A DNA stretch of 64,000 nt, taken from positions 15,629,570-15,693,569 of the forward strand of contig NC_088300.1 of assembly GCF_032854445.1 (NCBI RefSeq). Direction: 5' to 3'. Source of the stretch: Liolophura sinensis (lineage: Eukaryota > Mollusca > Polyplacophora > Chitonida > Chitonidae). The position numbers and the translations under genes were made by a program. Numbering within the stretch: position 1 is the first letter of the stretch; the number at the start of each line of letters is the position of its first letter. Below the pieces are notes generated by a model. That model had not been told where the DNA came from and searched no databases. It saw only the letters and a program-made list of their open reading frames with translations. This document shows positions 1 through 64,000 of this stretch, in pieces.

Positions 1-25
1 ATATTATATTATATTAAGTAGGTGG

Positions 26-294
26 GGCTCCGTGGCTTAGTTGGTTAGCGCGCTAGCGCAGCGTAATGACCCAGGAGCCTCTCACCAATGCGGTCGCTGT
101 GAGTTCAAGTCCAGCTCATGGCTTCCTCTCCGGCCGTACGTGGGAAGGTCTTTCAGCAACCTGCGGATGGTAGTGGGTTTCCCCCTGGCTCTGCCCGTTT
201 TCCACCCACCATAATGCTGGCCGCCGTCGTATAAGTGAAATATTCTTGAGAACGGCGTAAATTACCAATCAAATAAATAAATAAATAAATAAAT
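26..294 (+). repeat. tRNA-derived SINE, near full length
   Basis: The head has a tRNA-like A box (the 'ggcttagttggttagcgcg' region) and B box ('gtgagttcaagtcc'). A conserved body follows, then the 3' end 'ataagtgaaatattcttgag' and an (aaat)n tail. The same element recurs at about ten other places in this window, which establishes it as a dispersed family. The left flank is too short to see a target-site duplication. Confidence 0.9.
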
Positions 295-299
295 AGAAC

Positions 300-2349
300 G
301 TCCGGAATAAGCCACATGTAGCTGTTGACTACAGGTGACGCACAGACCTTCATATGGCATATTTCTAGAATAAGACAAGTACATACCTTGTAGTGTTACT
401 CCGAAAAATGAAAGCTTCATATGTTTCAGCATATTTTGCCATCACCAGAACTCGAAATCACCCTTTCGTTCTTCGGAGTAGCACTACTTGTATATTACCT
501 CAAAGACAAACTTATCAGTGGGTCTACTGAATTAAGGCAAAATGTATCTGAAGTACTTCATCTAAGAGTCCTTAAACTGAAACACGAGGGTCATCGACCT
601 CTCATCGCCACAAAAGGTCGAGGATTCCTTGCCAGAGGGTGTGACTGATCAAACACCCCGTGCCAAGGTGTTGTATCTGATAGGCGTCATCGACATGTAA
701 CTACTTGTGAAAAACTCGGTTTTCAGTAAAATTTACAACATGTTACTAATCATCCGTCCGTTTGTACTGAAGATGCCCTATGTATTTTATTAGACTCTGT
801 GGTAGCCTATAGAACGAGTTGTGCCTTGAGAATGGTTATTCAGGGGAATTTGGGCTCGATTCTCACTGGAAACCCTTGATTACCGTTAGACCGATTGCCA
901 AGGCGCTTTTCTACCTTCACGAAAAGGGGCAGCTTATTGCAGATTTGGTATTTCAACCCGCAGTCGATTTGAACGCTGTATGTTTGTCTTTTTCGAGTGT
1001 TAGGTTCACCCAATTTCACTGGCCTGCTCCCCATCCCATACAGTTTACCGATCGATGCATGGAGTTGAGACACTTTATTTTGGTATCATTACAGAAACAG
1101 AACGCAGTCACTCCGATCCTTGTTTCTTCAGCTGATGGTAACCCGGCAACAACCTCCGCCCACGCTTAGACGGATTCACGAACAGTCCGAGTTTCTACCA
1201 CATGGTCGATTTAAGAGATCACCTACCACCTGCCCTGTACATATGGTGTGAAAGAGTGATAACTTCTGATAAATTTACTGTTGCAAACCTTTCATCCTAC
1301 GAATATCTAAACCGAGGACAACTTACGAGTTTTATGGAGGGAAAAAACATGTAAAAAAGGGGTGCTTGGGATGTGAAATCAGAAAAAGGTCTGAAATAAG
1401 AGGTAGGTCTACTTCAGTCCAAGGATGGGGATGCATTATAGAGGTGACTGTGATGCAAGGATGCTTGGAACAGCAGACATGCAATGAAATGTTGATTTGC
1501 ACGGTGCTTAGCACCAGGTTACTAAAAGCTGTTAGTTACATTTTCATGCTGATGAATCTGATTATGATGTAATAACAGTAAGAGCAGTATGCAACACACA
1601 CCTGGATGGCTCCTCTGTTGTGGTATTGTAAATATCTAATGTCAACATTCTAAGCACAGACTGAAGGAAATAAACATACATGTAATAAGGAAAAAAACAC
1701 ACTACAATGTAGGGTTTTGTTGCATATCAGCTTGGCCCTTTAGTATGCAATGAAGTGGTATGTGTCATGTAACATCATTGTCATTCATACCATTCACAAG
1801 ATTTCTGTATCACTTCCATTAATCTTTGTGGAAATGTCAATCCTGTTCAAAGCTCTATACATCGTTTTATGAAAGTGATCAATGTCACCTAAGATGTTAA
1901 CCCTCTAATTCGCTAGCCTGTCAACTGTCTGTACTTGGTCTGCTGCTTATCTACTTGAGTAGCAGAAAACCACACCGTTACAACTTGTAATTCATACAGC
2001 TTGTATACGTAACTCATACAGCCTGTAATTATTCTTTGGTTTTCGATTTTGTCTCTGCTCAATAACTTAAATGGCGACACATACGGGTATATTTCATACC
2101 TTCATACATGCATGTTGTTCAACATTATGTAAAAGCGGCGGCTCTCAGCTTACACACAGATGATCTACACCAACTGGTCAGGTGCAAAACCTGAGCATTA
2201 GTCAGGAATGTCTCCTTGAAGCTTGATTGACACATTTCCAAGTTTAGCACAGCAGCTGTCTTCCCTGACCCAATACCACAGGTCCATCAGTCACTGTTGA
2301 CTATTCCACATGCTGTAGTTTTAGGCCTGTGAGTCAAGACGAACTGTAC
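300..2349. other. Gene-poor stretch downstream of RTRAF
   Basis: No supportable gene. Between about 420 and 1170 the sequence is richer in GC and holds short open frames on both strands (a 75-codon and a 116-codon frame on plus), but none matches a family I recognise and none has a convincing exon structure. It may be a decayed transposon or a lost coding fragment. The rest is AT-rich non-coding DNA and includes the RTRAF 3' UTR just below 2350. Confidence 0.4.
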
Positions 2350-5300
2350 TTATCGCCCCACTTTGCCCAAACGAGAGTCTGTCTTGGGGTTAGCTGTCAG
2401 AGCTTGTACAGCTACAATAGCCGCATTGATGTCTGTTTGTAAATCTCTCAAATCTTTGATATGTAACAGCCGTACTATCTTTGCAGCATCATTTATGATG
2501 TAATCTACAAATGGAAAAAATTTCATTTATTTATTAGCAGATTTTCACACAATACATTTACATCACAACATCTTAACTCCTATAAAAAAAATTATCACGG
2601 CTTTCACACCAAAACTTAGTAGATTCAGTCAACTTGTACATACACGTATATAGCATTAAACAAGGCTGACACTGATATTTATTTACTTTTATGTTTTCTG
2701 CCATACAAAACAATATTTCACTTACACCACCGCTACCAGCATTAGAGGAGGAGGAAACCAGGCAAGGCCCAGGGAAACCCAAGACCATCTGCAAAATGCT
2801 GGCAGATATTCCCACATACAAAAGGAGACAAAGCCGGCATGAGTTTGACTTGAACTCACAGCAACAACATTGGTGAGTTATTGTACTGTGGTAGCGTGCC
2901 AACCACTCAGCTCCAACAGCACTAACATATCCACGAGCAAGTTCATTGTATTTGATGTTCACTGATGGTAGACAGCAGTATAGAGGGAGGAAAACACCTG
3001 TAGTTTGCTAGCAGACCTTCTCACGTATGACCAAACAGGGAGCCAGCATGAGCGGGACTTGAACTCACAGTGACCCAATTTATAGTGAGAGGCTCCTTGC
3101 AATTGTACTGCACCTGCAGGATGATCACCAGGCCACCTAGACCCCCAAATTCATTGCAGGACAATATTCAAACTCTGTTTTATTATACAAAAAGAAGTTC
3201 CAAGTCATCTTTTCGAATTAAATGCTTAGTAAAAAATGCTCCTGAAGAGAATCATTGGATGGAAGATAAGAAACCACAGTTCCTGAGATAAACAAAGAAA
3301 ATGTTACCTCCAGCTTCAAATCCTAAATCTGTCTTTTCTAAAGGAATATGTTCTGCCTGAAAATACATGTAAAAAAAAAACACACATCTTCAATCACTAC
3401 TTCATAAACAGGAATACCTGTAACACTGAAATGGAAATCAAATACAATATATACCTACTTTCGCAAGAACGGCGCTGTTTTTGTCATGACTGACACATGA
3501 AACATACGGTCTAATAATGACAACCCAATGTTCACTCCTGGTAGTATAAGTCTAGCAGAACTCATTTCTTCTAAGCATGGCCTGATGTTAAGTGAAAACA
3601 TGTAATATTTTACAATACTATTTTCACTGTTTGGTTGTAGGTAAAACAAAAAATCTGTAATCACTGTGTCAAGCTTTTGGCGCCAGAATGAGGTAATGCA
3701 TGCATTTTGGTGGCCATCTTGATTTTCTTTTCAAGACTTTTTTGGAATTAGGAACCGTCAAACACTTAAATCTGCATGCATACATATAAATTTCTTTTTG
3801 ATTTGTAGGCAGCAAATTCATAAAAACTTTTTTTAAGCATACTATAGAGAAAATACTGCATTGATTTCATACATTGATTTACACGTAGTGCTTACCAATC
3901 AAAAAAAAAAAAAGGACTGTGCATATCAAATTTGAAATGGTTGAACATATGCTTTTACTTCTGAGTCTTCATTAGAACCACTAGATTAGAAACAAAGGCT
4001 GGCCATGTGAAATGGGACCCCATCTCAACAAAGGTAGCTGGATCAATTCTATTTAAGGGGCTGTCTCCTTTCACCTAAGAAAAGGACAAAAGACCTAGTT
4101 CTTCAGTTAATACTGTGCAGTCAGAGCTATCACACCACCCTGATCACTTTGGAAACACAGGTTACACAGAACTTACCTTGCCAGTTTCAGATTGAGCCTT
4201 TTCTATAGCTTCTTTGGACAATTTTTCCTTTACTAGTAGACAGACAGCCTGAAAACACAAATGGTGGTTAGGTTTTATTATTTATTTATTCACTTAATTA
4301 TCTGAAAGCCTTACTCAACTTTTATCACTTTATCATACAATAGTGTTCAATTCTATGGGCCGAGGAAACCAGAGTGCCCGGACAAAACTACTGATCTTAC
4401 CAAGTTAGTGATAAATTCTGTGTTGTCACCCAGCCCCAATGAACATTGAGAGCAAGGAAATCTGCAAATTCCCTGGTCAAGGCTGGGGTAGAACCCAGTT
4501 CTCTCGTGGCTTATCATTCACAAGAACAAAACAGTGGTCTTAGAAACTTGGGAAATGATGAAATACATCAAGTTTGTCCAAGCAAAATTTGACATAAAAC
4601 CTTACCAGTGTATCTGAGAGCTATAAAACAAAAAAAACTGACTAGAGACAAACAAACTTTTCCCTCCCTGTCATAATGCCTCGCCTTATGCTCTAGTGAT
4701 GAGTTTAAGTCAATCACCATGACATTATGAGCAGTCTTACAGTCTACCTAAGGTAAATACTTGGTACTTAGCCTTAATTTTGGGTTAATTGTAAATATTT
4801 ACCACGGGCTTAAAATCTCTTTGTACACAAGTGTGAGTCGATTGTAAGCTAAGGTTACAATCAAGATCTTAGTGATTTACAATCATCTTACGCTTACAGT
4901 CCCTTTTCTTTTAACGAACTGAGACATCAATGCTGCTGTTAACCAACCTTAAGAACCTCTGTGTGGTCTGAATGAGGGGGCACCTGTAACATCTGAGCAA
5001 GGGAAGCAACTCCAGCTTTAAAGTCTGGATCATCGACTGAAAATACAAGGTAACAACATAACAGAATGTAATCTGAAATAAACTGCTTGTAAAAATTAAT
5101 CTTACAAGGAGTGGATATAAATTTCAACTTCCAGTATTTCCTAATCTGGGACTTGGCACATGAATACACATGCACTCATAAAGACAAATATATTAAAAGT
5201 ATACCTTTACAAACTTAATACATGTATGAAGAGACAAAACAAAATATCCAATAACATGAGGTCATTTGAATTCTGTAACTTTTACACACAAGCTTAATCA

Positions 5301-7813
5301 GTTTTCATACAAAAAGGTAAGAGAACAATACTTACAGTCCAAATTATCTAAAGGATTACTGGAGACTTGTGCAGGTTTGCCTGTACAGGACTGGGCTGAG
5401 GCAGGACTCGCTCCTTTGTATTTATCAACTGTCATCAAGAAAAGCACACTGACAGAGTACTTGACAGATAAACTAACAGAATGTTTGATGTTGTTGATGT
5501 CAAATAACTCATCGATTAGAGTGTGAAATGTGTGTACAGTGTACCACTTCCAGTATCAAGAATATTTCACTTGTATGACAGAGGCAATAATTTTGGTGGT
5601 GGGAAACCTGACAGTAGAAACCCTCTACCATCCACAGGTAATAATGACTATACTCAAAGCAATATTATCCACATGGTTTTTCAGCTGAAAATGATGATAT
5701 ACTGAACTAAATTGGGATTAAACTTTTTCATTTAAACATTTTCAAAAAGAATATGAAATTCTTACTACAGCGGGACAGACGACAGTCAGATAAGCAATAA
5801 AGGGAATTTAAGCTGAAATTTGACAAAGAATCACAAAAGACTGGACATGGGTATAAAAATCCTCATGGCATTCCTCAAGCACTTACCACCATCACCGTAT
5901 TCCAGTCTCACAGCATATCCCAAAAGCCAGTCAATCACGGCTGTCATGTCCTCAGATTTATATGGGCACTGAAGCTGGCCCAAATACTGAAACCCACAAT
6001 ATTAAGAAATATATGTATTTCCCTTCGACACATCATCGACACATCTGTCAGCAAATATACACAATGGCTGTTTTGAAACACCCCAATATTCTTCTTAATG
6101 GTGAGAAGCAGAGTATTCTATATATTTGTTTCCCTTTCCTTTCAATACAGGTAAATTGAGGTTAAATAATTTCAACAAAAAAAAGTTAACAATCCAGCTA
6201 AGATTTTGGACATTTTGTTTCATGCTCTACATATTGATTTTATTGTTGTTTAATGCATTGCTCTAGAATGTTTAACTTATATGATATCAGTTAGGCTAAT
6301 GGTAACTGGAATAATCCACCTTGTAAATGACTACATGAACCTGACAAAACCTCATGGCTTAAAGTTGCGGCCCAAACAATGTCAACTGGATACACTAACG
6401 ATCAAGGGCATGTGATAGTCACAGGGAGCCAGGGCTTGGCCAGCAAGACTCCTTCTGCAAATTGCAGTTGGTTCTTAAAACTCAGTGATGCAAACACAGA
6501 AGTAACTAAAATCTAATCCTATAAATTAGAATTGGAATGGCATGTTCAGTAGGTTAATATACCAAACATGAGATCTATATATTCTTAAATTAAGGCTCTG
6601 TCAAGGTTAGGGAGGGAGTTCTTGTTGGTATCTGACATATATGTAGATGATTAAGATGAAAAAATAAACTCACAGCTTCGAAGTGTTTTTTCCAATCTGC
6701 GCTGTCCACATTTCGCAATCCTACTCTATCCTCTATTTTGTAGTGTCGTATTTTCTGATCTTCCAGCCATATTATAATATTTCTACACTTTTTCTCATCT
6801 GAAATCATTTTAAAATGAAAGTTATTATTGTATTATTCACTGCTCACTCCCAAAGCCTCTCACTACAATAGACTATACTACATTACATTTGTTAATATCA
6901 CCAATCTGAAAAGATGTCAGGTATGACATTTCTAAAATCAATGACCGCAGTCACAAAATAAGACATACATTATGTATATCTGCTTTCACAACCTGTACAT
7001 AGAAGCAGGATTGGATCAGTACTTCACACTGTGTCCTATCTTCATAACTCTTCTGTGCCAGATTCAATAACAAGTCTTGACAGCACATGATTATTGTAAG
7101 AATGAATACGTGCTCCAGGTTTAACGTCCCACTTAAAAAGTTTTCAGTCATACCACGATATGGAGTCATTAGGTGTGAGTACATATACTGTGCCTTCTTC
7201 TGGCAGGGCAAGTCCATGCCGCCACTGAAGTATAAGTCAATCTGCCATTTCATGAATCTCGTGAATTCACACAGGTTGAGATGAGACAGGGTGGGGGCTC
7301 TCGAGAACTAACGCAGCTAAAATACACGATTTCATGGCAGATGCTAAGGGCACTTACAGTCTAGCAAGTACTGTAAAACATCACTTTTTAGCTGCCCCCA
7401 CCATGTCTTGCCCATATCTGCGTGAACACGCAGGACTCTTGAAATGCCGACTAGGTTTATTCTGACAACTTCGTCTATCTATATGGACTCCGGGTGCTAT
7501 TTTAAAATTCTGACATTTATCTGACAAAACACGATAAATGCCATAATTCCAAAAACAACTTGTCTTTACAACAGCCACCACGGACAATACCTGTTCGTAA
7601 AACCACATTTTTTAAATAACACGTTCGAAAGTATACCGGTGCCGAAAAATGGACACCTCGTAATTTTAAGACCGTGAAAACGTGAAACGCAAATGGATAC
7701 AAATGGCAACAACAACAACGATAGTAGCCCCAAAACTGTTCCTTCTTCATACCGCTGACATTGAATGAATCCGGACTAGAGTAATCCAAGGCTAAAAGTT
7801 TCCGTCGAAACAT
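2350..7813 (-). CDS. RTRAF: RTRAF: RNA transcription, translation and transport factor (C14orf166/hCLE/CGI-99)
   Basis: Complete gene in eight exons: 7753-7813, 6674-6798, 5887-5986, 5336-5428, 4948-5036, 4177-4248, 3308-3356 and 2350-2504. All introns are GT-AG and the phases join cleanly to 247 residues; the human protein has 244. It opens with MFRRKLLALDY and carries the family blocks WLEDQKIRHYKIEDR, IDWLLGYAVRLEYGD, DDPDFKAGV, VRLLHIKDLRDLQ and the C-terminal NPKTDSRLGKVGR. In animals this protein is part of the tRNA-ligase complex (RTCB, DDX1, FAM98) and of RNA-transport granules, and it shuttles between nucleus and cytoplasm. The start is the first ATG of exon 1 and matches the family N terminus. 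The least conserved part is exon 4, a Ser/Pro/Ala-rich linker also variable in other animals. No damage is seen. Confidence 0.97.
2676..2915 (-). repeat. SINE copy, inverted, diverged
   Basis: Read on the minus strand, this matches the body of the SINE at 26-294, including the 'gtgagttcaagtc' B-box region and the 'ataatgctgg' segment in diverged form. It lies in the last stretch of RTRAF intron 7. A second, shorter minus-strand piece lies just beyond it. Confidence 0.7.
3010..3102 (-). repeat. SINE fragment, inverted
   Basis: The reverse complement carries the 'aggagcctctcac' and 'gtgagttcaagtcc' blocks of the common SINE, followed by the 'tcatgctggct' block. The tail is missing. It lies in RTRAF intron 7, about 100 bp from another copy in the same orientation. 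Confidence 0.6.
4262..4510 (-). repeat. Probable dispersed repeat in RTRAF intron 5
   Basis: On the minus strand this ends in an A/T-rich (aata)n-like tail at about 4265-4290. It holds an 'aacccagttctctcg'-type block that resembles the B-box and body of another mollusc-style SINE family. There is only one copy in the window, so the assignment rests on structure alone. Confidence 0.3.
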
Positions 7814-10489
7814 TTCTGCTTTCTCGCCTTGCACCACGTCTTCCAGAAAGCTTGCAAGTATAAATTTTATTACCTCCAACAGTGAAGAGTTCTAATGCCA
7901 GGCCATACACTGGCGGGCGTTTTTAAGCCTGTGAACTGCAGAGGCCTACTGGTATTTTAATCTTTAAAAAATGCAATATAAGAACTTCAGGGAACTCCTT
8001 ACGAGTGGTTGCTGACAACGACTACTATGTAGCTCTCATGTCTTTCGTAAGAGGGTGTGGTCAGCTTCCTTCTGACTCAAATGTAGTCGCACATAGGCCT
8101 ACTTTCCAATTTCTTTGCAAGGAACTGAGATGCCCGTAGGCGCACACCTGCTATATATAATTTTACATCCGAAAAGGAAACGAGAAAATATGCAAGTTGG
8201 AAGTAGTCTGTTACCGACTACACTGTGTAGATGTAGTCCATATAAAACGAGAAAAGAAAAAAACAAACAAACAAACAAAAAACAAAAAAAGCAAATGTAG
8301 TCATTCGTAAGTCAGTATGCAGGTGGCCTAAACAGAAAATGTTTAACATATGTACATGACAAACATACTTGTGTAAAGAAATGTGATAAAGTTTACAGAA
8401 AAAAATCCAATTAAAAATGTTATCTATTAATATCAGTTTTGACCCAAATATAACTTTGGGTAAATAAATTTTTTACTTACAACTTTAAAAGTTTGAATTT
8501 TAAATCCGCGACAATTAGGCAGTGAACTGTCATTTTCTTGTATAGCCTCTAATGAACGCAGATTTCGCTTAGCTGTCTTAAAATAATAAATTAACTGGTC
8601 AAGTAACCGCTAACGGACACAGTGGCCTAAAGCATTTCACACAATCAATGCGCTCCGTCACATCACTGTGTAATAACGATACCAGTGTTTAATGTTGACG
8701 AATCTGACATGCATGTATATGTATAAGATTAATTCAACAATGTTAAATGTGGGCCTACTACCTCCATATTTTATATTTCTGACATTCATTTGGTCGGTAG
8801 ACGACCGACAACGTAAATAGTAGAATGTTAAATAAGGAGGAAGACGATTTATCTCGCTGAATTAAGGATCTACTTTGTAAGCGGAAACTTTGTCAGAGTA
8901 ACTTTGTCCAAAAAATTTCCATAGTAGAAGTGCATATTGTTATTTTCAAATATTGAATTATTATCGAGTTGTATAAGTGTAACCGACATATAGGCCTAGA
9001 CCTGTTCAAGCTGAAACTCAACAGCTAACACACTGTATAAGATGAACCTAGCTGTTTCCACTGACATGCGATTGCACGCGGCCAGTTCGATCGTCCGATA
9101 TATATTATAGTTATGCCATGAATCGGAATTACATAAATACGTTGGAGTGTTTCCACGGATTAATTAACACGCAGAGCGAATAGAAGAAGTCCCATTTGAA
9201 AAGCATTTCCAACGAGATGCTCTAATCATGAATTCGTGCAGTCTTAAATTCATGCGTTTAACGCCATAGGCCCATTCAAGAATTTTCCCCTCACTGGTGG
9301 TCGGTTTTATGAGTGGAGGAAACCGAGGTAAACCATCGACCTTTGGCAAGTTTCTGGCAATTTTCTCACTTGGGCCGATAGGCAGATCTACTGCACACAT
9401 ATTGGTGGAAGATAAGCAGTCTTCAACAAATCACGCTAACGGCAACAAGGACGTCCTTCACCGCGAATATGCCAAATGCGAGTAGTGAGATCAGGGAATG
9501 TATAAAACTTCTATATAATATAATATATAAAAATCTTAGCCGCATCTTTTAGGAATGTGGGCTACTCTGTTAATTGTCTAAGGATGAAGGGTAAGGAACT
9601 AGCCTGCTGTTCTAACTCTGGATCAAAAAAAATTCCCGCCGACTCATTTCTAGCTTGTGGTACATTGCATCATGTTACAATATAATACGCCACACCATTA
9701 ATTCACAGGGGCGAAAGTGGCTCAGTTGATTAGCGCGTTAGTGCGGCGTAATGACCTAGGAGCCTCTCACCAAGGCGGTCGCTGTGAGTTCAAGTCCAGC
9801 TCATGCTTGCTAAAACCAATCAAATAAATAAATAACCATTATTTCACACGTTTGTTTATTTACGAAAATATAACCAGCGACATGGATTGTGGATTTTTGC
9901 GCCATTTGCCGACTCCTCTCAAAAACTCCTTGTACTTAATTTTACTTGAGTACATTACTTGAAGGTTTACGAGTTATACATCCTTCAACCTTCCTAGGGA
10001 GTCATAAGAAAAGAATGACATACGGTAATTATCGTGTTCACCCTCCAAATGGTGAATTGCAAATGGCTTAAAATCCTCCACAAGAGTAACCTACCATAAA
10101 TCCGCTTCATAACCACTGGATTCTTTATTGCCAAAAAGGTAGGCTAATATGTAAACACAGGTTTATGCATGTAGGGTTTCCTTAGTCCTGCAGGTTAAGG
10201 TGTCTGTTTCTTTTATTTATTTTTTTCTCTCTCTCCCAGTCTGAAACTGAAGACTTTTGATATCTGAAAAATCATGCAGGATCAATGTTTGACTAGTTGT
10301 CCACTCTTGTGACCCGATTTGAACTTGACTGTATTTCCTGACAGTGTGACTAAACCGAATTAATACAAGGGTGTACCCTATCATCCTTAACAAGGGGGTA
10401 TTGCTTCGAGCAATGTTAGGTTAATGGATGTCACTAGTTGGGAACAAGAAACACACAACACATAACGGATATATTAGACGCAGATGGCT
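7814..10489. other. Intergenic: RTRAF upstream region and downstream flank of SELENON
   Basis: The first few hundred bases next to 7813 must hold the RTRAF promoter and 5' UTR. I see no TATA box and no obvious core motif. Between 8000 and 9700 I find no gene. A moderately GC-rich patch at about 9160-9490 has opposed short frames and a 'ggaggaaaccgaggtaaacc' block that looks like a decayed SINE, but it is too diverged to assign. A clear short SINE sits at 9708-9834. Confidence 0.5.
9708..9834 (+). repeat. Internally deleted SINE with imperfect target-site duplication
   Basis: The tRNA-like head and B box are followed directly by the 'accaatcaaataaataaata' tail, so most of the body is missing. 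It is flanked by 14-bp direct repeats with one mismatch at 9694-9707 and 9835-9848 (accattaattcaca / accattatttcaca). This indicates insertion of an already shortened copy, or deletion after insertion. Confidence 0.85.
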
Positions 10490-10505
10490 GCACAACCAAG
10501 AGTGG

Positions 10506-10511
10506 TTTATT
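10506..10511 (-). terminator. Distal poly(A) signal of SELENON
   Basis: AATAAA on the minus strand (tttatt on plus), followed about 40-60 bases downstream by a GT-rich run (minus strand 'tgtgttgtgtgtttcttgtt', about 10441-10465). The pair is a good cleavage site. It is the first strong signal beyond the SECIS element and would give a 3' UTR of about 2 kb that includes it. Confidence 0.7.
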
Positions 10512-10795
10512 ACAGGGATGAGACAGACAGCGAGATGAAAACAGGAAACTATATATAACACTTATAATGGTGTTATTTTTAGCATTTCTGAATGAAATTC
10601 TGAACCTTTTTCTAAAGCATGTTGTGTATAAATAAAAAGGAATTCCTGTAAAAAGAGGACGAGTCTCAGGCCTCTTATTAACAAATCAAGAAATGAACAT
10701 CGCAAATTTCCTACATATGCATAAGCTGCTCTCATATGTTGACAGGATCATCACTCTGTCCATGGCAACACAACCCTGCCTTTTCCTCTGTAACC

Positions 10796-10885
10796 CCTCC
10801 CTCTCTACACATGTACATCAGACTTGGCTGAGCAGCTGAGCTGCTTTGCGGCCTTGTCGTCATTCTATGTTTGATATGAGGAAGG
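10796..10885 (-). promoter_or_regulatory. SECIS element, form 2, in the SELENON 3' UTR
   Basis: Read on minus, the order is: outer stem CCTTCCTC (10878-10885) with GAGGGAGG (10796-10803), 8 bp including one G-T pair; quartet ATGA at 10860-10863 opposite TGA at 10818-10820; then exactly 12 nt to the unpaired AAA at 10845-10847; then a mini-stem GCAGC-TCA-GCTGC (10832-10844). Core stems GAC/GTC and GGC/GCC are separated by an AA/AA internal mismatch. The non-Watson-Crick quartet, the 12-nt spacing and the extra apical mini-stem are the defining marks of a form-2 eukaryotic SECIS. The element recruits SECISBP2 and EFSEC/Sec-tRNA to recode the TGA at 13810-13812. It lies about 1.63 kb after the stop. 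I folded it by hand. Confidence 0.88.
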
Positions 10886-11670
10886 GGGTATGGAGGTGTG
10901 GCCAATCATTCTTCAGCATTTGAGTTGAGCAAATAGCAGACTATGAAGTGGATAAAACCGGTAAAACAATGGCACAGTAATGGCCATTTTATCCAATCTA
11001 TTCTGAGCAAAAAAGAATCACTATAGCTAGAGAAAACATTTGTTATCGTTTTGATTTAAATATGAAATGTACACTGCTGACTTTTATACCACTCAAGATA
11101 TTGAGTTGTAAAGGATGATTAAGTGCTGAGCCATTACTTATATACATATCATAATTTGAGGGACTCACTCAGTCCAGCAGAGCTAGAAAACAAATGACAA
11201 ATAAAATTTCGAAAATTCAACATCAACTATTTAAATTACTCTAGTTGCCTTAAAAAGGAGTTGGCAATACACAAAAATGTGTCATATAAAAATATATGAA
11301 AATGTAAAAATCTGCCGACATGAAAGGTCCCTCAGTCTACATGATGAGTAACAACATAAGCATTTACACCTGTCTTACAGAACAAGTCCTAAACAGTACA
11401 CACACAATACAACGCCTACATTCAGCACATCCTAAAACATACTGCAGCAGTGAATTATTTGGTGACAAGATCAGCAGTTTTGATTTGACCACAGTGAAAT
11501 AATTCTAGCTTCAATTTATTTTCTTCCTCTTTTCCTTTTTTTTTTGAAGATAAAATCTTACCCATGCTATTAAAGAATGCTAAACTTAAAGGGATACATG
11601 TGTTAACCATTCAAGATTATGTACACATTCAATACTGATAATAACAAAACAAGTTCTCAATACAATATAA

Positions 11671-11734
11671 GGCGCCTCTGTGGTTCAGTTGGTTAGCACA
11701 ATAATGCTGGTCGCTGTCGTATAAATAAAGAAAC
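11671..11734 (+). repeat. 64-bp remnant SINE inside the SELENON 3' UTR
   Basis: Only the first 30 or so bases of the SINE head and the 'ataatgctggtcgctgtcgtataa' end are present, joined to a short tail. It is flanked by perfect 13-bp duplications at 11658-11670 and 11735-11747 (caatacaatataa), so it was inserted in this place. It lies antisense to SELENON, between the stop codon and the SECIS element. Confidence 0.9.
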
Positions 11735-12371
11735 CAATACAATATAAAGATGTAGTAACTGTCAATCAGATGATCAATAGAGCAGAGCCAGCCAATTTGA
11801 AATGTTTGTAACAGACAAAATCCTTACAGAGGTGAATGTAGGGTAAATTATCATATACTGATGCAGATATATTCTTGATTCAGAGAGGCTGAAGACGAAA
11901 CTGCAATTCCATCTGTAAACTTTGACACTGGTCCAGAAATGTACCAGTCAAGTGCCTCAATATAGAGTTCACACCACTTCATGCAAATTCAGCATTTCTT
12001 TTATAACAGAATGTTATCCATGCACAGGTAGAAACAGGTGGAAGAGGTTCATGTGTAACTTAATCTACCTGTAAGCAAACAACAAGCAGTTCTATGTGGT
12101 AAACATTGCATAGCTCATAACAGCTGGTTCAATATTATATTATATATGTAAATATACATCCCATTTACTCACTGAACATCACATAATTAAACACTTTTCT
12201 AGAGAATGACATAATATCCTTACTAAATACATATAAAATACTGGAGTTAGTTAAGCTATTTCACAAAGAGCCAACACCTCTAGTAAACATAACAAAACAT
12301 GTACCACTGTAAACACATAACAAGTTCATGACAGGCTTTGATATGCTGAGACCAATGGGGTGTGTCAATGC

Positions 12372-12377
12372 TTTATT
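12372..12377 (-). terminator. Proximal AATAAA in the SELENON 3' UTR, upstream of the SECIS
   Basis: The minus strand reads 'gaataaagc' about 115 nt after the stop codon. A second AATAAA lies at 11516-11521. Cleavage at either site would yield a message with the Sec TGA but no SECIS. Whether they are used cannot be told from sequence. Confidence 0.45.
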
Positions 12378-12491
12378 CACCTAACCTTTAAGCATTACAC
12401 ACATACTACAAGCACAGACACAGACAATTACAACCATCATGTTGAGTGAGCATCTTGATAGAGCTGTATGACTGACAGGCCATGAGTGTGC

Positions 12492-15400
12492 CTATGCACC
12501 ATCAGTTGCCTGCTGAGCCATCGTCATACCATCTTCCAAAAAACGGGCGTAAACTGCACCAGATGGATCAGTGGTTAGGCTGAAAATAACGAATACAGCA
12601 CATGTCAATCAGGCAAACTGCCGTGTCCTTTATTCAGATGTTTAAAGGATATGCAAGTATTTTTAAAATCTACCCCTCATAATTGCATTAAGCTGGACAA
12701 TTACCTCACGATATATCACTGTAAATTATAAAGTTTATGTAACTAAACATTTTCAGCCATAAAGCAGTAGTACAACCCCGATTGAAGGTGGTTATGCTTT
12801 GGAATGCAAACATCTATTGCTGCGTTTTCAGAGGGCATGCACACTTCAATAGGACTCTTGAATGTCACACTGAATCAGTTGCAGCTTTAAGTTGGATAGT
12901 TTGTGAGAAATCTGGAAAAGGAGGATGGCTCTACTCATTTTCCTCCACCCTGTCAAATAACTGTCACAATATTCTTTGAAATGTCGAGAAACCTTAATGA
13001 ATCAAATTAATAAATATATATGCTATTATTAATTGGTGTATAGCTGATATTCATATTTCACCTCAAGCAAATAAGCACAGCCTTATCATGAACTTACCCT
13101 GCATCAAGCAGCGAGCCCGCATCAAGGAAGTTGTTCGCATTGACCCGGTGCACTACAGTGCCATTAGGTAAGGCTACCATCATCTCAACAGGGAACTCAT
13201 AAGCCTCCAAGGCCAGCTTAGCACGCAAGGCCGCCTCTGGTTGGCTCTCATCCTTTTCCAAGGCCTGTGACACACGAAATGGAGGAAGATTCATAAAAAA
13301 AGGACATTGTCAGAAAATATCTACATAGTAAAATTCATTGGTGTATAATATAAAACAAAGTTTTCTGGGCTCAGGGAAGATATCAGATATCTCACATTTG
13401 GTTAGTCTTTGCCAAAGCCTTAAACAATTTCTATCAAATGGAAAACATGTCATATTTTCATAACACTTAAACAATTTTGGACAAGCTAAAATTCTGTCCA
13501 TAGATGTACATAAATCCTGATTGTCACATAGAGAAGTCAATTAGAGTGCAATAACAGCTCAAGGGCAACGCTCCGACAAATTACGAGTTTCAGATATACA
13601 CAAGGATAAGATTTTATTTCTCTATAATAGTCACTTTTTCAGACAACTGGTTATTATTAAGTGGACAGATGCAGACAACACCCAACCTGTACGTAGAAAA
13701 TTACCTTGAGATCAACAACCAGGGACCAAGTGCTGATAAAATTTTTTGACAGAATGTCAAGGACGGACGAACTCTCGAGAGCAGTCTCCCGAAGAGTCCG
13801 TCCGGAACCTCAGCAGCTCTGATCGTCCAGCGCACCCCACAGTAAGATGCTATGGACCAGCTTATTCTCTGCAGCTGCCCTCACGTACGCATCAGAGAAG
13901 TTGAGATAGGGCACCTGAGGAATGGAGACCAAATCATGCTATTGTACACCACTTAACAGAAGCCATTCACAGTTATTGTGAAATAGTACTTCATTATTCA
14001 TGTTTTTCCAGCCTTCACTTCGACAAACTTATCACCTATATATTGCCTTTTCTGCATCATCACGCAAAGATGCAAAATCAATATTTAAAATCTTCCAAGG
14101 CCATTATTAACAGAATGATATGTCTTAAACCATCTTTAAAAATATTCTTTGTTGGGAGTAAGCCCACATTGTCAGAAAAAATAAGGAAGGTCAGGGAATT
14201 CTTGTTTGTTATATCTAGGCTGTAGAAAAAGATTTTTAAGCGATACATATTGAGAAAAAAAATATTTAAAACAGAAAACTTCTCTCTCAGTCCCATTAAA
14301 CACTAGATTAGGACACTGTTTTGGATGTCATGGGTGGGGTTACGCTCAACAAACCTATTTTCAGTGATGGCTTCACCTATTAATTCATTCATTACCCAGG
14401 TGAAAGGCTTGTTAATGATGCCTACCTGCTTGAACTTGTACATATGGACCTCTAGTTTCCGGGCAGCCTCTTCCATGGAGATCTCTTCCGTCCATTTCAG
14501 CTCTTCAACACTGTCTTTCAGTCCTGGGTGTTCTGGGAGAGCAGTTTCCGTCAGTCTGATCGCCTGGGGTTCAGTCATGCCCTCCACTCTCTCTGTGACT
14601 ACAGCTGGCATAGAGCTGCTGGTCACATTCAGCTCCATCAGGGGCAAATAACCAATGTCTACCTCCATGTTTTCCATCTCACGTGGACCATTTAGCCACT
14701 CCATGTCTGGTAACAGTAACAAAAAGTAAAAGGTGCAAGAAGTTTATTTCTTTATAAAGGCTGCAAGAGAAACATTACTGTAATTAATTTAACCACCTGT
14801 AATTCTTCTGTGAGATTCCAGGGCTGTCACAATTATCTTACACTCATAATACCCATGATATACATGTATAATGTGTGGTGATCAGCTAAGTTTACTACAG
14901 CACCATATATACTTGCAAACTCTTTCGGGACTCTTTCGAAAAAAATGGACATAGTAACTGTGGAAATACCGTTTAAAATTTAAAAAAAAAATTTTAGCTA
15001 AGTATGCGTTTAGACATGATTCTGAACAGAAAAAAATATGAGCTGACAATTTAATAATGATGACAGACATACTAAACCACATGTAATTCTCTACGTATCT
15101 TACCAACATTGAGTTTCTTTGTAGCAGGTACAAACATGTTGAAATAATAGATGTTGGAAGCATTTCTGGTGATAATGAGTCGGCCAGTAAACTGTGCTGG
15201 TGTGAACCAGAATGGGTGAAACGGCGGTTCATTTAACTGGAACTCGGCATGTATCCTGTAGGAAACAATATGTAGCTGAAAATTATGGGTGAAACAGAAC
15301 ATTTAAGTGTAAACAATACACCACCAAGTGGAAAGTAATTTAGTTTAACCTTTTTGTTTCTTACACAAAGCAATTAGGAATGTGCCAGGGTATGTGTATC

Positions 15401-18400
15401 TTGGGAAGCCATAAATCACATGAAAGAAATCTGAGACAAAATTCTGCCTGTTTTATGGCCTGTACTATGTTGTTAATATGTGTATGTCTTTTTATAAACG
15501 TGAGCTTTCAGATAAACAGATAAGTGGATATAAAACCTATCATACACAAATCCTATTTCACTTACCTGAAGACTATGTCCAGAAATCTGTCGTTGTAGGC
15601 ACGGACACAGGCAATACTGCCCTGAGGGGCGAACCTGGAGTGAATGAACGGCCTTGGATGGAGCAGTGTCAACAGACGATGGAAGACAACTTCCTCATCC
15701 TTCACTCGAGGTGGGTAATAGCGATTGTTTGATAAAGGTGCATCAAAAAATCCACCTTTACTAAATATTATAATGTCATAAGCCTTGCCCAGCTGCTGGA
15801 AGTCAGATTCCGACTTTGGTAAAAATGGCTGAAATTCTGATACACCAAAATTCAACCAGGCTATGTTAGGCTTTTGCCAGCTCTTCAAGCCTATCAGAGC
15901 ATCCAAACTTCCACTGAACATCTGAAATTTAAACAGCTTTATCACTGTATTTCATTATCACAATGTGAAAGGGACTTTCATGAAACATAAACGCAACACC
16001 TGCTTTACATGTCTGGTAACCTTGGCCAAGGTCAAATAAAGATCATCCTGTTAAAATGTTGGCACAGCTCATCAATGTGGATATTGTTCATTTACATGGC
16101 TTCAGTCAATTTTGAATAACCTGCATATGATTTCAATCCGTATAAAAATCAGAAAAGGTCTTTTTTTTTTTTTTCGGCTCAATGAGCTAAAATTTCATCC
16201 AACAAGTGCATTATCAGAGGCAATGAAATGTCTAAAAATATTATTTGGGTTCTGAAACTTACAATTTTCCAGTAGAATACCACTCCATGTTAAAAGCAAA
16301 TCTCAAGACACCTTTCTAACGACAACAGATCTCTCAGAATCAGAAATAATGGGCAAGTTAGTCAAGGACGAATTTCATGGTCATTTAGGCTACTGAATAC
16401 TATAAAAACAATCTATGACCTAAACCTAAATGACCTAAAGTTTCGCCCCAAGACTCAGAAAGTGTATCCCAGGATTCCTTGCATTGATTGCGGTTCTTGC
16501 TGACTGAGCGCCGCAGGAGAGCATCAAGGGTGGTCAGGGGATTATATGGGCAGTTCAAGAATGTAATAAACAAGCTCACACTTCACTGAGCAGTTAGTCT
16601 ATGCTCCTACCACCAACAGTTCATGTTTTCCTCAGTTTTAATCATAATGATTTTAGTACATGCACTCTGCAACAGGTTGATTGTTTTGTTATTGTTATTT
16701 TGTGCTAAATGGGAATTTGGGAGAAAACTCTATGGAGATTAAGTGTGACTGACTACCCAGTACCTTTATGCATGTGGATTGTCATGTCAAATATCTGTTC
16801 ATTACTCCAGGGCTCTCCGCATATAAAGCTGTAGCAGAATTTAGCCTACCGCAAATCAATACTTGCAAACTAGGTCAACCAGCAGACGAGATGACGTCAA
16901 ATTGCGATCAAAGCGCCACCTACACACTTACATTTGCACCGTTGTAGCTAAACATTCATTCTGGCGAAATTTGAAAGATTCAGAAAGACTTTCGCCCATG
17001 TTTCATAAACATGAATACTTAATACTTAATCAAGACCCCTCAGATGAAATTTTAGTCGTACAGATTGGTTTTATCCACATGTAGATACAAGGCACATGCA
17101 ATCACAGAACTCGAAATTTCCTCATGTCTACAACTGTTCACCAGATAACTGCGTGAACTGACTTCCACGTAGGCCTAACCTGAATAGAATAACTGGTTCA
17201 TCTACATTCCTTATTGGAGTGGTGTTCATTGAGACAGTGTTTGGAATTTAAAGGTTTGTAATAGACATCACCTTTCTTACTAATTTCTTCCATTTCATTC
17301 ATGGGTATATTTAGAGATGTAGATGTAGGCCCACTAGTCAGGAGACCTGCACACCTCACTGTCACTGACTTGACACCATGTGGCGAGGATTAGCAACCAG
17401 AACTGCCATGCAGGGTAATGAGATGGGTGAGGAGCTTGATCACTTTCCTTCCTGCTGCCAACTCAGATCGTGCGGAAGTAAACGACAGTAACTCATGTGC
17501 GAAACTTTAGGTGATGTAACATATGAACCATGATCTACCCCGACTTTGCTCATTCTGCACTTCTGTAGAACTTATCCATATAGTGTACCCTACTCCTTAC
17601 AGTGCATGTGTCGCTCTCTACCTTACACTTTACATCACTGCCACCACAAACAAATTTTGTACAGAAACCTTGAACAACGCTGAGGTCACTGGGGTCACGG
17701 TGATGAGACAGAAAGTGATGTCAGAAAACAAAAACAATCCGTCACAGCCTTTGTCTCTTTAATACTTTATACACATGCACTGTCTTCATCTAAAGTGTGT
17801 ACAACATGATTCTAACCAACACCTGAAACAATTTTATTGATGAATGCTGATTAAATAGTTCCTCAGGACGAGGCTTCAAAGGACAAGCTTGTCTATTTGT
17901 GGCAGTGATGTGAAGCGAAAGGCAGAGAGCAATGCATGCGCTGTAAGGAGTATCGTAGAGTATATATACATTAAACAAAACACAATAAAACTACCAGTAT
18001 GTACCACTCATAATGAATTCAATGAAACCTCTAACCTTGCCCTCCTCTATCTTCATTCTTCGCATAATGGCAACTTCAGTACAAAGTTGAGCCAAATCTT
18101 TCATGGTTAAGTGGGAAAATTTCTGAATTTTGCTTTGCGTTCATGAAAAATAATGACCGAGCTTGTCTGAATTATTATGCAAAAATGCTGCCATTGAGGA
18201 AAACTATGCCACTTACAGAGTTCATATCTTTGGTCATGGTGCTGAGGTTTAAGGGAGACATGAAAGCCTTGATTGTCACCATCTCATCTGTGTCTGCAAT
18301 CTCAACTGGGTACTCAAAGGTTGACTAGGGAAAGATAAAAAAATAACAATAAATAAAAAAACAGGGGAGGTAATCCATTAGATTAAAACAAGTACAACTT

Positions 18401-21400
18401 TACATCAAGTAATGGTCTGCATTGCATAATCTGCGTCCTGAGTTCAACATGTACAAAAACAATCAATGTTTTGGATTTTAATTATGAATTAGAACACACC
18501 AAAAACAGCACATGAGCTCTGTCATTACATACATGCATTCACACCAGACAAACACATGGATAAGTATTTAATTTGTTAATGTGTCAAACATATTTAGCTC
18601 CTAAACCCTAAATTCAAAATGCATGTATATTATCAGATATTCAACTTCCTACTATACAACAATTCCCAACATCAGACTGATCCGCATGCACCTTTACCAT
18701 GTTGCCTTCTGGTTGTAGCGGCCATATCACATACCCATTAGCAAAAAAAAAAACCGTACAATTTATCAATTGTCACATTTTCACCTGCACATTAATAATT
18801 TAACAAACTTATATATTAATTATCATGCAGTTATTGTCTGTAAGGACTTGTCTTTTATCCAAGCCTTCAAGACTTTGTTTAAGTATACTAAACTATGGCA
18901 TTAGTTAAATGCACCAGATATGCATTGTCCCTACCTCATAGGCTAAGCCATTTGCCTGTCAGAAAAATAATGACAAGGGTGAGTGTTACTTTATTACCAT
19001 TCAGCTGTGATGAGTCTTAGCATTCATATGGAACTGATCTGATATCACACTGCATTTTTCTGCTCCTCACTTCCAAAACTGACAATATATGACACCTATC
19101 ACAAATTATAAAGGTAATTGAAGATCCCAGTCCTGTGCTCTGATGATGATTGTGGGGAAAGAAGACAAAATAAAAATTAAAAATTGGTGCATAATTGCGC
19201 AAAATGTCTGTATAATGGCATGCTGTATTCACCTAAAACTTGGCCTATAAAAATGAACTTTCAGAAGCCAATAAAGGCCTTATGATGATACTTTTAATTC
19301 CAAAACTTAAGATTTTCAGATAAGAAATTCATCAAACTTCACAAAAAAAATGTAAGTATAACCATATAAGGCACACAAATATATCAGATTCAAGCAAAAT
19401 GTGTCACTTAAAAAATGCTAAACTTCAGTTGAAATAGAGTGTACATATTAAATAGTTGCACATCAAAAGCATAATTTCCATCAGACTTGGTAAAAATGTT
19501 TCCAATTAAGTCTGGTAAATAAGCTCAAAACTTTTCAAGTTAAGCAATCCCCATAAATTTCTTTTATAAGGTCAATTAAATGGAAAAGTTAATGTAAGAT
19601 GTCAATATAAGGAAAATTTCCTTGATCAATGAAGTTCGCCGACCCTTTACAGAAGGCAGCAAATCTTAAAACTCACAAAACAGCAGTGCATTCTTCCAAC
19701 TTTTATAATAATACCACAGATTTCAGTAACAAAAAATCACAGATTCATAATATTATTGCGTTATTCATGAGTTTCATGATTGGCTTCCCTTGGCAGAAGG
19801 CCAGAGAACCCCATCAGTTCAAAGATAAATGAACTTTTTTGCTGATGACTTACATTGGTTTGACGCAGCAGATGTGCTAATGGTTCGAACTCGCCCAGCG
19901 ATAGGTAGCCATCATCATCACGATCATACTGGCGGAACAGCATAACACCGTCCACCCCAAGCTCATCCATCATGCTAGTCGAAGCCCCAATACTCCGTCT
20001 GAGCAGGAAAAAATGCATCACCCCAACATAACCGGCCAGCATGATTACTGTCGAAACAACAAAGGCAAACACCCCCCAGAACAGCCATCGGGGGATCCGA
20101 CAGGTGCATCTGAAGGAGTCGTCCTCATTGCTGAGCTGTAATGACAATGCCACAGCTGCCTTAGAGCCATACCCCATAGGTTCTAACAAATCATAAGGTG
20201 ATCAATGGTAGAACATAAGCCTTTTAGCCATGATGGCTGATACAATTAAAATGCTGGAATGTAGAATAGGCTCTCTAAGATTTAACCACATTTGGGAGTT
20301 AGGGCCAAGTGACTCATTTACAATCTTACGCTTCCTTTGCACACAATGTATATCTACCATTACCATATATGCAAATCTCATTAGAATAGTTGTCTCAAAG
20401 ACCTGCAATATACATCTTGACTAAAACTATGCAGGAAGAGCCACACTAGCAGTTAGATAAACTACATTTAAGTTTTAAAAGCAGGAATGAGAGAATAGAT
20501 TGTCTGGATTCAATGCACTTACAGTGCATAATAAGATGTATAAAAAGTTTGATTATCATTGGACAGATCATTGCGATATTTTCTTCAATCAGTATTGGAG
20601 CGACTGACATATATTTCATTAATTACCATTGTTAAAAGGACAGAAAGGAATTTTAAGTTCTCAGAATACAGCCTAAATCAGTATGTTTAATGCCCAATCC
20701 CTGAAAGGTCTGAATAAGAAAAGAATGTAAAACCTCAGGGGCTGCATTAAGACCCACACCACACAGATTAGAACATCTGTGCACTGAGCACTCTAATACT
20801 TGCTGATGTGTGTCAAACTTAGGGCTATTTAAGTGGATTCACTAATTTATGCAAGTTCTGCGTGGTAGAACCCACATGTTTACCAGAAGCTTAGGGAATG
20901 ACAAAGTGGCTCACCAATGGAAAATGCTTTGTGTGAGTGAAGTAACCTATTGGCATACACATTTCACTGTGAAAAGACTCCAAAAATAACAGAAAATAAA
21001 TAATTTAAAAGCAAAATTAGTATTTACCCATTTTTTGGTACATGAGCTAGGGCAACCACTCAGAACTTGAATGAACAATGGACAAAGACAACACCAGACT
21101 AAATGTATATATGCCTCCAAAGGTATCCCCTAAGAAGTTTTAAAAGAATAACATTTTGTCTCTGAGATGCTGTACAACAGAAATAGCCCTGTACAAATTT
21201 AACAAAATAGCAGATTTTCAGAGAATCTAAATCACTACCCTGTCAACATTTTTGATCAATCAGGGTGAGCTAAGTCTATGCCTGTGGGCATTTTGGGGAA
21301 TCATGAAGACCAGGTTATGTGTTGCTATTTACATGTTGATTTCCACATGTTTGAAATCATCAGTTTTCCCACGGTCACATATTTTTACTGATCTTTCATT

Positions 21401-22764
21401 GGTTAAAAATGTATAGAGAGACGTTCACTTTAGATACAAAGAAAAACAGTGTATAAAGGAAGACGTTTTAGTCTCTGTCATATGACAGTGTCATCCATGA
21501 CCATCTCTGCACTCAACTGTACGCGGTTCATACATTTCAGAAAGTCATTTCTTTCTTTGTTTTGAAAAGCTCTGGATTCAAACTTCCATCAGACAGCATG
21601 TTGGGTCCATAGTCATGCAGCTTTCATACCACTTGACCACTGAAGTTATTGTGACAGAATAAGTAATAGGTATGTTTCCACACCTCTCCCAGAGTAATGG
21701 AGGTTATATTATCTGATGCCTTTTCTTTTCAACCCTACAGTAACAGGTAAAGAAGATCCAAAATTATGGCGCCCCATGACTTAATTCCCAAATTTTAAAG
21801 ATATTTTGATGTGCGGCTTATCAAAGTGTGCTTCATATCTTTGCATATCTACATGTATTATACATTGCTCATTAACGCCATATAGTAAAGATACAAGGCT
21901 GTAGGCTTATTTAGCGCCTTTAAATAGTCAACGGGGCCTCTGTGGCTCAGTTGGTTAGCGCTCTAGCGCAGCGTAATGACCCAGGAGCCTCTCACCAATG
22001 CGGTCGCTCAGAGATCAAGTTCAGCTCATGCTGGCTTCCTCTCCAGCTGTATGTGGGAAGGTCTGCCAGCAACCTGCGGATGGTCGTGGGTTTCCACCGA
22101 GCTCTACCCGGTTTCCTCCCACCTTAATGCTGGTCGCCGTCGTATAAGTGAAATATTCTTGAGTACAGCATAAAACACCAATCAAATAAATAAATAAATA
22201 GTCAACAAAGTTTTTGACCACACAAGAGACAGCCTGAGGCCTATAGTGAACACAAGTATGCCTTGGGAATAAACTACCTAAATGTAATTAAAACGATACT
22301 ATCTTTCTATTTTTTTTTTTTTTTTTCATCATGGTCAATTAAACCCACTCAGTGGTTGTCCTAATTTCTCCCATCAACCAGCCTCAGGCTTGCCACGAAA
22401 TGTAGTTCATTTTCCTACTGAACTACAACTGGTCCATTTATCTAGATGCACCATGGAGGTAGTATTTTCTTCAGTGAACTATTTTAAAATTCTGACATTT
22501 ATGCAGCCCAAAATTACCATTCTCAATGTTGCACGTCCCCCCGCCCCCAAAAAAAATCATCTCAGTAGGTCGTCCAACTGATACCCTGTATGTCGTTGTT
22601 AAAAACTTTTACTTCTCTTTTCAATGCTTTTATACCTGTGTAGATTCGGTAGCTTGCTGCACCGAGCTGTCACGGCTCTCATCCAGTCCTTGCTGCTGAT
22701 GATCACCCCCGGAATCATCCCTCCTATCAGGATCCGTTTGATCCCCGACTCGTCTTCTCCTCAT
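12492..22764 (-). CDS. SELENON: SELENON: selenoprotein N, with in-frame Sec TGA
   Basis: Complete in nine exons: 22636-22764, 19854-20135, 18217-18324, 15566-15921, 15104-15255, 14426-14706, 13705-13914, 13098-13264 and 12492-12579. The product is 590 residues, with TGA at 13810-13812 read as Sec at residue 471 in the motif SCUG. Selenoprotein N is an ER membrane protein that senses luminal calcium and acts on SERCA by redox chemistry; loss causes human myopathy. Visible parts are an Arg-rich cytosolic N terminus, one membrane segment at about residues 60-88, a canonical EF-hand loop [12 protein letters not shown] at 114-125, the conserved blocks [24 protein letters not shown] and [11 protein letters not shown], and [16 protein letters not shown] near the C terminus. 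The start is the only ATG in exon 1. A recoding hairpin and a SECIS support function, so the TGA is not a defect. Confidence 0.97.
13761..13803 (-). promoter_or_regulatory. Selenocysteine redefinition hairpin (SRE) just after the Sec TGA
   Basis: Six bases after the TGA, the message can form an 8-bp perfect stem: GGACGGAC at 13796-13803 with GTCCGTCC at 13761-13768. It is capped by an inner 6-bp stem (CGGGAG with CTCTCG) and a 4-nt loop. A stem-loop adjacent to the UGA that promotes readthrough is known in vertebrate SELENON (SEPN1). This is the same place and architecture in an invertebrate gene, inside coding sequence. I folded it by eye. Confidence 0.75.
17565..17975. mobile_element. Foldback/MITE-like element in SELENON intron 3
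   Basis: The two ends are inverted copies of each other: about 80 bp on the left ('actccttacagtgcatg', 'tttacatcactgccacc') pairs with the right ('gtggcagtgatgtgaag', 'gcatgcgctgtaaggag'). The middle encodes nothing recognisable. A second copy lacking one arm lies in the opposite orientation at about 62866-63150, so this is a mobile family. No transposase is present. The superfamily is unknown. Confidence 0.7.
21933..22195 (+). repeat. Full-length SINE with 11-bp target-site duplication
   Basis: This is the best-preserved copy in the window: tRNA-like head, body, 'gtataagtgaaatattcttgag' 3' end and (aaat)n tail. It is flanked by aaatagtcaac at 21922-21932 and 22196-22206. It lies in SELENON intron 1, antisense to the gene, and the near-perfect ends suggest a fairly recent insertion. 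Confidence 0.95.
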
Positions 22765-23522
22765 CTTCCAATATCTACCTGTGGTCAGGCTTAGACACCT
22801 GCCGACATGGTGACACGCGACACAAGTCACGTACGACAGACGAGGAAGAAATATTCGTCACCTGTGGGAATGTGCCAGGTGTCCCAACTTGTGTGGTGAC
22901 AACACGAGTAACGCAGAATATTCATATATATAATCTATACAAAGATCGGAAACAGCCGAAGCTCGTTTTCTCGAAATACAAAAGCATCAGAAATAATAGG
23001 ACTACGGAAATTTTGAAATTTAAATGACTATCGAAAGCATTTGACTTAAAATGTCATCTAGCGAATGTATCATTATATGTGCAGCACCTGCGCAGTCCAT
23101 TTTCCGTTTTGTTGACTAACTCAGATTTTATACTACGTAACCTCAAATGACCTTTTATAAGCGCTCGGAACTTTCCTGAATATACTATTGCACAATATAA
23201 ACTTTATTACTTTCTTAATAAGTACTCGAAAGTTTATGGAAAATGATAAAATTTTCCTTCTTGCAAATGTATGATAGGAATTTTAATACCGGTTTCATTT
23301 AATCAGCTACGAATCTACGGCTAAAAATAAATAGTTGTGTAGGAGGTAAACAGGCACGTGTGATTTGATGTTCAACTTCAAGATGTACTTGTAGGCGTAG
23401 AAAGCTAATTAAAATCACACTTCTATGCTCTAAAAATGGAGGGAAGGAGAACCTGTTGTTAATTTAATAACCACAGTATTGACATTAGATGGACACTTTC
23501 TTCACGAATACACCTGTAGAAA
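22765..23522. promoter_or_regulatory. Divergent SELENON/AP5M1 intergenic region
   Basis: The start codons of the two genes face away from each other across 758 bp, so both promoters must lie here, within their first exons, or in non-coding upstream exons. There is no TATA box in a sensible place. A canonical E-box CACGTG lies at 23355-23360. Part of the stretch near SELENON is GC-rich relative to its surroundings. Shared regulation is possible but is not shown by the sequence. Confidence 0.55.
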
Positions 23523-26500
23523 ATGAGTGTGCGGGGTGTGTGGGTTATTTCACAGGCTGGAGTCAGTGATGGAGGGCGTCTGCTTTTTTCGAGGTTCGAA
23601 TAATAAATGTGTTTCTTATTCAGCTTCAGTTGCTATTAATCAAATTGATTTAATTAATTATGCTACATAATAAAACATATGTATACTTCGTCAAAGGGGT
23701 GGGATAGACACATATAGGCCTATCTGAATGAGCCCAAATTATGAAAGGTCAAATAAACAACGTGAAATGATATACTGGTACTAATATTAGTTTAGTTTTG
23801 CACTCGGCATATCAAAAAAAAAATAATAAAAAACTTAAATAAAATACTTGTTGAAATACATGTATTTTGTGGAATAATTTAAATGCTTGTAAAGTGTTTG
23901 TAAATCTGTATGCTAATTAAGTCTTCAATGTATTACATGGAAGTCAGTTTTCCTTTTCTTAATTTAAGGAACAAGTGCATTTGAAGATGACAGGCTCATG
24001 GTCACATGTTGGAATCCAGCAGTTCAGCTGCAGCTTTAAGTCAGATGGTTTATCAGATACCCACTGTTTCCATCAGGCTAGCTCTGCCCAGATATAATTC
24101 TTCCACTTGTTAACATGACTGCAGCCATGTAAAATACCCCTGCATGTGTAGACACTGTAAGACTGGGTTTCACTTCATTCATTAATGATTAAGCTCTTTA
24201 AATGATAAACAGAAAAATGTAGAAAGTGTGCAGTGGTATTAGCACCAATTTCATCTGTGCTTGTTTCCATCAGCCTGCATGGAAACAAGCAAGTTGTCAG
24301 AGCTAGGGTAAGGAAAATTGTTCCCCCAAAAAAGTAAATAAATGAATGCCTGAATTGTTTATATAAATATATAGTATATAAATATATAGTATGCTTAATG
24401 ATTCTGATGCACTGTAATTAATCTTTTTTTTTATGATTTTTTTTTTCCTTATAGACGTTTTCCTACAGTTGAAAAGCGTTCAAGGATGGTAGATGGCAGT
24501 GATTATGTTCCAGTTCCTAACAATCAAGAGTTTGTCAGTAATCTTTGTACAGAATTAGGCTTGAAAGGAAAGGCTGGGAAGGTACATGTACTGTATAGCC
24601 AGAACTCAGGTTTTATTTGATAGACCTGTGATTTTAATATGAGAAGGTATAATAGTATAGTGAGAACATGAGTTTTATCTCTGGTGTGTGATTTTATCAG
24701 GAATTTACTATAGCCATATATAGATAATTTGGTCTGATATACATGTATATGCAGTCTTATGAGAATTTGTACATCCAGACTCTTAGTTTGCTTCATATTT
24801 TTTTATGTTATAGTTAAGAAAAGAAGTAACAGAACAAATGCTTCTTCAGATAATAAAACCAAATTAAGCATATATGGACATTTTTTTTATTTGACGAACT
24901 TTAATGTGAAATTCAAGATTAAACATGAGTTATAATAATTGTTGATCCAGTTGTTACTTTTGATTTGTTTTCTAGTTTCTTTCAAAGAGAGACAGCTGCC
25001 TGAAAATAGACCAGAAGCCAATCTTTGAAGTGATCACGAGTCATGGAAACTTGTGGCCAGTTTTGGTTGTTGAGCAGGTAAGTAAGGTATCTGCTTAAGC
25101 CATGGTGTTAGGGGGCTTGTAAATTGCTACTATTTATGCATTTACATGAACAGTTAAAATAAAACCAGGACTGAGGTAAATTGACAAGAGGCTATATTTC
25201 ACCGGTTACATGTGACCATTTTTCAGCTATAACATTGTCGTCGCTGCTCTGGTTTTACTCTCTCTGCTGTACATCTTTAATTATATCCAATACTGTTACA
25301 GAAACCTTTCCGTGCAAATCTATTGAAATTTTTTTTTATTATTTTAAAACAGCCCAAATAATTACCTTTCACAACATAGTAATGTTGTCTGTGCATGTAT
25401 TAGAGTTCCATATCAGTGATAAAATTCCTAATTTTTAGTCGCATTATGACTATTAAAATTAGCTAATATGGATTTTTTGCCAGAACTCTTCTGAATAGCC
25501 TCTTTAAGACAGAGCAGCAATAGTTACCTCCTATTTGACAAGTACATGAGAGTTTTCAAAGTTTTCATATATTAAGCTGAAAGTATGAGCTTTGTAATAA
25601 ATAATATGTACTTGTGCATATTCTCAATTATTGAATTTTACATCGTGGCAGTGAGAACTTTCAGGTCATGAACATCCATTCTTACGGTCATTGGATTACT
25701 GGATGAAGGCATTAGAGGTTTTCAGAGGAATCATTTTAACTGGGTGCAGTTTTGTATGAAGTATATGCTATGGAAGGTATTGGTGCATTTGGGAGATTGC
25801 AGGGTGGTTTTGTGCTTGCTTTGAATTAGAGGTGATGGATTAGAGGTTAATGGACAATTAATGCATTAAAATGTTACTTGATCATGGATACATTTTGATT
25901 ATGATTGTATTGTGCTCATTCACCATATGTTGTATGCTGCAGTTTGGTGTCTTATTCTGCTGCATCCCCCTAGTGGAGCAAGGCTGTTCAGGCAGACCTC
26001 CTGCCATACAGATGTAAGTCAGGGAAACTGTCAGTTTGCAACACGCTAAAAGTTGGCCATTTGTCGTCATTATATTTCAATATTTTAAATGAATATTTTC
26101 ATTTAAACTCCCTGTATACACTTTTTTTCTTGTAATTAATAGAAACATTTTCCATCGTACACTCTGAATATTGTAAAGTCACACTTACAAAATGGTTAGA
26201 CATTTTCTTCAATTTCATTATCCTTATTAGTCACAAAAATACATGCCTATCTATACTAGGTAGATGATACCAAATGTTTATTCTCATGAAGATAAGAAAG
26301 TCAGCAGATAAGTTTTCTTTTCAGTCCAGGGTTATCAGCTGGATTTACCCTCCTCTTGGGCATGGCAGACTGCTTGGGACCTGTGTCAAAGTTAGATGAG
26401 GTATGAAGTACATATCTCCTTATTTATTTGTTTGTTTTTCTGACTGGGTTTAATGCAGTTGTCAAAAATTGTTCACTAAAGTTATACAATGGATACCAAT

Positions 26501-29500
26501 TTTTCTTGGTGACTGAAACCTCCAGCATTTGGCAAGTATTATATTTCTTTTTTTTTTCAAGTACATGCACCACATTTTGCTTTGTGCTGTTTGATTATCC
26601 AGATTTTAGGGGGGTTTAAGAATTTTTTGTGGAATTATTTTTTGTCTTAAGTTTTGGCATCAAAAGTGTATATGTTCTGAAAGTGCATTTTTACAGTCCA
26701 AACTTTAGGTGAAAGGCATTAACTGTCAATCTTTTACTATATGTCACACACAGATTTTCCACCTGTAGAGTTGCATCAAAGTGAATGCAATATTGGTTAG
26801 GATTTTTGGTTTTGATGAACTTAAAACCTCCTGTTTTCTGGTGTCTTAATGCCATTTAGAATGGCTACAAGGAGGATAATGGGATGACATCTTGAACACA
26901 TTGATGTAAGTATTGTTTATGGTGTTTAGTTTGGGCCTGTCTGTTCCAATTTTTTTTGTTTTTTTTTGAATATTGCAGAAGTCACCCAAATTTGAGGAAC
27001 TGTCATTATTCCTGAGTCAGGCCGCCTCCTTTGGACGTGTCCGCGATGTGAGGGTGTCTTCTGTGACAGCTAAGCTACTAAGCAGGGGGACAACTCTGTC
27101 AAAGCAAACAGTGGTAAGGTTTTAGACCCTTAAATATTTATTGTACTGTATATGCATTTGCTTTGATTTCCTGCATTTTGTGTCACAGGCATTTTGTGTC
27201 ACAGGTTATTACATCTAGAGAAGATAAAAAGTAAAGGAATGATACAGCCTATTTACTGTGATTAGTTTAAAGAATATATTTCGGAATGTTGATGCAAATT
27301 TAAATTTAAGAGGGTGAACATCTGTCTACATGAATAAAGGAATTAATTCAATAGAAGCGTCAATCAAGAACTCACAACTGATCAATCATAAGGAGTATTG
27401 TTGCAAATATGTCAACCGAATGTACCACACATTGGTTACAAATTTCTATCTTTTTGTGACATCACAATTGCTTTCACCGGGAATGGAATGAAAAGTAAAG
27501 TTGTCATGAGAAGGGATAGCAAGACATCGGTTTCGATGGGGATTTCGAGTTCAAATTCTATTATTGCCGAAAGTAAAGAACATCCTACAGTATCATGTGA
27601 CCCCTCAGAAATGTTAGACAACTGTTTTTGATTCCTTTTTCCTATAACATGGGTGCCTGAAAAAGTTTTCCGAAAAGTTATTTAGAGTAAACAAATAATA
27701 GAGGGAATCAGTGAGGACATTTGTGAACTTTAGAAGTTCCTGAGGCAAGAAAGTTTCAGTAGTCTATCCAGGAAGTGGCAAGACAGGTGACCAGTAAATT
27801 AATGTTGACTAATGCTGCCCAACATTTTCAACAGGTCACATCATACAGAAGGAAGAAACAAGGAAATGCAGTACTGGATATTCCCCAAAATGACATAGTG
27901 CACCTGCAAGTTAACAAAGGGTGATTTCACAAACAAACACTGCACATGTTTTAATAATTCATAATATTTCCACTTGTCGAAACTTTGCCAGCAGCCAGCT
28001 TGGAAGCCTGTCTTACACAAGGGAAAGAACCAGGTGTACTTCAATATCAGAGAGCAGATCCGGGCAGTTCAGTACGACAACGCCAGCATCGCTGACCAGT
28101 GGAACCTATACGGGACCGTGACATGCCGGGCAGAACTGGAGGGGGTGTTGCCAGAGATTACATTAAATGTGACCCACATGTCAGACGCGCCGGCCCTGCC
28201 TCTGGACTACCTGCTGACTCACCCTTGTGTACAGAGTGCTGAGGCTCAAGGGCTTGACCCAGGTCAGGACACTTTGTATCTGCTTACATGAAGTACATGA
28301 ATAGGAAGACTCGAGGTAATTTGTTGGCATGTATGGAGAAAAATGCTTCAGTCTGAAGAGTGGTTATTGAACAAGTGATAGCATTTTGAGGAACTGTTCC
28401 TGTTGAAGATAAATCAAGATATTTTTGTGCTTCTGCGTGGAATATTTCAAACAAGTAGTTGTCACTGATAAATAAAAATGAATGAAGTGGTCACCGTAAA
28501 TCATCTGTAATTTGAGAGAATTTACCGACTAATCACCCTGCCGTATTAAGTTGATTAAAAAATCATGTGGATTTTTATTTGATTAACATTATTCAGACGA
28601 AACGTAATTTTTTACCAACTAGTGTGCACTTCAGTTTGTGCAGTAAGGCAGTTATTTTGTGAAAAATTTCATGAAATTATAGGGGATATACTGTATGTTT
28701 TAAGTTTTTGTTGTCTTCACCACAGATGATTTGAACAGAGGAGGCCGAGCGATGCCCCGCAGACTGAGATTCACGCCCCCTGTGGACACATGTACAGTTT
28801 GTCGTTATGCAGTCTCCAGCCTAATGGAGCTGCCGATCAAGGGATTGTATCAGATGAGGGTGAATACAGCAGTGCACGTCATCTTTAACTCTGACTCTAA
28901 ACAGGATCTCTCGCTTCAGCACATCGCTAACCAAACTATTAAGCCACATGAGAACAGTCAGGTTGATAGGATCTGATTATTTGAGTGAAAGACTTTATAA
29001 CAAGTTGGTTATAACCAGTATAAAAACATGTCATTCTCTGCTGCAACTTTGCTCTGTGTGTGAATTACCTGCATGCTTTAAGGGCACAGCCATACACAAA
29101 AACCAGGGCACAATGAAACGGGACTGTATTTAGTAGAACTGATAGGCATTGCAAATGGTTCAGTAGTAACTTAATAAAGTCTAGCTGTTACTTGCTGTCC
29201 AGAAGTGTAAAGATCATGGCATAATTTCTGTGGCAGATGGAAGACAGGGTTTCCAATTTGGAGGTGAAACTTCAACTTAATGAACGAGTGAAGAATGCAT
29301 TTGACTACTGCGAACTTCAGCTGCCTTTCTTTAACAGGTAAACTGTTCAAAATTGTGTTGTTTTTTTCATTCAGGTATATTGTACAATGTGCTTATGTAA
29401 GCTGTAATGTGGTAAAGAGTACCCATAAGATTTTATTTGTGTGTTCTTTTTTTGCATGCTAGAATGTATGCTATATCCAGAATGTGTTCTATATCCAGAA

Positions 29501-32418
29501 TGTATGCTATATCCAGAATGTGTTCTATATCCAGAATGTGTTCTATATCCAGAATGTATGCTACATCCAGAATGTGTTCTATATCCAGAATGTGTTCTAT
29601 ATCCAGAATGTGTTCTATATCCAGAATGTGTTCTATATCCAGAGTGTGTAATGCCTAAAGATGATAATAGTGTTACTGTTTGGTTTTTTTTATGATCACA
29701 ATTCCAAAATGCCTCTGAAACAAGGTGCTTTCATTTCCTTGGTCTGATATATAAAGTTAATTTGTTTGATTTATGATGATTTATTTCTCAGAGGTGTGAT
29801 TCATTTTCTTGGTCTGATATATAAAGTTAATTTGTTTGATTTATGGTGATTTATTTCTCAGAGGTGTGATTCATTTCCTTGGTCTGATATATAAAGTTAA
29901 TTTGTTTGATTTATGGTGATTTATTTCTCAGAGGTGTGATTCATTTCCTTGGTCTGATATATAAAGTTAATTTGTTTGAATTATGGTGATTTATTTCTCA
30001 GAGGTGTGATTCATTTCCTTGGTCTGATATATAAAGTTAATTTGTTTGATTTATGGTGATTTTTTTCTCAGAGGTGTGATTCATTTTCTTGGTCTGATAT
30101 ATAAAGTTAATTTGTTTGATTTATGGTGATTTATTTCTCAGAGGTGTGATTCATTTTCTTGGTCTGATATATAAAGTTAATTTGTTTGATTTATGGTGAT
30201 TTATTTCTCAGAGGTGTGATTCATTTTCTTGGTCTGATATATAAAGTTAATTTGTTTGATTTATGATGATTTATTTCTCAGAGGTGTGATTCATTTCCTT
30301 GGTCTGATATATAAAGTTAATTTGTTTGATTTTTTTCTCAGAGGTGTGATTCAGACTTATGACTGTTCTGCATCACAGGGAACAGTCTTGCTTTCACCGG
30401 ACAAGCGGATTGTTGTGTGGAATATAGGTATGAACTGACTACCCTAATTCCTCTAACAGGAACACCTGGTCTGCTCTTTTTAGCCAATATACATGTAATT
30501 GTAGCGGGAATATTTATTTTCTTTTTCTTCAGATAGTTAGTCAGTCTAATAAACAACATATTCACTTTTCAAAAACTGGGAGAGAAATGTTACTCTTTGC
30601 TTTCAGCACCGGTAATATCCTAAAACATAAAAGAAGTAGGGTATATAGGTCCAAAAGGCTATAAAGAATTATTTTATGGTGATACAAGTTGAAATACTAT
30701 ATTTCTGTAATTTTGTTCCATTGATTGTAATTTTATTTGATGTGATGAAAAGAATGATTGCTTCCAGACTATAGCCGAAATATATTTTTGTACCCTGGAA
30801 ATTTCTTGATAGCCACGGGCTAACTGGTTGCGGATACGCCCTTCACTTTAATTGAATTTCTTCGTTTGAAGCTAGCATACTGAACAGCCGTGAGCTGTAC
30901 GTGGAATGTAAATCAGCCTTCTTTATTCACTAAATAATGGCCGTAAGGTCGTGTCAGAATCAGTGTGAAGTGATAGGCCTCCCTGCAATCTCTTACCTCT
31001 AGCTGCGACAAAATCCCAAGCGGATTTGTCTTGTGACATTTATGTGGAACTCAGATCGTTTTCTCTTCACACAACCTCAGGTTCCCGGTTTCCTCCGAAG
31101 ACATTAGAAGTGACCTTGACCTGTACCCTACGCTTCAGTGACCCGGGTCAGAGGTCAGCGGCCATGTTTGAGGACCCGTTCTGTGTGGGCCAGAATGCTT
31201 ATGCTCAGGTAAGATCTTCATAAAACATTGACTGATCCTTGTGCAGTATTTAATCAAAGTGTTTACTTGGATTATCATTGATATGATACTTGGAATATCA
31301 TTGACAGGCAATATTAAATCTGAATTTGTGTTAACAGAGAAAATTAGTTTAAGCCTCAGTAGTACCTGCTACTGAGAGCTATATTTTCTACGCAGATCAG
31401 GATAATATCTGCAGTTTTATTGCGGTCAGTTTTTTATGCTTGTTATTTATACTCTCAGCATACAGTCTTACATGAGGTACCTTGCTTGCTGTGCCACATT
31501 GAGTATATTTTTGTGTTATCAACACTTACACTAAGTAAGGAGAGTGTGTGAAACTCACAGATTTTATAAGGGTCTCTTTCAAGATGTGCTCAGTATTTTC
31601 CAAATCAAACTTTTAAATTATATGTTTGGCAACATACATACCTTTCATCCCCTTTTAATAATGGACCTCTGGATAGTTGGTTTAATGAGGTTGCATGTTT
31701 AGCTTTCTGTGCCAGTCTTTAGGGTAAGCTTACATGGTCATGGAGAAGAAGAATCGTAAGACCCTTCTCAAACTCGTGTGGGATGCGTAACCCTTATTCT
31801 TATCATCTAAAGTGTAAGAATATCATTTTCAGTCGAGCTTTAAATTTTTTTCTGTTATACATATATTTTATCTGATAGGTATGTGTACTTAAGATTTTTA
31901 TATTCTCTCTTTTAACAGCTTTATTTCAAAATACCAGACTTCAGTCATTCTGGATGTTATGTGGACCCCAAATCAGTACAGGTGTCACCAAGCACAAAGT
32001 TCAAGTTAACCACAGGTGAATTCTGACAAGAACAATGTAAACAAGAAATGCAATCAAGTTAGCTGTTGTGACATAACGTATTTGAGATTAATCATTTGTG
32101 TAGTTTAAGCTTTTTTTTTCATTTTAACTGATAACAGTTTGTTGTATTTGGAAAAAACACCTTATACATACATTAACACTCCTGACATAGCACAGTTTTC
32201 ATTTATTTCACCTTTAAGTGTATATTGGTGTAATATATAATATATCTCTGTTAAATATATTAACTCTTTCTTGTTTTTGTGTGCTGTTTGCTAATTTCTG
32301 TTTGTGTGTTTGTTTCTCAGAAAGAGAGTATTTGTCAGCAGAATACAAGATATGGAATTCTCATGGTGATTCACTGATGGTTTTCCCTCCACCAACCTTC
32401 CCTCTGGATGCATCTTGA
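23523..32418 (+). CDS. AP5M1: AP5M1: AP-5 complex subunit mu-1 (MUDENG)
   Basis: Complete in 13 exons: 23523-23593, 24455-24581, 24976-25077, 25943-26013, 26325-26400, 26979-27113, 27992-28262, 28726-28859, 29237-29337, 30342-30427, 31081-31208, 31919-32015 and 32321-32418. The exons join in phase to 498 residues; the human protein has 490. The N-terminal half has RFPTVEKRSRM and DYVPVP as in vertebrates. The mu-homology domain runs from about residue 195 (QPAWKPVLHKGK) to the end, with YGTVTCRAELEG, PFFNRGVI, GCYVDPKSVQV and EYKIWNS. AP5M1 is the cargo-binding subunit of AP-5, which works with SPG11/SPG15 on late endosomes in retrieval to the Golgi. The start is the ATG of MSVRGVWVIS, aligning with the human N terminus. 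The acceptor of exon 10 is the last copy of a 70-bp tandem repeat. Confidence 0.96.
29460..29648 (+). repeat. 18-bp minisatellite, about 10 copies, AP5M1 intron 9
   Basis: The unit is 'ctatatccagaatgtgtt', with 'ccag' recurring every 18 bp from 29477 to 29639. Because 18 is a multiple of 3, the array is open in several frames, but this is no gene. It starts about 120 bp after the exon 9 donor. Confidence 0.95.
29731..30353 (+). repeat. 70-bp minisatellite carrying copies of the AP5M1 exon-10 acceptor
   Basis: 'tttctcagaggtgtgattca' recurs with 'ctca' at 29787, 29857, 29927, 29997, 30067, 30137, 30207 and 30277 (exactly 70 bp apart), then at 30337. The last copy is 10 bp shorter and is the true acceptor: only it continues into 'gacttatgactg' of exon 10. 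Each earlier unit holds the tract 'tttatttctcag' plus the first 12 nt of exon 10 (AGGTGTGATTCA), so the tandem duplication spanned the intron/exon border. Use of a decoy would add residues and then reach an in-frame TGA within one unit. The copies are nearly identical, so the array is young or homogenised. Confidence 0.95.
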
Positions 32419-33435
32419 TACGGGCAGGAGTATGCAAGAAAAACCTCCCAGCAGATTTTACTGGAATAAATGTTCGTACACATAGCAAATCTTTTGTGCA
32501 ATAAGGGGAAAATACAGGCTCCGACCGGCAGGGTCAATAAAGACACGATTCTTGAATGTATGTGTTAGCTGTCTAATGATTAGTTTGTTACAGTGCAGGT
32601 TTATATGGAATAGGGAGGAATGTGTTTAAGGAGAGATGGGGTCGATGGGATGTCCTTTAATAGAGATTTTGGGGAATGCTCTGTAAATGATGTCTGACAG
32701 AGAACTGATTTTGAGTATGGTCAAAATATCAATCAGATAATTAGATAATAGTTCATTGTTTAAAATTGAATAGCCTGATCATCTTTAATATACTTCAGGT
32801 GGATGATTACTTTGTCAGTTTATACAAAACACCATACAGTGTTTTTCTGTAACTGTTCTTAACAATAACTTTCAAACACCTGGATGTGAAATTCAGTAGA
32901 TTTGATTATATTGTTTCTACACTGTGGACAATTTTGTTTACAGTGAACCAGTTTGAAGTGCTTGTAGACAAACACTTAAAGATGTACTCTATTAGAATAT
33001 GCCTTCCTTTCAATCTTGATTTGAGCCTAATGCATTGTTGAATCGAAATAAAAGTCAGGAGATCAGTTTAGCTTACATTGCTATTTCACAGTTTTATGAA
33101 CTGTTTGAAAAATAAATTAATATTTCTTTATTGTAAGTTGTTGTGTTTGCTTCCTTTTATCCACCTTGTGAGTACATGTATTTCAATTTTTAGATTATTT
33201 GCTTAATTAGACATGGACTTTTATCCACCTTGTAAATACATTTATTCAATTTTTAGATTATTTGCTTAATCTTACATGGACAATCATGAGAGAAAATTGA
33301 CTTTCCTGATGTAAGATGGCAGACTTCAGTTAATTGTCGCCTTTTTAGCAGCGAGTGTGGTGAGTGGAACAATCAGTCCAATCCGAGGTCAAAGGCTTGC
33401 ACATCTTTTGGAGGGTTTCAATCCAGAGATCAGGG
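32419..33435. other. AP5M1 3' UTR and AP5M1/CRY-DASH intergenic
   Basis: No gene. Poly(A) signals AATAAA occur at 32536-32541, 118 bases after the AP5M1 stop and the likely end of the message, and at 33047-33052. A 64-bp direct duplication (33154-33217 and 33218-33280, beginning 'cttttatccaccttgt') lies further on. Confidence 0.7.
32536..32541 (+). terminator. Poly(A) signal of AP5M1
   Basis: AATAAA in the context 'gggtcaataaagacac', 118 nt after the AP5M1 stop codon. It is the nearest canonical signal. Confidence 0.65.
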
Positions 33436-33513
33436 GGAAGTAATCTGAGAAATCTTTGAATTACCTCCCCTGATTATCGTTATGCAAGAAGACAACAACA
33501 ACAATAACACGTG
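33436..33513 (+). promoter_or_regulatory. CRY-DASH proximal promoter: hairpin, D-box-like site and E-box
   Basis: Three motifs lie within 125 bp of the ATG at 33561. One is an inverted repeat 'atcagggggaagtaat' / 'attacctcccctgat' at about 33430-33474. The second is a D-box-like (PAR-bZIP) site GTTATGCAAG at 33479-33488. The third is a canonical E-box CACGTG at 33508-33513, 47 bp before the ATG. D-box plus E-box pairs drive light- and clock-dependent expression of photolyase and cryptochrome genes in fish. Here the motifs are seen; their function is inferred. Confidence 0.5.
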
Positions 33514-33560
33514 TAACCCTCTCTGAAGAAAGAAACGGCTGATGTGCATGTTAACGTAAA

Positions 33561-36500
33561 ATGGCAGGACAAAAAGCAAGATTGGTTATCTGTTTATTTC
33601 GCAACGATCTTCGTTTTCATGACAACCAGGTATTGCAATTTTTCTGCTGTTGGTGTTAAAATAGTGTTCAATGACAGGCCTACTTACATTGCCATATCAA
33701 CTATCATCATAATCAAAATGATCATGTGTACTGTCCGCCTATGGCTGACGAACAGCAGTAGATCGTTTGACTTGTTGAACTAAATGATCATGGCGTACCA
33801 CTGCAGCCTAGTGTGAGATTGCTCCGATGTTGGGTGTGGCAAAATTCAGCCCCAAACCAACGTCAAGCGTGCTCCATTTAAACGTGTCGATGCTGTTAGT
33901 AGGCCTCCAGCCGTTCGCTTTGGGCATCACCAAGGAATTTTGGAACCGTGCGGCCAAGGAAATAACAAATGGACGTTGTGCTTGTGATACAACAGCAGAG
34001 GAAAAGATAAGAAAAACAAGTGTCTGCAAACTCCAGGCTGTGGAGATGTATTTGATGGGTAATTTTTTTTCTCAAACACCATGACAAGCTGCCACAGCAA
34101 CTGCATCAGGTCTTTGAATGGAGTGCACTCTGACGTTGGTTTGGGGCCATCCTTGGCCAACCAAAACTTTTGCCAAACCTAACTGAACGTTTGAGCAATC
34201 TCGGGCTAGTACTGACCATGCAGACTTCAGCTTCACAAATGGCGTGACTGGTGTCATGTCTCACTGATTGTTGTAGCAAAATCAACAGGTTTATGTCTGT
34301 ATTTCCACTTGACACAAAGAATTAAACTTGAGTGGTTACTGTGCTGGTGCAGAACGATGGCTCGATCAGGAGCCTCTCACAATATAGGTGTTGTGAGTTC
34401 AGATCCAACCCGTGCCGGCTCCCTGGCTGGTTGTACGTGATAAAGAGGTGTTTTGCATGCAATGACGCTGTCAAGAAAGATTCACCCAGATGATTACTCA
34501 GTCTAGATGAACTCTGACACCAGTGTTTTGATGAATGTCAGACATATAAAATAGTCCATCCAGATGGAGTGGTTATCTAGGTAAATCTTTCTTGACAGCT
34601 TCATTTTATGTATAGTATCTCTTTGTTAGATCCCATCTAGACTACCTTAGTGATTATATGCATATTTGCCTGTCCTAACATCCATTCTACCTTATACGGG
34701 ACTGTTTCCCGCAGGCATTAGATTAGGAGTCACTTTTGAAAGTTAGCGTTTTACAGAGATATTTCCCCATAAAAGGTAATGTGGTACCATGTGGAAATCC
34801 AACAAAGGCAGGTACCTTTTTGGGTGAAAAAGATTATGTGCATAAATTATCTCTGCATTGAAGTAGAGGTAAATACACTGTACCTTCAAGTTCCATTGTT
34901 CAGCTACTCTTACCTCACAACTTAGAGTGTCTCTGAAGTGGATTCTTGTAATTAATGCATCTAATGTTCAAATTATGATGCTTAATGCATCTAGTAGCAA
35001 TGTTAAAATCATACAGATGTTGGTTACACCTGATCGGGTAGCTTTCACTGCAGTATAGTGAATGAAAACATCACTTGAAGTCAAACAAAATAGTAGCTAG
35101 CTTGTTTGGGTGGTTGTATCCAGATATTCAGTATTGCAAGTTTCAGGATTAAAGAGTGTAGTTAGACATGTGAAGGAATGTCCAGTGGTGTTGACTTTCT
35201 CGTAATCCCAAGGACGTTAGATGGTTTGAATTACATTCGGACATAATTTGTTTGACAAGGTGTAACAATTTCTTACCAGTATTCTTTGCCTGTATAAACT
35301 GTCTAGCACACAGAAGTGATAAGAACATGCATAAACATTTGAACAGTTGATTTCATATGTATTATGTCCATTTTCAGGGTGGTCATTTGCCTTCTTTTAT
35401 GTGTAAAAAATCATCTTGATGAATGAATCAATGTACATGTGTGTGGTTGTATGGTTGTATAGTTGTGTGGTTGTGTATGTACAGTGCGTAAAATACTAAA
35501 TGCATGTTTATAGAAGATGATTTACCGGGGTCTACATGTTCAAATGTGTATTGAAAATTAAACCCTCTTTTAATCATAGTTTTGTTTTACACTAGTGAGA
35601 CTTTTATTTTGGGATTAAGTTATTACCTGCTTAACTTCTAAGACACTTTCGAGCTGATGGACCCAGTATTGTTAATGAAATCTTATTGAATCAACATAAA
35701 TAAAATCATAAAATAAACAAATCAGACATTAAATTCCATGATAGCCATTAAAATCCACTTATAGTGGAGTCTGTAACTTTATTTAACTTAAATACTGTAA
35801 TTTATCAACCATTTCCCATGTTTGCAAGGTGTTTATTCAAGGATATTGGGAGGGAATTATTCTTTGTTCTTTGACTGTTCTCCTATGATGTTTTAGGTAG
35901 TCTTGCATGAATTTCATATGAAATGATTTGTATTCAATTTGGCACACATTATGAGTCCATCATGCGGATAAACAATGTACAGAACATATGGAAATTTTCA
36001 ACCACCCATTGCTCAAAACCTGATGCACATTCTATCTTGTACAGTCCACAGTGAATGCTGTTTTTTTCATTGGTAGATGTTACACTGGGCACACAGGAAT
36101 GCTGACTTCGTCTTGCCTCTGTACTGCTTCGACCCTCGTCACCTGAAGGACACATGGCACTATCACTTTCCCAAGACAGGTCCTCATAGACTCCGGTTCT
36201 TGTTAGACACTGTCAGAGATCTGAGGCAAACTTTACAACAGCATGGCAGGTGAGCTTTCTTACACACACAAGACAAAAAAAACCCATTAAATAACTTAGT
36301 ATAACTTTTACCAGTGTAAATTATGACTCTAAAGTTAACTCCAGTTTCCTCACAATTGACAATGTCAGACAGTGTCACACACCCCTTATTTGTTGTACTC
36401 TATGGCATGGTTAATGTACATTCCATGATGTTAGCCCAAAGTTAGACATGTGACCGGCTGTTCAAACTGTGGGGCACCATGCCCACTTGGGATGATCTAT

Positions 36501-39500
36501 TCTTTGTGTTCCATCAATGGCATACTTGCTCTTTCTTTGCAGTTTTGTACATAAAGCATTATTGTAATATCACAAAGAAGATTAATGTTTATGTGTCAAG
36601 GATATCCTGAATTATTTAAGCCCTGTATGGGCCAATTTCCCTTTCAGGTTATGAAAACTTCCAGGAAGGTTTTGAATGGCACTTCGTCTTAGAAACAGTT
36701 GTTCGTCAGTGTAGGAAGAGTCGTAGGTGATCACTCTTTACAGTCTGGTATAAAAGAAGCAGAGTACCTCACAGTTGTTTTTTTTTATTTTTATTTTTAT
36801 TTTTTTTTTTTTTAATCTGAACACAGGCCGCTCATTTCATCTAATGTTGAAGGAGAAGGAAGAGTTCTTCTCCCTTTGTTTTAAGTTGCATTTACATTTT
36901 TGTAGTGGGCTTATTGTGAGAGAAGGAGAGCCAGAGAAGTTAATCCCAGACCTAATAAAGAGACTGAGCGCAGGGCATCATGTACATACAGTAGCCTTAC
37001 AGAAAGAGGTATGTCTGCCTTTCTCTGTTCAGGCTGATCTATGTACCATCTGAAAGATAACCTGTTATCAGCTCACCAGCTCACCATCACAGCAGCCATC
37101 TCATGCAAACAACCAGCTCATCCATCACATCCAGGATCACCAACAACCTCCTCACAAGCAACCAGCTTATTCATGACAAACAACCTCACCCATCATACAC
37201 AACCAGGTCATTCCTCAAAAAACAACCAGCTCACCCATCACAAACAACCAGCTCACCCACAACAAACAACCAACTCACCCATCACAAACAACAAAGTCAC
37301 ACATCACACCCATGATCACAAACAGCCTCCTCACCCGCCACAAACAACCAGCTCACCAATCACAAACAACCATCTCGCCCATTACATCCATGATGACAGG
37401 TAACCTCCTCACCCATCACTCAACCAGCTCATCCATCACAAGTAACCAGCTGATTCATCACAAACAACCAGCTAATCTATGATCACAACCAGCTTATCCA
37501 TCACAAACAACCAGCTTATTCATCACAAACAAGCAACTCACCCATCACAAACAACCAGCTCATTCATCACAAACAACCAGCTCAAGCATCACAAACAACC
37601 CGCTTACACATCAGGCCCATGATCACAAACAACTGGCTCACCCATCACAAACAACCAGCTTATTTATCACAAACAAGCAACTTACCCATCACAAACAACC
37701 AGCTCACCCATCACAAACAACCAGCTCATTCATCACAAACAACCAGCTCAAGCATCACAAACAACCCGCTTACACATCACACCCATGATCACAAACAACT
37801 GGCTCACCCATCACAAACAACCAGCTCATTCATCACAAACAGCCAACTTACCCATCACAAACAACCAGCTCATTCATCACAAACAACCAGCTCACCCATC
37901 ACAAACCACCCGCTTACACATCACACCCATGATCACAAACAACTGGCTCACCCATCACAAACGACCAGCTCACTCATCACAAACAACCAGCTCACCCATC
38001 ACAAATGACCAGCTTACTCATCACAAACAGCCAGCTCACCCACAACAAACAATCAGCTCACAAATAGCAAACAACCCACTTTCTCACGGAAGACGCATGG
38101 TTCACTTTTCACACAACAGCTGTTTTATCCAGCATACACTGACCATTCGCAACCATCTTATGCCCCATACATAATCAGCTCACCATGTGTACCCCCTCAG
38201 TGTGCATTGAGCTCACCCACCATACACAAAACTCTTACTTAATATGTATAATCCATGTTTTTCAAGGTCACAAAGGAAGAACTAGATGTTGAAACAGCCT
38301 TAATATCAGCCTGTACACAACATGGTGTGGAGATAAAACTGTTTTGGGGAATGACGCTGTACCACAGAGATGATCTGCCCTTTGACCCTAAACAGTGAGT
38401 TTAAATCTGCCTGCTGCGACTGTCAGTCCCTTGACCAGTGAGGCCACTTGTTCAAATCCAGCTCTCCCCTTACAGTATTACAACAGCTTGTATTGTGATT
38501 GATACTGTGTGGGTTCCATTTGAGCTATTATGAACATATATGAGGTTTATTTGTTAGCTCTTTCGAAAAGACTTTTTTTTTAAGTTTCATGTTTAGTTGG
38601 TCTCTGTAAGCCGGAGATTATGGTTTAATGTTCTCTATGATTTTTATCTTACAATTATCCGTGTAAAAGTGGAAATAACAAAGCAGTTTAATTGCATGAG
38701 GGAGGAGTAGCTGTTGTTACAAACATACATATACAAGAACCTGCCTGTGAAACGGTTCTTGCATTAGATGTACATAACTATCATGGCATCCAGTTGTGAA
38801 GAAATAATGTTGCCATGGTACCAATATTGAAAACTCAAGTGAAGATTCTGACAAATACCTGTGTGATCTGACTTGAAGATGAGAACCTCCATCTGATTGG
38901 TGGGAGTAAATTGCTGACTCCTAGGTTTTATAATAGGCTTTCCTGTAGTTAATCATATATTCTTCTAATTTACTAATACCGGCCCCGATAGCAGAGTTGG
39001 TAGAGCGTCCGCTTTGGGAGCGGTAGATCCAGGGTCAATCATGAACTGCAACAATCCTGAAATCTGTCCTGCAACAAGGAGGCACATTACATGCACTCTA
39101 ATGATTCCCTCATCGTCATATGACTGAAAAATTGTTAAGCACGACGTTAAACCCCTATCACTCAGTCACTCACTCTAATTTACTAATGATGGGGGAGGAG
39201 TTAAAGCTGGATCTTTGCAATAACCAGCTGATATTGGGCGCCAAGTACATTCATCTTACTCTTACACAAAATTTATTGGAGATTACTTGTACTTGCCTTC
39301 CACCACAGAGCTATAAACAGATCTCTGTATACATGTTGCACAGCACATTGACCCAGGATCTCCAAGGCCCTACGCATGTAGCATGCTCACGGAGCTTGAG
39401 ATTTGACAGTTATCTGGTGGTTTACCATGGTACATGACCTAAAGTTTCGCATGTGATTTACTGTCATTTACTTTGATACAGTCTGAGTTGGCGGTATAAT

Positions 39501-42500
39501 GACAGAAAAGAACGATTAACCCTCTGCCTATGGCATTAAACTTCAATAAATTGATCATTTACTTAATACAGAACTCCAAACGTGTACACCGAGTTCAGGA
39601 AGAGTGTGGAGAACAGGTGCTCAGTGCGCCCCCTGGTGGACATGCCAGCCCAGTTAAGGCCCCTCCCTGGTGGAGTAGAAGGAGGAGACATACCTGATTA
39701 CTCTGCTCAAGGTGAGATTTCTCCACAGCTGAATCTTTCGAATATACTGGTGACGAATCTTAATTCTAAATAGCTGAATTATTGAACTATATGTAAAGAA
39801 GCTGATACTATTAGTGACATGATCACTCAGTGATAAGATACTCTAATATATGACGTCAGTAATACTCATAATGGGTGAGGCGTCACTGAGTAACCATGTA
39901 ACGAATTTATCCTGCAAAGACCCATGAATTCAGTGCAGAACACCGATGTATAGGTGTATTGCTTCGGCGATGTGACCATTGTATTCACAACCCAACAAAG
40001 GGAGATAACCTACTCTGCAGACACATGTGACGTCATCTGCAGGTGAGAATATATTTGTACCCCACGTCACCATTGTTGTCCAGTGAATAGCAGAGTATTT
40101 TGTCTGATGGGGAATAAAAGAGCTTACTCAGTCACAAATTCTATACCATACACTGACACATATGTACACGTAGTAAGCAAGGAATAAGTGGAGGCAAAGA
40201 ATACTGAGGATTGCATACCTGTACATGTAGTAAGCAAAGAATCAGTGGAGGCAAAGAATACTGAAGATTGCATACCTGTACATGTAGTAAGCAAGGAATC
40301 AGTGGAGGCAAAGAATATTGAGGATTGCATACATGTACATGTAGTAAGCAAGGAATCAGTGGAGGCAAAGAATACTGAGGATTGCATACCTGTACATGTA
40401 GTAAGCAAGGAATCAGTGGAGGTAAAGAATAATGACAAATACATACACGTTCAGGTAGTTTCCATAGAAGTTGAAATACAGGATGAATATATGTGTACAT
40501 GTACCATATAACTTGTCAGTCCAGTTATCATATAGACGTGAAATGAACACATTTGCTATTTTGCTATACATGCACATGTGGGTATAGATGAGTTGAAAAA
40601 TTTGATGGGGGGGCTTCCTTGGCCGAGAGAGCATGCCAACACGGCGTGATGACCCAGGAGTCTCCAACCAGTGCAGTTGCTGTGAGTTCAAGCTTCCTCT
40701 CTGGCCATCTACCAGCAACCTGTGGATGGTTGTGGGTTTCCCCCAGGCTCTGCCCGGTTTCCTGCCACCATAATGCTGGCCACCAGCGTATAAGTGAAAT
40801 ATTCTTGAGTATCAAATAAATAAATAAAAATTTGATGAATGTACATAGATATCAACAAATGAGCAGAAATTTTAAAGATACTTTGCCTTTAACGTGTAGT
40901 AGAACTGAGTTAATTGTTAGCTGATAACAGATAGCAGTGTACAAGCAGTTTGAATACTGTTTTGGTGGTAATAGCCCTGAAAGTGCCTGCCAGTATGCAA
41001 ATGCATCACAGCTTAAACATTTTCACATGTGCCAAAATGATAAGCAGTGAACCAGTATTGTGTTTTATTTGGCCAGTATCCCTGTCAGAACCTGACCCCA
41101 GGTCTGCCTTCCCTTTCCGCGGTGGGGAGACGGCTGCCCTGGAGAGGTTACAGTATTACCTGTGGGGGTCAGACAAAGTGGCTAGTTACAAGGAGACCCG
41201 GAACGGTATGGTGGGACCGGACTACTCCACCAAGTTCTCACCATGGTATGTGCTAGTTTTATGACCTGTCTTAAGTCACACAGAAGTGTGAATATAGTAA
41301 CACACAGTTACATATAGTTTACTTTATAGAGATGACCGAATGTTGGCTGAGACAAGGATGTCAAAGAGATATGTTAATAAAATTTGGCATTACTCTAACC
41401 TTTTAACCAGTCAGTATGGGTCAGTTCTGTATCAAGCTAAGCCGTCATGCCCTACCTGGGTTCGTTGACCCATAAACCTTACAGTCATTGGCTCGTGTGT
41501 GTGACTGAGTATAGCGTAAAATACCAACCAAATAAATAAATAAATAATCATCTTGGAGAAATGAAATACTCTTTAGTATGGCATTAACACCTCAATGAAA
41601 AAAAAAAACAAACAAGTAAATGGATTACACTGATGTGACTGTATAGTGTGTCATTATGTTGTACATTTGACTTGATGGGAAAACTCTTTCCCGCTTGTAA
41701 CAAAATGATCCAAAACCCTGAACATTGGTCCTTTCCTGTATTGTCTCACAATTATCAGTGCATGTGTCCTTATAAAACACATATGACGTTTACAAGCAGT
41801 GCAAAGTCACAGAAGAAAACAATGTGATGTACTGAAGGGCCTTTTGCCTAGCTCATCCAAGAGTGTTCCATTGTATATTTATGCTATAAGCATATTAACT
41901 TACCAACAGAATACCTCAAGGTAAAACAAATCTCGTCATAGACCATGTTGTGTCTAACATGTACTTGTGTGGTACGTCATGGTCAATCTGCACACCTTGG
42001 AAGTATTACCTGTAAGGTATGTCATGGTCAGTTAGCACACCTTAAAGTATTACCTGTAAGGTATGTCATGGTCAATCAACACACCTTGAAGTATCGCCTG
42101 TAAGGTATGTCATGGTCAGTTTGCACACCTTGAAGTATTAGCTGTAAGGTATGTCATGGTCAATCAGCACACCTTGAAGTATGACCTGTAGGGTATGTCA
42201 TGGTCTGTTAGCACACCTTGAAGTATTACCTGTAAGGTATGTCATGGTCAGTTTGCACACCTTGAAGTATTACCTGTAAGGTATGTCATGGTAAGTTAGC
42301 ACACCTTGAAGTGTTACCTGTAAGGTAGGTCATGGTCAATTTGCACACCTTGAAGTGTTACCTGTAAGGTAGGTCATGGTCAATTTGCACACCTTGAAGT
42401 GTTACCTGTAAGGTATGTCATGGTCAATTTGTACACCTTGAAGTATTACCTGTAAGGTAGGTCATGGTCAATTTGCACACCTTGAAGTGTTACCTGTAAG

Positions 42501-45500
42501 GTATGTCATGGTCAATTTGCACACCTTGAAGTGTTACCTGTAAGGTATGTCATGGTCAATTTGCACACCTTGAAGTATTACCTGTAAGGTATGTCATGGT
42601 CAATTTGCACACCTTGAAGTGTTACCTGTAAGGTATATCATGGTCAATTTGCACACCTTGAAGTGTTACCTGTAAGGTATGTCATGGTCAATTTGCACAC
42701 CTTGAAGTGTTACCTGTAAGGTATGTCATGGTCAGTTTGCACACCTTGAAGTATTACCTGTAAGGTATATCATGGTCAATTTGCACACCTTGAAGTGTTA
42801 CCTGTAAGGTATGTCATGGTCAATTTGCACACCTTGAAGTGTTACCTGTAAGGTATATCATGGTCAATTTGCACACCTTGAAGTGTTACCTGTAAGGTAT
42901 GTCATGGTCAATTTGCACACCTTGAAGTGTTACCTGTAAGGTATGTCATGGTCAATTTGCACACCTTGAAGTATTACCTGTAAGGTATGTCTGGGTTATA
43001 TTCTGGTTCAATATGTTGTGTCTTACCTGCAGGGTATATGACAGTTACGAAGGATTGTAACTGTCGTTTCTTGTTGTCACAGGTTGGCTTTAGGGAGTCT
43101 TTCACCACGGCAGATTTACTGGGAAATGAAACGTTATGAGGAACAGCGCACAGCCAATCAGTCCACATACTGGGTGATTTTTGAGTTGTTATGGAGGGAT
43201 TACTTCAAATTTGTGGCCATAAAGTTTGGAGACCGGTTGTTCTATAAAAGTGGTAAGCAGATGCAAAAAGGATTATGTAATACTGTTGTGATAAAAATGA
43301 AATTGGCATAAAAGATACTGAGGAGAGAGGATACCAGCATTTTTGTATTGAATATTAATGGCAGAAAGTATGGGTGGTTTTGGAAACTTAATAAAAGAGA
43401 TGGTACAGGTGTTTTGCGGTGTTAATGGCAGATGATACCAGTATTTTCACTATGTTAATGATAGTGAGGGCACATGTATTTTTAGGAGGCCTTTGTGGCA
43501 AAGGGGGTTAGCACTCCAATGCAGCGCAATGACCCAGAAGCCTCTCACCAATGAGTTCAAATCCAGCTCATGTTGGCTTCCTCTTTGGCTGTATGTCAGA
43601 AGGTCCTTCAGCAACCTGCAGATGGTCGTGGGTTTCCCCCCGGTCTCCTCCTATCATCATGCTGGCATAAGTGAAATATTCGGAGTAAAACACCAATCAA
43701 ATAAATAAAATAAAGTATTTTTACAGTGTTAATGATGGAGAGGGTAAGAGTGATTTTGCAGCCTTGATGATAGAGTGAGCACACATTGTTTTGCAGTGTA
43801 AATGATAGAGAGGGTATGAGTGTTCTTTTGCTGTGTTAATGATAGAAAGGGTACCAATGTTTTTGCAGTGTTAATGATAAGAGACAGTACCAGAATTTTG
43901 CAGTGCTAATGACAGAGAGTATCAGTATTTTTGCAGTGTTAATTATAGAGAGGATACTGGTGTTTTTGCAATGCTGATGATAGAGAGATTACCAGTATTT
44001 TAGCAGTGTTGATAGAGTTTATGTCATATAAGTGAAACATTTGGCAAAAAACACCATCTAATTAGTAAATCAAGTATTTTTACGGTGTTAATGGTAGAGG
44101 GGGTACCGGTATTCTTGCAGTGTTTACAATAGAGAGGGTGCGAGTGTTTTGCAGTGTTAATGATAGAGTGGGCACACATTGTTTTTGCAGTGTTGATGAT
44201 AGAGAGGGTACTAGTGTTTTTGCAGTGCTGACGATAGAGATTGCCAGTTTTTTTGCAGCATTAATGATAGAGTGTACTGGTAATTAATTAATGATAGAGT
44301 GTACTAGTAATAATATAAAGCACATTATGCTTTATATTATTGATTGAATTTGTCATGTTCGATACTTTTGTGCTAAAGATCTGTGTTTTTCCAACAGGTC
44401 TTCTTGGGAAACATGTCCCCTGGAGAGTTGATATGAATTTGTTTAACGCATGGAAAGGTAGGTGAATGAAAATGGCAGAAAAATACATGTGGAAAAGGTC
44501 TGGTAATTTGACTTCCATTTTTTTCCACCAGAACATGCAAATATTGTGAAAAAATCAGGAGACACTGATATGTGTTTTTGGTGAGTTTGTTTAAGCCATG
44601 AATGTGAAGGTCATCAACTACTATGAACTCCTTCCCAGGACTGTTTATCAAACCAAATCTTTGACATGAAGACTAATATTAAAAAGAACAGATGTAACCT
44701 GAATTGTATCATGTTACCTGATATGTGGTCAGCTCTTTCACCTGTGTTTTGTTTGATTGCAGATGGCAGGACAGGTGTGCCATATGTGGATGCTAACATG
44801 AGAGAGCTGAAGGTCACAGGGTTCATGTCTAACAGAGGCAGACAGGTACAGCTCACAACTCACCTGAGAAAGGTTGACTATACCTGCACTTACTCATAAT
44901 TTTACCTTTACATTGACGAGTTTAGATGGAATTTTTGCACCTGATTATCTCCCCAAACTAGACACACCTTGACTTTTTAGGCGGGTTATCATAAATTCAC
45001 AAAAATTGTATCTTTGTCAAAAAACTGTAGATCCTTTCAAGTTTGACTTGCTTGATTCTGATTGATTCATCCACATTATAGGGTCATTTATGAATTTTTA
45101 GTGAAATTTAATTAATTTCTTATCCTCAAGACTTAAATGTTGGCACGAGGAGAATGATTTTATGTGATTCTGAAAGTACATTTCATACATGCTAAGGCTT
45201 AGAGGAAATGCAGTATATAGCTTTGTAAAGATCTTGACACCTCACTCAGTGAGATATATATATGTACATCCAGGTAAATAAATATTCTCACAGGTGGCAT
45301 TGCATTTATTTCAGAACGTTGCCAGCTACTTGACCAAAGATCTGAAGTTAGATTGGAGATTAGGTGCTGAGTGGTTTGAATCACTCCTGGTATGTTACAC
45401 ACTGACATTGTTGCATTGTAAGAATGCCGCAAATTGAGCTTGGAACAGTGAAAAATTCCTGACTTTCATGTTACAAGACAATCAAATCAAAAATTAACAG

Positions 45501-48500
45501 AATAAGTCAACTCATAATTAATCATTAAGTAAGTAAATAATTACAGAAAGGATATGTGCTTAGCACTAATTCTTCATACCTGATTTTTCTCCTTGCCAAT
45601 CATCTCAGGTTGACCATGATGTCTGCAGTAACTATGGCAACTGGCTATACAGTGCAGGTATTGGTAATGATCCTCGTCAAGATCGCAAGTTCAACATGAT
45701 CAAACAGGGACTGGATTATGACTCCAGTGTAAGTGAATTTTATCAGCAGACATTAGCTAGCTGTACATGACTTTTGAAACAGATTTTTAATCCAATTTTC
45801 ATGTCAAGTTTGTGACAGGAAGTGGTTAACAGCTTGCATTGTTTACATTGTCATACATGAAGTTGTGTGGAGGTCACTTGCCTATCACCAATAGTAGATA
45901 CACACAGAGCCAACATAGTAGTTGGATAGGAAGTTGCCAAAGGCGGGTGGTTTTCTCAAGGAACTTTGGTTTACTCCACCCATGAAACTGGCTGTCATGA
46001 TATAACGTAGATACTTTTGAGTAGAGCTTTAAACCCCAATCAGACAGACAACTCATTACAAACCAATCATTTTCATAAAGCATATGTCATAAGAAGTTTA
46101 ACTAAATATAGAAATACTCAGTACCTATTTGTTACTGTACATTAGTATTTATCACCAGGATGAGACGGATTACATGTACATATATCAATGTCAATACACA
46201 GTAAAAAAACATAAAATAATTTCATACAAATATAAATTTGATCATTTTTCTCTTTGGTTTGGAATGTAAATGTTAAGAAATTAAATCTGTAGAACTAAAC
46301 TAAATATTTCCCATTGAAATGTTAAAAGGGTTTCACATTCTGTTTTACAATGTACAGATTCCTCTTGGAGGACATAAATGATATCACCAGGATTCATATG
46401 TTTCACAAATTATGCGTGTACATCATCATGTGGAATTATTCTAGTACCAGTTCAATATGGACAATCAATTCTAGATTGTATGATCTAATTATAAACATGA
46501 TCCATATATGATTAATAATAATCTAATAATAATAATCTAATAATTATGAAACTAAACACTTGCATAGAATTTTTTTACTGGAAAAACATCACCAAACTGA
46601 GTACACTTTGATAAAGAGAATTAACATGCTGGGTAAACAGGTATTGGAATGGGTATGGTGGAAGCACATATCTGTTTATTGTTACCAGCACTATGCTGAC
46701 GGACGGAAGTGGATTACATGAGTACCTTTCCTGTACTTCATTTTCTGAATATAAAACTAGGATTGAGAAATTGGTGCTGCCAGTAGGATCAGTCAAATGT
46801 TATTGTAATTATTATTTTATTAAGTCCTTGAATTTAAGGATTTAAAGAACCAATGGGAAGCCTCTCTATAAGCTGCAGGATATGTCAGCTGGTTTTTCAG
46901 TTGGTCTGTCAGTCTGTCAATATTCTACATGTATCTTTTAACATGGGCCGTCCACTAAGGGTGGCATATGGACGTTTGAAAGGATATCACAGCAGTTGCA
47001 AATGTGTACTTGTTCTTTCACATTCGCACGAATCTCAACACTCAAAAGTCAGAGTATTTTGTCCATTTCAGGGTGAGTATGTGAGACATTGGGTGGAGGA
47101 ACTAAAGGGCATCAGTGGAGGAGACATACACAGGGTGTGGACACTGCCCTCAGGCCTGCTGTCTCGGGCAGGCATCAGCATAGGGCTGAACTACCCATAC
47201 CCAGTCGTCGTCGCACCAGAGTGGGCAAGACATTTCGGAAAATCTGTGAGTACACAGATGGAAACTCCACTCCTGCAAACCTTATGGTGTGCAAAGATGT
47301 TTTTTTTCATACATGACACAGAAATTGTTTAAGAGCCACATTAATTAAGACATCTTGAATTGTGGAACAAGTAGTTGTACAGCTTGGGATGAGTTTGTTT
47401 AGGCAGATAAATATATCAGTGTCAATTTTTACCCTAAGCCAGATGCTGAAGGATTTTTTTTTTTTTTGGATAAAAAAGAAGAGATTTGCAAAAAACAGGA
47501 AATATGTAAGTGCAAAATCCCAGTGGACTTTCACCTCTACATTGTTTTGATGACAGTACCTCTGCACTTGGGTACCTCTGCACTTGGGTACCTCTGCACT
47601 TGGGTACCTCTGTACTTAAGAGAACAACCAAAGCACCCTGTGCTACATTACCCTCAGAGTGCATGACCTATTAATTTATGACGCGCCTGTTAAGATAGCT
47701 ACCATTCTCTCCCCATAAGGTTGGTCAAGTGTCATGTTATGGTCTTCATGAAAGGACTTCTGACAGTACCAGGATGTACACTGAAAGAAGTGTATATCCC
47801 ACTGTGCAAGGCTTTTGAGATGAATATGTATCAAAACAAATTGATCAAAGTGCATACAGGACCTAGTCAGTCTTCCCTTCTCTTACAGACATATACACAA
47901 ACCAAAATAACTGCTCTGGGAATTGAAAGGGAATCCCCTGAGATTGAGCAAACACCCTGTGAGGAGAGGATTAAAAATGTCACAGTCTGTACCACCATAA
48001 CCGTCTGACTCATGTGTTCAGAAGAATATTTGCTGAACTAGCAAATAGACCACTGTGGTGGCCTAATGGGTAGAGCCTCTGCCTCAAAGGCAGGAGGTCC
48101 GGCATCAAACCAGGGTCAGGTCTTACCAGAGGCTTTAAAAATGGTACTTCCTGCTGCCTTGCTTAGCAATCAGCAGTGAAAAGGTTCGAGCAAGGAAGCC
48201 TGATTATAATGTGACTGGGTGGGGTGCCATGTCTGGTGTCTTTGGCTTGATACTTCAGTGACAGCAGCACTTTGGCAGCATGGTCTCGCCCTGCCACAAG
48301 AAGGCACAATATATGTACACACACCTAATGATCATGTGACGTTAAACCCCAAGCATACATACATACATACCAGCAAATAAATTTAGTAAATGTGAGCCAG
48401 AGGGGATATCATTTTATGTTCAAGTCCTATTATTACTCTTATTATTAACAGAATATTAATATTTGGCCAAGAATTCACCCTTGCAGTACATCATATTGGA

Positions 48501-50521
48501 CTTGAAGAAACAAAGCAAATCCTTAAATGAAGATATTTGTGTGCAATGTTGTAAAACATGAATTGTACATCTGTGATTAATTACATGTGGATATCTTAAC
48601 AGTGACAGAGATGCTGGTGTTTTATCTACTGCAGAGTTTTGTAGCAAATCTGGTAAAAGATGGCAACCCCAAGATGCCTTGTCTGTCTTTGAAAACTAAA
48701 GCTACAGAGTCAAATCAGTTCAGATGTTTATATGTATAGCTTTGGAGATCAAATAAACCATACTTGCATTGGTAGCATAAAATTTCAACGATAATAATCC
48801 TTTTTTTGTTAACAAAATATACACACTTTCATAGCTGTATCAACTTAGTACATGAATCCTGTTTCACAAATCAGATGATTTGAAACCCTTATGGATACAC
48901 AGTTTGATACACTGTTGAGGCATTTGATATTACATGTATAAATAATGCTAGTAGCAAAATTCAGTGTGGTCACGTCAAATGAACCCTTGGCTTTAGCCAT
49001 GCATGCACACACTCAGCTAAAAACTTAACAACTTGGTGTGACAGAGCTGTTTTAAAACTATGTCACAGCAACATCTTATCGGTTATTAATTTAAATGTTC
49101 TATATTATTACTGTTCTCAGTCTTCAGGATTACATGGATATAGCTCTATATACATGTAGTGAAAAGCTGTAGTTTTCAAAACTTTTTACACCCAAATTAC
49201 ATAATGTCACTCTCACCCTTATAAGGTGTACTAGAGGTATACATGAGATACATTTGAGGTGTACCTTTGGAGTTCAGCATATCTGAACTGAGGTGTGTCT
49301 AAGGTGTACTTTAGGTGTATCTGAGGTGTATTGAAGTGGAGGTGTACCCTATAAATATTAGGTGAAAAATATGATGCCTGAAGTACAACTGAGGTATAGC
49401 TGAGGTACATATTTATAGGCAAGGTGGATGTACACTGTTCTCACTTTTATTTTGATAGAAAACAACCTCGAAGAACTAAAATATAGGCTGTAGAAATTAC
49501 AGATAAATTTAATTAAGTTTGTAAGTGCATGCTGTTTCTTGTTTACAGTATCTGTCAATCTCAGCTGACCTACAACAACAATATTTAAATACATTTACAT
49601 GAGGCTTTTTAGTTGCTTGATCAAAATTTATCAAAATTTCCTTTCCTATGCCTTTCAGAACTGTTCATGTGCCCGAACATGTTACTAATTATGTCCCAGA
49701 ATGCATTAATCAGTCCATAATTGAGCAAATATATCCGTGCTCTGTGATTAGTCAATACTTACAAACTGAATGGCAAGTCATTATAGTGTGAGACAAAGGT
49801 TTATATTTATTTAGTAAACATTTTTCTTTTGCTCAAAAATATTTTACACTCACCATCTTGTCTCAAGTAAACTGTAAATCTCATCTCTTGTTTTTAAAAC
49901 TTTAAAAAAAGTGGCTGAGGTGTACCTGACGTACATGACCACTAAATTATCATCAAAAACTTTCAAAGTTTCTAAAGTGTACTTGAGGTACATCTTCTGT
50001 ATGTTGATTTTTGGGTTTCTGAGGTACATCTGAGTTATAGGCATATATCTGGGAGGTACTTGAGGTACAGCACACATGTATACCTCACACTAAGATGTAC
50101 AGGAAGCAAACACCCCATATTCACCTCATGTATACCTCACACTGACGTGCACACCTCATGTCATCAAGGGTATCCTTTTCCCTTAAACTAAAATATTTCA
50201 AGACTTTTCCCAAACTGAAGTGGTAAAGTGTTCCTTTCAGACCTTCACATACAATGATGCATGTTCAAGTGGTAAAGAAATATACATGTACTATTGTATA
50301 TGTATAATATATATATATATATAAACAAAAAACATATTGTACAATAAACCACTAAAATTTATGGGTAGATAACCGAAAGGCTCTTAGCCTTGCCTGTAAC
50401 AATCATTTCCCCTTTTGTGTTTCAGGGCAGTGCAAGAGGACGAGGGGCGGGTAACTCAGTTAGAAATCGAGGGGTTGACTTCTACTTCTCGTCGTCATCA
50501 CGCAAGAAACCTACAAACTGA
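33561..50521 (+). CDS. CRY-DASH: Cryptochrome DASH (CRY-DASH)
   Basis: Complete in 13 exons: 33561-33629, 36077-36249, 36906-37008, 38267-38394, 39572-39711, 41089-41245, 43083-43252, 44398-44457, 44763-44845, 45315-45389, 45609-45728, 47072-47245 and 50426-50521. The exons join to 515 residues, the usual length for animal CRY-DASH. The N-terminal photolyase fold (about 7-180) opens [15 protein letters not shown] and has [10 protein letters not shown]. The FAD-binding domain (about 210-480) has [19 protein letters not shown] (292-300), [33 protein letters not shown] and [16 protein letters not shown], including Trp375, Trp381 and Trp398 in the electron-transfer region. The C-terminal tail is Gly/Arg-rich and ends in GVDFYFSSS, as in vertebrate DASH proteins. 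The class is a flavoprotein that repairs CPD lesions mainly in single-stranded DNA and may also signal. It is absent from mammals. Introns 3, 5, 6 and 7 hold large tandem arrays. No damage is seen. Confidence 0.97.
33825..34195. mobile_element. Foldback element in CRY-DASH intron 1
   Basis: The left part ('tggcaaaa', 'ccccaaaccaacgtcaa', 'ctccattt') recurs inverted on the right ('aatggagtgcac', 'tgacgttggtttgggg', 'ttttgcca'), with a gap of about 20 bp in the left arm. The middle holds opposed open frames of about 70-85 codons with no recognisable domain. It looks like a non-autonomous DNA element with long imperfect inverted ends. Confidence 0.55.
34351..34445 (+). repeat. Degenerate SINE fragment
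   Basis: Blocks 'aggagcctctcac', 'gttgtgagttcagatcc' and 'ggttgtacgtg' match the head and early body of the common SINE with many changes. The tail is absent. It is an old copy in CRY-DASH intron 1, just before a small MITE. Confidence 0.65.
34467..34599. mobile_element. 133-bp MITE with about 30-bp inverted ends
   Basis: It begins 'gctgtcaagaaagatt' and ends with the exact inverse 'aatctttcttgacagc'. The pairing continues inward with a few mismatches ('acccagatgattactc' against 'ggttatctaggt'). No coding capacity. The whole could fold into one imperfect hairpin. No clear target-site duplication. Confidence 0.8.
37072..38060 (+). repeat. 22-bp minisatellite, CRY-DASH intron 3
   Basis: The unit is close to 'ccagctcacccatcacaaac', with 'cattcatcac' variants, repeated for about 1 kb. 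A higher-order unit marked by 'cccatgatcacaaacaact' recurs near 37617, 37783 and 37927. The plus strand is almost free of G. The array begins about 65 bp after the exon 3 donor. It is open in several frames but has no gene-like start, splice context or composition. Confidence 0.95.
38978..39173 (+). repeat. Second SINE family, Pro-tRNA-like head, 14-bp target-site duplication
   Basis: The head 'gttggtagagcgtccgcttt' plus 'gggagcggtagatccagg' is tRNA-like, with TGG where a proline anticodon would be. The 3' part 'cgacgttaaacccctatcac' ends in a (cact)n-like tail. It is flanked by tctaatttactaat at 38964-38977 and 39174-39187. The trailing body and duplication mark it as a retroposed SINE, not a tRNA gene. 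It lies in CRY-DASH intron 4. Confidence 0.92.
40165..40455 (+). repeat. 57-bp minisatellite, about 5 copies, CRY-DASH intron 5
   Basis: 'gtagtaagcaaggaatcagt' recurs at 40170, 40227, 40284, 40341 and 40398, exactly 57 bp apart. Since 57 is 19 codons, every frame open in one unit stays open across the array on both strands. That explains the long frames here without a gene. Confidence 0.95.
40608..40825 (+). repeat. SINE with 12-bp target-site duplication
   Basis: It has the common SINE head, body and 'ataagtgaaatattcttgag' end. Flanks aaaaatttgatg occur at 40596-40607 and 40826-40837. It lies in CRY-DASH intron 5 in the sense orientation. Confidence 0.92.
41440..41553 (+). repeat. SINE 3' end fragment
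   Basis: 'gagtatagcgtaaaatacca' followed by (aaat)n matches the SINE tail. The upstream part is diverged and the head is not recognisable. It lies in CRY-DASH intron 6. Confidence 0.55.
41971..42995 (+). repeat. 44-bp minisatellite with a donor-like motif, CRY-DASH intron 6
   Basis: About 23 copies of a 44-bp unit beginning 'acctgtaaggtatgtcatgg' and ending 'caccttgaagtgtt'. Most units contain AAG-GTATGT, an excellent 5' splice-site match, overlapping a second one (CT-GTAAGG). The true exon 6 donor is ATG-GTATGT at 41246. The array ends about 90 bp before exon 7. Copies differ by one to a few bases. Confidence 0.95.
43370..44290 (+). repeat. Degenerate ~36-bp tandem array with acceptor-like motifs, CRY-DASH intron 7
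   Basis: The unit is close to 'gtttttgcagtgttaatgat' plus 'agagagggtaccagt', repeated with drift and interrupted by a SINE at 43485-43714. Many units contain a pyrimidine run followed by GCAG, as in a 3' splice site. The array ends about 110 bp before the true exon 8 acceptor (44396-44397). Confidence 0.85.
43485..43714 (+). repeat. SINE inserted into the intron 7 tandem array
   Basis: Common SINE with a shortened body. Flanked by gtattttta at 43476-43484 and 43715-43723, a piece of the array unit duplicated on insertion. The array is therefore older than this insertion. Confidence 0.9.
47554..47620 (+). repeat. 16-bp tandem repeat, about 4 copies
   Basis: 'gtacctctgcacttgg' repeated head to tail, with the last copy altered, in CRY-DASH intron 12. 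No other signal. Confidence 0.85.
48048..48371 (+). repeat. Third tRNA-derived SINE, 324 bp
   Basis: The tRNA-like head has an A box near 'tggcctaatgggtagagcct' and a B box near 'ggtccggcatcaaacc'. The body follows, with the end 'tgacgttaaaccccaagc' and a (catA)n tail. It is flanked by agcaaata at 48040-48047 and 48372-48379. Its 3' end resembles that of the SINE at 38978-39173 (shared 'gacgttaaaccc'), so the two may use the same LINE partner. Located in CRY-DASH intron 12. Confidence 0.88.
49222..50160 (+). repeat. Two blocks of short 'gaggtgtac' repeats, CRY-DASH intron 12
   Basis: At 49222-49430 and 49912-50160 the words 'gaggtgtac', 'gaggtgtat' and 'gaggtacat' recur irregularly every 10-25 bp, separated by about 480 bp of plain sequence. 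It is a decayed short-period repeat with no coding sense. Confidence 0.6.
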
Positions 50522-51001
50522 CTTTAAAAGCCTTGTCTTTTATCGAGACTGTTAATCACGTCACCTCTGAATGACTGCTGCTGTACTTGGTTCATTTGGC
50601 ATCCGATCAATTTAACTGTCATCCCTCTTATCCCTCTTTTTATCTGTGGGCGTCGCGATATGGTGATTAGATGTGAGTAAATTATCGCCGCAGTAAAAAG
50701 CTGATGTCGCCCTGGAGACGACCTTTGGCCTGTCGATAAAAATGTCTGCTACGCAGTTCGTGTTTGGTGAGATGTCGTGAGTTATTGCAATAGTGGAGGG
50801 CGAGAGTATGTCACCTCATCTCTCTATTGGGGAAGGGAGAATGAAGAGTATTTCGTGAATTGTCACTTGGCATCCCTGTGTATGGCTGCTCTACTTGGTT
50901 CATGTGGCATCGGATCATTTTAACTGCCATCTACATATGACTGGCCAAATTTTACTACCATCCCCATACATTGTGTTAATTCATTCGTCTTCGTGTGACT
51001 A
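50522..51001. other. Convergent 3' gap between CRY-DASH and the ZU5-death gene
   Basis: Only 480 bp separate the two stop codons. There is no canonical AATAAA on either strand here, so the 3' UTRs either overlap or end at variant signals. A segment of about 48 bp is duplicated: 'tacttggttcatttggcatc' (from about 50584) recurs as 'tacttggttcatgtggcatc' (from about 50892), both followed by a 'gatca.tttaactg.catc' run. Confidence 0.7.
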
Positions 51002-54000
51002 CTATTTTTCGTCGAACAATTTGGATCCATAGCCGCTGTCCTTGGTTCTTCTGCCTTTAGGCTTCGTGTCCCTTGGGCACATAGTTGATGTGTTGTCCCC
51101 ATCAGATAGCGTGCTCAGATGTGCAGTGGAAGCGGTATTTGCAGTACCAGTCCTGCTGTCAGTGTGCAAGTAACACTCTTCATAAATCCCCTCGTCTTCG
51201 TTCTGTAACCCTGTAGCCCCAGGGGTAGAGCTTGATGTTGCACCATTGGCGGTATAAGAGGACGCGTCATCATAAATGTCTTCCTCATCTTTGAATTTTA
51301 ACCCGGTGATCACAGTGTTGGTGGTTGAGGGCAGGTGGTCCGTGGTGCTCGGAGGAGATGTTCCTCCCTTGGGTGTATCATCAGTAAACGTGGAGGGGAC
51401 AGAAAACGCCGTTTTGTGAGGAGAAACTGCAATGTCGCAAGTGCTGCTATCTGGAAAAGCGCCAGTGTCCACCCTTGATGTGTGGTTTTGTTCATAAAGA
51501 AAACTTTTGTCTGTGTGCTCTTGTGGCTCTTTTCTTTGATGCCATTGGTACTTTTTAACTTTATCTGATGCTCGTTCAAGTTCCAAATTCTCTAGTATTT
51601 GACGCAACATACGGAGTGAAATTTCCTTGCTGTAGGAGTTCTTTTTGCAAAGGCACTGGAAGAAGTACAACACACAGCGTGTAGGACTTCCTCCAAAACG
51701 CTCTCGTCTAAATTTTGGAATGGGTGTGCAGGCTGGCATCTTTATTTTTTCGGCCAGTTCCCATACTTTATTTGGAACGTCGTCTAGTAACACTGCCAAT
51801 TCTTCCACCATTTTTGTTGAGAACAGTGGCTGACAAAAGGGGTGTTCCACCATATCGACGTCTAACAGGGCACTCTCCACTGGAGACACATCACATGTAC
51901 GCTCGATCTGGAGAGACAAATATTGATTCGTACAGCGTGAAATTAATAAGTATGGTTCCCTCCCATTTTTAACTTAATATATATTTATTTAACTGGTGTT
52001 TTACGCCGTACTCCAGAATATTCATCTGAGGTGGCCAGCATTATGGTTGAAGGAAACCGGACCAGAGCCAGAGAAAACCAAAGACCATCCCAGCATGAGT
52101 TGAACATACACCCTGTACATGTAGATCAAAGGTGTTCATTCGTATTCCACCAACTTTTTAACGCCGTTTTGTCGGTAAAAATCTGTCCTTTACATGTGGG
52201 ATAGTTTTTTCACCGACAAAATCAAGTTATTTATTTCGGTACCGGTAACTCCAATTTCATCTCCCATGAAAGTCCTACATACTCAAGCACGGCATTAAAC
52301 CCAAAATGAAACATTAAATAATTCTTAACGCACTTATATTTACAGTAATGCGTTTGCAACAGCCTGATTACTTTGGGGAAGGTGTAGATGTAGAAGTTTT
52401 AGGACTAGACATAAAACTCGCTTCAGGTTAATTCTTTCGAACTTACGTGGATAGGTATCGGATCGCAAAGTAGAAAGCCACCTGACTTCAGTTCTAGGTT
52501 AAAGGTACATGGCTTGTCTCCTGTAAACCGGAGCAGGTAAGCGGTTCCATACTCGTCCTCATGGGTCAAACAAGAGTAGGAGATGTCCTGTGAGGTAGTA
52601 AACCGACCAATGCAACATATTCACAAATTTCAATGAAAGATCAGCTTACCAAAGCATATCACAATTCTGCATTTCTCTTGGTAAACTCTTCTGTATGGCA
52701 TACTTTGAAAAGAAAAAAAAACTTACATGAAAGTTTCTAAATATTTAGTATTTCACTTTACGAATCGATCTATTTAGCTAGCGGACAAAAACATGATTCA
52801 TTAGACATGCATTACATTCTCATGAAAGCATATTTATGGATAAATTTGTTACTTCTTGTATAACAAGAGATGGTCCAAGATACCCACAATATACATCATT
52901 TTTCCAATGCTTTTTTTTCCCCTGAAAGAAAAGCTGAAAAAGTATTGAATACCGTATTTAAAAAATTATATTAAGTTCCGATCATTATTTTTGTCCCATG
53001 AACGGAAACACTTACCCTGTAGTTGGTGAAGTCTAACGTCTTCAATCCGCGATCGCACCTCAGTTCCAACCGAAGTGGTTGATTGTCCAGGGGAATGTTA
53101 GTTTTTCTCCTCATCACACCATTCAAGCCTTTCTCACGTTTTGTGAGGGCCTGTAAGGCAGAAACAACCAAAATAAGCGGTTATTACTTAGCCGCGTTCA
53201 AGGCAAAATGAATTAAACTGTTGTTGCTATATGCTACACAGTGATGTTGGTATTGCATTAAAGAATAAAAGGTGTAATCCAATTATATGCCGACTGAGCA
53301 ACGGCTGTAGATCATAGAACCACGGTTTCTTCAAAAGTTCTGTATTTGACAATTGTGCATCTGTTGTTAACAGTTGGAACCTCGTGCCCATTGTGGTGAT
53401 GGGACATGAAAACTACAGTTCCAGCTTCTAAGTGTTTTATTCGCTGCACAAACCTATCTACTTCACCCTAAGCTTGTCAATGCTTTTCACTCAATACGCG
53501 TGCGGATGGTCCAGTGTAACAGGTCTAACGATCATGCAATATATACATGGGATTAAGATAGATGTCTGTCTTAATCCCAGCACACTAAGACGGTTACATA
53601 TCCGTACACTAGCTGTAGGCTTTTTTGCCAGGGTGTTGCAGCCCTCTTCTAAAACTTGCACCATGCTCTTTTTGCCAGACACACTGATATTAGATAGACA
53701 GGGGAAATTGCCACCCAACCTCTTTTTTTTTCAGGAATCTAGGTAATGATTAGTGGAAATATCAGATAGTGTATTATAATATATCTGACAATGCTACTTG
53801 ACGTGGTATCCGTGAGAGTTCGTGTGACGTGTGTTAGTCTGTGTTCACAAATATGTCTTGCTAAAACTTGTAAATCATGGTCCTAATGTTAGCTCTGAAA
53901 TCGTTTAGCCATGTTTCCAGCTGAGCTTCCACGTTAACTGCCTGCGCAGTCCTTAAAGCGTTAAAGCTGCGATGAACACAGAATTACCTTAATACTGATT

Positions 54001-56291
54001 CCATAGGTCTATCAGCTCAATATGGAGCAATACTTCGCAATTAACATTCGCCTAATGTTGCAATTAACACAAATAAAACCGATCCACCCACTATAGGGCA
54101 GTGCAAGAACTTCCCAAACCACCATTATTGAATGGAAGACTGTAGATCTGAAGCCATTGCCACAAAGCGCCTTCTGGCTGACGTCAAAATTTAACATGTA
54201 ACTCCGTACAATGCTTTGTTTTTGGTGCTGGAAGTTTAAATCTTCAGATGTTTGTCTCAAGACAACATTGATGAGGGGGACAAAATTTTAATTTCCAAAG
54301 GCACAAAGCAAACTTTCAGATTGTATTTCAACTTCTGACTTAAAGGAGAAGAAAACTTAATAAAAGTATACTATGGGCTGAAAAGAGCACCTTTATTTCT
54401 ATCTGGTGTTGCCTGCTGCATAATTTTGCTTGTTCGTGTAATCTCGGAACCTACGTCAAACATTCCGGTTTCCCGATCGTCAAGCGGAAAACGAACTGTA
54501 GTGTTCGCTACCTTCCGGGAAGAAGAGGTCTACCGGAAATGAACTGCACTTCGGCGGTTTCCCACGGCAATTCTCCTCCTAACACAGAAGACTTCAGGAT
54601 TAGTTCTTAAGCAAAATGGAGTCCCCACGGCGGATTTTGGCACTTACTTTATTTATAATTTGTCACTTGAGGTACATATTAGAATTTTTATGGCATGCAC
54701 CTGCGAGGAAATGCATACTCTTTTCAATGGTATTTGTTAGATATTTAAATTTTCTTCTCCTTTAAGTCAGAAATGGCTTTGTGGAATCGGCCCCAGTATT
54801 TTTGAAGGCTAAGCTGGTGATAGTGATAAGAGTGGAACACATGCTGAATAAATCATGCCAAAAGACAATCTTCGTCAATGGTTACAATTTGTCCCGTACA
54901 GCAATGTATGGAAATTTGCCCTTATATACAACATAGCTAGTGCTTCGAGAAGCAGTAAAACCATGGAAGCCCAACCTTAGTGTATATAGGCCTATAGTTA
55001 TACATCTTAACCGAGAAAGAAGTGAAGATTCACGATTTCATCTAATAGCTGATATATTTATAATTGAAAAATAATAACAATTAAAGAATGAGCTGATGAT
55101 GAAACCGATTACTAGTAATACAAAATTTATCCGTATCCACATCCCTTTTTCTGTTCATTACCAGCATTATTCTAATTGTCATTGCAATAAAAGAACAGCT
55201 TAACCTGCTTCACATACTTCGTTGTCCTGGTCTTTAGTCAGGTAGACTCTGACCGACACGCCATCACCATCCGTGCCCTGCTGAACGAAGACGTGTAACC
55301 AGCGGAAACAAAACTGCCCCTGTGGTTTCAGCTCGTAATCCGAGAACGAGGAGGTTTCAATCATGGCGTCATCCCCAAGATGCAAACACTTGGCTGTTCC
55401 CGGATTCGTCATCCACTCAGAGTTCTCGTCTTCGCGGCGGATCACCGCTAGATCCTTGTCTTTGTCCGAATATATGGGAATTTTGAGATAGACACACTTG
55501 TTAAACTTTCTACCTGGAGGCCCTAGCTTGACCCTTGGGGAAATGCCACGTGTGTTCCAGTTCACGGCCATATATATCGGCTGAGCCTGATTAACAGCGC
55601 CCTCTGGAAGTATTAGATGAACCGAGTAGTTACCATTACCGCTCTTTATCTCCAAATGTCCGCCCTCAGCCCCTATCTCTTGCCCGACAAATCTTGGGTT
55701 GCTAAAGGTCCAGCCACTTTTTATTCGTGACATGAAATTCTTAATGTCTTTTTGGACCAGTTCGTCAAATGTAAGTCCCGCTTGGATTGGAGGTTCTTCA
55801 TGGTCAAGGTTTCGTCCAGGTGTATCAGTCCCTGGTTTGTCATGACGAGAGCTCTTTGGAGCCCCTGAAGACAGAAGCGGTCTGGATTTGTTTTTTGGCT
55901 TGACTGGGGGTTTGACTTTTGGCTTGCCGTTTGCTTGTTCATTGCTTTTAGGGCATACATCTTTCGTAGATGTTGGAGTCTGCATTTTCTGCTGTTCCCA
56001 GCGACTTACTTCTTCGTCAGTCGGTGAACCCGGCTTACTACCTAAACCGATGCCACTATCGAAATGTTCCGATGCTCCAGTTGTCAAATCTGGTCGGGGA
56101 AAACCATTACCTTTTTTATACTCATTTAAGCGGAAGGACATCTCACTATTACATTCCCCGTTAACAATGTGCGGGTGGGATTCCACTATGATGTGGCCAT
56201 AGCTGTGTTTTAGGGGTTCCTCAGCTGTAGTTGACTGTTGGATAAATTGACAGTCAAAACAGCATTCCTGACTCGGCATTTTGGATGACAT
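51002..56291 (-). CDS. ZU5-UPA-death domain protein, UNC5C-like (UNC5CL) type
   Basis: Four exons in phase: 55218-56291, 53016-53150, 52447-52587 and 51002-51907, giving 751 residues. An in-frame TAA two codons before the ATG closes the frame. Residues 1-190 are polar and Lys/Pro-rich with no signal peptide or membrane segment. A ZU5 domain begins near 205 (GAEGGHLEI, then YSVHLILPEGAV and QPIYMAVNW), followed by a UPA-like domain (about 328-455; GVSVRVYLTKD). A death domain lies at about 480-565, with VWELAEKIKM, RRERFGGSPTRCVLYFF and LRMLRQILENLEL. The 185-residue tail is Ser/Thr-rich with acidic tyrosine motifs DIYDDASSY and GIYEECYL. ZU5-UPA-DD is the module of UNC5 receptors, PIDD1, ankyrins and UNC5CL, the last acting in NF-kB/JNK signalling. 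With no ectodomain seen, UNC5CL is the nearest model. The first donor is AA-GTATGT, which keeps the frame. More 5' exons cannot be excluded. Confidence 0.85.
51978..52115 (-). repeat. SINE 3' half, inverted
   Basis: On plus it starts 'tatttatttaactggtgttt' and continues 'acgccgtactccagaatattc', the reverse complement of the common SINE tail. Part of the body follows, and the head is diverged or missing. It lies in the intron before the last exon of the ZU5-death gene. Confidence 0.8.
54333..54772. mobile_element. 440-bp foldback element holding a promoter-like core and a possible first exon
   Basis: The left end 'ttctgacttaaaggagaaga' is matched by its exact inverse at the right end. The inverted ends span about 28 bp with one mismatch. 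The core is GC-rich compared with its surroundings and holds three ETS-type cores (TTCCGG at 54463 and 54513, CCGGAA at 54533). At 54616 an ATG in good context (AAAATGG) opens MESPRRILALTLFIICHL and meets a donor-like AG-GTACAT at 54671. It lies in intron 1 of the ZU5-death gene, on the opposite strand. A non-autonomous DNA element that captured a host promoter and first exon is one reading; chance is another. Confidence 0.5.
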
Positions 56292-57130
56292 TGTTTATGT
56301 GTTCAGGGAGATGCTTATCGCACGGATGGTGATGCAATCTGAAACATATGATATCATAATTGATACTAATTGAATTTGATTACATGAAATTGTTGGTTAG
56401 TAGCTGTGATTTTCTGATATTATTAGCTCATACAATGTTTGTACAATAGTTTTGTTTTCAGTTTCACTCTGTGATCCGGGAAATAAAGTAATGTGAAACA
56501 TATATATGTACGTTCACATGCGTGTTCCATTCTTCTGACAAAATCAGGGCTTAAAAGCTTACGTTAAAATGTCCTATATGCCCTATCGTCTTCATGCGTC
56601 ATAACGTAAATCATGATCCGGGCACTGTACTTTACAATCTATCACTAAAATTTATTTATTTAGCACTGGTGCTTACCTGCCAGCAAATATTACACTGTTA
56701 TCATTCGCCATTGGGGTATGCGATACAAGTAAGGTAAGGTGAGTCATAAAAAATTCATTCGGCAAAACTGATTGACTGATTGATTGATTTATTGTTTAAA
56801 GAAGTCCTTCGGGCGTTGTCAGTCACTTATTGGCACAAGGTGCCCGAAAACAATGAGAGGAGGGGAGCTTGTCTAATCGAAGGACTCTTAATTGTTTATT
56901 GAGAACTACGGTTACATTGACATTGACGAGGTTTTTTTGTACAAATGTACAAATGTACAGTGTCTATAAGGCTTAGCCAGTACAGTATATCTATATAATA
57001 CCATTCTCCATAATTTGAAGAAATTTTGTTTATATCTTGGGGGCAGCTGGTGGTGTAATGGAAGGTGTGATTGGGCGACAAGCCCACACACGTGGGTAGG
57101 TATATAAAAACATACACACATAAATCCCCG
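56292..57130. other. Upstream flank of the ZU5-death gene
   Basis: No gene. The promoter or further 5' non-coding exons should lie here. At about 56770-56900 the minus strand reads as a repeat-like segment ending in (aatc)n-type bases ('aataaatcaatcaatcaatc'), which may be the 3' end of an old LINE. No TATA box was chosen. Confidence 0.35.
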
Positions 57131-57134
57131 CTCT

Positions 57135-57430
57135 GTATAGAACTAATCCATCTTCAGATAACCTTGATCTGATATTCATGCAGGAGACTATATTTACACC
57201 AAAATTCCAATGTTTCAGACATATTATCCCGCTGAATGGTTACAAGATACGCATTCAAATATTAGGGGTGGTGAATAGACTGGGAGATGTCCTTTTTAAT
57301 AAACTTGAAATTGTTGATTTCGGGGCATGCAACATTTATACACCCGAGAATAGGGCACAGATTGAAAAGGACCATCGAGTGACTGTAAAGATCTTACACT
57401 TTTGTCCATCAACTTGCCTGAGCTGAGGTT
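57135..57430 (+). mobile_element. Possible LINE endonuclease relic
   Basis: A frame reads DLIFMQETIF, then GYKIRIQ, then VLFNKLEIV and ACNIYTPENRAQ. The order and spacing resemble the apurinic endonuclease start of non-LTR retrotransposons (family pattern: I-F-L-Q-E-T, G-Y, G-V-x-I-L-F, x-N-I-Y-A-P-N). Much of the normal domain is missing and no reverse transcriptase follows. It is an old, short fragment if real. Confidence 0.3.
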
Positions 57431-58795
57431 CAGGTGCAAAGTAATAGCTTCCCGATCGTGATGTTACCTTTTAACATTTCTATAATGCTGAGCAAACAGG
57501 TACATGTACGCACAGAAGTTAGCTACGTCAGACAGCAATAGTCTCCACTGGTATTCCAAGAAACAATGATGTCATAAAAACTGGGCTATCTATAATGCGA
57601 CCTGCTTTATGAATTTTAGGAAATTTGCTGCCCAGTTTGAACGGTAATAGTTTTACGTGCCAGGTGCTATAGTTTGTGAAAGGTAACCATTTGGGCTATT
57701 CTAAAATAATAGCAAAAATTGAGCTGAATTTGCGCTGGTCGAATTTTGCCAAAACTTTCCTGCATAGCCTCTTTAGTTTTGTTTTAAAAAAATCACTAAT
57801 TTCGAGTTGAACTCCTTATGGTTGCGGTATTTAAATAATCCTACATAGGACATGAGGGCTACATACAGACCCTCAGTGACATTAAAGTCACCGAAGATCT
57901 GTAAAATCCTGACATCACTGTGGTATTTAAACATTTTTCTTTCGCTAACATGTTCTTTAATTATATTTTTATGCTCATCATCCGGTGAGCTATTCATGTC
58001 ATTGTTTTACATTTTCCTTCCGATATGTTATTCCAAACATTGTTCTATATGCCAACCTGCTTTTATCTAACAAATGAAATGGGTTTTAAAAGTCTTCCGA
58101 TCTGTCTCTAAAATCCCTGTGTACAAGTTTGCACATCCACAAAATACATGTACGTGTATCCCAGTGCACACATATTGCGCACCAATAATATACTTGTTAT
58201 TGCTGATGTCAAATGTTTTCCTTTGCTGACATATCGTTAACTTTTGTTCCACGTGTAATTCTAAGTGCTCTTTGAAGCCAGGATTGTGAATTTTGTATTG
58301 GAGACTTTCAGGAATACTTCCCCATTTTTGCCGAACCGCTGGTAGCTGTAATGGAAACTTGAACAGTGCGCGGTCACTAGATTTCTTGGTTTAGAACGTC
58401 TTCGCTTTGCATTAAACAAATTGCACAAACACAGCCTGTATACATAACTCCATACTTGGTTTGACCAAGATCTTGCATGCAGTGCAGGGTGACAGTTTTA
58501 ATGAATTTGACAAGTTCAATGTATCGATTGTGAAATACCAAGATGAAAGGTGTGGAATTATATGTAGAAAAAATAAAGCCAAGAATGAAAAGCATTTGAC
58601 GATAATGGACACAAACCTGTCCACAATTTCTGTTGTTTCAGTGTTCAGATATCCACAACAGAATGAAATGTAAAGCTTTCTCTCGTGACATATTAACAAA
58701 CTGTGTGCCATTCTGTACTTTCGACAGTTTGCTAAAATACATGTCGTATGGAACAACATATATTGTACATTCCCAAAGATGGGAGATCTGCTTTA

Positions 58796-58880
58796 TCTAT
58801 TTGATTGCTGTTTTACGCCGTACTCAAGAATTATTTCGGGCATACGTCGTTGGCCAGTATTATGGTTGGGCCTGTGAAAA
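58796..58880 (-). repeat. SINE 3' end fragment, inverted
   Basis: 'gctgttttacgccgtactca', 'agaattatttc' and 'ggccagtattatggt' are the reverse complement of the SINE tail and last body block. The head is absent. Confidence 0.65.
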
Positions 58881-61185
58881 AAAACAATGATAACATCAGA
58901 CACTTACCACACGGTGGACAATGGATCTAAAATTACCGATCTGCCAAGTGTGAGCTGTGCATATACAGGTCTTAATGAACTTCCCTGTGCTAGAAGTAAC
59001 CGTATATACATAAAACGGGGAATCCCCACCAGTTTTTATCCTGTACGTCTAGAGGTGAAAGGTCATGTTTTAAGCCGCCTTAACCCACTTCTTCGAATAG
59101 AAGGTTCTTTGACAATGAAAAAAGACTGATTGGTGGAAATTTAGTGGGCCTTTTGACAATAGAAAAAAAAAAATGTCTGGTAAATATCTGGCTCTGGAAC
59201 GATATTTAGATGTTAAGAATTATAATCGTCTTTTGTATATCATTTATAGATCGTTCAGAGGTCTTCTTTATCATTTTCTGCAGATATTTTACTTTGCTTT
59301 ATTGGTTTTCGGGTAATAAGTTATACTTTAGGTAGACACACATCGATGTTTCATGAATTATTTGCGGTAACAGTTTTACACTTGTGCTTTGGGGGTTACA
59401 CTTGGGGGTCATATAACATTAACTGATTACAGTCCCCTGGCAAGGGATTGGATTGAGATGAACAATATCACATGTTAATGAATGATAGGCTTATTTGCAG
59501 TATGCTTCAGTGTTGGGCCACTGTACATAAAAGTTGGAGTTAAGATGTGTATATGTTGTGGTATAACATGACGCGAGAGGGGATGAAATAGGTGAAATCA
59601 CGTACATAATACACAGCTCGATAGTGCTATATGTTTATATGAAGGAACGTGAGCAGGAAGCTGTACTTCACTTTCCTTACATAAGCATGTATACATATTG
59701 ACCAAGGTACAGTCAGTCGGGCTTTTACTGTGGCCGACATAAACTAGGTATATACTTACGGCATGGTGTAAGGCATGTGGAGGACAGCGCCGTACCCTTG
59801 TCTATGTCTATGCTAAGGTCTCCCACGAGGCTGGGTGTGAACTGAAGGATACACCCTCTTATTGTATACCGCGCTTCGATCGACACGGGTGTTCCTGGTT
59901 TTTACCTCTGTAGACGTTCTGAATAGCATTGCAGGAAAGTAATGTATTATGCTGTAAATCCTGACAGCCCATACGTCCGTACGTATGAGGCTACCGGCTG
60001 CCCTATATACTTTGTATGAGCCTAAGTAGATGTGCATATCAATGTAACACTGACGTAACGCCTGACATATCTCTGTAGGGCCCCTTTGCGGAAGACATTA
60101 GTTCATAAAGAAGAAATAAAAGCATCGAATGAAAAACATTTAAGCAACAACATTATACACTTTCAGGTGACATTAGTACTTACTCTTCTGGTTTTAAATC
60201 ACCCAGATATTTAATTTGTTTATTTCGCTATTTTTCATTTATAGCCTTCTATATAGCAGTCTGGTGGATAAAACCAGACTTTCCAGAATAAACTACCCAC
60301 CATTGGTACATGTAAGTATCCGCTTGGGGAAATTCACAAATCTGCAGTCTGTACACACTGTGACATCATGTCTGCGACTTTATTGTCCTAGGGCCGATGA
60401 GTCCCCCTACCATCCCCAACCCTGACTTTTAACATCTAAAGCATCCAATCATTTAAAGGTAATATATGCAGTAAAAGGATAGTATGGCCTAAGAAATTCT
60501 GTGAGGTATGAGATTCGCAAAACATACACGTAGGTATAACACATAGAAAAATACAAATTTTTTGTTTTCAATCAAACTCTTCAATCACAAATTGCTGTGG
60601 TCAGAGTGGAGTGCTGAAGTCAAAAATTTTAAACTTCGATAACGTAGCTTAATATCACATAAATTTAAATTTTGATATATTAAGGATGTTAAGGATGAAT
60701 GAACGAATTATTACGGCTTAACGTCACATCGGAAATATTTCAGCCGCATCGTTGAAAATACGAGGCTCAGTCCAACATAAATTTTGAATTTACATTTAAT
60801 TGTACCTATATGTTAACGTTTAACGAGAACAACCAAGCCGAAACCCCTTTCAGCCTTTCGTTGACAGAGCTCTAAGGTATTACCTTCACAAAATTTCGAG
60901 GCACCACCGTGGAGGAAATTAATAGCTACGGCACATGAGGAGTCTGAATATGTCAGCGTGACAACAGTGGCAATATTTCCCCGTTCCCAAGTGATTGTAT
61001 ACGCCGAAGTTATACCCATCAAACCAATAAGATTTGATCAGTAAGATACCCGGCAATAAGATCCAAAACCTGTCTTACTAAATGACATCCACCAAAGGGC
61101 AGAAAAAATGAAATAATAAAATTCCCAATATTAGTGATTAAAATAACTAAAAGTATATCGTCCTGAATCAGGAAATGCCAGTCGT
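58881..61185. other. Intergenic, no gene seen
   Basis: Short frames only, none with recognisable domains or splice context. AT-rich unique sequence with no assignable repeat. Confidence 0.5.
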
Positions 61186-61775
61186 GCATGGTCTGTATCC
61201 TGACGCCTACACCACAATATGGCCAGTATCCTGATGCCTAAACCACATTATGGCCTCTATCCTCATGTCAACACCACATTATGGCCTGTATCCTGATGCC
61301 TAAACCACATTATGGCCTCTATCCTCATGTCAACACCACATTATGGCGTGTATCCTCATGCCTACACCACATTATGGCCTCTATCCTGATGCCTACACCA
61401 CATTATGGCCTCTATCCTGATGCCTACACCACATTATGGCCTCTATCCTGATGCCTACACCACATTCACCACACTACATTATGTCCTGTATCCATATTTT
61501 GTCCTGTATCCCGATTCCTAGACTACATTATGTCCTCTATCCTGATGCCTACACCACATTTTGGCCTGTATCCTGATCCCTACATCACATTATGTCCTGT
61601 ATCCTGATGCCTACGCCACATTCTGCCCTGTATCCTGATGCCTACACCCCATTATGTCTAGTATCCTGATGTCTACATCACATACTGTCCTGTATCTTGA
61701 GGCCTACACCACATTAGGTCTTGTATCCTGATGCCTACACCACATTATATCTTGTATCCTGATGTCTCCTGCAGG
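61186..61775 (+). repeat. 31-bp minisatellite
   Basis: The unit 'ctatcctgatgcctacacca' plus 'cattatggcct' is repeated about 19 times with drift. The clearest 31-bp period is at 61381, 61412 and 61443. Variants exchange 'ctgtatcc' and 'ctctatcc', and there are small insertions near 61460-61500. Confidence 0.92.
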
Positions 61776-62170
61776 ACCCATATTTAACAAGGGTCGTAAG
61801 ACTTCAGTCAAAAATTCAAACATAAAAATATTTTTTCTGGGAAGTTTTAAATCTGTACACTTATTATTTGCCACAATCTGAGTTCTATCTTGTTCTGAAT
61901 TTGGCTTTTAAAGCACTTGTAATGTATGACTTGGGTCATAAAGTTGATTGATAAATATGAACCCATGGCCCATGTTTAACAAACGTCTTACGGCTTAAGC
62001 AAAACTTGAAACATAACAATATGTTTTGCTCTAGAAATTTTGAACGCTGATTCTTTACTCAAGAAGAGTGCAACCACCTTTTGAGTTCTTTTCTAAACAA
62101 GCGCTGAGTTTGGCTTTTTAAACACTTGTAATTTATGACTGAAGTCTTAAGTTTCATAATAACTACGAGC
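61776..62170 (+). repeat. Diverged ~195-bp direct duplication
   Basis: The segment from 'gacccatatttaacaagggt' (about 61777) to about 61970 recurs from 'ggcccatgtttaacaaacgt' to about 62165. Shared blocks include 'aacataa.aatat.tttt', 'gagttt(g)gctttttaa' and 'cacttgtaat.tatgac'. Downstream, to about 62720, a looser repeat marked by 'gatggtataaacctat' occurs at least twice, with a weaker third form. Confidence 0.6.
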
Positions 62171-62735
62171 CCAGCCAGAGTACATGTAGATTACACGTCA
62201 GTGATATGAACTAATAGAGTATCACGACGATAACTAATTCTGGCTTTTATAACCTTAACTTGTTAGAGGCCTCATGTAGATAGTATGGACCTATAAGTTG
62301 TCAAGAGACGACATTACTTTCGGGTTTGTATGAGCTTAACTATTTATTGAAGATATAGAACCTGTATGTGACGCAAAACATCAAGCGCTGACCTGTAAAA
62401 ACTTTTTGTTATTTGTTACATATATTTTCTGTCGATGGTATAAACCTATATGTACATATTTATGATGCCTGTTAATAACACCAGTTAAGTTTTGGAATGT
62501 ATAAGCTAAAGATGTTTCTTGTTATGTAGATTCCATGTCGATGGTATAAACCTATACATGAACGAATGGCTAGAGACAACGTCACGTTTCGGCACCTGCG
62601 TGCTTAACTTGTTTTTTGTAGATGCAGATTACATGTTGATGGTGTGAATCTATGTTATGCCCGCGCGACATTAATTTGTGGTTTCTATACAGTTGACGTT
62701 TTACTTTAATAAACTTCATTTTGCCAGTATGAACC

Positions 62736-62776
62736 CACGTGATGCCTTGACCACGTGAAGCCCAGCTTCTATATAA
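62736..62776 (+). promoter_or_regulatory. Orphan promoter-like cluster: two E-boxes and a TATA box
   Basis: CACGTG at 62736-62741 and again at 62752-62757 (16 bp apart), followed by TATATAAG at 62770-62777. A third CACGTG lies near 62850. Downstream to 64000 I find no coding exon, so the target, if any, is a non-coding or off-window transcript. Confidence 0.3.
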
Positions 62777-62865
62777 GCCAAGTAAAAATGAGGGTTAAAC
62801 TCTCAAAAAGCATTTGTACCCCACGTAGTCTTGTTTACGCTTTGCCTCATCACGTGTGTCTTCTC

Positions 62866-63150
62866 ACGGAACTATTTAATCAGCATTTATCCATAAAATT
62901 GTTCTCGGTTTTGGATAGAATCATGCTGTACATTCTCTAGATAAAGAGAATGCATGTGTATAAAGTATTGTTTGAGACAAAGGTTGGAATGGATTCTCTG
63001 TGTTTTCTGACATCATTTCCTGCCTCATCACCGTGACCCCAGTGACCTCAGCTTTGTTCAAGATTTCTGTACAAGATGTGCTAGTGGTGACAATGATGTA
63101 AAGCGAAAGGTGGAGAGCGACGCACGCGCTGTGAGGAGTATGGCCAAGTA
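62866..63150. mobile_element. Second copy of the SELENON-intron foldback family, one arm missing
   Basis: The reverse complement of about 17565-17860 aligns along this stretch, with shared blocks 'gaactatttaatcagcat', 'catgtgtataaagtatt', 'catcaccgtgaccccagtga' and 'tgatgtaaagcgaaagg'. The arm that should pair with the right end is not found on the left, so this copy is truncated or rearranged. Confidence 0.7.
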
Positions 63151-64000
63151 GAGGCTTGGATAGTGTATTCTTATATACATGTTCGGGATGCTTGCCGACC
63201 AAGCGCGTCCAAATGTAGGCTATAAGTTCGAGGTTGTTTCACGTGAAATCTTACACGTTACAGGCTTATGATAGAGGCATGGAAAGCTCGGTTGTGTAAT
63301 GCATGTATTAAAACTACCTGTTTGATCTAAAGCATAGGTGAAGTATATGTTTATCTGTACAGTTTATATCACCTAACTGTACTACTGATCGGGTCATTCT
63401 GATAATGTTTATGATTACGTCCATGTTTCGGGTTATTATTTACACTATCGACATAAACAAGAACATACTCGATGAACATCCCAAAAACTTGACCCGGGTA
63501 CATGTAGTGTCAGTATAAGCACTATTCTAACATTAATTCCTTTAAGACCATACTCCCGAATTTTCACTTAAAGAGACACAGGATCGATTGTGTTTGGCTG
63601 ATGTGAGAGATAGGCAAGCCGAATAAGCTGAATTTTAGGTAGGCCTACTGTACCTTTATTCAAGTGTGAGCAAGGTTGCTGGGCTCAACCCAGGAAAACC
63701 TTATATCCACTGCCAGCCAGTCTTCGTCAACTCTGCATCCCTTTGAGGCCTTGTCACAGTTACACTTATTTAAGGCAACCTACGAACGAAAAGTCGCAGG
63801 TAATCGTCGTAAATCTTCGACTGATCGCTCTGTATATCGTAGGGAATCTGGGCGAAAATCTGGGCCAGTTTTGATGAATCAAAAATAATGCCAGTTGTCC
63901 CACGTTCGTTATAAGTTCATTGATGGCGTCATTTCTGACTAGACCTCATTTCACGTGGTTTTTGTTGCTTACCGAAAGTCAGTATATACTGTCGTACTGG
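63151..64000. other. Window end, no gene seen
   Basis: A 70-codon frame at 63676-63888 has no recognisable domain, so I do not call it. No repeat identified. Confidence 0.4.

What the first reader, a model, noticed from the sequence alone, without database searches (positions are those of the whole stretch)
29731..30353. Tandem array of duplicated 3' splice sites in front of AP5M1 exon 10
A 70-bp unit containing the pyrimidine tract, the AG and the first 12 nt of exon 10 is repeated with eight decoy acceptors before the true one. The decoys keep 'tttatttctcag' and the exon start, so the spliceosome meets nine near-identical acceptors in 550 bp. Only the last copy leads into coding sequence; any other gives an in-frame TGA within about 55 nt. 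The last unit differs by loss of 10 bp, which makes its pyrimidine run longer and unbroken. Repeat copy number could therefore tune AP5M1 output by feeding transcripts into nonsense-mediated decay, or the shortened last unit could be a compensating change.
Basis: partly seen in the sequence, partly recalled or inferred. Interest (0 to 1): 0.75.

Follow-up and report, generated by a model that had tools for sequence, protein, structure and literature searches.

The report
Tandemly copied intron-exon boundary in AP5M1
In a chiton (a marine mollusc), the end of one intron and the first 12 bases of the next exon of the AP5M1 gene stand in nine copies in a row; this looks like a kind of repeat already described in amphioxus that splicing appears to tolerate, and a regulatory role has not been shown.

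Summary
The array is real: nine copies (eight of 70 bp, the last of 60 bp) at 29730-30349, each carrying the end of intron 9 and the start of exon 10 of AP5M1. The gene model matches an annotated chiton protein, Liolophura sinensis, at 100% over 474 residues, on a contig as long as scaffold_2 of a PacBio HiFi assembly, so misassembly is unlikely. That protein joins at the last acceptor. The decoy nearest the real acceptor (30281) gives no stop but adds 20 in-frame residues. The 10-nt pyrimidine run is not special to the last copy; copy 5 has it without the 10-bp loss. The last acceptor is still the best of the nine in a small local matrix. Such repeats, 'mirages', are known in several amphioxus genes, where globin RT-PCR and Adh3 data suggested normal splicing (PMC3087553, PMC3902484, passages). 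Best reading: a recent minisatellite born by tandem duplication at an exon edge and mostly ignored by splicing. Tuning by copy number has no evidence here but is not excluded. What seems new is the host, a mollusc.

The parts
29730..30289 (+). Eight full 70-bp units (starts 29730, 29800, 29870, 29940, 30010, 30080, 30150, 30220), each with a decoy 3' splice site followed by AGGTGTGA
   Evidence: TRF; units printed; variants
30290..30349 (+). Ninth, 60-bp unit (10 bp shorter plus one A-to-T difference from the consensus) holding the real acceptor; followed in exon 10 by TTCA, the bases with which each unit begins
30340..30341 (+). AG of the real 3' splice site of intron 9; exon 10 starts at 30342
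   Evidence: P0006 joins here
30280..30281 (+). AG of decoy acceptor 8: in frame, stop-free, would add 20 residues to AP5M1
30070..30071 (+). AG of decoy acceptor 5: highest-scoring decoy, same last 14 intronic bases as the real acceptor
29237..29337 (+). AP5M1 exon 9 (donor CAG|GTAAAC)
30342..30427 (+). AP5M1 exon 10 (86 nt; its first 12 nt are in the array)
23523..32418 (+). AP5M1 coding region, 13 exons
   Evidence: 100% identity to P0006 over the 474 residues of exons 2-13
29461..29649 (+). Second minisatellite in the same intron: 18-bp unit, 10.5 copies, not overlapping an exon

Best explanation
This is a minisatellite of the 'mirage' kind: a tandem duplication that happened to span the intron 9/exon 10 boundary of AP5M1 and then grew to nine copies by slippage or unequal exchange. 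Shown: the anatomy, the gene, the reading frames, and that the annotated protein uses the last acceptor. Inferred: the array began at short matching stretches (AGGTG, two or three bases, TTCA lies just upstream of the array and at the start of exon 10). Inferred: splicing takes the last acceptor because it has the best pyrimidine tract and directly borders the short 86-nt exon, while decoys would make exons of 146-636 nt. Inferred: occasional use of decoys 1-7 is removed by nonsense-mediated decay, so the array is tolerated rather than used.
For: Unit boundaries are intron end plus 12 exon bases. Full units nearly identical, mean divergence 2.1%, which suggests recent growth or homogenisation. 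AGGTG.{2,3}TTCA at 29723 just before the array and at 30342 in the exon (pattern chosen after seeing the sequence). P0006 joins exon 9 to 30342; its 90% cluster holds one sequence and its name carries no isoform label. The last acceptor beats 16 of 17 other acceptors (those scored leave-one-out) and all eight decoys. TRF rows merged by hand give 13 arrays of period 10 or more covering 7% of the window, so tandem arrays are ordinary here. The same arrangement is described in amphioxus globin, Adh, troponin C and PGBD5 genes, with globin RT-PCR and Adh3 data suggesting no interference with splicing (passages of PMC3087553 and PMC3902484).
Against: The decoys are not weak: they beat 10 of 17 (decoy 5: 13 of 17) real acceptors of this gene and cry-DASH, and keep the same branch-site-like motifs. 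Intron 9 carries 11 strong competing AGs, 9 of them in the array (the 8 decoys and a second AG of unit 5), against 10 in the other 11 introns together. An unused AG at 29375 scores as high as the real acceptor (11.3), so the matrix alone does not explain the choice. PMC3087553 itself says the repeats could be used as cryptic sites. No RNA evidence was seen; it is not known here whether P0006 rests on RNA reads at this junction. The matrix was trained on only 17 sites.
Confidence: 0.78

Rival explanations
1. Copy-number rheostat: decoys 1-7 draw off part of the transcripts into nonsense-mediated decay, so the number of copies sets AP5M1 output.
For: Decoys 1-7 give stops 161-578 nt before the exon 10/11 junction and score like typical real acceptors in a small matrix.
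Against: The annotated protein shows the last junction only; published analogues report apparently normal mRNA; no copy-number variation could be examined.
Confidence: 0.1
2. Alternative isoform: the nearest decoy (30281) is used in frame and adds 20 residues after Arg363, made possible by the shortened last unit.
For: The only one of eight decoys that is stop-free and in frame.
Against: Arg363 and Gly364 are conserved in at least 90% of 32 aligned sequences, and 0 of the 31 relatives has an insertion there. A search with the insert region gave 7 candidates, none with E up to 0.001 (weak). 31% of single deletions would do the same.
Confidence: 0.06
3. Assembly artefact: the array is over-counted or does not exist.
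For: Tandem arrays are prone to it; PMC3087553 notes that one amphioxus mirage was aberrantly assembled in the draft genome.
Against: The array (620 bp) is far shorter than the mean HiFi read of 8,347 bp, 14x coverage, reported for the assembly whose scaffold_2 has the length of P0006's contig. Units carry differing variants in mixed order.
Confidence: 0.04
4. [quoted passage not shown]
For: Every unit has AGGT directly after the acceptor AG; PMC4974935 reports a potato gene where a duplicated intron-exon boundary became a new intron, and PMC3087553 proposes mirages as a source of introns (passages).
Against: Using the first AG and then GTGTGA adds 2 nt each time and shifts the frame (follows from the sequence); nothing seen here shows such splicing.
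Confidence: 0.02

Closest known systems
Amphioxus 'mirages' (Adh3, globins BflGb6 and BflGb9, troponin C, PGBD5)
   Same: Minisatellite-like tandem copies of an intron-exon boundary carrying splice signals; [quoted passage not shown]
   Different: Host is a chiton and the gene AP5M1; nine copies of a 70-bp unit (BflGb6 150-160 bp, Adh3 10-72 bp); expression and polymorphism untested here. Canestro 2002, where the name comes from, is not held and is known to me only through these papers.
Human IFI6 (6-16) minisatellite with multiple splice donor sites (Turri 1995; seen as one sentence in PMC4526556 and as a reference title there and in PMC2572611)
   Same: A minisatellite at a splice junction that repeats the splice site.
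   Different: Donor, not acceptor; there, downstream repeat units are said to be used, giving three mRNA species.
Intron gain by tandem duplication (potato RdRp gene, PMC4974935, passages)
   Same: The duplicate spans an intron's 3' side and the next exon's 5' side.
   Different: There one duplication gave a new spliced intron; here no new intron is seen in the annotated protein.

Membership tests
Mirage-type minisatellite | Tandem repeat whose unit spans an exon-intron boundary | tested here: met
   Unit = end of intron 9 plus 12 nt of exon 10
Mirage-type minisatellite | Repeats contain splice signals | tested here: met
   All eight extra units have AG with a pyrimidine tract and score within the range of the 17 real acceptors
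Mirage-type minisatellite | Copies homogenised, edge units differ | tested here: inconclusive
   Eight units differ at 0-3 of 70 positions per pair (96-100% alike); the last unit differs most, the first does not stand out
Mirage-type minisatellite | Length differs between haplotypes or somatically | not testable with these tools
   No second allele or reads at hand; the genome search did not complete
Mirage-type minisatellite | Normal mRNA despite the array | not testable with these tools
   Only the annotated protein P0006 was seen, which joins at the last acceptor
Regulated unproductive splicing (NMD switch) | Decoy use yields a premature stop upstream of later junctions | tested here: inconclusive
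   True for 7 of 8 decoys, not for decoy 8
Regulated unproductive splicing (NMD switch) | Decoy transcripts exist and rise when decay is blocked | not testable with these tools
   No RNA data here
AP5M1 gene | Adaptor medium-subunit domain and best match to AP-5 mu | tested here: met
   PF00928 E 5.6e-23; PDB 8yab AP-5 mu-1 E 1.3e-44; P0006 100%

The most novel reading that the evidence does not exclude
The array is an unstable splicing dial: each copy adds a decoy that sends some transcripts to decay, while the shortened last unit turns the nearest decoy into an in-frame exon extension that adds 20 residues at a conserved site, so that array length varies both the amount and the form of AP5M1 between individuals or tissues.
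Probability: 0.07. Interest if true: 0.7.

Novelty: new member of a known kind. Interest (0 to 1): 0.33.

Why it matters
The mirages I found in print are in amphioxus; one in a mollusc suggests that exon-edge minisatellites are not a cephalochordate oddity. Nine near-identical acceptors in 550 bp, with the productive one last, is a natural test of how the spliceosome chooses among similar sites (first transcribed, strongest, or nearest the exon). The genome paper lists public RNA reads from five tissues, so the question can be answered soon.

Tried and rejected
Amphioxus as host: suggested by the mirage papers, rejected when the full-length model matched a chiton protein at 100% and the two amphioxus entries listed (P0032, P0043) at 48% and 46%.

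Selection for the 10-bp loss: not supported; 238 of 770 single deletions give the same in-frame, stop-free result.

Is the meeting of array and exon edge surprising? Random placement inside AP5M1: a stretch of 29730-30353's length overlaps exons by 1-30 nt in 4.4% of trials and crosses exactly one boundary in 20%; the 612-bp array would cross at least one boundary in 84%; for the four arrays in the gene 1.42 crossings are expected and 1 is seen. So crossing is ordinary and only the small exonic overlap is mildly unusual, in a test made after the fact. One search put the end of exon 1 at 23594; one search gives 23593.

Other arrays as mirages: on the + strand, 35-, 44-, 57- and 22-bp arrays hold no AG at the decoys' level (7.4). 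The count for the 18-bp array also says none, but it began one base late: the AG at that array's first base (29461-29462) scores 9.8. The other seven of the 13 arrays were not scored. By eye, none of the arrays overlaps an exon of AP5M1 (apart from this one) or an exon I could place for cry-DASH; that model is partial, and only its first two exons have a database match besides a Pfam match at 46838-47329. Several arrays carry donor-like AG|GTATG strings by eye; not pursued.

Rows and sets dropped: TRF's 29 rows were merged by hand to 13 arrays; 271-295 (period 4), 35440-35476 (period 8) and 36778-36813 (periods 1 and 12) were left out. Alignment A1 used 32 of 282 hits, picked by hand from the 120 listed. 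AGs between 29700 and 30345 were left out of the background. One search had four cry-DASH acceptors misplaced; its matrix scores are dropped in favour, while its pyrimidine counts for the nine array acceptors stand. Of the 17 training acceptors, 11 are AP5M1's (matching P0006) and 6 cry-DASH's, 4 of these placed by eye alone. The insert search is weak.

The genome-wide search did not complete.

Full report
What is there. TRF finds a period-70 array at 29730-30332, 8.6 copies, 98% matches. In register there are eight 70-bp units and a ninth of 60 bp ending at 30349. Each unit runs TTCATTTCC...TTTCTCAG|AGGTGTGA; the bar is the intron-exon junction, and the next four bases, TTCA, are also the next four of exon 10, so 12 exon bases are copied. 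The eight full units differ from each other at 0-3 of 70 positions (mean 1.5). An unrelated 18-bp minisatellite lies in the same intron at 29461-29649.

The gene and the organism. Thirteen coding exons from 23523 to 32418 make up AP5M1. The C-terminal part matches Pfam PF00928 at 5.6e-23 and the AP-5 mu-1 chain of PDB 8yab at 1.3e-44. The model of exons 2-13 (474 residues) is contained letter for letter in P0006, AP-5 complex subunit mu-1-like of Liolophura sinensis, a chiton. P0006 lies on a contig of 82,493,220 bases, the length of scaffold_2 in the Liolophura assembly, first named L. japonica and later corrected to L. sinensis (PMC11068029, passages; PMC12441733, whole text). That assembly rests on HiFi reads of mean 8,347 bp at 14x, much longer than the array. 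That the window comes from it is inferred from these matches.

What each acceptor would do. Acceptors 1-7 give a stop codon ending 55-58 nt after the junction and 161-578 nt before the exon 10/11 junction, with three introns downstream; such mRNAs are normally decay targets (established knowledge, not tested). Acceptor 8 (30281) is 60 nt upstream of the real one, in frame and free of stops: the product is AP5M1 with 20 extra residues after Arg363. Arg363 and Gly364 are conserved in at least 90% of 32 aligned proteins, and none of the 31 relatives has an insertion between them, so such a protein would probably be impaired (inference). A search with the insert region found no matching protein (7 candidates, none with E up to 0.001); this is weak evidence.

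Strength of the sites. A 22-position matrix from 17 acceptors (11 of AP5M1; 6 of cry-DASH, 4 of those placed by eye alone) gives the real acceptor 11.3, better than 16 of the 17 scored leave-one-out; seven decoys 7.4-7.5, better than 10 of 17; decoy 5, 9.5, better than 13 of 17. Among 3,705 AGs outside the array, 2.4% score as high as the common decoy and 0.4% as high as the real one. Branch-site-like motifs (CTGAT, TTAAT, TTGAT) are kept in the four acceptors looked at, three decoys and the real one, 10 nt nearer the AG in the last unit. Intron 9 holds 11 strong competing AGs, 9 of them in the array (8 decoys and a second AG of unit 5); the other two are at 29375 (11.3, as high as the real site) and 29463 (9.8). 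The other 11 introns hold 10 in all. The matrix is small and does not by itself predict the site used. The longest pyrimidine run is 10 in the real acceptor and in decoy 5, and 6 in the others; pyrimidines in -20..-3 are 15, 13 and 12 of 18.

How it arose. AGGTG followed by two or three bases and TTCA occurs at 29723, just before the first unit, at the start of exon 10, at the matching place of each copy, and at one other place on the + strand (28032); the pattern was chosen after seeing the sequence. Exchange or slippage between the first two would copy the stretch seen (inference). Further growth by slippage or unequal exchange is the usual course for minisatellites (established knowledge). 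Thirteen arrays of period 10 or more cover 7% of the window. Four lie inside AP5M1; random placement predicts 1.42 of them crossing an exon boundary, and 1 does, though an exonic overlap as small as this one came up in only 4.4% of trials.

What is known. Minisatellite-like tandem copies of intron-exon boundaries are called mirages in amphioxus. [quoted passage not shown] the authors say that Adh3 data and their globin RT-PCR suggest undisturbed splicing, and also that the repeats could serve as cryptic sites (PMC3087553, passages). PGBD5 and, by citation, troponin C in amphioxus are similar (PMC3902484, passages). A minisatellite giving several donor sites is cited for human IFI6 (PMC4526556, passages). 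A duplicated intron-exon boundary became a new intron in a potato gene (PMC4974935, passages). My searches for such arrays in molluscs or chitons (listings only, 4 of 4 and 12 of 207 papers shown) showed none described in title or abstract; a cone-snail gene-structure paper listed (PMC3862624) was not opened, and subscription journals are mostly not in the library.

Judgement. The array has the anatomy of a mirage, in a new host phylum as far as I could search. The likeliest state is tolerance: the annotated product uses the last acceptor, the best of the nine, next to a short exon. The rheostat idea is not excluded, because the decoys are good sites by sequence and RNA was out of reach here. 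The five public tissue RNA sets would settle it.

Noticed in passing
29461-29649: A second minisatellite (18-bp unit, 10.5 copies) in the same AP5M1 intron; the AG at its first base scores 9.8 as an acceptor.
   Followed up: partly
39572-47242: A cryptochrome-DASH gene on the + strand (PDB match for two exons; Pfam photolyase domain at 46838-47329; other exons and the end by eye), with 57-bp, 44-bp and 35-bp tandem arrays between its exons.
   Followed up: partly
41971-42991: A 44-bp unit in 23 copies whose unit junction reads AAGGTATGTC, like a 5' splice donor; no exon was seen at its edge by eye.
   Followed up: partly
55203-56294 (- strand): Open frame with a ZU5 domain match (E 5.8e-06).
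   Followed up: no
19764-20201 (- strand): Open frame with weak EF-hand matches, below Pfam's cut-offs (best E 0.00014).
   Followed up: no
61188-61764: A 31-bp unit in 18.6 copies, not linked to a gene.
   Followed up: no
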